This document shows positions 1 through 41,992 of a DNA stretch of 41,992 bases, one piece after another. The position numbers and the translations under genes are program-made. The notes below the pieces were generated by a model. The model was not told where the DNA came from. It did no database searches and was given only the letters and a program-made list of their open reading frames with translations. The stretch is taken from IMG/VR virus record IMGVR_UViG_3300029892_000008, positions 1 to 41,992 of that record; one strand, 5' to 3'. Each line of letters opens with the position of its first letter. Within the stretch, counting starts at the first letter, position 1. The DNA comes from a virus.

Positions 1-111
1 TTCCACTGGGGCAAATCGCAGAAGCTGCGAACGTATTCAGAATCCGATACGGTGGACATGCTAACTTCAGGCTGGCCGAACGCGGTCTACAGCATAGAGG
101 CACGAAGCTAA
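1..111 (+). CDS. C-terminal fragment of an unidentified virion gene
   Basis: Frame 1 is open from the window edge to a TAA at 109-111, giving the last 36 residues of a protein that starts outside the window. The end reads WPNAVYSIEARS. I do not recognise it. It lies directly upstream of a gp10-like gene; in the other structural module of this window that place is held by a gp4-like head-completion gene, so a head-tail joining role is possible but unproven. Confidence 0.6.
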   Translation, partial: FHWGKSQKLRTYSESDTVDMLTSGWPNAVYSIEARS

Positions 112-112
112 G

Positions 113-151
113 ATGGCCATGGCTAAAATCGAAAGGAAGAAGCGCAAATGA
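113..151 (+). CDS. possible 12-residue basic leader peptide
   Basis: ATG at 113 opens a 12-codon frame, MAMAKIERKKRK, whose TGA (149-151) overlaps the ATG of the next gene (148) in an ATGA junction. A GAGG lies upstream at 97-100. It could be a translational coupling leader, or only the ribosome binding region of the next gene, since the purine run AAGGAAGAAG lies inside it. Nothing but position supports it. Confidence 0.2.
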   Translation: MAMAKIERKKRK

Positions 152-1626
152 AACCCCAGCGCATGCCATTCCCCGGCAAACTTGAAAAGAACCTTCTGGA
201 GTATGTAACTCAAGGGGGTTCTCTTGAGTTATTCAACTGCTACATTGACAAGGCCCAGGCGATCCATAAGCGCCCAGGGCTATTTTTCAGCCAGCAGTTG
301 AACGTCGTGGGCGGTGTGCAGGCTATGTATTATTGGGCGGCAAAGAGCAAACTGGTGGTCGTGGCGGGGGGTAAAGTCTATGCGTCCTCGGGCTTGAATT
401 CCGCGCTTACTTCAGTCAGTGGTTCTCTCCGTCTGCTGGAACTTGGCCCCGCCAAGATCGTAGATACCGGCTATTGGCTTTATATCTGCAGCTCATCTGG
501 TAAGATGGCGCAGTGGAACGGCACAGACCAAGCCACGCACGTAGCCGACGGCGCGGCCCCGATAAATGTTTCATCCATCACTTATCTCAACCAGCGCGTT
601 ATCGCCAACGAACTCGGCACCAATCGTTTCTGGTATACGGCGCCCCCCTCGCTCACGACGCCGACAGACGCTTTGGTATGGACAGGCTATCTTGAATACG
701 GCAGAACAGGTGAAGATAATGTCGGCGTAGCCACTGTAAATGGCGAACTGATCGTTTTCAAACGTGACCAGTTCATGTCTTTTTTCGATGACGGGTCAAC
801 CCCGTATAAACCTATCACAGGCAGCCAACATTTTCACGGTCTGATGAGTGCAAGAGCCATGGAGTTATTCGACGACGCTTTGTTCTTAGTTTCTCCAGAT
901 AAAGAAATTCGTGTTATCTCAAATCGCGAAGTTAGGAGCGCGTCCGAAGGTGATATGAATCGTGAACTTTCCAAACTCCGCAACGCCACCGACGCCGTTG
1001 TTCTTCGTCTTGATCGCCACATGCTGTTCACCTTCCCGAACGAAGAAAAGACTTTTACGTTCGATCCTATTCTTGGTGCGTGGGGGCAGTTCTCGACATA
1101 TTCATCTGGTGCAGATAAAGCGTTTCTTGCCCGGTGCAGCGAACGTCTTCCCACCGTAGGCGATACAGATTCATGGATAATCGGAGCTTCCGATTCCAAA
1201 GTTTACTATTATGATGCAGGTGCTTATACAGACGCCGGAGAACCGATCCGTGTCCTGGTGAGAACTCCGCACAACAGCTGGGGAACCAGCTATAAGAAAC
1301 ACACGGCACGCCTGGTTATGAAAGTCAGCACAGATCAGCTGCGCGACCCGGAGTTATTTTCTCTGGAACTTCCTGATGCTATGCGCTGCGTTCTGTATTA
1401 TCACCAGTTCACGTTACCAGAGGGGGTTGTGATTTCTATCTCCGGTCTACCGTCCGGTCTTACGGCGTCTCAGACAGATAACGTGTTGACAATTTCAGGA
1501 ACGATATTGGCGTTTACAGGTACCGCGACCGTTACGATCACCGTCAGAGACGAACGCGGGGCCCAATATTCCTTCGACCGACCACTGGTTGTTTCGGACT
1601 ACGATATCGAAATGGGGGTTCTGTAA
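148..1626 (+). CDS. packaged-DNA stabilisation (tail hub) protein, P22 gp10-like, with C-terminal Ig-like domain
   Basis: The 492-residue protein resembles the P22 gp10 family (PF11134-like), which plugs the portal and extends the tail after packaging. The family signs I see are an early FNCYIDKAQAIHKRPGL stretch, RVIANELGTNRFWYT, IVFKRDQFMSFF, and HMLFTFPNEEKTFTFD followed by a W. These are beta-propeller repeats as in gp10. Residues about 425-480 add a putative Ig/cadherin-like fold (SGLPSGLTASQ, LTISGTI, TVTITVRD), which P22 gp10 lacks and which may contact the next protein or the host surface. The stop overlaps the next start in TAATG, so the two are translationally coupled. A second gp10-like gene lies at 31,916. 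Assignment is from motif memory, not a search. Confidence 0.7.
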   Translation: MKPQRMPFPGKLEKNLLEYVTQGGSLELFNCYIDKAQAIHKRPGLFFSQQLNVVGGVQAMYYWAAKSKLVVVAGGKVYASSGLNSALTSVSGSLRLLELGPAKIVDTGYWLYICSSSGKMAQWNGTDQATHVADGAAPINVSSITYLNQRVIANELGTNRFWYTAPPSLTTPTDALVWTGYLEYGRTGEDNVGVATVNGELIVFKRDQFMSFFDDGSTPYKPITGSQHFHGLMSARAMELFDDALFLVSPDKEIRVISNREVRSASEGDMNRELSKLRNATDAVVLRLDRHMLFTFPNEEKTFTFDPILGAWGQFSTYSSGADKAFLARCSERLPTVGDTDSWIIGASDSKVYYYDAGAYTDAGEPIRVLVRTPHNSWGTSYKKHTARLVMKVSTDQLRDPELFSLELPDAMRCVLYYHQFTLPEGVVISISGLPSGLTASQTDNVLTISGTILAFTGTATVTITVRDERGAQYSFDRPLVVSDYDIEMGVL

Positions 1627-3758
1627 TGACGGAATTTAGGACAGTCGTAGCCGGCACCCCCCGGCCAAAAACCGGGCAGGTTCTATACGTGATGCGCTAC
1701 CCGTATCTATCAGAGTGGGAAGAATACCGAATTCAGCGCCTGGCTGGCGGGTCAGGTTATCTGCCCGCACTTCAGGACAGATATGTTGCCACTGAACCGC
1801 TTGTCAAAAAAGCGGCGCAGCTGGCCTTAACTCAAAAAACAACCTGGCAGGTGGTGCAACGCTGGCGCCGTCCTGGCCCCCTTGGCACAGTTGTGGGAGT
1901 TAAAACTCGACGATGGGGCAAATCTCTGGCCGACGCTTTCGCCCTCTGGGATCTCCCTCCGTTCACGCAAACCCCAAATCTATACGGAATTGTTCAAGAA
2001 CCGCCGTCGGTTGACCTCTTAACCACGTATAACATTCTCTACGGCTATATCATGGAAGTGGAAATCAGTCCAAGTGTGTATATCCGCTGGGATTTTTCCA
2101 TCGCCACCAAGCCGTCTGGGGAACAATACGTTGATGTTGATGTGGTGAATCAGGAGTGGAATGTACCAACCGCCCGGCACTATCTCCATGATGAAAACCA
2201 ACCGTGGTTCACAGATATAATGCGGATTTATATAAAGCAATCTGCAGATGATCCTGGCCCGGATAGATCGGTTCTCTACCATCTTTATCACACACACGAA
2301 ATAAACTGTGAGATTACTCCCCCGCATGGCACAGCTCTGGCCGAGGGGCAAATGGTTTACATCACCGCAACGCCCGACGAAAATCGGTATCTCACCGAAT
2401 TCATTGTGCAGGGGGAAGAAAAATTGCCTGGCGCATTTCTTACGCCTACCGCTGACGAACAACAGCTTATCGACGCAGGTATTGAAACAGACCAGAGCGA
2501 CAACGCTGCGCATTGGTACGGCCCGGTCACGTCCGATGTGTATGTCGGTGCCGCGGCGTACGGCATTGATCTGGATCTGGAGATAACCGCCGGTATTCCT
2601 ATAACACAGCAGATGACATGCAACGATTGTTACGCCGGAGAATGGTCGCTTGGTGAAACTGATTTGCCCGAGAGTGTGGAGATGTCTATAGACCCCACCG
2701 GTTTACTCAGAATATTGATCCCCGAAGATATTTACGAAGGCCTGCCGGGTGGGGAAGCGTATCTTGAGATTATATTCAAGGGGTTTTCTCAGACACTTTC
2801 CCGCACGCTTAGATTAACTGTTCTGCCGGTCCCGGCATTTGGCACTGTATGGGACGCTGTTACTCTTCTCGCAGAACCAATCAACGATATTATTTTGTGC
2901 TCTGATGGTTACCTGTATATCGTCGGCAACAGTAAGATTTGGAAAGCCCCCACAGATCTATCGGAATTCAACGAAGTGGCGCAGGATGGCTCCGCGATCA
3001 CAAACGCGTTCTTCAACATTGTCGAAACCGCAAACGGTTCGTTGGTTGTTTCTGATGGCAAATATCTCTGGATGAAAGAAGCAGAGGCGTCTGTGTTCTC
3101 CCGCACCACCATGATGAACGCCATCACCAAAAGTTACGGGGTCGGCTGCCCTCTCACAGGGTCAATCGCCAGTAATCTGGTTGTATCAACCAGCGACACG
3201 TCGAATAACGCACGAGCGTATGTGTATGATGTAAGTAACAGCAGTTTAGTCGCGTCGTATCTGATGGGTAACGACGGATTGGTCGGCGTCGTGTCTTACA
3301 AGGGAGTGGTCGCGGACGACGGTTCATTCATCATCCCTTACCACGGTGCTGGCACAGGTATGATATATCAGATCGCCGCAAACGGTTTAACCGGCGCTCT
3401 CAGGCTATACGACGAAGATGTTGTGGAAGGGTGCGTCATCAAAGAAGAAAACGGTGGGAAGCTCTATTTCCTGACCGGCACCAAATACTCCACGTCGTCA
3501 GATGATGGGGCCACCTGGACGCCCGCCACTACCTCACCGTCTTTCTCTTACCACGGCAGAGCGGGCGTGAGCTTAAAGAAAAACTATGCCGTGTTCGGGC
3601 GCCTTACAACTATACGCCGCACGACTGATGCTGTTGCCACGACTACGGAAGTGAAGGCGTCTATTGGTACCGTGAATTGTTTCTGCCTGCTGAATGACCG
3701 CACAATACTTTGTGGAACGTCGGGCGGCGCAGCAAACCTGTGGAAATCGGAGGCGTGA
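1626..3758 (+). CDS. large tail-tip or receptor-binding candidate with Ig-like domains and beta-propeller
   Basis: The 710-residue protein is not a family I can name. Residues 1-180 are unassigned. About 220-265 (INCEITPPHGTALAEGQ, YITATPDENRYLTEF) look like an InlB-type or bacterial Ig repeat. About 335-405 look like a second Ig fold (WSLGETDLPESVEMS, ending LRLTVLPV). Residues 410-710 form a repetitive beta-propeller-like region with an Asp-box, SSDDGATWTP, near 620-630, as in sialidase or BNR propellers. It sits where P22-like phages place tail needle and spike genes, so host recognition is the likely role. It starts inside the stop of the gp10-like gene. Confidence 0.6.
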   Translation: MTEFRTVVAGTPRPKTGQVLYVMRYPYLSEWEEYRIQRLAGGSGYLPALQDRYVATEPLVKKAAQLALTQKTTWQVVQRWRRPGPLGTVVGVKTRRWGKSLADAFALWDLPPFTQTPNLYGIVQEPPSVDLLTTYNILYGYIMEVEISPSVYIRWDFSIATKPSGEQYVDVDVVNQEWNVPTARHYLHDENQPWFTDIMRIYIKQSADDPGPDRSVLYHLYHTHEINCEITPPHGTALAEGQMVYITATPDENRYLTEFIVQGEEKLPGAFLTPTADEQQLIDAGIETDQSDNAAHWYGPVTSDVYVGAAAYGIDLDLEITAGIPITQQMTCNDCYAGEWSLGETDLPESVEMSIDPTGLLRILIPEDIYEGLPGGEAYLEIIFKGFSQTLSRTLRLTVLPVPAFGTVWDAVTLLAEPINDIILCSDGYLYIVGNSKIWKAPTDLSEFNEVAQDGSAITNAFFNIVETANGSLVVSDGKYLWMKEAEASVFSRTTMMNAITKSYGVGCPLTGSIASNLVVSTSDTSNNARAYVYDVSNSSLVASYLMGNDGLVGVVSYKGVVADDGSFIIPYHGAGTGMIYQIAANGLTGALRLYDEDVVEGCVIKEENGGKLYFLTGTKYSTSSDDGATWTPATTSPSFSYHGRAGVSLKKNYAVFGRLTTIRRTTDAVATTTEVKASIGTVNCFCLLNDRTILCGTSGGAANLWKSEA

Positions 3759-3759
3759 T

Positions 3760-3966
3760 ATGGCGACAATTATGACGCGATGGCGCGATGATGGCGCCAA
3801 ACAATGGGTGAACGAGCGGGAGCAGGAGATCAGTAAACCCTTGGACTTCGTGTTCTTCCATACCCAAGGAATCTACCGCACCCGGCAGTATGAATTCTCA
3901 TTCACAGACAATGTGCCGTTCTCGATAATTATGGTGGAAGAAGAGGTGGAGATCCTTGACTCTTAA
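3760..3966 (+). CDS. small tail-module protein, unknown
   Basis: This is a 68-residue protein starting at ATG 3760, two bases after the previous stop, with GGAGG just upstream inside the end of the previous gene. A longer in-frame ATG at 3694 lies well inside the previous gene and has no comparable site. The protein begins MATIMTRWRDDGAKQWVNER and ends in an acidic beta-rich tail (MVEEEVEILDS). No family is recognised. Its place between the propeller protein and a coiled-coil protein suggests a tail fibre or connector accessory. Confidence 0.65.
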   Translation: MATIMTRWRDDGAKQWVNEREQEISKPLDFVFFHTQGIYRTRQYEFSFTDNVPFSIIMVEEEVEILDS

Positions 3967-4141
3967 TATCCAACCCCCGAAACCTCTATCCCCGGCGTTG
4001 AAACATGACCCCTCCGTGCGCCAGTTCGATATGGACATCCAGCTTTTGTACGAAGCACTTGTGTCCCTGGACGCGACTATCACGACCATACAGGAACAGT
4101 TGGCGGATCTCACTGAGCGGGTCGAGGATTTAGAAGAATGA
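3956..4141 (+). CDS. small coiled-coil protein with TTG start
   Basis: The 61-residue frame opens with TTG at 3956, inside the last codons of the previous gene, and is preceded by a strong GAGGTGGAG purine tract. The N-terminal third is proline-rich (QPPKPLSPALKHDPS). Residues 24-61 form a heptad-like acidic coiled coil (LYEALVSLDATITTIQEQ onward). It may be a trimeric stalk or tail needle component, but no family is recognised. Its stop overlaps the start of the next mini-gene in ATGA. Confidence 0.65.
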   Translation: MTLNIQPPKPLSPALKHDPSVRQFDMDIQLLYEALVSLDATITTIQEQLADLTERVEDLEE

Positions 4142-4212
4142 AATTCCTTTTAAGATTCCTGATTTACTCCATCCTTGTCGGCATATTCCTATTGTTCGTG
4201 GCGGGCTTTTGA
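4138..4212 (+). CDS. 24-residue single-membrane-span peptide
   Basis: ATG 4138 overlaps the previous TGA (ATGA junction). The 24-residue product is MKFLLRFLIYSILVGIFLLF plus VAGF, a basic N-terminus followed by one hydrophobic segment. A GAGG site lies about 10 bases upstream (4124-4127). It could be a membrane peptide of the ejection apparatus, a holin-like peptide or a leader. The tight overlap and hydrophobic pattern argue that it is translated. Confidence 0.5.
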   Translation: MKFLLRFLIYSILVGIFLLFVAGF

Positions 4213-4220
4213 GCTATAAT
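4192..4220 (+). promoter_or_regulatory. candidate sigma70-type promoter for the ejection-protein genes
   Basis: TTGTTC at 4192-4197 and a perfect TATAAT at 4215-4220 are separated by 17 bases. Transcription would begin near 4227, at the Shine-Dalgarno GAGGTG (4227-4232) of the gene starting at 4238, leaving almost no leader. The spacing is ideal but the short leader and position inside a phage operon make it tentative. Confidence 0.3.
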
Positions 4221-4237
4221 AAACTTGAGGTGAAATT

Positions 4238-5425
4238 ATGAGCTGGTTATCAGACGCATTCAAAGGTGTGGGCAAAGCCCTGGGTACAGTGGCGAACGTG
4301 GCCTCCGTTATTCCGGGGCCGTGGCAGGTTCCTGCACAAATTATATCGACCATCGGAGCGGCTACATCTAAGTCCAAAAACCCCGCCGATCAGACGCAGC
4401 AGTACATACAGCAAGGCGCTGATGCACAGATGGCATATCAGCAGGCGGCATTACAGCAATATCAGGATTTGGCCAATCGCCAGCTTGCCGTTGGCACAGC
4501 TGACAAGCAGATGGCTTACGATATTGCCAGAGGGCAGTTTGCCTCCAACCAACAGAACATGCTCCCCTACCAGCAGGCATCGCTTTCATCTCTTCAGGCG
4601 TTGCCAATGCTTCAGCAGCTTCTCGGAATACCTGCTTACAACATCTCTCAGGATATAAGCCAATACACCCCACCAGAAGTTAATTACGCCGACCTCTACG
4701 AAGCCTCCCAGAATCGAATGTTTCCACAGGCGGAAGAAGGAGCCGCAACCGAAGGCCCGAGAGGGAATCCTGTTATGGCGCCGCAGATTGCTGGCTCGAT
4801 ACGCGGCGAAGGCGTCACGCCTTCCACCTCCGTTCCGGCTGGAACCACAACGACCCAAGCTCTCACACCTTACACTGGCGCTGCGTATAACATGGAAGGT
4901 TCCCCGCTTTTCAAGTTCCAGAAACAGGTCATGGAAGAAGACCTCGCCGCTCAGCTGGCCGCAGCCGGGTTGTCTGGCGGCACATACGCGCAGAGAGAAT
5001 TGGCCCGACAGAATCTCGGCCTCGCGGCACAGGAGCGTGAGCGTGTAGTTGGCAACCTGCAGCAGATGGTTGGCATGGGAATGGGTGGAGCGCAGCTCGG
5101 CCAGGCATCTTTCCAGACACCACAGAGTGCCAACATTGCTGGCATGTATGGAAACATGGCGACTGATGTGGCGTCTTTCTATGGCAACATGGGCGCTATC
5201 CAAGGCCAGCTTGGTTCCCAGACCGCTCAGAATATGATGGCGGGAATGAACGCCCAGGCACAGCAGCCCTCCGGCCTCCAGACCGCTTTGCAGATGGCCA
5301 GCCAGTTTGGTTGGCTGGGCGGGAATAAACCGACACAATCGTCGGCAACCTCGCTGAATAATGCAGGCTTGCCGAGTTTTGTTTCCGGTCTGATGACGAA
5401 CCCGAATCCGTTCCGTCTGTTGTAA
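4238..5425 (+). CDS. DNA-ejection (internal virion) protein candidate, first of three
   Basis: The 395-residue protein is rich in Q, A, G and M. It begins with an amphipathic hydrophobic segment (MSWLSDAFKGVGKALGTVAN, then VIPGPWQVPAQIISTIGAA), then long glutamine-rich helices. A core near 245-265 (AAAGLSGGTYAQRELARQ) resembles the small-residue helix-turn found in P22 gp7-type transfer proteins. The C-terminal third is glycine and methionine rich (QMVGMGMGGAQL). The gene order small-medium-giant that follows matches podoviral ejection genes. GAGGTG lies 5 bases before the ATG. The equivalent in the other module is at 33,769. Confidence 0.6.
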   Translation: MSWLSDAFKGVGKALGTVANVASVIPGPWQVPAQIISTIGAATSKSKNPADQTQQYIQQGADAQMAYQQAALQQYQDLANRQLAVGTADKQMAYDIARGQFASNQQNMLPYQQASLSSLQALPMLQQLLGIPAYNISQDISQYTPPEVNYADLYEASQNRMFPQAEEGAATEGPRGNPVMAPQIAGSIRGEGVTPSTSVPAGTTTTQALTPYTGAAYNMEGSPLFKFQKQVMEEDLAAQLAAAGLSGGTYAQRELARQNLGLAAQERERVVGNLQQMVGMGMGGAQLGQASFQTPQSANIAGMYGNMATDVASFYGNMGAIQGQLGSQTAQNMMAGMNAQAQQPSGLQTALQMASQFGWLGGNKPTQSSATSLNNAGLPSFVSGLMTNPNPFRLL

Positions 5426-5437
5426 GGGAGAACCAAT

Positions 5438-6589
5438 ATGGCCAATCCATTCTATACTCCAAGTCCATTCGTAAATTTTCAGTACGAGCCCAATCGTTCC
5501 GAAGCGCAGCGCATGGTTGACACTATGAAAGAGATTAAGAAGGAACGACAGGAAGACGAAGAACGTGAGCTGAAATTAAAAACCATTCAGCAGAATTACG
5601 AAATGGGCACCATGAAGATGAAGCAGGCCCAGATGGAAATGGAGGAAGTGCAGCGTTCGGTTGCCGCCGATCAGGCCGCCACGCAGAGGTTTAATTCCGA
5701 TTTGGCGGCTGGTGTTCCAAAATGGAAAGCTATTCAGAATTCGGTAATGGACGCCGCCAAGATCGAGGGGCCAGCAGCCGTGCAGAAATTTGAAAAAGAA
5801 CGTATTGAGATGGCCACAAAATATTTATCGGTGGCGGATGTTGACCCCGCCGCAGCAGCTGAAGCCGCGGATTTAATAAACGCCGGTCTGCCGGAAGAAA
5901 GTCACATCACCCCAGAACAACTTCTGGAGCGCAAGGCGCGTAAGGAAGCTGTTCAGGTTAAGCCGGGGGTGTTCGCGTCCTATAATCCGGTGACTCGCCA
6001 GTATGAAGAAACCATGACCCCAACTGGTCGAATGATTCAGGAAACAGAAATAGAAAACAAGAAGTCAATCATCGAAGACCGGGAACAGAGACGGGCACTT
6101 GCGTGGGAAAATCTGGCCTCGCTCAAAGAACAAAGAGCCGCCGCCCGCGAAGATCGCGCCATTGCGCGACAGGAAAAAGACGAAGCCAAAAAACAGGAAA
6201 CAGAAATGAGGGCTTTGAATAAACAGATTGAGAACATAAATCGAGACGCAGATCAAATCGCGGATAAGGTTATCGCCATCGACAAAGCGATGACATTCAA
6301 CGCCACGGGGCAAGGAAAAGCCCAGGCGATTCTTGCTCTGCTCGGCACTCCTACCACCCCAGGTGAAACCAAAGACATTGAGAAAAAAGCGGGCGCACTG
6401 TTGGCCCGTATGAAGCAGAGATACGCCGGTTATGTGAATGAGTTGGAAGGGATACCAGGGGCCGAACGCTACGTGAATATCCATCGCAACAATATGGCGA
6501 TATTGGATAGTGCTTTGGCGTCTCTCGGCGGCACGCCCGCTCCCACGAACGGAAAAAAACCCAACAAATTTGAGTCGTATAATAAATGA
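5438..6589 (+). CDS. coiled-coil ejection or internal virion protein candidate, second of three
   Basis: The 383-residue protein has a short structured N-terminus (MANPFYTPSPFVNFQYEPNR) and then is mostly charged helix: about 20-75 and 195-260 are K/E/R/Q-rich coiled coil (KEIKKERQEDEERELKLK; AREDRAIARQEKDEAKKQ). No enzymatic motif is visible. AAGGGAGAA lies before the ATG. The stop overlaps the next start in ATGA, coupling it to the polyvalent gene. By position it corresponds to the 393-residue protein at 35,148, though I see no clear sequence similarity. Confidence 0.55.
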   Translation: MANPFYTPSPFVNFQYEPNRSEAQRMVDTMKEIKKERQEDEERELKLKTIQQNYEMGTMKMKQAQMEMEEVQRSVAADQAATQRFNSDLAAGVPKWKAIQNSVMDAAKIEGPAAVQKFEKERIEMATKYLSVADVDPAAAAEAADLINAGLPEESHITPEQLLERKARKEAVQVKPGVFASYNPVTRQYEETMTPTGRMIQETEIENKKSIIEDREQRRALAWENLASLKEQRAAAREDRAIARQEKDEAKKQETEMRALNKQIENINRDADQIADKVIAIDKAMTFNATGQGKAQAILALLGTPTTPGETKDIEKKAGALLARMKQRYAGYVNELEGIPGAERYVNIHRNNMAILDSALASLGGTPAPTNGKKPNKFESYNK

Positions 6590-9500
6590 GCACCAAAGAT
6601 AATCTCAGACAATATCTGGCCGATGACCCGGACTTCAACGAATATGATGCCGAGGCTCAGGAACGCATCATAAACAACATTGCGTCCAGCAAAGAATCTC
6701 TGGATTCATTCATTATGAACGAGCCAGACTTTCAATCTCTGGACGAAGAAGCCAAGTCGAGAGTGCTGGCCAATTTCGCGCCGGAGTTTTATGGCGCTAC
6801 TCCACAAGCGCAGGCGCCGGACTTATTAACCGATGTCCTGGCCTCTCGAACAACTCCAGCCGCGAAAGAACCATTAGCCCCCGTTGCCTTCGGTACGCCG
6901 GGGGGCTGGGATGTTCAGTCGATGATGGCCGGGGCAGAAGCAATGAAGATTCCCGAAGAACCCGCCGCTCCTGTTGAACCCACCGCTCCCCGTCCTCCAA
7001 GGTCGGGCTTGGATTGGCAGGCGTCCCGTGGCGGCGCAGCGCAGGAGGTCATGGAGCCGTGGGATAAGCCAATCAGCAACGTGACAAAACGTGTGGCAGC
7101 TTCGGCAGCGGACGCAGTATCCGGGGCTATGCAGCTGATGCGAGACGCGAATACCCCCGTCAAAGATAAACGCTACCAGATGTATTACGGGAACCAGCCC
7201 GAGCCTATGCTGGAAACCATTGACCGAGGTGTAGCGTATCTGCGAAACAAGAGCAAAGAATTCCTGCAAGAAACGGAAGAATACCGCAACGCGCTCAATC
7301 TTGGGGAACTGGCGGCGTATGATCTTGCTGTCGATCTTATAGATTCTGCCCCCGCCGTAATCGCAGGTTTCATTTCCGGTTCGTGGATACCCGCCACCAT
7401 TATTGGGGGCACACAGGCGCTTGTCACTAAGTACGGCCAGATGCGGGAAGCTGGACACGGCATGGACGTGTCGCTCGGCAGGTCTGTTGTGCCCGCAGTT
7501 ACATCTGGCGCCTTAGCCGGATTCACTGTGGGGAATGCGTTAGGTGTTGGTCGCACAGCAACGAAACGTATGGCCCGCGCAGCGGGGGTTGATTTTTTCG
7601 GCTCCCTGGCGTCGCAGAATGTTGAGTATGTTTCAGATTGGGCAGTCGATGAGTTTTTCCGCGAAAATCAGGGAAAGATAGGCGATCAACGTCCATACGA
7701 AGAAGTAATGAAAGACATGCTCTGGCGCTCGTTTATCAATATGGGATCTGGCCAGGTTTTTACCGGGATGCCAGAACTCATCAATCAGGCCAAACTCAAA
7801 GCCAATGGTCTGGCAGAAGTGACAGACTCTCTTGGCCGCCAATTTGTTATGCCTGAGCACATGCGAGATGGTGTCGAACAATTCGTAGACGCCATGCCAA
7901 AGGATATGCTCAGAGACATAGATCCTCAGACATTGGTGCAGGACATCGTAAGAGTCCAGGCAAGTGCTGAAATGTATGAGGCACAGCTGGCGCAGATACG
8001 GGAAACGCAGAACGCGCAACCCGATCTCTCCCCCCAGGAACGTGCTCCGAGATACCGCGGTAAATTTGAAACCGGGACAGAGATAGCCGTCGATGCCCGC
8101 GCCTTCAAAACGGATCGTCCTATCAGCACCGAAGTGAACGCCAAGGTGGTGAAGACAGAAGTTCGTTCACCCGAAGGCGGCGGGAAGCCGGAGATTTTTG
8201 TCACAGTTCAACTCGACGACAGCGGCGAAACTATAACTGTTCGCCAGAATGCTCTTGTCCAGCGGAAAGCCCCTGTCACTGGAGCCAACGGTAATCTGGA
8301 ATCACCGCATCTGGTTCTACAATTCCTCAAAGATTTCCTCGACCCCACCTTTACGACACCAACGAATCAGCTGAATTACGATCAGGCGCGTCTTGCTTTC
8401 GGTGGATTCTTCAAGATTGCCGAGAAACTGAGACGCGGCGCGTTGGCTGGAGCCAGTGAGAAGAAAGGTTACATGGCAGCGGTATGGGACGCCATGGATA
8501 AAGACCCCCAGAATCTCGCCAGAATCCTCGCACATGAACCAGGCCATCTCATCTGGAATCTCGACCCGGCGGCAATGAAAGAACTTGGTCTGGAAGGATT
8601 CCAGCCGTTCAAAGACTTTGCCACTGAACGGGCGAAAGCTGCTGATCTGTCGGAGGATATGAAAACCCAATACCTGAAATGGGTGAAAGAGAATCCTGAC
8701 GCCACAGACTCCATTGGGGAATGGTTTATCAGAACCAAATATGGTGAAGAGCTACAGGATATGTGGGATGCCTGGGCGTTGTTCAAATCCAAAGCCTCCA
8801 AGTTCAACCCGGAAACCAGACGCTGGGAAGGTGGAAGCGTGGACGAACTGATGGCCAATGCCATCTCTCTTCTCATTAACGACGCCGCCGGCATGGAGAA
8901 ACCTGATCTGGTGTGGGGAGGGAACAAGTCGTTCAACCTCCAGGACACGCAGCTCTATAAAGATTTTTACGAATACGCCGCCCAGAATCCCTCATTGCAA
9001 CAGGCGATCGACAGACTTCGGCAGAGACGGAATAATCCTGACTCTATCCTCTATACCGTTGTGCGGGGTATGACAGACTCCGACACCGCCCAAAGCATCT
9101 TCCGACAGAAGAAGCAGGAAGCTGGCGAGATGGGGATGGTTGACATGCTTCGGACTCTTTTCGAGAATGAGTTCCACCCGATTATGAAAGCTGCCGAGTA
9201 TTCCCCCGTGGCCAGAGAACTGATGGATGGAATGCTCCTTGGTAATGCCAAGGAAACAAAGTACCTGGAATCTGCGCTCCAGCCAATCATCAAGACTCTG
9301 AAAGCGGAAGGTATTGATCTGGCCGATTACAACGCCTATGCTCTGGCCAGACGTGTGAAATACGACCGTCAAAAAGATATACTCGCGTTAAAACCTGGGG
9401 AAACTGTAGAATCATTTAAAGACCTCAAAGTGCAAATGCGACTCTTTGGCGAGAAAATATTTGAAGCGATACAGAACGAGAACCCATCTATGGCGCCGGA

Positions 9501-11841
9501 GAAAGTTCGAGCATTGGCCGATGATCAAGTGAAGGCCATGCAGAACGACGCCACGTTTAAACTGCGTGTGCAGGAACTACTGAACCCCTATGGCCTCACC
9601 AAGAAAACTGCTGACCAGCTCTTGGCAGAATTGCAGGCAAAGTACCCGAATAAAGATGTGCTGAAAATCTTTGGTGATTTGCACGACAACGCGCATAAGG
9701 CCATGACCGACTGGATTCTGCCAACCCTCAAAGACTCCCAGATGTTCACCCCGGATATTCTGAAACACATGGAAACCAACGATGATTACGTCACGTTCTC
9801 TGTGGTGTATCAGGAACTTCTCGGGAATCCGAGACGCCGAAAAGACCCCGGCTCCATCCAGGATTTCCATGAGCAGACAGGAACTCTCGGGAATGTAGTC
9901 AGTCCTCTTTCTGCCACAGCCGAACGCATGGTGAAGATGGCAATCTCTGCCAGACGCGCCAGCACCATGCGAGACATGCTGGCAAACATCGCCAAGTTAC
10001 AGGCAGACGCCGGGGATCTCAACCCCGCTGTTCAACGTGTAGTGAAAGATGAGAACGGCCAATACCCTTCCGTCCCAGCCGGGCATGAACTGGTGGTGTC
10101 CAGACGATACAACCCGAAAGACGGTCTAGTGCCAGAGGCGTATATCGTTCGTTCCGATCTTCTGACCGGATTCAAACAAGGCTCAAACCTTGTAACGAAA
10201 ACATTCGATTTTCTTTCCGGCCCCCACAACTATCTCAAGAGCTGGATGACGGTTTTCAACCCCGGCTTCTGGCTCACCAACTGGACGCGCGACGTAATCC
10301 GCACAGCTATAAACGCGCCGGGCTATGCAGCCATTTTGGAGATACCCAAAGAAGCTGCAAAAGCGGCCATCGAGGACTACAAAAAAGGCGGGCGCAGCAT
10401 CGAGCGGGATGAAATGACCCGCATGAATTTGCTTCAGGACGCCGGGGATTATGTGGGAGTAAGGGCCGCCGATTCTGAATTTGATAAACTCCTGATCCGT
10501 GCCGGCCAAGACCCCAAGACGTTGAATGGTATATGGGATAACATGAATATGCTGTCCCGCGCCTACTATACAATAAACCATGGTTATAAGCGTTTCGCGT
10601 TGGGCATAGGCGGCTCGTTGGAATATTCGACCAAGGCGTCGATGAAACGTTATCTGGATAAATACTACCCAGACATGCCGCGGGAAATGAAGAATGATTA
10701 CATCCGCAATTTCGCTGGCACGCCTTTGCTGGCCAGAAAGAGCGCGGCGAACGCAGTTCTATCAAATGTATTCCTGTTCTACAACCCAAACATCCAAGGT
10801 CTGTCCAGTGACATCCGCGCCTCCAATAAACTCGACACATGGGTGAAACGCGCAGGTGCGTTATTCATGTATCAGGCTGCGGCGTCCTTGGTCATGGGGC
10901 AGATGGGGAAAATGTCAGACTGGTTGATACCAGAGGACTGGAAAGAAATGGTTCGTCGTGTGAACGTAGGGGATTGGGGCCGGGGCGTTGTAATCCCCTT
11001 TGGCCTGACATCAGAAGGGGACGCCATCTGGGCAACTCTCCCCCTCGACCCGACTTCCAAGTTCATAAATGTTCTGATGCGGGCCACCATGGATAAAATG
11101 TTGGACGGCACGTATTCATTCGGTGATCTGGGGAGTGCGTTCACCGGCAACGCCGAAGAAGCCCTGCCGTCTCTGTCGCCACTACTGAAAGCCCCCCTCG
11201 ATCTGATGGAGCTGATGCAGACTGGCAACATCACCGGATACCGAGGAATGAAAGCAATACCCGAAGAGATCCAGAAGAGTGACCAGGAAGCTGAGAAAGC
11301 CAAGTTTGTCGCCATGCACTTTCTACGGAGTGGATTCGGCGGTCCCTTGAACCAGGTCACCCGTTTCCCGATCCGTTCCCCACGTCCGAAAGAAAAAGGT
11401 AAATACGGCCAAGAGCGTTTCGGACAAACATTTATCGACACGTTGAATGACATGATAGGTGTGCCTCTCTTTTCACCGCAGCTCGGTCGATTCATCCGTG
11501 TCGGTTCGCAAGGAATTCAGCAACGCCAGCTGCGCGAAAAGACGCCCATAATAGAGGCCAAGCAAACTGAACGCAATCTGGCCACTATTGCGTTGAATGA
11601 TTACATCTACAACGGCAAACCCATGACAGAACAGATGGCCATTCTCGTCGCAGAAAAGTATGGCAAGAAATTGGAACAGCTCGGCCTGCGTTCTGGTATA
11701 ATGAAACAGCTGGCGCAGAGTGGGCGCCCTGATCTTCAGCCGTATATGGACGCCGTATTGAAAGACCTGAGCAGCGGGAACGATGAACTTCTCGCTATCT
11801 CCGTTCGGGAACTGTTGCGAGTGAAGGATATAAAACGATGA
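6586..11841 (+). CDS. giant polyvalent ejection protein with HExxH peptidase-like motif and LPD38-like region
   Basis: The 1,751-residue protein opens with two degenerate repeats of about 30 residues (DPDFNEYDAEAQERIINN; EPDFQSLDEEAKSRVLAN), then a proline-rich linker. Around 245-325 are hydrophobic helices (APAVIAGFISGSWIPATIIG) that could cross the membrane. H650-E-P-G-H654 is an HExxH zinc motif; E754 in VDELMANAISLL is a possible third ligand, giving a gluzincin-like layout. Near 1225, NPGFWLTNWTRD resembles the large polyvalent-protein associated domain LPD38. Such proteins are packaged and injected with the DNA (known for the polyvalent class). A role in processing ejection proteins, penetrating the cell or countering host defence is inferred. 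It is coupled upstream by ATGA and followed by lysis genes. Confidence 0.65.
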   Translation: MSTKDNLRQYLADDPDFNEYDAEAQERIINNIASSKESLDSFIMNEPDFQSLDEEAKSRVLANFAPEFYGATPQAQAPDLLTDVLASRTTPAAKEPLAPVAFGTPGGWDVQSMMAGAEAMKIPEEPAAPVEPTAPRPPRSGLDWQASRGGAAQEVMEPWDKPISNVTKRVAASAADAVSGAMQLMRDANTPVKDKRYQMYYGNQPEPMLETIDRGVAYLRNKSKEFLQETEEYRNALNLGELAAYDLAVDLIDSAPAVIAGFISGSWIPATIIGGTQALVTKYGQMREAGHGMDVSLGRSVVPAVTSGALAGFTVGNALGVGRTATKRMARAAGVDFFGSLASQNVEYVSDWAVDEFFRENQGKIGDQRPYEEVMKDMLWRSFINMGSGQVFTGMPELINQAKLKANGLAEVTDSLGRQFVMPEHMRDGVEQFVDAMPKDMLRDIDPQTLVQDIVRVQASAEMYEAQLAQIRETQNAQPDLSPQERAPRYRGKFETGTEIAVDARAFKTDRPISTEVNAKVVKTEVRSPEGGGKPEIFVTVQLDDSGETITVRQNALVQRKAPVTGANGNLESPHLVLQFLKDFLDPTFTTPTNQLNYDQARLAFGGFFKIAEKLRRGALAGASEKKGYMAAVWDAMDKDPQNLARILAHEPGHLIWNLDPAAMKELGLEGFQPFKDFATERAKAADLSEDMKTQYLKWVKENPDATDSIGEWFIRTKYGEELQDMWDAWALFKSKASKFNPETRRWEGGSVDELMANAISLLINDAAGMEKPDLVWGGNKSFNLQDTQLYKDFYEYAAQNPSLQQAIDRLRQRRNNPDSILYTVVRGMTDSDTAQSIFRQKKQEAGEMGMVDMLRTLFENEFHPIMKAAEYSPVARELMDGMLLGNAKETKYLESALQPIIKTLKAEGIDLADYNAYALARRVKYDRQKDILALKPGETVESFKDLKVQMRLFGEKIFEAIQNENPSMAPEKVRALADDQVKAMQNDATFKLRVQELLNPYGLTKKTADQLLAELQAKYPNKDVLKIFGDLHDNAHKAMTDWILPTLKDSQMFTPDILKHMETNDDYVTFSVVYQELLGNPRRRKDPGSIQDFHEQTGTLGNVVSPLSATAERMVKMAISARRASTMRDMLANIAKLQADAGDLNPAVQRVVKDENGQYPSVPAGHELVVSRRYNPKDGLVPEAYIVRSDLLTGFKQGSNLVTKTFDFLSGPHNYLKSWMTVFNPGFWLTNWTRDVIRTAINAPGYAAILEIPKEAAKAAIEDYKKGGRSIERDEMTRMNLLQDAGDYVGVRAADSEFDKLLIRAGQDPKTLNGIWDNMNMLSRAYYTINHGYKRFALGIGGSLEYSTKASMKRYLDKYYPDMPREMKNDYIRNFAGTPLLARKSAANAVLSNVFLFYNPNIQGLSSDIRASNKLDTWVKRAGALFMYQAAASLVMGQMGKMSDWLIPEDWKEMVRRVNVGDWGRGVVIPFGLTSEGDAIWATLPLDPTSKFINVLMRATMDKMLDGTYSFGDLGSAFTGNAEEALPSLSPLLKAPLDLMELMQTGNITGYRGMKAIPEEIQKSDQEAEKAKFVAMHFLRSGFGGPLNQVTRFPIRSPRPKEKGKYGQERFGQTFIDTLNDMIGVPLFSPQLGRFIRVGSQGIQQRQLREKTPIIEAKQTERNLATIALNDYIYNGKPMTEQMAILVAEKYGKKLEQLGLRSGIMKQLAQSGRPDLQPYMDAVLKDLSSGNDELLAISVRELLRVKDIKR

Positions 11842-11857
11842 CAGGAGGTTCTGAACC

Positions 11858-12058
11858 ATTAACCAGACGACAACCTCACGGAAATGCACGCGATGTGGCG
11901 GGGAGTCTATGTTATTGAGTAACATGTGCAGTATCTGTTACTCGGAAATCTCAAACGAATTAGCAGAGAAATGGAGGTTGGAAAATGGCAGAATCGAAAT
12001 GCCCATTTCATGTGGACCACGAAAATCGAATCGAAAGACTGGAGGGACAGATGGATAA
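11858..12058 (+). CDS. small zinc-ribbon protein with ATT start
   Basis: A perfect AGGAGG (11843-11848) lies 9 bases before ATT at 11858, which opens a 66-codon frame. Residues 10-27 contain C-T-R-C and C-S-I-C ten residues apart, a CxxC-x10-CxxC zinc ribbon. The first ATG (11909) would remove the first CxxC, so the ATT start, as in infC, is preferred. The alternative ATG at 11838 in another frame gives only 26 residues. The last 25 codons overlap the following membrane-protein gene in another frame. Function is unknown; it lies between the ejection and lysis genes. Confidence 0.45.
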   Translation: MNQTTTSRKCTRCGGESMLLSNMCSICYSEISNELAEKWRLENGRIEMPISCGPRKSNRKTGGTDG

Positions 12059-12191
12059 ATTACAGGAAACCGTGAAAGATCCTCGGGTTTATGTTGCTGT
12101 GTTCTCTTTGATTGCCACTGTCGTATCAACGATTGGCTCCGTCGTGGGCACGTTCATCGGCGTGTATGCCAAGTCAAAGGGGTGGATATAA
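11985..12191 (+). CDS. holin-like (XhlA-type) membrane protein
   Basis: The 68-residue protein has an N-terminal cytosolic coiled coil (ENRIERLEGQMDKLQETV), one transmembrane segment at about 36-60 (VAVFSLIATVVSTIGSVVGT) and a short basic end (YAKSKGWI). This layout fits the haemolysin XhlA/holin-accessory type. GGAGG lies 7 bases before the ATG. Its stop abuts the start of an M15 peptidase gene, so it is probably the membrane partner that releases or assists that lysin. Confidence 0.6.
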   Translation: MAESKCPFHVDHENRIERLEGQMDKLQETVKDPRVYVAVFSLIATVVSTIGSVVGTFIGVYAKSKGWI

Positions 12192-12641
12192 ATGCAACCA
12201 CGTGCCACCGTTTCGTTAAAAAATTTCCACAGCACAGAAGCGGATTGTAAATGCGGGTGTGGTAAAAGAACCGCACCTGAACTGATGCTGCGTCTTCAGG
12301 CGTTTATCTTTATCCTGGAGCGCATATATGGCTCCCCCGTTCGCTGCATAATCTCAGGCCCCGCGCGTTGCGCCAGATGGAATGCGGAAGTTTATGGCGG
12401 GAAAGACACGCCAAGTTACCACATGGGCATGAGCCGGGGGAAGGCCAAGGGTAAAGAGGACGGCGCGGCTGTCGATGTGGTTGTAGAACTCCATCTCCAG
12501 AACGCATGGGCGCGGATTAGTAAGTCAGAGCTGGCCAAGCTGGCGATTAAGTCCAAGCTTTTCGGCGGGGTGGGCTGGAAAATTTACGGCCCCGCGCCGT
12601 CGTTCGTCCATCTGGATCTCGGACCCGTCAGAACATTCTGA
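12192..12641 (+). CDS. M15-family peptidase endolysin
   Basis: The 149-residue protein belongs to the D-Ala-D-Ala carboxypeptidase-like M15 group (M15_3 type). Zinc ligands are H77 in SYHMG, D95 in GAAVDV and H140 in FVHLDLG. The usual SxHxxGxAxD spacing is stretched by a basic loop of about 12 residues between the first two ligands. The N-terminus (FHSTEADCKCGCGK) is typical of phage members. It starts immediately after the holin-like stop. It should cut peptide cross-links in the cell wall at lysis. Last gene of the left plus-strand unit, followed by a terminator. Confidence 0.85.
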   Translation: MQPRATVSLKNFHSTEADCKCGCGKRTAPELMLRLQAFIFILERIYGSPVRCIISGPARCARWNAEVYGGKDTPSYHMGMSRGKAKGKEDGAAVDVVVELHLQNAWARISKSELAKLAIKSKLFGGVGWKIYGPAPSFVHLDLGPVRTF

Positions 12642-12643
12642 CA

Positions 12644-12670
12644 AAAAAAGGCCCGCTCCGGGCGGGCTTT
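12644..12670. terminator. bidirectional intrinsic terminator
   Basis: GCCCGC (12652-12657), a TCCG loop and GCGGGC (12662-12667) form a GC-rich hairpin. It is flanked by seven A on the left and TTT on the right. It lies between the converging lysis unit (plus) and replication operon (minus) and can end both; the A7 makes it the stronger terminator for the minus strand. Confidence 0.8.
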
Positions 12671-12705
12671 AACAGTGAGAGGTAGCATAGCAATGTTAGC
12701 CAGTA

Positions 12706-13010
12706 TCAGTATAGCACACGGCCTTTCATTTGTCTACTGGAAAGAGTTTTGATAACGGCCCTCGCCTGCACCATTAAATCATCGGGTGTTCCGTCATTTA
12801 CCAACCATGGGATTTCCGGTTTCTGAATCCTGATTTCACGGATTGTAACCGCTTCCTCGTCATTGGCCGGCCCATAACCAGGACGCTCGATGCCAAGGAT
12901 AAAGCCGCCGTGTTCTTCAATCCAGCTACTTCATCCTGAAACCAGTCGGGTCTGGGGTCTACGCCCATTCGGAAGGCTTCAATCACAACCGGCTTTTTCT
13001 TATATCTCAC
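12706..13010 (-). pseudogene. frameshifted small phage protein (MRYKKKPVVIEAF type)
   Basis: GTG at 13010 abuts the previous stop and opens RYKKKPVVIEAFRMG through WFQDEVA, the start of a widespread small phage protein family. After about 12,925 the family sequence continues in another frame: WIEEHGGFILGIER, AVTIREIRIQKPEIPW, DGTPDDLMVQARAVIKTL, ending at 12,706. One base appears missing at the GCT codon before TGG (minus strand). The uninterrupted first frame runs instead to 12,798 with an unrelated tail. No slippery run is present, so this is either a real mutation or a base-calling error. Confidence 0.7.
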
Positions 13011-13217
13011 TTACTCGCCCCTTTCTGCCGCTATCAGCGCAAGACATGTTGCGCATTTTTTTGCTCTTGATGACGTTAAAGACAACAACGCCATGGGCTT
13101 GTGTAGCCCACACTTTGTTCTCCAGCCCTTTTTAAAGTTTGCGTGGTCGGGAGAGCATCTTTCCCATGCGTGGTTTATACTCCCGCCATAGACCCGTTCC
13201 CAAAGGATGTCACTCAT
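13011..13217 (-). CDS. small cysteine-rich phage protein, unknown
   Basis: The 68-residue protein has a W-rich N-terminus (MSDILWERVYGGSINHAW). Its C-terminal half carries C36-G-L-H and a CxxC (KKCATCLAL), which together could bind one zinc. It overlaps the previous gene by a few bases and ends directly before the GTG of the next, so it is translationally coupled in the operon. No function is recognised. Confidence 0.6.
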   Translation of the reverse strand: MSDILWERVYGGSINHAWERCSPDHANFKKGWRTKCGLHKPMALLSLTSSRAKKCATCLALIAAERGE

Positions 13218-13822
13218 CCCTCGCTCCTTCCAGCCGCCGATATTGCGGCTCTTGCTATTTGCATTTCGGCGCTACCGTGCCACAAAGGGCCGCTCGGCGT
13301 TGCGCTTGCAACCAATACGTTTAGCGCCTCCCGCATCTGCTCGATCAGCGCGTCTTTGCGCTCGATCTCAGCGGCTAACAAAGACAAAAAACGATCAGCT
13401 TCGTTTCTGTCAGAGTCTTTTTCACTCTCCGATAAATCTGAATACTTCGTTGCAATCTGTCTGCGCCAACGATCGTTAGCCCAAGCAGGAATGATGACGC
13501 AGCCATCTACCTGTTTGGATTTGTAAAATAAATACTCCATCCATCCAGCCCATTGAGAATGACACAGCTCAGCAAGTTTTTCGCGCAAATCACGGGCATG
13601 CGCTGGCGCTTTCAGCCGTTCGATCTCGGCCCGCGCCTCGGCGAGCTGCTTTGCTTGGTCGCTGTAATCCTTATCCATTTCGTCGAGCATATCCGCACAA
13701 TCTGTTGTCATGTAAAAATACTCCGGCCCGTAAACCGGGTCGGGGCAACCACAGCCGCCAAAATTGTCATCGGTGAGTTTCTCAACTCTTTTTCCACACC
13801 TGCAACGCCATAACATTTTCAT
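13214..13822 (-). CDS. zinc-finger and coiled-coil phage protein with RyR-like motif
   Basis: The 202-residue protein has an N-terminal cysteine cluster (CRCGKRVEKL, GGCGCPDP) able to bind zinc, a coiled coil at about 52-85 (DQAKQLAEARAEIERLKA), then a conserved block, HSQWAGWMEYLFYKSK, WANDRWRRQI and YSDLSESEKDSDRNEADR. That block recurs in many small phage proteins and resembles the Ryr domain pattern YxxLxExxKxSxRxxA (from memory). A second helix follows (EIERKDALIEQMREAL). It overlaps its neighbours by 4 bases on both sides. Role unknown; an accessory early protein is likely. Confidence 0.6.
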   Translation of the reverse strand: MKMLWRCRCGKRVEKLTDDNFGGCGCPDPVYGPEYFYMTTDCADMLDEMDKDYSDQAKQLAEARAEIERLKAPAHARDLREKLAELCHSQWAGWMEYLFYKSKQVDGCVIIPAWANDRWRRQIATKYSDLSESEKDSDRNEADRFLSLLAAEIERKDALIEQMREALNVLVASATPSGPLWHGSAEMQIARAAISAAGRSEG

Positions 13823-14269
13823 ATAGGCTCCTTCCAGTTATCGTCCCATCCACGTTTATCGGGGGCGTATCGACAATGCTTACAAAATCCCCCTGTCCTT
13901 CCGCAGTTTTGGCAATTTTTCATTCTTTCAATAAGCTTGTCTTTTTGGGCAAGCAATTCGATAACAGTTTGCCCTTCTGGGCACAACTCGGCTAATTCAT
14001 TGTTCATTGAGTCGATTACGTGATCTAAAAAGTCTATGCGGGCCCCAGCCTCGGCGAGCTGCCGGTCTTTGTCGGCGAGCTCGCGTTCAAGCTCATTACA
14101 TTTAGCGATAGCCTCCTGTGGCGTGTAAATCCATTTTCTTTCAATCGCCTTTGCGTGGTCAGGATGCCACTGGCTATCAACGCCTTTTTTTTCGTATATC
14201 AACACACGCAGAGGAATGGTGGGCGTTATTCGCTGTTCCGCAAATAGGACAAATTAGCGTGTCACTCAT
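13819..14269 (-). CDS. double zinc-ribbon protein split by a frame change at an A8 run
   Basis: ATG at 14269, with GGGAG upstream, starts MSDTLICPICGTANNAHHSS, with a CxxC zinc knuckle, and would stop after 30 codons. At an eight-A run (minus strand, near 14,185-14,192) the sequence continues sensibly in the next frame: KKGVDSQWHPDHAKAIERKW, then a coiled coil and a second zinc ribbon, CQNCGRTGGFCKHC. The downstream frame alone has only a GTG at 14205 with no ribosome site. Loss of one A, by slippage or error, would fuse the two into one protein of about 148 residues. Function is unknown. Confidence 0.55.
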
Positions 14270-14270
14270 A

Positions 14271-14432
14271 TCAATTCTCCCTCAGATAACTAACTGATAT
14301 TGCCACCTGGCGTTCGTTGATACCAAGGCGATGCGGGCGTTTGGTTCTTGCCCACCAATATGCGTTGTTGTGCCAGATGATCGGGCGTAGATCATATTTT
14401 TCTTCCAGTTCCCATGTCCATTTCCATTTCAT
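14271..14432 (-). CDS. small tryptophan-rich phage protein, unknown
   Basis: A 53-residue frame starts at ATG 14432, two bases after the HNH stop, with AGAGAGG about 10 bases upstream. An upstream in-frame ATG (14489) lies inside the HNH gene and is less likely. The sequence is MKWKWTWELEEKYDLRPI, then WHNNAYWWARTKRPHRLG. It is basic and aromatic; no family is recognised. Confidence 0.55.
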   Translation of the reverse strand: MKWKWTWELEEKYDLRPIIWHNNAYWWARTKRPHRLGINERQVAISVSYLREN

Positions 14433-14433
14433 T

Positions 14434-14739
14434 TCAATAATTCCTCTCTTCATGTAACGAGGCGTGACATTCTTTGCACAATACCTCAAGTTCCGTCTCC
14501 GGGCACAGCAAAAATTTGTAAATCACTGCGAAAATTTCATCCCAATTCAGGACACCGTCTTTGTGGTGGACTTCCACCTTGAATTCTTTCCCCTTGGCCA
14601 TAGAAGCTTTTCGGTTGCAATTCTGGCAGGTGTTCTTCTCCCGTTTCAGCGCCGCCGCACGTTCCCTGGAACGGAGCCAGAGCTGGCGAAGGGCTTGGCG
14701 TATTCTGGATTTGGGGGTGTAATCGAGTTTCTTGCTCAC
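14434..14739 (-). CDS. HNH endonuclease
   Basis: The 101-residue protein has the HNH layout with structural zinc: CQNCNRK (C38, C41), the catalytic EVHHKDG at about 59-65, and a second zinc pair in LCKECHASLH. The basic N-terminal helix (PKSRIRQALRQLWLRSRERA) could contact DNA. It starts with GTG overlapping the polymerase stop by 4 bases (GTGA). Such genes next to phage polymerase are often free-standing homing or packaging-type nucleases; here its position inside the operon could mean either. Confidence 0.8.
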   Translation of the reverse strand: MSKKLDYTPKSRIRQALRQLWLRSRERAAALKREKNTCQNCNRKASMAKGKEFKVEVHHKDGVLNWDEIFAVIYKFLLCPETELEVLCKECHASLHEERNY

Positions 14740-16691
14740 TTCCTATACCTTTCCCCTCTCCACCCATCGGCGGCAATCGGTAATCCTTTCGCCCACGCCG
14801 GGAGTTTCACCATGGTGTCCAGGAAGATTTGAAAGTGTTCTTCAATATTGGTACACTCGTAGAACTCGACCAGCACTTCATCGTGTATTGAGGCCAGTAC
14901 TGAGAACCCGGCAGACTCAAGATTCAGCATTGCATTAGCCATCAAATCCCGCGCTACTGCCTGGGTTACGTTCTCGGCAAGACAGCCGGAGTATGTGTGG
15001 GTTTCCTGATACTTCCCATTCACCACAGTATTATAAAGTATCACCTGCTTCTGTTCCCCCCACGGGGTGGTCTTCAATCCGAGTCGGGCTTCTGGATAGT
15101 AGAGCTTCCGGCCAGAGGGGAGAGTGCAGGTGAGATAACCGCGGCTGTCCACCATGTAGCTGACTGAGCGGGCATGGAAAGAAGTGCCGGGTTCTTTTAT
15201 GGCGCTGATAGCAGCACGTTCCAGTTCGTACCACCATTCCACGATCTTCGGATTGGCCTGACGCCAGCCGGTTACAATCTCCTGCGCTTCGTCCAGGTCA
15301 ATGCTGATGCCGTAGTTGGCGGCCATGTTCGCGAAAGCCTGCTTCCCGCCTGCATAACCACAAGCCAGCACCGACACCTTCCCGATCTGACGTTCAGATT
15401 TGGTGATGTGTCCTTCTGGTTTCCGATAAATTTTACTGGCGGCTTTGATATAAAGATCTTCGTTTCGGCTATAAGCATCCAGCACCCACTGTTCCCCCGC
15501 CAACCACGCCAGCGCTCTTGCTTCGATAGCAGAGAAGTCCGCACAGAAAAAGGTCTTTCCTTCCGGGGCTTTGATGGCAGAACGTATGCAGGAAGAAAGA
15601 ACCTGAGAGAGTGATGGCCAGAGAAGATCAAAGTCTTCAGGATCACTGCCATTCAGGATCATTCTAGTTGCCAGCGGGACTTCAGATATAAGTCCTCTGG
15701 ACGGGAGGTTCTGGGGCTGGAAACCTCTACCGGCCCATCTGCCAGTAGCAGCTCCGTGGTACCGGAACAACCCTCTGGCTCTTCCGTCCGACTCCACAAT
15801 CCCTTTGAGGGCTTCGTATTTTTTGATGGAAGTTTTGCCAAGCTCGGCACGGATCTCCAACGCCCGGCGAACTTCAGACGAAACCATGATGCCCTTGAGG
15901 GTATTACAAGATAATACCTCTGCCACTGTGGCAGCTCTCAGGTCGGTCAGGTCACAGCCATTGGCCTCCAGCCACGTCAGGAATTGTTGGAGACAGGAGG
16001 GGGAGGGGACGCCGGTGAGAGTTACGAATTCGGCCTTCAGTTTCTCTTCGTAGTTCTGCCAGAGAGTGATTGCGTTGTCTACCAGTTTCGTGTCTATGGG
16101 CAAGCCAAGTTTGTTCTTCTTGATAGTAAGCTGCCAGATGGCCTGCTCGATGGTGGGTAGATTATCCAGCTGTCTGCTGGCAAGATACTGAGCTTCGACA
16201 TCTGTGCGACAGTATTCACCAACGGCTTTGAAAATCTCTACGTCGTCAATGAACGTGCCGTCCTTCTGCGGCTGGCAGATTTTCTTCATCAGCATGTCGC
16301 CCTTTTTGTCCTTCTGAATCGGAGAATTCAGAGCTTCGCACAGCTTCTCAAGGGAAAGGGGGAGAGCGTGCATGGCAGCTTTGGCCATGGTGCAATGCCA
16401 TTTAGGGTGTTCAAGTTTGAGCACACGTTCCCGAATGGCCATTTCAAATTCAGCGTTATGTGCTTCCACCCGATCAGCTTTGTAGATCAGCTGATTTGCT
16501 TCGTCCCAGGTCATCTCTGACTCAAGACCAAGCAGCAACTCAAACTTCTCGGCCCAGAGAAGCTTGGTGGGTTCGGCGTCCACCTTAATCGCCATGCAGA
16601 CAACCTCTGTCGAAGGATGCCCGGCGTATTTCCACGCGCCGCCTTCGATACCAATTCTGGATCTGGTTTCATAGTCTATCGAGACTATCAT
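14736..16691 (-). CDS. family A DNA polymerase with 3'-5' exonuclease domain
   Basis: The 651-residue replicative polymerase is of the T7-like phage type. The exonuclease domain has D6 and E8 (SIDYETRS), an AHNAEFE exo II site and YCRTD exo III, a DEDDy arrangement. Polymerase motif A is ADFSAIEARALAWLAGE with D385, motif B lies in RQIGKVSVLACGYAGG, and motif C is SIHDEVLVEF with H603-D604-E605. The exo II acidic residue is E rather than the more common D. It starts at ATG 16691 inside the stop of the 47-residue gene (ATGA). No primase or ring helicase gene is visible beside it, so priming probably comes from outside the window or from the host. Confidence 0.92.
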   Translation of the reverse strand: MIVSIDYETRSRIGIEGGAWKYAGHPSTEVVCMAIKVDAEPTKLLWAEKFELLLGLESEMTWDEANQLIYKADRVEAHNAEFEMAIRERVLKLEHPKWHCTMAKAAMHALPLSLEKLCEALNSPIQKDKKGDMLMKKICQPQKDGTFIDDVEIFKAVGEYCRTDVEAQYLASRQLDNLPTIEQAIWQLTIKKNKLGLPIDTKLVDNAITLWQNYEEKLKAEFVTLTGVPSPSCLQQFLTWLEANGCDLTDLRAATVAEVLSCNTLKGIMVSSEVRRALEIRAELGKTSIKKYEALKGIVESDGRARGLFRYHGAATGRWAGRGFQPQNLPSRGLISEVPLATRMILNGSDPEDFDLLWPSLSQVLSSCIRSAIKAPEGKTFFCADFSAIEARALAWLAGEQWVLDAYSRNEDLYIKAASKIYRKPEGHITKSERQIGKVSVLACGYAGGKQAFANMAANYGISIDLDEAQEIVTGWRQANPKIVEWWYELERAAISAIKEPGTSFHARSVSYMVDSRGYLTCTLPSGRKLYYPEARLGLKTTPWGEQKQVILYNTVVNGKYQETHTYSGCLAENVTQAVARDLMANAMLNLESAGFSVLASIHDEVLVEFYECTNIEEHFQIFLDTMVKLPAWAKGLPIAADGWRGERYRK

Positions 16692-16831
16692 CTTCGCTCC
16701 AATCTGCTGATGTATTCTTCAGCGGCTTTCAGTTGTGCTTTCAAGGTCAGGATCTCCATATCCCTGTCTCTGAGTTCCAGGCGCAGGTCGTCCATAGTTT
16801 TACTGATTATTGTCAGGATTGAGTGTTTCAT
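16688..16831 (-). CDS. 47-residue coiled-coil protein upstream of polymerase
   Basis: ATG at 16831 follows GGGAGG by 6 bases and opens MKHSILTIISKTMDDLRLEL, then one continuous charged helix (RDMEILTLKAQLKAAEEY, ending ISRLERR). The stop overlaps the polymerase start in ATGA. It lies just after the hairpin that ends the ssDNA-binding gene, so it is the first gene of the polymerase sub-unit. Function unknown; a polymerase accessory is plausible by position only. Confidence 0.6.
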   Translation of the reverse strand: MKHSILTIISKTMDDLRLELRDRDMEILTLKAQLKAAEEYISRLERR

Positions 16832-16845
16832 TCGTCTACCTCCCT

Positions 16846-16870
16846 TAAAAAGCCCGCCCGAAGGCGGGCC
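16846..16870 (-). terminator. intrinsic terminator inside the replication operon
   Basis: On the minus strand, GCCCGCC, loop TTCG and GGCGGGC form a 7-bp stem closed by a very stable C(TTCG)G tetraloop, followed by TTTTT. It lies 11 bases after the end of the ssDNA-binding protein gene and upstream of the polymerase genes. It should lower polymerase expression relative to the upstream genes unless an antiterminator acts. Confidence 0.75.
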
Positions 16871-16880
16871 TTCAGATTAG

Positions 16881-17522
16881 TTACGACATGAAGTCGTCAG
16901 GGTTTCCAGCAGTGGGGGTGTTTTCAGATAAGTCATCATCAAACACAGAAGATGCGCCTCGGGCTGGACCAAGGGGTTCGTCGTGATCTAGAAGCTGGAC
17001 CATCTGCAAAGCACACGCCACACCCTGATTGCCGCCCTGGTCGTAGGCAAAGAATGATACCTGTGCTCTGGCCCACCTGCCACCGTAAACTTCGTCTTTA
17101 TCAGATGGCTTCACTTCGACTTTGTGGTTTCTCTGCACTACGACAAGTGGTTCTTTCCTCGACCCGTCTGGTCTGTGGATAAGACGTTTCATGTTGACAA
17201 CAATGGTATCTTCGTGGCCCTTGTACACTTGGAAAGTGCCATCAGATTTCATTTTGCCCTTGCTATTGCCATCGGAAAACGGCAGATGTATGCCCTTGCC
17301 CTTGTTCAGCTGTTTCCAGGTTTCCTTTTTCGGCCACTTGGCCAGTGCTGCTTTTTCGGCAAGACTTCTCATGGCAGACAGGTCTGAATTGGCGGGAAAG
17401 AGCGCCACGACCTGATTACACAAACGTTTGTTTAAGTCTGGGACTGGCTCCAGAAGTTCTGGGAAGGCCATGCGAAAAGGTGGGGTAACAACAAAGAGTT
17501 CACTTTTCGTTTCCGTACTCAT
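16881..17522 (-). CDS. Enc34-like ssDNA-binding protein (DUF2815)
   Basis: The 213-residue protein matches the DUF2815/Enc34 ssDNA-binding family (PF10991), an OB-fold protein that coats single strands during replication. Seen here are the conserved core TWKQLNKGKGIHLPFSDG, IVVNMKRLIHRPDGS, EVYGGRWARAQVSFFAYD and GVACALQMVQLLDHDEPLG. The C-terminal tail is acidic (VFDDDLSENTPT, then GNPDDFMS), as in bacterial SSB tails that recruit partners. It overlaps the DUF2800 stop and is followed by a tetraloop terminator, which fits a need for large amounts of product. Confidence 0.8.
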   Translation of the reverse strand: MSTETKSELFVVTPPFRMAFPELLEPVPDLNKRLCNQVVALFPANSDLSAMRSLAEKAALAKWPKKETWKQLNKGKGIHLPFSDGNSKGKMKSDGTFQVYKGHEDTIVVNMKRLIHRPDGSRKEPLVVVQRNHKVEVKPSDKDEVYGGRWARAQVSFFAYDQGGNQGVACALQMVQLLDHDEPLGPARGASSVFDDDLSENTPTAGNPDDFMS

Positions 17523-18700
17523 TTTAATAATTCCTCCTGATCTTTCTGGTCGAATGCGACCGGGTTGTTGAATTCAATCGCGGGACGTTTATCGGACTCG
17601 GGAACGACTGTTGGTTTCCCTTCCTTACTTTCGAGGAGGGTGTACAGGACTGACATCAGTTCGTCTTTGTTATCCATAGTTTTGATAACCTTTTCGAGCT
17701 GTGCCGGGGACAGGAATTTCGATTGGAAAAATTCGGACGCCGCCGAGGGACAGAGTTCGCAGAATGCCTTGGCTGCGTCATCTTCCGAGGCCCAGGAGCG
17801 ATTGGTGCGGCCTCTGACAACCTTGAATCCGGGCACCTTCTGGCCGGAGAGAAGCAGAGATTCTGCACGTTCTCTGACAGCCTTCGCCCAGAGATCGAAG
17901 ATGTCCAGCTTTGGGAGTATTTCGCCAAGGTCTTCGGGGGTAAGGACTGTCGGGGTCGGGAGCTTGGCACCACCGAATACTTCACCGGCCACTGTCATGA
18001 CTTTCTCGCGCAGCTTCGGACAATCCGCTTTGGCTTTGCAGAAGTCACACCAGCTACCGGCCTTGAAAGACTTGGAACCTTTGGCCGCCGTGGCAGCCGA
18101 TTTTGTCAGTGTCTTCTCGGCCCATTTGTAAAGCTCGGCGGGGGAGGTTGTCCAGACTTTCGGTTCCCGAGAGATTCTGGGTTGCAGAATAACCAGATCC
18201 ACGGTTTCATACAGACACTCTTTCCCCATGGCACCAAGAGCATAGATCATCAGCTGGGGGTTGGCCACAGGATCAACCTCTTTGCCCTTACCATATTTCA
18301 GATCCGCGATAACCAGCTTGCCGAATTCCTGCCGAATCGTGATGTCGCATGTGCCGGAGAGATCGGGGTGAATCCAGTCCAGAGAAACTTTTTGCTCTGG
18401 TTCGACGCCGGAGTCCAGTTCTTCGGCAAGCGATCGGATGTAGTCCAGGCACCAGTCGATGTGTTCGGCCATGTCGGCGTGGATTATGAACACCCCGCCA
18501 TCTTCCCGCATGATGTCTTTGCCGATATACTCGGACGCCTTACGCCCGGTGCGGATGCACTTCTCCAACAGGAGGTGGGCGTTCGTGCCTTCTTCGGCGT
18601 AGACAGAGGACGTGTCCTCATATCTGCTTTCCAGCTTTGCCGATCCTGGGCAATTAAGCCAGCGATAAGCAGAGCTGGGCGCGATGATAGAATGGCTCAT
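17519..18700 (-). CDS. DUF2800 family PD-(D/E)XK nuclease
   Basis: The 393-residue protein belongs to DUF2800, a Cas4/RecB-like nuclease family found beside DUF2815 in phages. Seen here are the N-terminal PSSAYRWLNCPGSAKLE with EEGTNAHLLLE, the nuclease core SGTCDITIR and VIADLKYGKG (D-x-K), the NPQLMIYALG helix, and a C-terminal cysteine group (WCDFCKAKADCPKLRE) that with the N-terminal C could hold an iron-sulfur cluster. It probably acts in recombination-dependent replication with the SNF2 helicase and ssDNA-binding protein. Start and stop each overlap neighbours by 4 bases. Confidence 0.8.
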   Translation of the reverse strand: MSHSIIAPSSAYRWLNCPGSAKLESRYEDTSSVYAEEGTNAHLLLEKCIRTGRKASEYIGKDIMREDGGVFIIHADMAEHIDWCLDYIRSLAEELDSGVEPEQKVSLDWIHPDLSGTCDITIRQEFGKLVIADLKYGKGKEVDPVANPQLMIYALGAMGKECLYETVDLVILQPRISREPKVWTTSPAELYKWAEKTLTKSAATAAKGSKSFKAGSWCDFCKAKADCPKLREKVMTVAGEVFGGAKLPTPTVLTPEDLGEILPKLDIFDLWAKAVRERAESLLLSGQKVPGFKVVRGRTNRSWASEDDAAKAFCELCPSAASEFFQSKFLSPAQLEKVIKTMDNKDELMSVLYTLLESKEGKPTVVPESDKRPAIEFNNPVAFDQKDQEELLK

Positions 18701-19125
18701 TTAATGGCCTCCAGACAGGCGTTGATAACTGCTTCGTACTTCTCAGCCGGAATGGCAGAGACATTCGGGGCATTACCAATACCGTTGATGATTTCCTTGG
18801 CCACGCCAGTGCCTTTCTTGTCCATGACTTCCTTGATTGTCTTGCGAACATCATCTAAAGACACCGGAATAACGGGAGCAGTGGTCTGCTCGGGCTCAGC
18901 CGTTGTTACTGGCGCGGCAGGAGCTTCCGGTTTGGGATCGGCTTTTTTGGCCCTGGTCTTCTTTTCTTTCGGGGCTTCGGGTTCGGGTGTGGTTTCTACC
19001 ACAGGTGCTTTGTCCTCGACCACGTTCACCGTGATCTTCAGCGCCTCAATCTGCTCACGCATAAGCACCAATGCGTCGGTGAGCTTCCCCATCTGTTCGA
19101 TCATTCTGTTCATCATTTCGTCCAT
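18697..19125 (-). CDS. coiled-coil, linker and helical-tail protein, unknown
   Basis: ATG at 19125 follows GGGAGG by 6 bases; an upstream ATG at 19158 lies inside the helicase gene and is less likely. The 142-residue product has an N-terminal coiled coil (MGKLTDALVLMREQIEALKI), a disordered Pro/Ala/Lys linker of about 55 residues, and a compact C-terminal helical domain (SLDDVRKTIKEVMDKKGTG, IPAEKYEAVINACLEAI). The tail resembles a helical module common at the ends of phage replication-cassette proteins. Role unknown; it may tether partners in the recombination complex. Confidence 0.6.
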   Translation of the reverse strand: MDEMMNRMIEQMGKLTDALVLMREQIEALKITVNVVEDKAPVVETTPEPEAPKEKKTRAKKADPKPEAPAAPVTTAEPEQTTAPVIPVSLDDVRKTIKEVMDKKGTGVAKEIINGIGNAPNVSAIPAEKYEAVINACLEAIK

Positions 19126-19141
19126 TACAGACCTCCCTAAT

Positions 19142-20431
19142 TTATTTGTTGCCACCAATCGTGGCTTCGATCACTTCAATTTTCCTGGCCAACGCCCGGC
19201 CTATTTCAGCATCCACACCCGGCGTGACCAGATACTGAACCAGCACGTTATTCTTCTGGCCAATTCTGTGGCACCGGTCTTCTGCCTGCCTCATATTCCC
19301 CGGCACCCAATCCAACTCTGCGAACACTACTATATCAGACGCGGTGAGAGTTAAACCAACACCAGCCGCCTGAATGTTGCCAACGAACAGCTTCACTCTC
19401 GGGTCCGTCTGGAAGGCGTTCACGTATCCCTGCCGCTTATCAGACGGCGTAGAGCCTGTGATACAAACAGCTTCGCCCGAGAACGCCGCGGCGATAGAAT
19501 TCACCACGTCCTGATGGTACGCGAACACCACCACTTTGTCTTTCTCTTCCAACAGCATCTTTATGTGCTGAACCACTTTGGAGATTTTCGCCATGCCGCA
19601 AGCCTTTCGGGCTTGAGCTGTGGCCGACACTGGCACATGCTCCAGATCGTTCCACCACGCACCCTTCAACGGGACGCCAGCAAACATATCGTCTCCATCT
19701 AATTCAATAATCTGATGCTGCTTCTCTGGCAGCTCAGACAAAACCTCACTCTTCAGGCGCCGGAGCATCACGGGCGCCAGCTTCTCTTTGAGTTCTTCAA
19801 TATTTGTGGCGCCAAGATTGTTCCACCTTCGGACAATTTTCTTGCCGAACTGCAACCGCTCCATGTGACCACCACAATACCGGGCTTCGAAATGCTGCTT
19901 GCTCTTGGTGATCTCTGGGTTAATCGCATGAAGCATAACGAACAAATCAGCAGGGCGATTAACCAATGGTGTGCCAGTGAGGAAAACCAATCTCGGGGTT
20001 CTGGGCGCGAAGCATCTGGCTGCAGCCGTTCTATCGGCTGTGGGGTTTTTCAGGTAGTGCGCCTCGTCGAACACCACCAGATCATAAATGTGACCTTTGC
20101 TGTCACATGGTTTACCGTGAACCAGAGCATCGCCATGAGCGGAAAGAATATCATAGTTTATAATGGTGATGTTGCTATGGCGCACGGTGTCCTTCTTCCC
20201 GGAGACAATCTGTATGGAGAGGGGACGGGTAAGCCATGTTGTGAGTTCGTTATACCAATTCTGCTTCAAGGATGCCGAGCAAACTATCAAAATTCTGATA
20301 ACACCAGGGCAGGCGTTTATTAACCCAGCAACCTGGACTGTCTTCCCCAAACCCATCTCATCTGCCAGAATGGCCCGGAAATTTTCCTTGAGCCAATCCA
20401 CGCCTTGTTTCTGAAAGCTCTTGAGGTTCAT
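19142..20431 (-). CDS. SNF2/SMARCAL1-like DNA helicase or translocase
   Basis: The 429-residue protein has all main superfamily 2 motifs: Walker A DEMGLGKT (K30), DEAH at 122-125, LTGTP, and motif VI QAEDRCHRIGQ. It is close to the short SNF2 type found in phage replication cassettes, which anneals or remodels forks. I chose ATG 20431 because it overlaps the previous TGA in ATGA; an in-frame ATG at 20446 would overlap by 19 bases. It lies between the repeat protein and the DUF2800 nuclease. Confidence 0.88.
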   Translation of the reverse strand: MNLKSFQKQGVDWLKENFRAILADEMGLGKTVQVAGLINACPGVIRILIVCSASLKQNWYNELTTWLTRPLSIQIVSGKKDTVRHSNITIINYDILSAHGDALVHGKPCDSKGHIYDLVVFDEAHYLKNPTADRTAAARCFAPRTPRLVFLTGTPLVNRPADLFVMLHAINPEITKSKQHFEARYCGGHMERLQFGKKIVRRWNNLGATNIEELKEKLAPVMLRRLKSEVLSELPEKQHQIIELDGDDMFAGVPLKGAWWNDLEHVPVSATAQARKACGMAKISKVVQHIKMLLEEKDKVVVFAYHQDVVNSIAAAFSGEAVCITGSTPSDKRQGYVNAFQTDPRVKLFVGNIQAAGVGLTLTASDIVVFAELDWVPGNMRQAEDRCHRIGQKNNVLVQYLVTPGVDAEIGRALARKIEVIEATIGGNK

Positions 20432-21201
20432 TTCAGATGCCCCCATCCTGTGGCTTTTCGAACCATGTCTGTCAACATCGCATTGGCTGCGCTCCTGGCT
20501 GCACTCCAGGCTGCGCTCTGGGCTGCACTCCAGGTTGCGATCCAGGTTGCGATCCAGGCTGCTCTCTCGGCTGCGCTCTCGGCTGCGCTCCGGGCTGCGC
20601 TCTCGGCTGCGCTCCGGGCTGCGCTCCGGGCTGCGCTCTCGGCTGCACTCCAGGTTGCACTCCAGGCTGCGCTCCGGGCTGCGCTCTCGGCTGCACTCCA
20701 GGCTGCGCTCTCGGCTGCGCTCTCGGCTGCACTCCAGGCTGCGCTCCGGGCTGCGCTCTCGGCTGCACCCCAGGCTGCGCTCCGGGCTGCGCTCCGGGCT
20801 GCACTCCAGGCTGCGCTCCGCAGAGACTCTTTTCCGGTTTCTAAATACTCGACAATCAAATCGTATTCGTCTGTGTAAGGCCGGATTTTTTCAATGTGTA
20901 TAAGCGCTTGTTTTCGGGCGAATTCGCGCAGTAATTTTTCGGCATCGAAACGTGCGAGATATTTACGTTTCGTGCCCGCAATTATGTCTTTTCCCGCCAC
21001 GATCATGCCAGATATATCGACTAAATAGAGAGTTGAACCGGGCGCGTACCGTAAGGCATCTATCAGTCGTTCCGAAGCATGTAGACCGAACTCGCACAGA
21101 ACAGGTTTACCTTCTACCGTGTGCGTGGTCCCAACCCGGACCTTCCTGCCGTCGCCATAAGCAAGTTTTTTGTCGTCGGGGCTAAACCAAAATGCTAACA
21201 T
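20428..21201 (-). CDS. DUF7666-like protein with 28 SAAX repeats
   Basis: First gene of the minus-strand operon, 257 residues. The N-terminal 125 residues (YGDGRKVRVGTTHTVEGK, LCEFGLHASERLIDALRYAP, REFARKQALIHIEKI) match a phage family I associate with DUF7666. Residues about 130-240 are 28 copies of a four-residue unit, mostly S-A-A-X with X being W, R, E or Q. A four-residue period on a helix gives a slowly twisting stripe of W, R and E. A short end (MLTDMVRKATGWGHLK) follows. GGAGG lies 8 bases before ATG 21201. The role is unknown. The repeat-tail length may vary between relatives through slippage. Confidence 0.65.
   Translation of the reverse strand: MLAFWFSPDDKKLAYGDGRKVRVGTTHTVEGKPVLCEFGLHASERLIDALRYAPGSTLYLVDISGMIVAGKDIIAGTKRKYLARFDAEKLLREFARKQALIHIEKIRPYTDEYDLIVEYLETGKESLRSAAWSAARSAARSAAWGAAESAARSAAWSAAESAAESAAWSAAESAARSAAWSATWSAAESAARSAARSAAESAARSAAESAAERAAWIATWIATWSAAQSAAWSAARSAANAMLTDMVRKATGWGHLK
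20482..20817. repeat. 28 tandem 12-bp units coding for SAAX
   Basis: The array is 336 bp of degenerate 12-bp units, such as CTCCAGGCTGCG and CTCTCGGCTGCG on the plus strand. Every unit keeps the GGCTGC core and varies at the codon for the fourth residue. Because the period is a multiple of three and stop codons are absent, several frames are open across it on both strands; only the minus-strand frame has a gene context. Confidence 0.95.
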
Positions 21202-21244
21202 TTTTCTACCTCCACATTTTTTTTTCTCACGTTCGATGACTTAG

Positions 21245-21273
21245 TAGTATCCTAAATTGGATACTATTGTCAA
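21245..21273 (-). promoter_or_regulatory. operator-controlled promoter of the minus-strand operon
   Basis: On the minus strand a consensus TTGACA (plus 21268-21273) is followed after 16 bases by GATACT (plus 21246-21251) as a possible -10. The palindrome TAGTATCC-6-GGATACTA (21245-21252 and 21259-21266) fills the space between and over the -10, as a repressor operator would. The leader to ATG 21201 would be about 35 bases. No repressor gene is in the window. Confidence 0.55.
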
Positions 21274-21297
21274 GCATTAAAAAATAAATTTTTTCGG

Positions 21298-21327
21298 TTG
21301 CGTAATTAGGATACTTTGGGATACTAT
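21298..21327 (+). promoter_or_regulatory. candidate plus-strand promoter with two GGATACT half-sites
   Basis: TTGCGT (21298-21303), 18 bases, and TACTAT (21322-21327) could drive the methyltransferase gene at 21368. Two direct copies of GGATACT (21309-21315 and 21319-21325) are spaced 10 bp, one helical turn, and share the half-site of the divergent operator 50 bp to the left. Promoter matches are weak; the repeated half-site is the firm observation. Confidence 0.4.
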
Positions 21328-21367
21328 TAGATGTGGTCTTGAAAATTATTATGGGGAGGTAGAATAA

Positions 21368-22738
21368 GTGCCGGCATACTACAATGAGTTCGACCCTGCC
21401 GCAGCTGCGTGGTTGCGGGAACTCATCAAACAGGGACTGATTGCACCAGGAATCGTAGACGACAGATCAATAACGGAGGTAGACCCGAATGAACTTAAAG
21501 AATTCACTCAGTGCCATTTCTTCGCTGGAATCGGGGGCTGGAGCTATGCCCTCAGACTCGCAGGCTGGCCAGACGATAAACCAGTCTGGACTGGCAGTTG
21601 CCCGTGTCAGTCATTCAGCACAGCAGGAAAGCAAGCAGGAGTTAACGACCCCAGACACCTCTGGCCCGTGTGGTTCAAGCTCATTGCAGCCTGCAAACCT
21701 GAATTTATCTTTGGGGAACAGGTTGCAGCAGCGATTAGCCACGGTTGGCTCGATGATTTACAAGATGACCTGGAAGCTCAAAACTACGCCACGGGGAAGA
21801 TCGTATTACCAGCTTGTGGCGTCGGCGGCTACCACATCAGGCAAAGAATCTGGTTTGTTGCTGAACGGTTGGAACACGCCGAATTGCAATGTGAACGATC
21901 AGCCAGACGACAGCCGCAGGGGATTGGGCACGCCCTTGGGACAAGCGAAATTAGCGGGCTGGCCGACACCGACAGCGCAAGACGGGAGCCGGGGCAACGG
22001 CACAATCAGGCCACAAGACACGGGGATACCATTGCCGCAGAGGGCTGCGATGATCGAGCAGATCGAGCCGAAGCGCCTGAAACCTTCTGGTCAAATCCTG
22101 ACTGGCTCTTCTGCCGAGATGGAAAGTGGAGGCCAGTGCCAGCTGAATGTAAATTTCTCTTGCTGGCTGATGGGTTTTGGTATAGAATGGACGATGTGTT
22201 ATCAGAACTCATTGCGAAAGCCATTCAAGGAGTAGAAGACTATGCCGCGATTACCGGAACCAGACCCGAAGAAGTATTGCGAAACCTGTGGGAAGCCAAT
22301 GGAAAGGAAACGATTCAACGGGAGATTGCAAGACCGTGGAGCGTTTTTAAGGATGAAGTTCTGTGGACTATCTTGCGCGGTAAAGGCTCAGTGGGAGAAA
22401 AATCCGAACCCAAGCATACCGGCCAGCAGAAAAAGATCACGGAAGCAGATAGAAGGATGTTGCGAGATTTGCAAAGCCAAATCGAATCTGAGCATCCATC
22501 ACTGCGATGGAAACCCGCAGAACAACGACAGCAAGAACCTGCAAACCTTGTGTCTGAGCTGTCACAGTTTTTGGCACAGTGTGAACAGGCGCATGGGGAA
22601 TACAGTGCCCGGAAGAATGAAGGTGGTTTTCCACTCGCAGGAAAATGTGTAGGCAGAGTGGGATTACTGCGGGGTTATGGCAATGCAATCGTGCCGCAAG
22701 TCGCGGCGGAAATAATCAGAGCGACATGGGTAGATTAA
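21368..22738 (+). CDS. C5-cytosine DNA methyltransferase (Dcm-like)
   Basis: GTG 21368 follows GGGGAGGT by 8 bases. The 456-residue protein has motif I FAGIGGWSYALRLAG (51-66), the catalytic motif IV GSCPCQSFSTAGKQ with C80, GEQV with E117 in place of the usual ENV, motif VIII HIRQRIWFVAE and a C-terminal RGYGNAIVPQVAAEII (IX/X). Between RDGKWRP and the C-terminal motif there is an unusually long stretch of about 170 residues, where a second gene is encoded in the +1 frame. It should methylate cytosine in phage DNA, probably to evade restriction. Two nested frames run inside it (21,489 and 22,242). Confidence 0.88.
   Translation: MPAYYNEFDPAAAAWLRELIKQGLIAPGIVDDRSITEVDPNELKEFTQCHFFAGIGGWSYALRLAGWPDDKPVWTGSCPCQSFSTAGKQAGVNDPRHLWPVWFKLIAACKPEFIFGEQVAAAISHGWLDDLQDDLEAQNYATGKIVLPACGVGGYHIRQRIWFVAERLEHAELQCERSARRQPQGIGHALGTSEISGLADTDSARREPGQRHNQATRHGDTIAAEGCDDRADRAEAPETFWSNPDWLFCRDGKWRPVPAECKFLLLADGFWYRMDDVLSELIAKAIQGVEDYAAITGTRPEEVLRNLWEANGKETIQREIARPWSVFKDEVLWTILRGKGSVGEKSEPKHTGQQKKITEADRRMLRDLQSQIESEHPSLRWKPAEQRQQEPANLVSELSQFLAQCEQAHGEYSARKNEGGFPLAGKCVGRVGLLRGYGNAIVPQVAAEIIRATWVD
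21489..22235 (+). CDS. 248-residue ORF nested in the +1 frame of the methyltransferase
   Basis: ATG 21489 has its own ACGGAGGT site 9 bases upstream. The protein is not random shadow sequence: it is S/T/P/G rich and includes MTWKLKTTPRGRSYYQLVAS, LLLNGWNTPNCNVND, GWPTPTAQDGSRG and NVNFSCWLMGFGIEWTM. From memory, the pattern of TWK..TP.GR, WPTPTA.DG and LNP..WLMGFP..W recurs in proteins annotated at phage cytosine methyltransferase loci in the alternative frame. Its TAG lies directly after the AAGGAG of the nested HNH gene, so the two form a mini-operon in one frame. Function unknown. Confidence 0.55.
   Translation: MNLKNSLSAISSLESGAGAMPSDSQAGQTINQSGLAVARVSHSAQQESKQELTTPDTSGPCGSSSLQPANLNLSLGNRLQQRLATVGSMIYKMTWKLKTTPRGRSYYQLVASAATTSGKESGLLLNGWNTPNCNVNDQPDDSRRGLGTPLGQAKLAGWPTPTAQDGSRGNGTIRPQDTGIPLPQRAAMIEQIEPKRLKPSGQILTGSSAEMESGGQCQLNVNFSCWLMGFGIEWTMCYQNSLRKPFKE
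22242..22652 (+). CDS. HNH endonuclease nested in the +1 frame of the methyltransferase
   Basis: ATG 22242 follows AAGGAG by 9 bases. The 136-residue protein has an N-terminal zinc finger (YCETCGKPMERKRF, then MKFCGLSCAVKAQW) and a C-terminal HNH core: CCEICKAK, SIHHCDGNPQNNDSKNL, LCLSCHSFWH. This is a well-known phage HNH type. It lies wholly inside the methyltransferase gene, ending 86 bases before the methyltransferase stop and just ahead of the codons for its motif IX/X. It could be a homing endonuclease that entered the gene without closing the host frame. Confidence 0.85.
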   Translation: MPRLPEPDPKKYCETCGKPMERKRFNGRLQDRGAFLRMKFCGLSCAVKAQWEKNPNPSIPASRKRSRKQIEGCCEICKAKSNLSIHHCDGNPQNNDSKNLQTLCLSCHSFWHSVNRRMGNTVPGRMKVVFHSQENV

Positions 22739-23025
22739 GAACTTGGGAGAGCTCAAGCGGGCTAACTTTAGGATTTACAAAAAGGGAGATATACTCAATA
22801 CCGGCATCAGGGCCTGCTGATGCCAGTATTGAACGTCTCATGCAGTCTAAGCGCTGCATGCTACAGTTTGCTTTTATCTCTGACAGCAAGATTATTGCTG
22901 TCTTGCAAGAGTATGGGGCGTGGGATGATTTTGTAGACCGTAGAACCAATATCAAAAGGTTGCTATGGATTGCAACCCTGGATATGTGGGAGGCCGACAT
23001 GTCCATGTTTCAATCCCCGATGTGA
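22726..23025 (+). CDS. small conserved-type phage protein, unknown
   Basis: A 99-residue frame starts at ATG 22726, overlapping the methyltransferase stop by 13 bases; the ribosome site is weak, so coupling is likely. An in-frame ATG at 22645 would extend it into the methyltransferase. Sequence signs are MQSKRCMLQFAFISDSKI and EYGAWDDFVDRRTNIKRLLW followed by IATLDMWEAD. The YGAWDD..D...N..RLLWIA pattern recurs in small phage proteins of unknown function. Its last codons lie within one arm of an 18-bp long-range inverted repeat. Confidence 0.65.
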   Translation: MGRLRTWESSSGLTLGFTKREIYSIPASGPADASIERLMQSKRCMLQFAFISDSKIIAVLQEYGAWDDFVDRRTNIKRLLWIATLDMWEADMSMFQSPM

Positions 23026-23055
23026 TGGGGAAAGGTGGTCGCTCCCTGAGACGAG

Positions 23056-23107
23056 CGGCACTTACGTCCACCTCGTGGGAGCCCTTCCCGGGAGTGCTAA
23101 TTTTTTT
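23056..23107 (+). terminator. terminator-like structured element after the methyltransferase unit
   Basis: GGCACT and AGTGCT pair (one G-T) around an inner GGGA-GCCCT-TCCC hairpin, followed by AATTTTTTT. Upstream bases add further pairing (ACGAG with CTCGT). This fits the end of the plus-strand transcript carrying the methyltransferase and the 99-residue gene. Confidence 0.45.
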
Positions 23108-23185
23108 GCCAGATTTCCCCCCTATCCCCCCGCTGAGAAGAGAAGAATCTGTTCTCTTCTGTTCTCCGTAGTACTAAGAGCCACT

Positions 23186-23209
23186 ACCCCGAATGAGGGG
23201 TGTTCTTAT
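23186..23209 (+). terminator. weak terminator-like hairpin
   Basis: ACCCC (23186-23190), loop GAATGA and GGGGT (23197-23201) precede GTTCTTATT. The stem is only 5 bp and the T run is broken, so it may be a second-line terminator or only part of the palindromic landscape. A TATAAT (23214-23219) follows without a good -35. Confidence 0.3.
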
Positions 23210-23228
23210 TAAATATAATAGCGTTTTG

Positions 23229-23521
23229 TGTGTCAGGTGTGTCAGTTGGTGTCAGATGAAAAAAAATATCTGTCACACAGAGACGCAGACTAGTAGCTAG
23301 TTGTAGAGGTTTGTGTCAGAAGTGTCAGCTTTTAAAAAAGTTTAGAGAAAAAATAAAAATTACTAAATTATATTATATAAAAGCTCTCGCTAAAAGCTGT
23401 CACTTCTGACACAGCTTTGGAGAACGGCGCTACAACGGCGGTAGCGTGTGACAGTTTTTTTTTCTCATCTGACACAAGCTGACACACTTCGTTCGTAGAG
23501 CGGGAAAGCTACCTGACACAC
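23229..23521. other. origin-like palindromic array of TGTCAG sites around an AT-rich core
   Basis: Nine TGTCAG sites occur: five on the plus strand on the left (23231, 23240, 23250, 23314, 23323) and four on the minus strand on the right (ending at 23411, 23474, 23484, 23518). Three TGTCAC variants join them. They flank an AT-rich core at 23335-23390. Two nested inverted repeats share one centre near 23362: an inner pair (23312-23334 with 23391-23413, 22 of 23 bp) and an outer pair of about 42 bp (23237-23278 with 23446-23487) containing an A8/A9 run. Spacers of 33 and 32 bp each hold a small hairpin. The layout fits a bidirectional replication origin with iterons, or a dual operator. Confidence 0.6.
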
Positions 23522-23533
23522 TTGCAGGCAAAT

Positions 23534-23561
23534 AAAAAACCCCCGGATCTCTCCGAGGGTT
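23534..23561 (-). terminator. minus-strand intrinsic terminator
   Basis: On the minus strand AACCCTCGG, loop AGAGAT and CCGGGGGTT pair (one G-T) and are followed by a T run. It is the last of three such stems between the minus-strand mini-gene and the origin-like array. Confidence 0.65.
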
Positions 23562-23600
23562 GGAAGTCGTTACATCGTCGAGTATCCCATAATCAAGGCA

Positions 23601-23627
23601 AAGAAAAGCCGGGCACTCGGCCCGGCT
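23601..23627 (-). terminator. minus-strand intrinsic terminator
   Basis: On the minus strand AGCCGGGC, loop CGAGT and GCCCGGCT form a perfect 8-bp stem followed by TTCTTT. Second of three successive terminator-like stems downstream of the mini-gene at 23,726. Confidence 0.65.
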
Positions 23628-23653
23628 CTCTCAACCTCTATACATCGGGGATT

Positions 23654-23721
23654 GAAACACCCCGGACTCATCAGCATGGGCATGACCCATGGACACCCCG
23701 GTTCTGAGTCCGGGGTGTTTC
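23654..23721 (-). terminator. long cruciform-like stem after the minus-strand mini-gene
   Basis: GAAACACCCCGGACTCA (23654-23670) and TGAGTCCGGGGTGTTTC (23705-23721) form a perfect 17-bp inverted repeat. The 34-base loop itself contains CATGGG-CATGA-CCCATG. It starts 4 bases beyond the stop of the minus-strand mini-gene and is followed on that strand by TTTC, so a terminator or RNA-stabilising role is likely. Confidence 0.6.
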
Positions 23722-23725
23722 GTCC

Positions 23726-23956
23726 TTAGCTGCCGATGCTCTGCATGCAGAGCTCGGCCATGGCCAGGAGCTCCCTGTAGTGGAGCTCCTGGTCGCAGGC
23801 AAAGCACCTGCGTGAATCGTCCCAGCTAATCTGTTCGATTAGCTCTCTATCGCCGCTGATGAGAGCTGCCCTCATCCGGTTAGCCCGGAGGCCATCATTG
23901 CCTCCGGCCAGCTGCATCATGCCGATTGTGTTTTCGATTGTTTTGAACATAATCAT
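23726..23956 (-). CDS. 76-residue ORF tiled with hairpins; protein or structured RNA
   Basis: ATG 23956 on the minus strand follows GGAGG by 6 bases; a longer in-frame ATG at 24010 lacks such a site. The product (MIMFKTIENTIGMMQLAGGN, RMRAALISGDRELIEQISWD, a CFAC pair, then HYRELLAMAELCMQSI) reads as a small helical protein of unknown family. The DNA is extraordinary: at least eight strong hairpins lie within 170 bases, several with 7-base loops (see the separate entry). The gene may therefore act through its RNA or be under tight structural constraint as well as coding. It is isolated from other genes and followed by three terminator-like stems. Confidence 0.5.
   Translation of the reverse strand: MIMFKTIENTIGMMQLAGGNDGLRANRMRAALISGDRELIEQISWDDSRRCFACDQELHYRELLAMAELCMQSIGS
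23738..23907. other. chain of eight hairpins within the minus-strand mini-gene
   Basis: In order: GCTCTGCATGCAGAGC (23738-23753); GGCCATGGCC (23756-23765); CCAGGAGCTCC with its complement, 7-base loop (23764-23792); CGCAGG/CCTGCG, 7-base loop (23794-23812); AGCTAATC/GATTAGCT, 5-base loop (23824-23844); AGCTCTC/GAGAGCT (23841-23867); GATGAG/CTCATC, 7-base loop (23858-23876); CCGGAGGC/GCCTCCGG, 7-base loop (23885-23907). All arms are perfect. Confidence 0.85.
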
Positions 23957-24015
23957 GGGATACCTCCAAGTTTCAACCACCGACACTGATCCCTTGGTGT
24001 CCATGGTCACGTTTT

Positions 24016-24041
24016 ACCCCTGATAACCGTGAGTCAGGGGT
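24016..24041. promoter_or_regulatory. isolated hairpin upstream of the mini-gene
   Basis: ACCCCTGA and TCAGGGGT are perfect 8-bp arms around a 10-base loop. The hairpin lies 60 bases upstream of the ATG at 23956, in the probable leader of the minus-strand mini-gene. No T run follows on either strand. Confidence 0.5.
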
Positions 24042-24095
24042 GATTCACAAGTTTATTTTCAAAGATTCTCGGACCACCACTTCTGGTTGCCCTTT

Positions 24096-24156
24096 TTATT
24101 AAACTTAATAAGAATATCGGCAAAGTCAAATAGAATCTTAATAAAATTATTAAGAT
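24096..24156. promoter_or_regulatory. two AT-rich palindromes, possible operator pair
   Basis: TTATTAA-AC-TTAATAA (24096-24111) and ATCTTAATAA-AA-TTATTAAGAT (24135-24156) are perfect palindromes about 42 bp apart between centres. Their arms are reverse complements of each other. A related TTATTAAA lies at 23207. They sit between the divergent mini-gene and terminase unit and could bind a regulator. Confidence 0.4.
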
Positions 24157-24165
24157 ATTTACAAT

Positions 24166-24321
24166 TTGCCTCCGAAATATCGTAGTTTTCGCTGGTATGC
24201 CACCCAGGACAGCATTAGAGAGGTAAGAGGCGATGGAGAATGGCTGCCAGAGCCACTTTGCGAGGAAAAGGCCGTTTTTGTGAAGGCTTTAGGTGAAAAT
24301 AGCCGGCGTTTTGTGATATAA
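24166..24321 (+). CDS. 51-residue ORF directly before the small terminase
   Basis: A frame opened by TTG 24166 ends at TAA 24319-24321, two bases before the earliest start of the terminase gene. The product (MPPKYRSFRWYATQDSIREV, GDGEWLPEPLCEEKAVF, ENSRRFVI) has normal protein composition. There is no clear ribosome site, and an in-frame stop lies just upstream at 24151-24153. It may be a small phage gene, or the surviving tail of a longer lost one. Confidence 0.4.
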   Translation: MPPKYRSFRWYATQDSIREVRGDGEWLPEPLCEEKAVFVKALGENSRRFVI

Positions 24322-24322
24322 T
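24315..24322 (+). promoter_or_regulatory. extended -10 element at the small terminase start
   Basis: TGATATAAT (24314-24322) is an extended -10 box lying immediately before the terminase start codons GTG 24323 and ATG 24329. A transcript from it would begin about at the ATG, which has no Shine-Dalgarno site, so the message could be leaderless. No good -35 is present (TGAAAA at 24294). Confidence 0.35.
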
Positions 24323-24328
24323 GTGAAA

Positions 24329-24901
24329 ATGAAGCCGCCAAAAAACCCGGAAACCCGCGCCCTGATTGAAAGGTTAAATATATATTTGCGTGACAATCCA
24401 ACATGCAGATTGGTCGATGCCGCCGCGCTGCTTGGTGTAAAAGGTTCCAGAATCAGGAAGTGGAAACAATTCGGCTGGATAGAACACACTACGCCGTTCG
24501 TCGCAAGGCAGCAGCAGGCGCAAGCTGTCGCGGCCGGCAAACAACCACTACCGCGACCAATGAAACAAAAACGAGTAAGAACACCTGTCGGGGTAGTGGC
24601 TCCCCCTCCTGAGTCGTCAGAGGATGAACCAGAACCAGACAGTATAGAAGCTCTTATCAAACGTGGCCGAGGCTTAAAAATCTCAGAGATCCGCGCCATG
24701 ATTAAAGCATACCTGATGACGCAAGTGCATGACGCAAAGGCCGTGAGCAACTACGCCGCTGGCCTGCGTGCCTTGTCTGGCGTTCAAGACGTCGAGCTTG
24801 AGGATATTTACGAGTCTGAGCAGATGATGAAGATCTACGTTCCAGAAGAGGACGCGATCCGCAAGAAAGACGTGCTTGAGGTCGATCGGATTGAATACTG
24901 A
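24329..24901 (+). CDS. small terminase subunit candidate
   Basis: The 190-residue protein starts at ATG 24329 (GTG 24323 would add two residues). The N-terminal part carries a helix-turn-helix (CRLVDAAALLGVKGSRIRKW), the middle is a Pro/Gln/Glu-rich linker, and the C-terminal half is helical (IEALIKRGRGLKISEIRAM, AVSNYAAGLRALSGVQD) with an acidic tail. This domain layout and its place directly before the large terminase fit TerS, the ring that selects phage DNA for packaging. No exact family is recognised. Confidence 0.65.
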   Translation: MKPPKNPETRALIERLNIYLRDNPTCRLVDAAALLGVKGSRIRKWKQFGWIEHTTPFVARQQQAQAVAAGKQPLPRPMKQKRVRTPVGVVAPPPESSEDEPEPDSIEALIKRGRGLKISEIRAMIKAYLMTQVHDAKAVSNYAAGLRALSGVQDVELEDIYESEQMMKIYVPEEDAIRKKDVLEVDRIEY

Positions 24902-26258
24902 CGCGATCATCAACGAGTGGCGGCCGCACAAACGACAAGAGACATTCCTGCGTTCGCCTGCGCGTGAGATTCTTTTCGGCGGTGCCCGTGGTGGTGGCAA
25001 GACTGACGCCGGGATCATCTGGGTTGCTAAGCCGGCCATTCATGGTAAGCACCGCAAGTTTCGTGGCCTTGTGCTAAGAGAGACGGCCGAGTCACTGTCT
25101 GACTGGATAGACCGGGCGCGTGACATATACGAGAAGACGGGAGGCCGCTTGGTGTCTACGCCTACGCCCAGGTTTATATGGCCATGGGGTGCGAAGATCT
25201 TCACGGGACACCTTAAAGACGTTCGCTCGATCCGCAAATACCTTGGGAGAGAGTTCCAGCGCATACTGATTGAAGAGCTGACAAGCATTGCCGACAAGGA
25301 TCTGTATGATAAGTTGCTTGGCTCTTGCCGTTCGACCGTGAAGGACTTGGAGGCACGCATAGCCAGCACGACCAATCCCGGCGGTCCCGGTCACTATTGG
25401 GTGAAGAAACGGTTTGTTGATCCAGCCCCGCCAAACGTGATCTTTCGCGAGAAGGGCAGCAGCCTGACTCGGCAGTTCATACCGTCGCTTGTGACAGATA
25501 ACCCGACGTTGTGCGACAATGACCCGCAGTATATCGAGTATCTGGACAGCCTGCCAGAGAAGCTGCATAAGGCGTGGCGCATGGGTGACTGGTCTGTGTT
25601 GGAGGGTTCATACTTCACCGAGTTCGGCAGGACTACGCATGTGTGCAAGCCGTTCGATGTGCCTGACACGTGGGCGCGTTATATAGCGATGGACTGGGGT
25701 TTCTATCCAGACCCGTGTGTCTGTCTATGGTTTGCCGTGTCTCCAGACAGCCGCCGCAAGGAAGTGTTATACCGTGAACGTCATTGGACAAGGACAATCC
25801 CTGAAGACGTAGCGAAGGATATCAGATATATTAGCCGTGATGAAAAGATTGTCATGGCCGTGGCTGACCCGTCTATGTGGGCGAGCAAGTCAGGCCCTAG
25901 TGACGCTGAGAAGATGGCCTATGAAGGTCTGCCACTGATACCTGCCGACAATAGCCGGGTTCAGGGCTGGACAAGGCTTCACGAAATGTTCAAGTTACGC
26001 AAGATAAACGATCAGGGGGACACCGCCCCGACGTTGAAGATCTTCAATACGTGTGTGAAGTCGATAGAGTCGATTGAGATTTGCCAGCACGACGAGCGCA
26101 ACCCAATGGATGTTGCAGACAACAAGCTAGACCATTGGGCGGATTGCATTAGATATTATGGCATGTCACGGTCAAGCCGTGGTAAGATTAAGGACAAGAT
26201 ACCTGACATTTTCAGTTTGAAGGCTATGCGGTATCGTAAGTCGATGCAGGAGGCGTAA
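24891..26258 (+). CDS. terminase large subunit
   Basis: The 455-residue packaging motor has Walker A FGGARGGGKTDAG (K37), a Walker B-like RILIEELTSI with the catalytic glutamate, and an RNase H-like nuclease domain with IAMDWGFYPD, AVADPSMWAS and the C-terminal KLDHWADCIRYYGM. I chose TTG 24891 because GAGG lies 9 bases upstream; TTG 24876 is an alternative. It overlaps the small terminase stop by 11 bases. It cuts concatemeric DNA and pumps it into the prohead. Confidence 0.92.
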   Translation: MNTDAIINEWRPHKRQETFLRSPAREILFGGARGGGKTDAGIIWVAKPAIHGKHRKFRGLVLRETAESLSDWIDRARDIYEKTGGRLVSTPTPRFIWPWGAKIFTGHLKDVRSIRKYLGREFQRILIEELTSIADKDLYDKLLGSCRSTVKDLEARIASTTNPGGPGHYWVKKRFVDPAPPNVIFREKGSSLTRQFIPSLVTDNPTLCDNDPQYIEYLDSLPEKLHKAWRMGDWSVLEGSYFTEFGRTTHVCKPFDVPDTWARYIAMDWGFYPDPCVCLWFAVSPDSRRKEVLYRERHWTRTIPEDVAKDIRYISRDEKIVMAVADPSMWASKSGPSDAEKMAYEGLPLIPADNSRVQGWTRLHEMFKLRKINDQGDTAPTLKIFNTCVKSIESIEICQHDERNPMDVADNKLDHWADCIRYYGMSRSSRGKIKDKIPDIFSLKAMRYRKSMQEA

Positions 26259-26263
26259 GCGCT

Positions 26264-28051
26264 ATGGTTGAGAGTTTACATCAGGTTCCGGTAGGCGGTC
26301 CTCAGAGTGATTACGATGGCGGCCAGTTATCGGACGTGAAGAAATACCAGGGTTGGATCAAGGCGGCCGAAGGTCCGAAAAAGCAGAAGTATAACAAGTG
26401 GGCGAAAGCTGGAGCCAGAGCTTACGGCGAGAACGACGACACGCCAGACGGCGAGTTTATCGACGCTCAGATGCAGGGCAGCAAGGACTCTATATTCAAG
26501 TATAAAGTGAATTTCCTTCGCCAGCCGATTGAGCGCCAGATAGCGCAGTGTTATGCGAGGAACCCGAAGTTTGTAGCGAAGCCGACACAGCCGATATGGG
26601 CTGATGCCGAGCCGGTTCGGCAGATAGACCCGTTTACTGGCGTGCCAGTCATGGTTCCGCAGATAGACCCGATGACTGGTATGCCGGTTCAGCAGGACAT
26701 ATCCGAACAGGTTTGTGACGTTGTTGAAAGCCTGATGGAAGTTGAAATGGCCGCCACTGATTTTAAGGCAGAGGCGAAGGCTTGCGCCAGAGAGGCCCAC
26801 CATGCTCCAGCCAGCATTATGCAGGTTGGTTATGAGTTTAACGTCGATAGCGGCAAGGATATGATTTACTTCAGGCGCAGGCCGTTCAAGAGCTTCATTG
26901 TTGATCCGTGTGCTGAGATTTATGACGGCGTGGTAAGGCGCTGTCGGTATATGGGGCTGAAATGGGAGCTGACTAAGGCCGAGGCTGAGTCTCTTGATTT
27001 GTCGTGGGAGGCGCTGACATACAGTGATAAGAATTACTCAGGCGGCGACGATCCAGAGTCGCAGAAAGCCTGTGTATATCACATCTGGGACAGGCAGTCT
27101 GGGGTTGTGGTCTGGGTTCCAGAGTTCGGCATGGCTTATGCGAAAGACCCGCAGCCGTGGCCGTGGAAAATTAAAGGGTTCCCGTTTGTCATATTGAAAT
27201 TTGTTGAAGATACAGATTGCCAGTTCTCGAAACCTCTTATACTCGAAGCTATAGGGATGCAGGAAGAGCTGGAAATACAGCGCGAAGAGATCGCGGCTTC
27301 GACGACTTTTGCGAGGCCGTTTACGATTTATGATCCAAAGATCATCGACGAAGAGAAGATGACTCAGATTTCACGCAGGGGCAAGGGCGCGAATATCCCG
27401 GTAGAGGGATTGATTGGGATGCCTAATCCGCCGATACGCAGGGAGTCTACTGATGGACTGACTCAGGAATATTACAACCATTACGAGCGCAACAGGTCTG
27501 AGCTGGTAGAAATCCTTGGCACGTCTGCCAATGAGGCGTTAAGGACTACCAAGGCAACTGCTGCCGAGTCTGAGATCGTAGATCGTAACGCTGGTAATGC
27601 GACGAGCGCAAAGATAGATATTCTGACTGACTTCATGAATAGATGCATGCAACTGGCTGTTGATATTATGAAGGACGCTTACGATACCGAGCGTGTAACA
27701 CAGGTTGTCGGCAGAGACAATACAAAGTATTGGGTAAAATGGATCGGCAACCAGATTCTTAAAGATATCAGCATCAGCGTTGAAACTGGATCGACCGAGC
27801 GCGAGGACTCAGCATATAATCGCCAGATCAGCTTGAACATGCTCGAAGTTATGAAGGGTGTTCCCGGCATGGATATTGTTAAGCTGGCAACTGAAGTCTT
27901 GAAGGAACATGGCAAGCGCAACGCTGACCAGTATCGTCTTGACATGATGATGCCACAACCCCAGATGGGCGGCGCTGGCGTTGGAGCTGGCGTAACTACT
28001 GGAGCTAATCCGATGCAAGGTGTTCAGCAGCAGATGAATCCGATGGTGTGA
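26264..28051 (+). CDS. portal protein
   Basis: The 595-residue protein follows the terminase by 5 bases with GGAGG upstream. Portal-type signs are the N-terminal KYQGWIKAAEGPKKQKYNKW region, NFLRQPIERQIAQCYARNPK, CAREAHHAPASIMQVGYEF, YFRRRPFKSFIVDP, FPFVILKFVEDTD and the long helix NRSELVEILGTSANEALRTT. The C-terminus is Q/M/G rich. It resembles P22-like podoviral portals. It forms the dodecameric ring through which DNA enters and leaves. A tandem hairpin repeat begins at its stop codon. Confidence 0.85.
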   Translation: MVESLHQVPVGGPQSDYDGGQLSDVKKYQGWIKAAEGPKKQKYNKWAKAGARAYGENDDTPDGEFIDAQMQGSKDSIFKYKVNFLRQPIERQIAQCYARNPKFVAKPTQPIWADAEPVRQIDPFTGVPVMVPQIDPMTGMPVQQDISEQVCDVVESLMEVEMAATDFKAEAKACAREAHHAPASIMQVGYEFNVDSGKDMIYFRRRPFKSFIVDPCAEIYDGVVRRCRYMGLKWELTKAEAESLDLSWEALTYSDKNYSGGDDPESQKACVYHIWDRQSGVVVWVPEFGMAYAKDPQPWPWKIKGFPFVILKFVEDTDCQFSKPLILEAIGMQEELEIQREEIAASTTFARPFTIYDPKIIDEEKMTQISRRGKGANIPVEGLIGMPNPPIRRESTDGLTQEYYNHYERNRSELVEILGTSANEALRTTKATAAESEIVDRNAGNATSAKIDILTDFMNRCMQLAVDIMKDAYDTERVTQVVGRDNTKYWVKWIGNQILKDISISVETGSTEREDSAYNRQISLNMLEVMKGVPGMDIVKLATEVLKEHGKRNADQYRLDMMMPQPQMGGAGVGAGVTTGANPMQGVQQQMNPMV

Positions 28052-28133
28052 TAAAAAAATGACCCCTGCAAAAATACAGGGGCTACATTAAATGGATAAA
28101 AAAATGACCCCTGCAAAAATACAGGGGCTACAT
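28050..28133. repeat. tandem duplication of a 39-bp hairpin unit after the portal gene
   Basis: Two identical 39-bp units (28050-28088 and 28095-28133), 45 bp apart, each contain A7, then CCCCTG, loop CAAAAATA and CAGGGG. Read on the minus strand each is an intrinsic terminator (stem then T7). On the plus strand they are hairpins between the portal and the zinc-ribbon/scaffold genes and could serve as processing sites. The first unit starts within the portal stop. Confidence 0.9.
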
Positions 28134-28190
28134 GTGAGAGGATCTTTTGAGAGGATATGGTAAAGATAAGCTACAAGGAGACCGATGTCA

Positions 28191-28475
28191 ATGCCTATTT
28201 TTGATTACAGGTGCGATGAATGTAAGAAAGTTGTTGAAGAGTTTGTCAAAAGGCATGATGATATTGTAGTATGTGAAGAGTGCGGAAACGCAATGACAAA
28301 GTTACTGGCTCCATTTCGGTTCCAATTCGAGACTGGCAATTTTTTTGAGCCGTATGTTGACACCGACATACATCCAGAAGGAAAGCCTATTAAGATAGGA
28401 TCGAAAGAAGAGTTTTTCACTCAATGCCGAAAACACGGTAGAGGGTGGCGTAAAATTTCTGATAGAATGAGGTAA
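28191..28475 (+). CDS. FmdB-type zinc-ribbon protein
   Basis: The 94-residue protein begins MPIFDYRCDECKKVVEEF and has a second CEECG, the CxxC-CxxC ribbon of the FmdB/zf-Ribbon_8 family; the C-terminal half is unrelated (TDIHPEGKPIKIGSKEEF). I prefer ATG 28191, 10 bases after AAGGAG and matching family starts, over ATG 28185. Such ribbons often sit between portal and scaffold in phages, and their role there is unknown. Confidence 0.7.
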   Translation: MPIFDYRCDECKKVVEEFVKRHDDIVVCEECGNAMTKLLAPFRFQFETGNFFEPYVDTDIHPEGKPIKIGSKEEFFTQCRKHGRGWRKISDRMR

Positions 28476-28477
28476 AG

Positions 28478-29383
28478 ATGACAATCCAGACTATTGATGA
28501 AATTGTAGCCGCTTGTTTCGACGAGGCCGGTGTAAAAGACGGGGACGAAGGAACTTATAACCCGCACGACTACACAAAGCCGCTCGATGCAGCAGACGCA
28601 AACGAAGGTTCTGGGGAACAAGACGAAAATGGTAAAGAGGCCAGCGATAGACAGCCAGCAGGCAATAAGTCGCAGGAAAGACTTTACGCCGGGAAGTTCA
28701 AAACCCCGGAAGAAATGGAATCGGCGTTTCTCGAATTAAACAAAACGCCTGAGCCGGAGAAGAAGGAAGAGTCTATACCTGATCTTACTAGAGACGAGTT
28801 AACTACTCTCTCTGAAAATGACGGAATGGACAAGACTTCTTACACGGTAGAGTATCTTCGCAAGAAGATGTCCGAGCGCGACCTATCAGACTTTGAGTTG
28901 GAGAAACTCAGAGAGCTGGACGGGAAGGAAGATCTTTACGGTCAGTATGTCGCGGCCAAGACCGAGCGTCAGATAATGACGAAGTTGAAGCCGGTTATAG
29001 ATACTGTCAGCGAAGAATCTCAGCGCAAAGCTCAGGAAGCGATTTTCGAGAGAGAGCGAACAATCAACGACTCGAACAAAGACGAGTTCGGAGAAGAGTT
29101 ACAGAGTCTCAACAAGAAGGTGTCAGACCCGAAGTTTATTGAAGAGGTCTTGTCTCAATCGCCGATCAGGAATGTCATTCTTAACGAATGGGATAAAGGC
29201 TCCAAGGCGATGAGTCATAAGCTGTTGCTCAGGGAAACCAAGTATTACATTGAGCAACAGAGATCTAAGAAGATAAACAAGTCGGTTCAGGCAGATGTCG
29301 GAGGCGGTGCCGAACAGAGAAGAACAGAGAGTGCTTCAACAATAGATGAGGCGTTCGAGGCGGCAGAGCGGGAATTTCATTAA
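28478..29383 (+). CDS. scaffolding protein
   Basis: The 301-residue protein is acidic and helical, with an N-terminal disordered part, the typical scaffold phrase YAGKFKTPEEMESAFLELNK near 70-90, long charged helices (MSERDLSDFELEKLRELDGK) and a basic segment before the end (IEQQRSKKINKSV). It sits directly before the capsid gene. Scaffolds guide procapsid assembly and are released or cleaved before packaging. No protease domain is seen. Confidence 0.75.
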   Translation: MTIQTIDEIVAACFDEAGVKDGDEGTYNPHDYTKPLDAADANEGSGEQDENGKEASDRQPAGNKSQERLYAGKFKTPEEMESAFLELNKTPEPEKKEESIPDLTRDELTTLSENDGMDKTSYTVEYLRKKMSERDLSDFELEKLRELDGKEDLYGQYVAAKTERQIMTKLKPVIDTVSEESQRKAQEAIFERERTINDSNKDEFGEELQSLNKKVSDPKFIEEVLSQSPIRNVILNEWDKGSKAMSHKLLLRETKYYIEQQRSKKINKSVQADVGGGAEQRRTESASTIDEAFEAAEREFH

Positions 29384-29397
29384 TAGGAGTTTAAGCT

Positions 29398-30378
29398 ATG
29401 GCTTTCGATCTATTACCACTGTTTAATTCAACGTTTGAGAAGTATCTTCGCGGCGGGTTCGTTGATAACGTATCTGCTCGCGTTCCTCTTTTCAACTGGC
29501 TCAGAAAATCTGGCGCTATGGCCGGATGGGATGGCACTGGCAAGTACATGTATGAAGAAGTAATGACTGAGCTTCCTGACTACTTGCAGGCCCTTGGCGA
29601 ATACGAGCAGATCAGTCTTAAACCGGCTTCCGGTCTTGAGAATGTTCGCTTCAATCCGAAGGAAATCGTATTCCCGATTACAATCACGTTCCGCGAAATG
29701 GATGCCAACAAGGGCAAGGAACGCGCAGTAGACCTTATCAAGTCCAAGATGAAGCAGGCTGAGCTTGCGTTCGCTGAAGGTCTTGAAACAATGTTGTTCG
29801 GCGACGGCACCGATCAGGCTGGTAAAGTTATGCTTGGCCTCGAAGCAATCATGCCCGATAACAACACTTCAGGAACTCTGGGCGGCTATGACCGTTCGAC
29901 AAATACCTGGATCAGATGTCCATCTGTCTCTGGCGCGAAAACTACTCTGGCTTTCGATAACCTCAGAGCCAAGATGACCAACATCAAAAACACCTGCACA
30001 CGCGGTTCTATCAAGCCTGATATTTATATCACTGACCAGACCGTATATGAAGGTTACGAGTCTCTGGCATTCGGCAAATATACTCCGACCGACAAGTCTG
30101 GCGCTGCTGATCTTGGTTTTTCAGGCGATCTCGTTTTTGCCGGAAAACCGGTTGTATTTGCAGACAAAATCGGCGCTGGCAGGATGTATGCCCTCAGCAA
30201 AGATTGCTTGAAGCTGAGAGTTCGCGGCCTGAAAAAATCAGACGACTCTCCGTTCACCATTGAAGGCCCGTTCAACATGATGCCTCATCAGAGAGCGTAT
30301 GCCTGGGTTATTACCGTAACCGGTGCTCTGACTGCCAATATGTTCAGACAGCTTGGCAAGATCCACAGCATCTCCTGA
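29398..30378 (+). CDS. major capsid protein
   Basis: The 326-residue protein starts after TAGGAG with a good spacing. It shows capsid-type signs: an N-terminal AFDLLPLFNSTFEKYLRGG, the VSARVPLFNWLRKSG arm region, the VFPITITFREMDANKGKE strand, a helix VDLIKSKMKQAELAFAEGLE, then a short GDGTDQAGKVMLGLEAIM and a C-terminal beta part (GPFNMMPHQRAYAWVITVTG). Gene order after the scaffold and the moderate length agree. It builds the icosahedral shell, presumably with the HK97 fold. Confidence 0.82.
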   Translation: MAFDLLPLFNSTFEKYLRGGFVDNVSARVPLFNWLRKSGAMAGWDGTGKYMYEEVMTELPDYLQALGEYEQISLKPASGLENVRFNPKEIVFPITITFREMDANKGKERAVDLIKSKMKQAELAFAEGLETMLFGDGTDQAGKVMLGLEAIMPDNNTSGTLGGYDRSTNTWIRCPSVSGAKTTLAFDNLRAKMTNIKNTCTRGSIKPDIYITDQTVYEGYESLAFGKYTPTDKSGAADLGFSGDLVFAGKPVVFADKIGAGRMYALSKDCLKLRVRGLKKSDDSPFTIEGPFNMMPHQRAYAWVITVTGALTANMFRQLGKIHSIS

Positions 30379-30385
30379 TCCAGTT

Positions 30386-30412
30386 GCCGGGGGCAGTGGT
30401 CCTGCCCTCGGT
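30386..30412 (+). promoter_or_regulatory. strong hairpin after the capsid gene
   Basis: CCGGGGGCAG (30387-30396), loop TGGTC and CTGCCCTCGG (30402-30411) pair over 10 bp with one G-T. A T6 follows only after 14 bases. It may partly end or stabilise the capsid transcript before the decoration gene. Confidence 0.55.
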
Positions 30413-30444
30413 TCTTCCAATAATTTTTTACAAGGAGTTTTTTC

Positions 30445-30939
30445 ATGCCAGCAGGTATTATTTCAAAAGTGCATCTTGGCGTTCCTATAGTTGAAGCAGA
30501 CGGCAGAATGGTTATTTACGCATACGCTCACGCAGCTCTTACTGCTTTTCAGCCGTATGCTGTTCATCCTTCATATAACACATCAGATCTCGATGGCGAC
30601 GGTTCTAACGACAATGACGGGAAAGCGGTAACGGCAGCTCCGGCAACTCTTGCCGCTCTTCACTACGTTGGTATTCCTCAGAAAGCCTATGCCTCTGGCG
30701 AAGTTGCCAAATTGATAATCGGCGGAGCCTGTCAGGCAAAACTGGCAGCGGAAGCTGTTGTCGCTGGCGACTATCTTGAAGTCCTTAACGCTGGAACTAC
30801 TTTTGTGGTAGACGGCATTTCTGGAGCAACAACCAGAAGCACGAAGAGTATTGCTATGGCGTGCGAGCCGAACTCATCGGCAGCAGGCACTTTCAATGTT
30901 CAGATGCTTGGTATCCCTGGTATCGTATCGGCTTCGTAA
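30445..30939 (+). CDS. capsid decoration or head protein with Ca-binding-like loop
   Basis: The 164-residue protein follows AAGGAG. It is beta-rich (VHLGVPIVEADGRMVIYAYA; EVAKLIIGGACQAKLAAEAV; GDYLEVLNAGTTFVVDG), as in small decoration proteins that follow capsid genes. Residues 48-58, DLDGDGSNDND, match a calcium-binding loop of the thrombospondin-3/dockerin/EF-hand kind. It would bind the outside of the shell and stiffen it. It lies between two strong intergenic hairpins. Confidence 0.6.
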   Translation: MPAGIISKVHLGVPIVEADGRMVIYAYAHAALTAFQPYAVHPSYNTSDLDGDGSNDNDGKAVTAAPATLAALHYVGIPQKAYASGEVAKLIIGGACQAKLAAEAVVAGDYLEVLNAGTTFVVDGISGATTRSTKSIAMACEPNSSAAGTFNVQMLGIPGIVSAS

Positions 30940-30945
30940 CGAATT

Positions 30946-30975
30946 ACTGGCCGGGGGTTAGTTCTCCCGGCCAGT
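30946..30975 (+). promoter_or_regulatory. strong hairpin after the decoration gene
   Basis: ACTGGCCGGG (30946-30955) and CCCGGCCAGT (30966-30975) are perfect 10-bp arms around a 10-base loop. There is no T run, so this is more likely an mRNA end-stabilising or processing stem than a full terminator. Confidence 0.6.
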
Positions 30976-30999
30976 CTTAACTTCCACAGGAGAAATATA

Positions 31000-31236
31000 A
31001 TGGGACATTTTGACCACATCCCCGCAGGGAAACGCGAGCATTACAACAAAAAAACTAATCAGTGGGAACTGGTTGATTTGAAAGAAACCAGCCACGAAGA
31101 TATGAAGATCATTCTCGATGAGCGCAACGCTGAGATTGAAGAGCTGCGATCAGAGATTGTTAAGCGCGATGAGATAATCAAGAAAATGAACGCGAAAATC
31201 ATTGATCTTGAATCTAACACCGGGAAGAAAAAGTAA
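31000..31236 (+). CDS. small coiled-coil protein of the head module
   Basis: The 78-residue protein follows AGGAG. The N-terminal part (MGHFDHIPAGKREHYNKKTN, QWELVDL) resembles a short carbohydrate- or ligand-binding-like turn; residues 30-78 form a continuous charged coiled coil (DERNAEIEELRSEIVKRDEI). No family is recognised. Its stop overlaps the next start by one base (TAATG). Confidence 0.6.
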   Translation: MGHFDHIPAGKREHYNKKTNQWELVDLKETSHEDMKIILDERNAEIEELRSEIVKRDEIIKKMNAKIIDLESNTGKKK

Positions 31237-31916
31237 TGAATTTCAATGCCCTGGTTGCCGCTGTTCAGCTTGAACTGAATGACTATACTGCTCGATCAAA
31301 AACGAGGATCGAGAAGTGGGTTAATGAATGCCACAGGATGATTTGTCAATCAAAGCATTGGAGTTTTCTTGTAGTTCGAGAATCAGATGAGATGACTATT
31401 GGCTCAGGAGGTGTGCCTGTAAACATTGAAACTGATATAAAAGTAAGCAGCTCCGCAGTTGCCGCGCAGAACATTTTAAGCATTTATGATGTTACAGACG
31501 GAACGTATGAGTATCTTCAGCAGACAACTCTGGATCAGTTAAGAGATTCATTCCCAACAGACTATACCAGCGATCCAAAGTTTTGGTATTATCTAAGCTC
31601 TACAAAGATACAGTTTTTTCCAGAACTGGGCGAAAATCGAAAGTTTATTTTTTCATTCCAGAAGAAACTTACCACATACGCGACTGGCGCTACTACGGCC
31701 TTGCTAATACCAGACGAATATGTAGATGTGTTGTATGAACTAGTTTTGTATAAAGCGTATAGATATAAGACAGATGATCGTGCAAATGCGTGTCTTGAGA
31801 ATTATAGTTCGCTGCTCGATGCAATGATAAAAGCTGAATCTAATAAATCTGGCATTATTTACGATCAGCCGATAATGATGCCTCCAAGACTTCCTACTAT
31901 TGTTGATGCTTCATAA
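31236..31916 (+). CDS. head-completion/adaptor protein, gp4-like position
   Basis: The 226-residue protein has the pattern of podoviral adaptor proteins below the portal: an N-terminal helix with RIEKWVNECHRMICQSKHWS and a C-terminal helix with LLIPDEYVDVLYELVLYKAY, then DRANACLENYSSLLDAMIKA. It sits between capsid and gp10-like genes as P22 gp4 does. It should join the portal to the tail hub. Coupled on both sides by TAATG overlaps. Confidence 0.65.
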   Translation: MNFNALVAAVQLELNDYTARSKTRIEKWVNECHRMICQSKHWSFLVVRESDEMTIGSGGVPVNIETDIKVSSSAVAAQNILSIYDVTDGTYEYLQQTTLDQLRDSFPTDYTSDPKFWYYLSSTKIQFFPELGENRKFIFSFQKKLTTYATGATTALLIPDEYVDVLYELVLYKAYRYKTDDRANACLENYSSLLDAMIKAESNKSGIIYDQPIMMPPRLPTIVDAS

Positions 31917-33469
31917 TGGGTAATGCAAAAAAAGACATTGTTTATAATGGTTTCGCCGGTGGATTGTGTTCGGTCCAGTCCGGTGAAATTTGTTTGCCTA
32001 ATCAATTACAGCAGGCACGCAATGTAGTAATCTTGGAAAACGGCGTTATTCGTAAGCGTCCAGGCGTTAAACAAATAGAAACAAATTATTTTGCGGCATG
32101 GATTATAGACCTTTTTAATGGTTATAAATCTATGTCAAGCAAAACTATAGCTGTAGCGAACTCAACTATTCACACATATACGACTGGCGGATTAGGACAG
32201 TTTGCGTATATGGATCGTTATTTGCATACAAACGGCAGCGATGCGATGGTGGCAATTACCGGCATGACTGCTGCTGCATGTCTTGGCGCTCCATTAAGCA
32301 GGGTGATGTTAAAGCACAATGACAGATGTTTTATGGCTGTCGGAAGGGTGTTATATGAAACGGCGGTTGGCACATATCCTGATTCTGCTGTTGATAATTT
32401 CGCTGATGGTGCGACGTGGACTATTGGCGATACTGGACAGAACATTATTGGCCTTGGGTCGATCGGCAGGAATCTTTTTGTATTCAAACAAAAATCAATT
32501 TACATCCAGGTTGGTTACACCAAGTCAGAGCGCCAGACGTATCTGCTCACATCGGAATATGGTTGCTTATCACCGGACACTATAAAGAATGTAAATCTTC
32601 GCGGCGTTGGTCCAGCGGTAATGTTTTTAAGTGATGAAGCTAAACTTTGTGCCGTTACTATGGACGGAGTGATAGAAATCGGCGATGCAGTTCAAGATAT
32701 TCTTAACACCATCTATTTCGGAACAGCCGTAAATGAAAAGGCAATTTCATCGTATTTGCACAGGGCAAGAGCTGGCGTAGATCCGAAGGGCTATTATATT
32801 CTTGGTTTTGCTACTGTTGCCACAGACGCCTACAATTCGTTTAATCAGGCTTTGTGCGTATCTCTCAATCAGCCGTATGATTCTCAGTTTGGCAGGAGAT
32901 GGCCGATAACATTGTGGAAGCATACTGGCGCGACCGGCACGTCTGAGATAATGTTCAATGCCTTTGGCATGGCTGACATTGCAACAATTTATGGTTACAA
33001 ACTCCACGTCCCTGCAAAAGAACCTGGTGGCAATTACACTTGGGTTGAGTTCGACTGGACAGCCTACAATGATAGATGGGGAACTGGAACACCTTATACG
33101 AATAAATTTATTGATTTTCTGATCCAGACGAAGAATGAAGATGCCGGAACCAGACAAATAAATAAACAGTGGACTGATTGTCTGGTGAAGGCGATACAAG
33201 AATATCCTACATCTGGGCTGGCATTTTTCCCTTTGATGCTTACGCAAGAGCTTGATTACAATTTAACAATAGATTCTCCGCCAACAGTTTATCAGGAAAA
33301 TATGTATGGTCCAAATAAGCCGCCAAACTATATAATCGAGTTGCAACACAACTTGGTTGGAGATGGAATACAGACTAGTATAATTCTGGAGAACTATGAT
33401 TCTGTCGGTGACGGAGATATTAGAATCCATGGTATGACAATCCAGTTCTTACGCAGCAACGCGGTATGA
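31916..33469 (+). CDS. packaged-DNA stabilisation (tail hub) protein, gp10-like
   Basis: The 517-residue protein shows the start typical of this propeller family (NQLQQARNVVILENGVIRKR, then PGVKQ) and propeller repeats such as GLGSIGRNLFVFKQKSIYIQ and YGCLSPDTIKNVNLRGVG. It follows the adaptor gene and should form the tail hub that plugs packaged DNA. It is the second gp10-like gene in the window; the one at 148 is diverged and has an added Ig-like end. Base composition here (31.2-33.5 kb) looks more AT-rich than the rest. Confidence 0.65.
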   Translation: MGNAKKDIVYNGFAGGLCSVQSGEICLPNQLQQARNVVILENGVIRKRPGVKQIETNYFAAWIIDLFNGYKSMSSKTIAVANSTIHTYTTGGLGQFAYMDRYLHTNGSDAMVAITGMTAAACLGAPLSRVMLKHNDRCFMAVGRVLYETAVGTYPDSAVDNFADGATWTIGDTGQNIIGLGSIGRNLFVFKQKSIYIQVGYTKSERQTYLLTSEYGCLSPDTIKNVNLRGVGPAVMFLSDEAKLCAVTMDGVIEIGDAVQDILNTIYFGTAVNEKAISSYLHRARAGVDPKGYYILGFATVATDAYNSFNQALCVSLNQPYDSQFGRRWPITLWKHTGATGTSEIMFNAFGMADIATIYGYKLHVPAKEPGGNYTWVEFDWTAYNDRWGTGTPYTNKFIDFLIQTKNEDAGTRQINKQWTDCLVKAIQEYPTSGLAFFPLMLTQELDYNLTIDSPPTVYQENMYGPNKPPNYIIELQHNLVGDGIQTSIILENYDSVGDGDIRIHGMTIQFLRSNAV

Positions 33470-33765
33470 GTAACATAACTCAGGAATACGGTTATCTTGG
33501 TTCCGAGAAGCGGAACATAGAAAAGCTGTTTGATTTTATCAATCAGTTCTCAGATGTGATACAATTTGAAGTAATAACTGCCGGGACAGAGGTAGAGATA
33601 CCTCATACTCTTGAGGCTATTCCCAGACAGGTATTTCCTGTTATCACAGAGGGAGACACCGTTAGTTTTGCAAACGTCTTTCCTGGGACAACGGCATGGA
33701 CGGCGAGCAAAGTATATCTTACGGCGTCATTAGCCGGCACGTATAATGTGATTCTCAGGAGATAG
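33466..33765 (+). CDS. small beta-rich tail protein
   Basis: The 99-residue protein overlaps the previous stop in ATGA. After a helical N-terminus (SEKRNIEKLFDFINQFSD) it has a beta-sandwich-like pattern: EVEIPHTLEAIPRQVFPVI and TAWTASKVYLTASLAGTYNV. Small proteins with the motif of an HTL-P turn are common after tail-hub genes in podoviruses and may cap fibres. No certain function. Confidence 0.55.
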   Translation: MSNITQEYGYLGSEKRNIEKLFDFINQFSDVIQFEVITAGTEVEIPHTLEAIPRQVFPVITEGDTVSFANVFPGTTAWTASKVYLTASLAGTYNVILRR

Positions 33766-33768
33766 AAT

Positions 33769-35148
33769 ATGGCCTCCGCATGGGATACCGTAAAAAAATG
33801 GGGCAGAGAATTTGACAAGGCTGTTATTCAGCCAGCCGTTCAAGGCATAAAAGATCCTATAGGATCAGCCCAGAAGAGGTTTCAAACCGACATCGCCGAA
33901 CCAATACAAGCAGCGGGTAAGTCTATCGACAAAGCAGTATTTAAACCAATCGGCGAGGCTACCGGATTAACCACCGTCAAAACTCCAGACGACGTTAAGC
34001 CGAAAGTCGATCCGTCTCGCGCTGCTGCAATGGCTAGTTATGGCCAGAACATACAGCAGCAGGGACGGCAGTTTAACCCGTCTCAGTATGGCCCCGGTTA
34101 TTTCCAGCCTCAGACGTATAACCCACGGATCAGCAGCAATACCCGAAATATGCCGGGTATCTATTCTCCAGCTCAAAGAGTGCCTGACTCACCTGGGGTA
34201 GTGGCGACCCCCAGACTTCAAAACGTGGGCGGCCAGACCCCAACGCAGTTAAATCTTACAACTGGCACTGGCGCGAACACATATCAAGAACGTGCAGCAC
34301 TGCTCGGCGCCATGCAGGGCTTACAAACTCCGCAAAACCTTGCCGCTGGTTACGATCCCAACCTGAGACAGACCTATATCGATATGGCAACGGCTGGCCT
34401 CGAACAGCAGAAGCAGGCTGCTATTGCTCAGCTTAAAGAACAGCAGATGAAATCTGGTAATTACGGATCTTCTGTTGGCCAAAAACAGATGACAGATCTT
34501 GCCGCACAATATGATAGACAGGTTACCGAAGCCGGTAAACAGGCTGATCTGATGCAGATGGAGGCAGAGCGCGAAGATAGATACAGAAACCTGTCAGCCG
34601 AACAGTCTCGCATAGGACAGATGGCCAGGATCGCCGGACAGAGCGCGGGGCTTGATTTGTCTACCGCTGGTTATACCAGAGATACTATGGCCATGCAAAA
34701 CAACGCTGAGATTAAGGCTCAGTATGCCAGACAAGGAATCCAGATCGATAACGATACTGCTATGCAGATGGCACAGTTCCAGAGTGGTCAGCAACAGCAG
34801 CAGTTTGGTAATCAGATGACAGGGTATAATGCTCAACAGGCCGCACAGATGGCCGGGTATGAGTCTGAATGGCAGAGATACCTCGCACAGCAGGAGCAGA
34901 ATAGATATGGCGATGCCACAGCGAACCAGGCGCAACAGTTTAACATTGGCCAGAGAGATACTGCTGATGTGCGTAATTACGGCGTATATCAGGACTATCT
35001 CAAGAATCTGGCAAATTACGGTAGCGATCAAATAGATCCTCAGAGCAGAATAAATTATGAACTCTGGGCGAAGCAGGAAGCAGATAGAAGGGCAAGAGCC
35101 GCCGCTACTATTGGCGCTGTTAGTTCGGCAGTAGGAGGTATGATGTAA
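33769..35148 (+). CDS. DNA-ejection (internal virion) protein candidate
   Basis: The 459-residue protein begins with an amphipathic segment (MASAWDTVKKWGREFDKAVI) and is otherwise Q/A/G/Y-rich helix. A core near 225-250 (KSGNYGSSVGQKQMTDLAAQ) parallels the SGGTYAQRELARQ core of the protein at 4,238, so both modules carry a gp7-like transfer protein. It would leave the virion with the DNA to form the channel across the envelope. Its stop overlaps the next start (TAATG). Confidence 0.6.
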   Translation: MASAWDTVKKWGREFDKAVIQPAVQGIKDPIGSAQKRFQTDIAEPIQAAGKSIDKAVFKPIGEATGLTTVKTPDDVKPKVDPSRAAAMASYGQNIQQQGRQFNPSQYGPGYFQPQTYNPRISSNTRNMPGIYSPAQRVPDSPGVVATPRLQNVGGQTPTQLNLTTGTGANTYQERAALLGAMQGLQTPQNLAAGYDPNLRQTYIDMATAGLEQQKQAAIAQLKEQQMKSGNYGSSVGQKQMTDLAAQYDRQVTEAGKQADLMQMEAEREDRYRNLSAEQSRIGQMARIAGQSAGLDLSTAGYTRDTMAMQNNAEIKAQYARQGIQIDNDTAMQMAQFQSGQQQQQFGNQMTGYNAQQAAQMAGYESEWQRYLAQQEQNRYGDATANQAQQFNIGQRDTADVRNYGVYQDYLKNLANYGSDQIDPQSRINYELWAKQEADRRARAAATIGAVSSAVGGMM

Positions 35149-36329
35149 TGGGTAAATTACAGGATATACTTTCCGGGCTGAAGTCGTTTGCGAAATCCGA
35201 TACTGGTAAAACTCTCGGCATGGCGGTAGGCACAATAGCTGCCGGAAGATATGGCGGGGCAGAAGGTATAAACGCTCTTACTTCGGCTATAGAAAAGTCT
35301 CGCATGAAGAAGAAGGAAGAAGAGCGCGAGGCGGAGCGCCAACAGGATCTAAAGGAGACGAGAGATCTCCGGAAGGTTAATATGGCAAGGGCAGAGCTGG
35401 ACTTGCAGTCTGCCAGACAGAAGATGAAATATCCAGGGCGCGAGAATCGTTCTGATTGGGAGCTTATGAACACTAGAGCAGTAGAACCTGACGAAACGTC
35501 TGCCGGTGTTAAAGCCGCTGTTTCTAAAGTTAAGACCGACAAGGAACCGAAGCTACCTCAGCCGCCTCAACCAACTCCGGTAAGCATAGACGACCCTGAA
35601 GCAGTTCAGAAGGGCGAAATAGACGCGGCTAAGTGGGCGGCGAAGCTGATGGCTCAGTCTGGTTTAATAGGCGTTGGTAAGGATGTCTGGAATAAAAACC
35701 GAGAACAAATGAATCAGGAACTTATCAATACTGGCCTTACCAAAGAGCAACAGGCCGCAGCATGGAAAGAAATGACAAGACTTGCTATGCCTGGAAGATA
35801 TGAACAGATACAGGAAGAAATGGCCGCCGCTGCTGATCCAGATTATACATGGGGCGAGGGTGGTGCTAAATTTCAGGAAAGCGCTTTTAAGTCTGCCGGG
35901 ACTGCCGGAGGCGCTATGCTTGGCGCTTCAATCGGAACGGGGATGTTACCTGGAATAGGAACTGTTGCTGGAGGACTGATCGGTGCTGGTATAGGATATG
36001 CCGGATCAAGAGCACTTGGAGATATAACATTTTCCGGCCAAGCTGACGCAGTGTCTACCCCTGCTGTTGCTGGCGCAGATAAATCTGCCGCTGAGGATAT
36101 GGCTACGTATCAGGACGACAACAGATACGCCATGCAAATAGCAAGAGGTCTTGAGCGTTCTGGAGCCGGACCGCAGGACACGGATCAGATTATGGCTCAG
36201 CTTTCTCAGATCCCAGGCATTGCCGAAAACAAAGAACGAAGAGACAAAATAATCAAACTTGTTCGATGGCATTTTTCGCAAAAGCCTGAGCCTGCTTCTC
36301 AATGGATGAATCAAAGAGCGTGGCGATAA
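35148..36329 (+). CDS. ejection protein candidate with glycine-zipper membrane segment
   Basis: The 393-residue protein has an N-terminal glycine-rich patch (AVGTIAAGRYGGAEGIN), a strong charged coiled coil at about 48-85 (MKKKEEEREAERQQDLKETR) and, near 250-292, a glycine-zipper hydrophobic segment (GGAMLGASIGTGMLPGIG, AGGLIGAGIGYAGS) that could insert in a membrane. The C-terminal 60 residues are helical. Second ejection-type gene of this module, matching in place the 383-residue gene at 5,438, which lacks the zipper. Confidence 0.6.
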   Translation: MGKLQDILSGLKSFAKSDTGKTLGMAVGTIAAGRYGGAEGINALTSAIEKSRMKKKEEEREAERQQDLKETRDLRKVNMARAELDLQSARQKMKYPGRENRSDWELMNTRAVEPDETSAGVKAAVSKVKTDKEPKLPQPPQPTPVSIDDPEAVQKGEIDAAKWAAKLMAQSGLIGVGKDVWNKNREQMNQELINTGLTKEQQAAAWKEMTRLAMPGRYEQIQEEMAAAADPDYTWGEGGAKFQESAFKSAGTAGGAMLGASIGTGMLPGIGTVAGGLIGAGIGYAGSRALGDITFSGQADAVSTPAVAGADKSAAEDMATYQDDNRYAMQIARGLERSGAGPQDTDQIMAQLSQIPGIAENKERRDKIIKLVRWHFSQKPEPASQWMNQRAWR

Positions 36330-36344
36330 CAGGCTAATCGTGTT

Positions 36345-36383
36345 AAAATACCCTCAAGGAATAAGTAGCCTGGAGGGTATTTT
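36345..36383 (+). terminator. terminator hairpin that also hides the ribosome site of the next gene
   Basis: AAAATACCCTC (36345-36355) and GAGGGTATTTT (36373-36383) are perfect 11-bp arms around a 17-base loop, ending in T5. The Shine-Dalgarno GGAGGG (36372-36377) of the next ATG (36387) lies in the right arm. The element can end transcription after the ejection genes and, in read-through RNA, block translation of the polyvalent gene. Confidence 0.7.
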
Positions 36384-36386
36384 TAT

Positions 36387-39300
36387 ATGAGCATTTACGA
36401 TGTTCTTCGCAAGATTAAGCAGGATTCAGACGAGCGTAAACTCAAGGAACAGACCGCATTAACCTCTGGAACTCAGGCGGGTATAAATGCCATGGCCGGG
36501 TTCACTGGTATGCCAGCTCCAGAGATTAAAACGCCAGGCTATGAAATAGTAACCAAGCCGGACCCGAAGCCGATGGAGTGGAACACGCTCAACGAGATCG
36601 GCGGAACCGTGGCGAGAATACCAGGTCAGGCCGCGTCGCAGATCCTTGGCATGGGCGCTTTTGTCACCGGATCAGAAGATCTTGCGAAGGCTTCAACACT
36701 AACAGGAGAACAAGCTCGTCGTGATTTTCCTTCCGCTGCCCCTCAAATTACTTCTTGGGATGATCTTAGTAAAATGTCTCTCACTGACCTTGCCAAGTAT
36801 GGACTGAGTGAGACTGGTCAGGTCGGAGCTTCTGTCTTGTCTATGGCGCTGCCAGGTATGGCAGCCAGTAAGGTATTATCTGGTCTGGGAGCTGCAACTA
36901 AATTAGTGCCGGCCATATCTAAGGTTGCCGGTTACTCCCCGAAGATTGCTAAACTGGTTACCAGTCTTGGCGGAACCGAGGCCGCAGCAGCGCACGCGGC
37001 AAGAGGTCTGTCTGGCTGGTTCGGCGGCACTATGCTTGAAGCTGGCTCGATAACTACGGACGCATACAGCGAGACTGGCGAGATGCCGGAGCGATTAAAA
37101 GTATTGCCGTGGGCGATGGCTGCTGGTGCGATGGAATATATGCCGCTCGATAGATTGCTGAGCAGATTTGCCAGCAAGGCTGGCATGGAAGTAGCAGAGC
37201 AGGCTGCCGGGAAGTCAGTTAAAGACGCAATACAATTTATAATTGATTACGCGAAGAGTTTCGGAATCGAAGCTGGTACAGAGTTTTTACAGACTCTCAC
37301 AGAAGAGTCAGCCGTCGAGAATATCAAAGGCACTCCGGCCATGCAGGCAGTTGCAAAAACTGTTACCGATCCTAACGCTCTCGCCAGAGGTATAGGCGCT
37401 GGATTGTCAGGCGGCTTTGGTGGCGTTGGGATGACCGGCATAACCGATCTGGGTGGGGCAGTGGCCAAGGCTCGTAAGCAAGTTCAGGCAGAACCCGAAG
37501 TCCGTAAACCTGTCGAACCAGCAACGCCGACTCCGGTGCAGCAACAGCCGCAACCCGAACCGATACCTATGCCGACTCAGCCGACTCAACCAACTGAGCC
37601 TGAACCGGAACAGCCGCAGGCCGCCACAACCCCACCGCCTTCTGAGGCTGTATCTGCTCCAGACGTGGGTGGATCATCGAGCGTGTCTGAGGTTAAGCTC
37701 AAGAAGATGGCGAAGAACGTCAAGGATGCCATGGAGGCTATCGGCGTTACTGATGACATGGTTCAGCAAATGACTGGCAAGCCGTTGGCTGAGATGGATA
37801 TGACAGAACTGCAACAGGTTAATGAGTTCGTTATGAACCAGGCCGCGCAGGGTAATGTTGTTGAAACTCAGCAGACTCCGGCGCCCATGCCGCCAGTTGC
37901 TCCGCCTGCCAGTCTACAGGATGCTATGGCGAGAGTTCAGCGTCAGCCTGAGATGGCTCAACCGGGTATGCCTGCCATGCCGCCCATGGCTCAGCCTGGT
38001 AATTTACAGGAAGCTATGGCAATGGCCAAGCAGCCGAGACAGCCGATGCCTCAGACTCAGGAAGTAACCAGACAGATCACGCCTGAAGATATTGCGCCGT
38101 TCGCCGATCAGCCGGAACAGGAACAAGACACCGGACTGCCGGAGCGTGGTGAGATATATGAGGTCACGGTAAACACCAAAGACGGCCCGGTTAAAAAATT
38201 TGCTCTTCGTGGCGACTCAAAAGATGGATTTGGCGACAACCTGTTTAACTCCAGAGAAGAAGCTGAATACTGGAAAAACAAAGAGAAAGAAGTTGCCGAG
38301 GCTAACGAAAAATTTAGGAAGGAAGGTCTTGAGAGAGACAGAATTGAACAGGAGAAGATTGAAAAAAAGAAAGCAGAACTGGCCGACAAAAGAGCCAAAT
38401 CTCCAATAGTTATTGATGCCGGTTACGTTAATTCTCTAGGCAATATGGATAGTGGCAGGCTTAACAAAATACTCGATGCCGAAATATCTTATGCTGGCAA
38501 AACTATGACTCGAAGGGAGCTGATTGAGAGTGGCACGTATTCCAGAAAAGAATCGAGAGAAAGAAATGGAAAACAGGAATATTATGTCGTTACTCCGAAT
38601 GACCGTTATTTGAAAATACCGAAAGTAGTCTATGACGCAGTAACCTATAATGAGGCCGTCTTGGATGAGGCCGTGCGTAGGGACGATGAAGGTATTCCGC
38701 CGTTATCTCCAGAAGATGAGGCTGCTTTGTTTGGCAAGACTCCAGATTCGCAACCCGAACGCGTTCCAGATTCCATAGTTCGGAGTCAAAAAACTCAAGC
38801 CAAAATAGACGAGCGCGAGGCTGAGCTGGACAAGATAGAGGCCGACATGGAGAAGCGTCCGGCCTACGGCGAGAGCAATACGGTAGTAACTACTGCCAGA
38901 TATGAAGAACTCAAGAAAAAATTCAAAGCAAAAACAAAAAATATTACTTCTGGTATTGACCCAGAACTGGCTGCTATTTCAGTTGAGATGGCAGCATATC
39001 ACCTTGAAGCTGGTGTAAGAAAATTTGCAGACTTCGTTAAGGCTGTAATTTCAGACGTGGGCGAAGAGTTCAGGCCGTATCTTGCTTCGGCATATATGGG
39101 CGCGAAGTATTTTCCAGGCTCAGAAAAATATAGATCCGAGATGGACGGCGAGGCCGAGATCGAAAGATTCCTTGCCGCTGAACCTACTGCCGCTGAACCT
39201 ACTGCCGCTGAACCGACCACTGCCGACATAGCGTCGAAACTTCTACCGTTTGCCGAGTCTCTTTTGACCAGAGACAAACCGGCTACTAATCCCATGCTCG

Positions 39301-41992
39301 ACGCGGCTATGCGAGAGGCTGGCCTTGATCCTGATAACCGAAAGCAGGCGCAGGAGTCTCTTGAGGGCGCGATAACTTTACTTATCCGCAAGAACAATCT
39401 TTATGGAGACTTCTACCAGCTCAAGAAGCTTTACGAGAATATGCCGAACTTAAATGAACGAACTGGCGGTTCTATGACCCGGCAGGCCTATTCGACTCCG
39501 CATATTCTTGCTTCTTTGCTGACGGACAGTCTTGGTTTGTCTAAATCTAAACGACTTACTGTTTATGAACCAACTGCCGGCAACGGACTTTTGTTGTCTG
39601 GAATATCTGAGAATCAGGAAGGAACTAAGCACGCCTATTTCCTGAACGAGCTGGACAACAATCGAAACAATATGCTCAAGGCTCTTTTCCCTGATGCCGA
39701 CATAACGAATCAGGATGCCACAGAATTTTCGCCAGACATAAACGTCGATCTGGTTATGGCCAACCCGCCGTTCGGATCTATCGAAACCAAAAGAGTGCAG
39801 ACAATTAAGGGTGAAAAGTCTGAAATAGACTTGAAGAAACTGGAATATTATATCGCATGGAAAGCTCTCGAAAACATGAGAGATGACGGCAAGGCCGTTA
39901 TTATTCTGGGCGCTGAAAAGGAAAACCAGATAACTGGCAATCACGTTGTTTTTACCAGAGCAATGTATAACCAGTATAATGTTACTGGACATTTCGAGCT
40001 GGACGGACAGTTTTATAGAAAGATGGGTGCAGAATGGCCCGTTGAGATATTTATAATAGAAGGCCGCAAGGACTATCCTCTTAACAGGAATCTTGTCGGC
40101 GTTCCAAAATCAGTAAGGAGAATAGCTTATGCCGAAGGATGGGAAGGAGTCCGTGAATATATCAATCGGACAGATAGACTTGTCGGTGGACCAGGGACAG
40201 GAGATAACGCTCCCGAAACTGAAAGAGATACTCAAGTCTCTGATGGTGAGCGCGGCACAGAACGACAAGAGGATAGACCCATCGAGGGCGCTGAAGCTGT
40301 ATCTGCCGAACCTGCAAAGCAAGAAGGGCAGCAGCCCATGGCAGATAGCCAACGAGATAATGAGCCGGGACGAGATACTGAGCGCATTAAACGAGTTAGA
40401 GAGCAGCTTTCCGATAAAGGCGCAAGACAACCCGGACAGCCAAGGGACACCACAACCCCTGACACTGTTGAACCTCGTGCTGATGATATTAGGGTAGCTT
40501 CTGATGGGGCGAAGGTAGATGCCCTTGTGCTGGAGTCTGACGAGATCGGCGCAAGCGATTCAATTCAGGAGCCGTATAACTCAGTATCTAATGCAGACTC
40601 TATCGGCGCTCTGGTTTCTAGGGCTCTTGCCGTTCCAACAAGGGAAGCTCTGGAGTCGTTGCTGGAGAAAACCGGGGAGAAGTCTCTCGATGATTACGTC
40701 GCGAAGCAACTTGGCTATAAGTCTGCCAAAGACATACCGTTCTTTTCTGCCGAACAGATAGACGGCCTGGCCGAGAGTTTTTATAATTTATCGAACGGCG
40801 GCGGCAATATTATCGCAGACCAGACAGGTGTCGGTAAAGGCCGAATGGCTGCGGCAATAATTCAGTGGGCTTCAAGACAGGGGAAGATCCCCGTATTTTT
40901 TACTGAAAAAGTCGGACTGTTTAACGACATTTTCAGGGATTTGAAAGCTATTGGTGGCGATAAGTTGAGGCCGTTTATATTTAACGCCAACGGTGAAATG
41001 TCGTATGAGGATGACTCTGGCAAGAAGGTTGTTGTCCATAAGCACAACAAGAAGGTATTTCAAGAAGTATTTAGAAGAATGATAGCCGGAGATTATTCTG
41101 ACTTTACCGGTCCCAACAGGAAGTTCGATTACATAGCTCTTACTTATTCTCAGATAAGAGACGGAGAAGAGCAGAGGGGTAAGCGCGGCTATCTTAAAAA
41201 AGACGCTTTCGCGATGGCCAGAAACCTGATACCAATTCTCGACGAATCTCACAACGCAGCTGGCTCGGCAGGAGACGTTGCCGGGAGTGGTGGGGGACGT
41301 GGCGGCCAGGATAAACGTTCTAATCAGATGGCTAATACTATGGAAATTATCAATAGAGATCGTGCCGACGGTGTAACCTATCTTTCTGCAACATGGGCAA
41401 AAACCCCGGAAAATATGCCGGTATATCACAGAGTATTTAATCAGGCGAATCTGACGCAAGATGAAATACAGACGGCTTTCGACCGTGGCGATATAGCCAT
41501 GCAGGAAATGGTTGTGGCTACTTTGGCCGCGGCAGGAAAATACATTCGCAGAGAGCAAAGTTTCGCTGGCGTAAGCTGGAAGAAAAACGAAACAGATCCC
41601 AAGAGCGAACAGGCCAATAAAGAGAAATCTCAAGCCGATAGAGCCATGGGCGCAACAAGAAAGCTTATTGCGCTTGATAGGCATATAACAGAGATATTTT
41701 CTGGATTAAATCTTACTGAGATCATAGACACGTTCGGAATAGCAGTACCGGAAGAGTATATCGGCGGTGAAGCTGCTGCGAGCGGTCATATTGCATCGAG
41801 TCTCGATAACCCAGACAGCCCGTTCTCCAGCGTCCATAATTACGTGAATACGTTTCTGGCAGCGGTAAAAGCGGATCGAGCTGCCGAGCGTGCTATTGAA
41901 ATGATAAAGGCCGGAAAGAAGCCGATAATAACAGTCCAGAACACAATGGAAAGTCAAATGGACGCCATTATAGATGCTGGATCGGTAAAGAT
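36387..41992 (+). CDS. giant polyvalent protein with N6-adenine methyltransferase and DarB/strawberry-notch-like helicase (5' part)
   Basis: The frame stays open from ATG 36387 to the window end, 1,868 complete codons and no stop. Residues 1-350 contain hydrophobic, A/G-rich helices; 365-480 and 490-570 are Pro/Gln-rich linkers. Near 870-910 is a helical block (VEMAAYHLEAGVRKFADFVK) seen in other polyvalent proteins. A methyltransferase domain follows: motif I YEPTAGNG at 1060 and motif IV NPPFG at 1126. After a disordered linker that also holds a nested ORF comes a superfamily 2 helicase: QTGVGKG at 1479-1485 and DESH at 1619-1622. This pairing is that of P1 DarB, a packaged anti-restriction protein. 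I infer injection with phage DNA and protection from restriction. Confidence 0.82.
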   Translation, partial: MSIYDVLRKIKQDSDERKLKEQTALTSGTQAGINAMAGFTGMPAPEIKTPGYEIVTKPDPKPMEWNTLNEIGGTVARIPGQAASQILGMGAFVTGSEDLAKASTLTGEQARRDFPSAAPQITSWDDLSKMSLTDLAKYGLSETGQVGASVLSMALPGMAASKVLSGLGAATKLVPAISKVAGYSPKIAKLVTSLGGTEAAAAHAARGLSGWFGGTMLEAGSITTDAYSETGEMPERLKVLPWAMAAGAMEYMPLDRLLSRFASKAGMEVAEQAAGKSVKDAIQFIIDYAKSFGIEAGTEFLQTLTEESAVENIKGTPAMQAVAKTVTDPNALARGIGAGLSGGFGGVGMTGITDLGGAVAKARKQVQAEPEVRKPVEPATPTPVQQQPQPEPIPMPTQPTQPTEPEPEQPQAATTPPPSEAVSAPDVGGSSSVSEVKLKKMAKNVKDAMEAIGVTDDMVQQMTGKPLAEMDMTELQQVNEFVMNQAAQGNVVETQQTPAPMPPVAPPASLQDAMARVQRQPEMAQPGMPAMPPMAQPGNLQEAMAMAKQPRQPMPQTQEVTRQITPEDIAPFADQPEQEQDTGLPERGEIYEVTVNTKDGPVKKFALRGDSKDGFGDNLFNSREEAEYWKNKEKEVAEANEKFRKEGLERDRIEQEKIEKKKAELADKRAKSPIVIDAGYVNSLGNMDSGRLNKILDAEISYAGKTMTRRELIESGTYSRKESRERNGKQEYYVVTPNDRYLKIPKVVYDAVTYNEAVLDEAVRRDDEGIPPLSPEDEAALFGKTPDSQPERVPDSIVRSQKTQAKIDEREAELDKIEADMEKRPAYGESNTVVTTARYEELKKKFKAKTKNITSGIDPELAAISVEMAAYHLEAGVRKFADFVKAVISDVGEEFRPYLASAYMGAKYFPGSEKYRSEMDGEAEIERFLAAEPTAAEPTAAEPTTADIASKLLPFAESLLTRDKPATNPMLDAAMREAGLDPDNRKQAQESLEGAITLLIRKNNLYGDFYQLKKLYENMPNLNERTGGSMTRQAYSTPHILASLLTDSLGLSKSKRLTVYEPTAGNGLLLSGISENQEGTKHAYFLNELDNNRNNMLKALFPDADITNQDATEFSPDINVDLVMANPPFGSIETKRVQTIKGEKSEIDLKKLEYYIAWKALENMRDDGKAVIILGAEKENQITGNHVVFTRAMYNQYNVTGHFELDGQFYRKMGAEWPVEIFIIEGRKDYPLNRNLVGVPKSVRRIAYAEGWEGVREYINRTDRLVGGPGTGDNAPETERDTQVSDGERGTERQEDRPIEGAEAVSAEPAKQEGQQPMADSQRDNEPGRDTERIKRVREQLSDKGARQPGQPRDTTTPDTVEPRADDIRVASDGAKVDALVLESDEIGASDSIQEPYNSVSNADSIGALVSRALAVPTREALESLLEKTGEKSLDDYVAKQLGYKSAKDIPFFSAEQIDGLAESFYNLSNGGGNIIADQTGVGKGRMAAAIIQWASRQGKIPVFFTEKVGLFNDIFRDLKAIGGDKLRPFIFNANGEMSYEDDSGKKVVVHKHNKKVFQEVFRRMIAGDYSDFTGPNRKFDYIALTYSQIRDGEEQRGKRGYLKKDAFAMARNLIPILDESHNAAGSAGDVAGSGGGRGGQDKRSNQMANTMEIINRDRADGVTYLSATWAKTPENMPVYHRVFNQANLTQDEIQTAFDRGDIAMQEMVVATLAAAGKYIRREQSFAGVSWKKNETDPKSEQANKEKSQADRAMGATRKLIALDRHITEIFSGLNLTEIIDTFGIAVPEEYIGGEAAASGHIASSLDNPDSPFSSVHNYVNTFLAAVKADRAAERAIEMIKAGKKPIITVQNTMESQMDAIIDAGSVK
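40129..40497 (+). CDS. 122-residue ORF nested in the linker of the polyvalent gene
   Basis: ATG 40129 lies 8 bases after a consensus TAAGGAG (40114-40120) and opens a frame shifted by one from the polyvalent protein. The product looks like a normal folded protein: SVNISIGQIDLSVDQGQEI, LPKLKEILKSLMVSAAQN, RALKLYLPNLQSKKG, IMSRDEILSALNELESSF. Over the same DNA the main frame is a low-complexity E/R/D/P/Q linker between the methyltransferase and helicase domains. This pattern fits a genuine overlapping gene. No family is recognised. Confidence 0.55.
   Translation: MPKDGKESVNISIGQIDLSVDQGQEITLPKLKEILKSLMVSAAQNDKRIDPSRALKLYLPNLQSKKGSSPWQIANEIMSRDEILSALNELESSFPIKAQDNPDSQGTPQPLTLLNLVLMILG

Follow-up and report, generated by a model that had tools for sequence, protein, structure and literature searches.

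A probable two-subunit C5-DNA-methyltransferase encoded in overlapping reading frames of phages and invaded by a putative HNH homing-type gene

Organization of the locus

The window (the whole stretch of DNA analysed here) comprises the 41,992 bases of a virus record in IMG/VR; the DNA polymerase, exonuclease, helicase and portal-like genes found nearby in it assign it to a tailed phage. The locus under study combines a gene for a C5-cytosine methyltransferase (alpha), a second gene that begins inside it in the +1 frame (beta) and an HNH gene following beta in that same frame. Its features, with their basis in brackets, are:

21355–21360, + strand: Shine-Dalgarno site of alpha, GGAGGT (sequence)
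21368–22738, + strand: alpha, putative large subunit of a C5-cytosine methyltransferase, 456 aa, GTG start (Pfam and PHROG matches)
21475–21480, + strand: Shine-Dalgarno site of beta, GGAGGT, within alpha (sequence)
21489–22235, + strand: beta, 248 aa, ATG start, "Mte8-like", +1 frame of alpha, with WPTPTA and motif-IX-like blocks (phrog_1008, phage relatives, purifying selection)
21602–21610, + strand: alpha motif IV, Pro-Cys-Gln with the C80 nucleophile (sequence and alignment)
22164–22190, + strand: motif-IX-like block of beta, WLMGFGIEW (near-invariant W-LM-G-x-P-xx-W in alignments)
22191–22652, + strand: inserted cassette, approximate extent (motif IX–X spacing of 491 nt versus the usual 20 nt, i.e. 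471 nt or 157 codons inserted)
22227–22232, + strand: Shine-Dalgarno site of the HNH gene, AAGGAG, coinciding with the final two codons of beta and adjoining the beta stop TAG (sequence)
22242–22652, + strand: predicted HNH endonuclease, 136 aa, ATG start, +1 frame of alpha (the frame of beta), 6 nt after the beta stop (phrog_1271, E 1e-13)
22653–22715, + strand: decayed +1-frame remnant of the former beta end, AEWDYCGVMAMQSCRKSRRK followed by a stop, 3' of the HNH stop (sequence; compare the WDDCAVMAMPSSRK ends of uninterrupted beta)
22670–22699, + strand: alpha motif X, RGYGNAIVPQ (alignment)

Alpha matches Pfam PF00145 (E 2.1e-14) and phrog_363 (E 6.5e-76), and its AlphaFold model finds M.HaeIII and M.HhaI as the best structural matches (E about 4e-8). 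The catalytic part of the model is good; the part overlapped by the WPTPTA region of beta is disordered, and the first part of the bridge, over which alpha reads through the HNH insert without a stop, is helical. Beta was matched by phrog_1008 (E 7e-27) and also by phrog_31772, with no match in Pfam or NCBIfam and none, by sequence, among solved structures; its single-chain model is poor (pLDDT 57) and lends no fold support to a subunit role. In the collected loci Shine-Dalgarno sites of at least 5 nt precede 39% of the beta starts and 44% of the HNH starts, as compared with about 5% in a control frame. Elsewhere in the window (20431–21201, − strand) a 257-aa protein contains an alanine-rich repeat generated by about 28 copies of a 12-base unit, and matches PHROGs of unknown function.

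Dual coding of alpha and beta

The overlap was assessed by permuting synonymous codons in such a way that one protein, its codon use and its composition are kept, and counting the stops that appear in the other frame. In the window, where the dual-coded length is about 1.16 kb, 9.0 stops would be expected in the alpha frame given beta, 3.9 in the beta frame given alpha and 6.2 in the alpha frame across the HNH domain, and none is seen in any of the three, while the third frame has the expected number. The same holds for 189 distinct alpha/beta overlaps (median length 282 codons), neither frame of which contains a stop against expectations of 7.6 (alpha frame given the beta protein) and 3.1 (beta frame given alpha), with 13.0 stops in the third frame versus 12.7 expected. 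Selection was estimated by a simplified OLGenie-style count of isolated single differences between independent pairs of relatives. Over 60 such pairs the ratios, which are uncorrected for multiple hits and are to be read mainly by their contrast with the control, were 0.12 [0.10–0.13] for alpha (dNN/dSN) and 0.15 [0.13–0.19] for beta (dNN/dNS), as against 1.26 [0.65–3.06] for the +1 frame of the alpha stretch upstream of beta, the value expected of a non-coding frame.

The absence of stops together with purifying selection in both frames establishes alpha and beta as real genes, and we regard their dual coding as certain. Long chance open reading frames are frequent in GC-rich genes, and a second frame kept open merely by base composition or codon usage would be the trivial explanation; its probability is negligible, since a permutation that preserves composition still predicts 3–9 stops, the third frame carries its expected share of them and both frames are under selection. 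We thus consider a chance opening refuted.

Occurrence of beta in other phages

A translated search detected beta in 228 phage records, all at less than 60% identity and most of them under an annotated methyltransferase. At the loci fetched both frames are open over approximately 230–390 codons (short or degenerate copies excepted) and the third frame is not. A scan of viral contigs with the single 248-aa beta protein returned no match, the relatives being too divergent, and they were recovered by an alignment-based scan. Among the alpha loci collected from viral contigs, beta occupies the +1 frame in 179 of 184; those of the five exceptions that could be placed are canonical unsplit enzymes carrying only the HNH gene. 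Three loci (L011, L111 and L211) that could be taken for natural alpha-beta fusions were left out, as their pieces are joined by frameshifts or indels that sequencing error or decay explains.

These results bear out the observations, and part of the interpretation, of the earlier note on this DNA, which had placed the three open reading frames and the Shine-Dalgarno sites of beta and HNH where we find them, had pointed to the retention of the C80 region (PCQ in our reading) and RGYGNAIVPQ in alpha and to about 1.15 kb of dual coding, and had suggested that the 248-residue product recurs in the alternative frame of other phage methyltransferases. Homologues do exist and both frames are strongly constrained, the opposite of the outcome that the note had named as refuting. 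Its description of an old, unnamed gene is correct as to age but not as to the name: both frames are annotated in K1 phages, as "C-specific methylase" and "Mte8-like protein", and the PHROG families of alpha (363) and of beta (1008 and 31772) are all named "DNA methyltransferase", with their two-frame relation unstated. No paper on the phage alpha/beta overlap was found in the literature covered, which was incomplete.

At loci L017 and L018 the variable region is of a second type, shorter both in alpha and in beta, and the LMGxPxEW block is kept; this suggests a joint exchange of recognition modules across the two frames.

Beta as a putative motif IX subunit

Pfam and alignments place motifs I–VIII and X in alpha, and the alpha profile matches canonical enzymes over motifs I–VIII only. 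No motif IX block was found in the alpha alignments, at the position where canonical enzymes show RLTPxExxRLQGFPD. Beta, on the other hand, ends in a near-invariant W-L/M-MG-x-P-xx-W block, whose start precedes alpha motif X by exactly 20 nt in 107 of the 115 uninterrupted loci; motif IX would thus still lie just before motif X on the DNA, but in the other frame. In L234, L242, L255 and others the same +1 open reading frame runs from the beta block into motif X (GNGQVP).

These features make it likely that beta is the motif IX subunit of a C5-methyltransferase split in the manner of M.EcoHK31I. The alternative, in which alpha alone is a complete enzyme and beta a separate accessory protein (a modulator, anti-restriction or specificity factor) overlapping it by chance, appears unlikely, albeit not without arguments of its own: an hhalign comparison paired the beta block with RLQGFPD of canonical motif IX at a probability of 1.4% over 9 columns, which is not significant, beta has no Pfam or NCBIfam family, and a C-terminal block of alpha (CRDGKWRPVEP-FPLAxG-RVGRLRGYGNAI) could replace motif IX. 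A chance companion of a complete enzyme would, however, hardly account for the strict co-occurrence of the two genes, with canonical enzymes as the placeable exceptions, for the lack of a motif IX block in alpha, for the fixed 20-nt offset between the blocks or for a subfamily in which motifs IX and X both belong to the beta open reading frame, and it has to be weighed against the published precedent of M.EcoHK31I (as outlined in PMC3404938). The earlier note allowed that the overlapping product may modulate or assist the methyltransferase. This wording now seems too weak: a W-L/M-MG-x-P-xx-W block located where alpha has no motif IX, and a related subfamily in which the +1 frame reaches motif X, make beta more likely an essential half of the enzyme than a modulator or assistant.

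The small polypeptide of M.EcoHK31I, like that of M.EaeI, is translated from another reading frame within the gene of the large one. Compared by description, the phage locus resembles both in having motifs I–VIII and X and none of IX in alpha, and a second frame inside the large gene; for M.EcoHK31I, the passage of PMC3404938 citing Lee, Kam and Shaw 1995 assigns motifs I–VIII and X to the large subunit and only motif IX to the smaller polypeptide. The differences are that M.EcoHK31I and M.EaeI are bacterial restriction-modification systems whereas here a large phage family, represented in hundreds of contigs, is involved, that the phage beta also overlaps the catalytic motifs and that the HNH cassette of the window adds a third gene. 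Among plasmids, a search for this split enzyme as part of a restriction-modification system yielded mostly entries described as "DNA cytosine methyltransferase" or uncharacterised, none of which could be identified as EcoHK31I. The genes of another divided enzyme, M.AquI, are not known to be nested over most of their length. Its smaller polypeptide, by the account in PMC3404938, carries motifs IX–X, which is the arrangement seen in the L234/L242 subfamily, where these motifs are in the second polypeptide.

The nested HNH gene

Relatives of the HNH protein were gathered by protein pattern regardless of their context; an alignment of 16 sequences gave no usable pattern and was divided in two. 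As the sample was seeded with nested members, the following statement is about this family rather than about HNH genes in general: 110 of 113 distinct HNH domains lie wholly within an open host frame, relative to which the HNH is read in +1, compared with 1.4 expected by permutation. The three non-nested copies, which fall in different parts of the HNH tree, show 8, 5 and 7 stops in that frame versus 6.8, 5.8 and 8.0 expected; the host frame is therefore kept open only when the HNH is nested. Free-standing HNH genes were seen directly 3' of methyltransferase genes at 2497–2860 of L319 (Spirosoma lacussanchae) and at 2452–2965 of L235; their other frames contain an ordinary number of stops.

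All hosts that could be matched by Pfam or by profile are C5-methyltransferases, canonical or split. Nine hosts gave no methyltransferase match, and the five of them that were inspected (L226, L231, L234, L242 and L255) turned out to be frames adjoining a methyltransferase, three with a beta match. The split is different in these five loci: alpha stops after motif VIII, the +1 open reading frame takes up the motif IX block and, beyond a bridge, motif X, and the HNH lies +1 relative to this open reading frame, so that all three forward frames are used in turn.

Over 31 pairs the selection ratio was 0.08 for the HNH frame (strong selection) and 0.59 [0.40–0.93] for the host frame (weak selection), implying that the bridge mainly needs to stay open. 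At 46 loci the HNH open reading frame opens directly after the beta stop, its start codon touching that stop in 27, and the Shine-Dalgarno site is often located in the last beta codons, which suggests that the HNH is translationally coupled to beta termination.

Insertion and mobility of the cassette

Instead of the 20 nt typical of empty loci, motifs IX and X are 443–491 nt apart in 33 occupied ones, and the inserted length (423–471 nt) is a multiple of three in all 33. Comparison of occupied with empty split alleles (L196 with that of Pseudomonas phage Haboob, L016; L198 with L096; L258 with L075) gave insertions of 471, 471 and 468 nt, respectively, flanked by an imperfect 46–48 nt repeat of the motif IX segment; for five occupied/empty pairs the insertions range over 462–471 nt and the repeats over 44–61 nt. 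Of the two copies of the motif IX segment, the upstream one retains the beta frame; in the downstream one, the +1 frame still encodes the motif IX block at only 1 of 33 loci. The duplication thus appears to let the upstream copy serve beta and the downstream copy serve alpha. The flanking repeat of the window itself is weak (34 nt), and such fading indicates an old insertion, one that may have become fixed instead of remaining active.

The presence of the cassette is patchy. The nearest relative is empty for 25 of 49 occupied alpha genes, one such pair being 98% identical. Among unsplit hosts, the enzymes of Staphylococcus phage CUB-EPI_14 and of IME-SA4 are similar except for 175 extra codons in that of CUB-EPI_14, located between the variable region and motif IX. 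Two Klebsiella viruses have other alterations at the cassette site of alpha: a 13-residue insertion, RVEPGVARVASSN, in phage RCIP0114 (L020, 1844–3034), possibly the scar of a lost insertion, and a short extra segment, possibly a remnant, in virus KpV2811 (L021, 1938–3299), where the beta frame is stop-free into the downstream endonuclease VII gene.

Judging from these sequence comparisons, the HNH is likely a splice-free homing-type insertion. The earlier note listed it together with beta in the second frame, but it does not belong to that ancient overlap: it behaves as a mobile insertion, leaves the frame of its host open and occurs in unsplit methyltransferases too. Nearly all members of the sampled family are tied to C5-methyltransferase genes, which is unusually strict for a homing gene and would fit a compact restriction-modification unit pairing the methyltransferase with the HNH as its restricting or nicking enzyme. 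We consider such a partnership quite improbable in view of the patchy presence between close relatives, of the duplicated segment left by the insertion with its empty-site counterpart, and of the occurrence of related HNHs in split and unsplit methyltransferases of different families, i.e. not matched to one enzyme. Removal of the insert by RNA or protein splicing, with the open frame being incidental, is less probable still: introns and inteins typically occupy conserved motifs and are patchily distributed, but Rfam intron families gave no match in the window region or in six relatives, the searches against protein families listed no intein, and a stop-free host frame at 110 of 113 loci would be needless for an RNA intron. 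The Rfam result and the open-frame statistics led us to reject the intron reading.

The closest published counterpart of the splice-free insertion is the ShiLan domain, an out-of-frame HNH with zinc fingers hidden in a stop-free in-frame insertion of a mycobacteriophage methylase (Arsenault, Gosselin and Gogarten 2025, PMC11855218). It involves no intron or intein, its distribution is patchy, the start of the insert resembles the sequence after the insertion site, and the HNH is read in the third frame from a GTG start with no ribosome site (PMC11855218). Our family has in common with it the stop-free in-frame insertion into a methylase with an out-of-frame HNH (110 of 113, and a multiple of three in 33 of 33), as well as an insert start resembling the post-site sequence (the 44–61 nt imperfect repeat of the relatives, weak in the window). 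It differs in that the HNH of the window is in the +1 frame with an ATG start, a Shine-Dalgarno site and coupling to beta, that the host already uses two frames and that the family includes over 100 diverse loci. Among mycobacteriophages only weak matches, to the HNH core, were found.

With somewhat less confidence than in the insertion as such, we favour a more general interpretation, namely an HNH family in which dual coding is obligate and constitutes a splice-free form of homing. Its members would be stop-free in the host frame for read-through and would target the motif IX codons of ordinary and two-frame C5-methyltransferases alike; in two-frame hosts they would bring a replacement end for the second protein, the duplication separating both genes with one copy per frame.

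Proposed mechanism

Overall, it is probable that the locus encodes a two-subunit C5-DNA-methyltransferase in two overlapping frames that has been invaded by an HNH homing-type gene. Alpha would supply the catalytic domain with motifs I–VIII and X. Beta, starting within alpha from its own Shine-Dalgarno site, would supply the missing motif IX and probably part of the target recognition, and the two would associate as in M.EcoHK31I. The HNH cassette would have entered at the motif IX codons, in frame and stop-free, and alpha would read it as a 157-codon bridge with which, we infer, the enzyme stays active. By carrying its own copy of the beta end the cassette would allow beta to terminate with motif IX as before, and the HNH would be translated by coupling to this termination. 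The HNH presumably cleaves empty alleles in their motif IX region and is then copied into them during repair. Of these elements, the dual coding, the selection on both frames, the nested position, the in-frame insertion with its duplication and the patchy distribution were demonstrated computationally, and the subunit function, cutting and homing are putative.

Significance

Hidden out-of-frame HNHs in phage methylases are already on record (ShiLan, PMC11855218), and the family described here is a large new variant, which extends these elements to more than 100 loci, backed by statistics, by free-standing copies as natural controls and by empty alleles. It provides a deep and well-controlled example from bacterial viruses, of a kind that is rare among tests of dual coding. 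It also ties scattered annotation (Mte8-like, PHROG 1008) to the proposal that the C5-methyltransferases of many phages are heterodimers, with a second subunit that the other frame conceals and annotation often misses; if this is true, enzymes expressed from the large open reading frame alone may look dead. Finally, it suggests that splicing is not required for a mobile gene to enter a working one, the host enzyme reading straight through the nuclease gene, and thereby offers a testable route by which a homing gene may persist in a coding gene.

Follow-up and report, generated by a model that had tools for sequence, protein, structure and literature searches.

The window, i.e. the whole stretch of 41,992 bp analysed here, is one entire IMG/VR record of viral DNA. 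It carries an array of 12 iterons of seven letters (GTGTCAG or GTGACAG) that spans positions 23230-23519 (~290 bases, Table 1). The array is intergenic and lies near terminators; a gene that ends rightward flanks it on one side and a small convergent ORF on the other. To its right follow the terminase, portal and capsid genes. The first-pass annotation had placed it between the replication operon and a late module. The operon, which starts at 21201 and runs leftward, is indeed found on the left side, but the nearest genes there are those for a C5-methyltransferase and a 126-aa ORF. A predicted fold of the 126-aa ORF was set aside (pLDDT 37). Two further proteins of the operon deserve mention. 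The 257-aa protein at its head (20428-21201, minus strand) contains a long SAAWSAARSAAE-type repeat, and a 202-aa protein (13214-13822, minus strand) gave a weak match to the RyR domain and has approximately 70 residues in common with Microcystis phage proteins.

Table 1 Features of the iteron array and its surroundings in the window
Feature	Position	Strand	Remark
Left outer iterons, three GTGTCAG at 23230, 23239, 23249	23230-23255	+	direct sequence
Left reversed iteron, CTGTCAC (GTGACAG on minus strand)	23270-23276	-	21 bp from outer group, 43 bp from inner pair
Left inner iteron pair, GTGTCAG, 9 bp spacing, at core edge	23313-23328	+	
AT-rich core, candidate unwinding region	23329-23396	.	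AT content
Right inner iteron pair, GTGACAG and GTGTCAG, 9 bp spacing	23397-23412	-	
Right reversed iteron, GTGACAG	23448-23454	+	42 bp to inner pair, 21 bp to outer group
Right outer iterons at 23469, 23479, 23513 (23513 out of register)	23469-23519	-	
Outer 42-nt inverted repeat, left arm	23237-23278	.	partner 23446-23487
Outer 42-nt inverted repeat, right arm	23446-23487	.	partner 23237-23278
Inner 23-nt inverted repeat, left arm	23312-23334	.	partner 23391-23413
Inner 23-nt inverted repeat, right arm	23391-23413	.	partner 23312-23334
Replication operon	13214-21201	-	SNF2 helicase, DUF2800 nuclease, Enc34-like SSB, family A polymerase, HNH
Terminase large subunit	24876-26258	+	1.36 kb from array, transcribed away

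A direct listing of the sites confirmed the nine TGTCAG words (23231, 23240, 23250, 23314 and 23323 on the plus strand; 23406, 23469, 23479 and 23513 on the minus strand) and the three TGTCAC variants counted in the first-pass annotation. Since TGTCAC reads as GTGACAG on the opposite strand, the orientation pattern is fully mirror-symmetric, with +++-++ to the left and --+--- to the right of a centre at 23362. The spacings are 9, 10, 21, 43 and 9 in the left arm, 75 across the centre, and 9, 42, 21, 10 and 34 in the right arm. The densest 300-bp cluster of the record holds nine TGTCAG, compared to at most four in 100 order-2 Markov shuffles of the record. The two nested inverted repeats with a common centre and a 56-bp core that had been described before were recovered as well. 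The outer one matches to 88% and the inner one, which encloses a 56-nt spacer, to 96%, with centres at 23362 and 23362.5, respectively. Taken as a whole, the segment is most symmetric about 23362.0 (score 0.496; 100 base shuffles did not exceed 0.434). Five of the six iteron pairs are centred alike to approximately 1 bp, and solely the outermost pair (23231/23518, centre 23374.5) is out of register. Between the flanking TGTCAG sites the AT content reaches 79%, compared to 50% for the record. In addition, a perfect 18-bp inverted repeat (TGTTTCAATCCCCGATGT), present in only two copies in the record (23006-23023 and 23642-23659), brackets the array.

The arrangement of the left arm closely resembles the replication origin of P4. 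In the P4 ori, the repeats annotated as type 1, read as GGTGAACA, follow the same order +++-++ with spacings of 10, 11, 22, 43 and 10, so that all five spacings agree with those of the left arm within 1 bp, and the reversed iteron occupies the matching place (22 and 43 bp from its neighbours in P4). Among 151,246 random placements of six sites, none reproduced the P4 spacings to 1 bp under a null that fixes the span only. The second iteron locus of P4, crr, holds a 43+9 unit like that of the left arm, and in P4, too, AT-rich DNA lies beside the inner pair. Because the left arm matches the P4 ori and the right arm mirrors the left one except for its outermost site, the array can be read as two P4-type half-origins placed head to head. 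In P4, ori and crr are about 4.7 kb apart, whereas the two half-origins of the window would face each other in one locus.

There are also clear differences to P4. The P4 iteron word GGTGAACAG is absent from the array, and P4 possesses the alpha helicase-primase, which binds the P4 iterons, whereas an alpha-like gene was not found in the record. We therefore rejected the P4 origin proper as the identity of the array. However, since the word varies among homologous origins of E. coli prophages (see below), its mismatch excludes the P4 origin proper and not the wider class. Judged by the orientation and spacing of its iterons and by the AT-rich region next to the inner pair, the array most likely belongs to this wider class of P4-type SF3 origins.

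The first-pass annotation had suggested a search for TGTCAG arrays beside primase or initiator genes in relatives. Comparable arrays do exist in many viral contigs that are unrelated, and the neighbouring gene, if it can be recognised, is often one for an SF3 helicase/primase. We scanned viral_contigs with GTGTCAGNNGTGTCAG and, as a control, with the reversed word, each with 120 matches listed. At least seven TGTCAG within 400 bp were present in at least 17 loci among the 120 listed for GTGTCAGNNGTGTCAG and in at least 2 among the 120 listed for the reversed word. As the search word was chosen beforehand, the evidence lies in the anatomy of the arrays and not in the word that they share. Symmetry was no criterion of this first scan, and the iterons of its 16 non-redundant arrays are directed at a centre to a greater extent than in shuffled orientations (p ~0.0002). 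A scan for the symmetric pattern resulted in 53 loci compared to 13 for its control. When we searched for the spacing between reversed iteron and inner pair and allowed 54-68 bp, 30 loci were obtained, compared to 7 with the gap shifted by 20 bp; many of these loci are related, so that they represent roughly a dozen independent lineages. This unit measured 61-62 bp in 29 of the 33 matches, and the two units of the window (59 and 58 bp) are slightly below this peak.

The helicase domain PF19263 was detected in 10 of 22 array records, compared to 4 of 35 control records. Among the further loci that the spacing scan provided, 10 of 19 carried this domain, and of the records obtained with the symmetric pattern just 4 of 30 did. 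In most of the PF19263 loci checked the helicase gene adjoins the array. The products of adjoining genes comprise DUF5906, D5_N, PriCT_2 and Prim-Pol proteins, as well as VapE in one locus (L059) and DUF3987 in two (L007 and L270). The position relative to the terminase gene recurs as well: eight other loci have 1.5-2.4 kb between their array and a terminase gene that is oriented away from it, as is the case in the window. In two of these eight the SF3 gene is far from the array, namely 15 kb in G003 and 46 kb in G002 (approximately 10 kb if this record is circular). The record L265 resembles the window in the placement of its array, and none of its ORFs that were scanned encodes a recognisable initiator. 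A comparison of terminases revealed no close relatives of the window in viral_contigs. The annotated phages MW202898 and MW202496, whose polymerases are near to that of the window, encode VapE beside the polymerase; the stretches of them that were read contain no TGTCAG array. Likewise, 80 further polymerase loci contained no comparable array, nor did the stretches read of HMO-2011-like phages, which share the terminase type with the window.

The relation between iteron word and helicase can be followed in prophages of E. coli. Homologues of the array of one viral contig (L256) are present in 44 of 5,426 complete E. coli genomes, and among the ten listed of these 44 the homologous match overlaps a DUF5906 gene. 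The array consists of ten sites at the 3' end of this gene. All ten positions are kept in the alignment, whereas almost every one of them takes on a different word from type to type, giving arrays of GGTGTCAG, GGTGGCAG, GGTGACGG or GGTAACAG; arrays of the GGTGACGG type also carry some GGTGACAG/GGTGACGC. Among four near-identical DUF5906 proteins, 20 of the 28 variable columns fall into the last 56 (Fisher p ~1e-18). In all 15 sequences compared, the iteron word follows from the C-terminal type of the protein; as these sequences are related, they do not count as 15 independent events. The mosaics C11, KY203 and STEC435 narrow the association to approximately 16 C-terminal residues. The simplest reading of this covariation is that this short C-terminal segment of DUF5906 reads the iterons. 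The predicted fold of the L256 DUF5906 C-terminus (pLDDT 63) consists of helices followed by a beta hairpin and gave no significant PDB match; it is compatible, at low confidence, with a winged helix.

An array of the type of Escherichia phage vB_EcoM-606R2 is mirror-symmetric (++-++ and --+--) with similar spacings around an AT-rich core and thus resembles that of the window. As a further likeness, the related viral contigs L256 and L273 use the word GGTGTCAG. The E. coli DUF5906 prophages differ from the window in possessing ten instead of twelve iterons and in the array adjoining the 3' end of the helicase gene, and they are different phages.

A comparable organisation has been described for SaPIs, where the C-terminal domain of the Rep helicase recognises iterons directly downstream of its own gene and Rep appears to bind as two hexamers (PMC7581432). 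With SaPI Rep-type origins, as described there, the array would share the short iterons, their recognition by the C-terminal domain of a self-loading helicase and the proposed two hexamers. SaPI origins directly follow rep, whereas the array of the window is not directly downstream of an initiator helicase gene and has methyltransferase and terminase genes as neighbours.

Taken together, it is quite likely that the array is the replication origin of the phage, of the P4/SaPI kind and bound by a self-loading SF3 helicase-primase. The idea that an initiator loads to the left and to the right of a region that melts, already put forward in the first-pass annotation, gains support from the P4 geometry, from the arrays next to SF3 genes and from the concerted switching of word and protein. 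In each arm, an outer iteron group is followed approximately 21 bp further inward by the reversed iteron and after another 43 bp or so by the inner pair, which borders on the core. These iterons would be bound by the DNA-binding domain at the C-terminus of the SF3 initiator, and one hexamer might assemble per arm, in analogy to the SaPIs. The AT-rich core would then melt between the two hexamers, and the two helicases would leave in opposite directions together with the family A polymerase and the SSB of the phage, presumably giving bidirectional replication. We infer that this copy of the array is active.

The array is not adjacent to any initiator gene in the record. Pfam scans of the record detected no SF3 helicase, VapE, D5_N, DUF3987 or DnaB/primase domain, and a phmmer search with SF3 proteins from the array loci against its six frames gave no match. 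At the right end of the record there is an ORF of 1868 aa (36387-41990, plus strand) with N6-methylase-like and AAA_34 matches, in a layout that we take to be DarB-like. Because this ORF runs past the end, the record is probably a fragment, and therefore the initiator is either absent from the recovered part or supplied from elsewhere. The first option appears preferable to us, i.e. the initiator would be encoded outside the recovered record. It is unlikely that the phage possesses a complete two-armed SF3 origin without an initiator of its own and relies on a helicase-primase borrowed from a prophage or satellite that resides in the same cell and uses the same iteron word. GC skew, suggested as a check in the first-pass annotation, speaks neither for nor against an origin at the array: its cumulative minimum (21,230) coincides with divergent transcription, and the third-codon skew has no two-replichore pattern.

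The lack of a cognate initiator in the record would also fit a cis-acting regulatory or decoy array that titrates the SF3 initiator of another element, similar to an incompatibility locus or to crr, by which P4 itself maintains an iteron locus apart from its ori. However, a pure titration locus needs neither two arms nor a strongly AT-rich core, and no other candidate for an origin was noticed in the record, although this was not a genome-wide origin search. We consider this explanation improbable. An operator array, by which a transcription regulator would control the flanking early and late genes, agrees with the intergenic position near terminators. Yet the array is bordered by a gene that ends rightward and by a small convergent ORF, and no promoter-like site was reported within it. 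This argues against an operator, as do the fixed geometry that the array has in common with the P4 origin and the similar arrays beside helicase genes in unrelated phages, so that such a function is very improbable. Least probable of all is a packaging site (pac/cos) recognised by the small terminase subunit, as the distance to the terminase gene in the window and in the eight other loci might suggest, since the array of other phages neighbours an SF3 helicase and not a terminase gene, the large terminase subunit of the window has no detectable match to the terminases of these eight loci, and the covarying protein in the E. coli prophages is a helicase.

The candidate origin described here suggests that diverse phages use the fixed iteron geometry of P4 as a pair of half-origins facing each other, which is a simple layout for replication in two directions. 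Among the E. coli prophages, a switch of nearly all iterons goes along with a switch of approximately 16 residues of the initiator, and this natural series makes the rule of origin recognition by SF3 helicases directly testable. We found no description of the paired half-origin layout or of the switching of word and initiator in the literature searched, outside of which most subscription journals fall.

A scan of genome_contigs was set aside as evidence, since it yielded mostly dispersed GTGTCAG/GTTTCAG-type repeats in environmental MAGs. Examples are L314, L361 and L389, where tandem and dispersed repeats of this kind occur in MAGs of Desulfobacterota, Nitrospinota and others; these repeats probably have nothing to do with phage origins. 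In the phages L425 (~2012-2300), L426 (~7193-7694) and L424 (~10534), other short words (e.g. CCGTCTC, CTGTTAC and CTACAGC) form dense clusters, and it is possible that they are the iteron arrays of these phages themselves.
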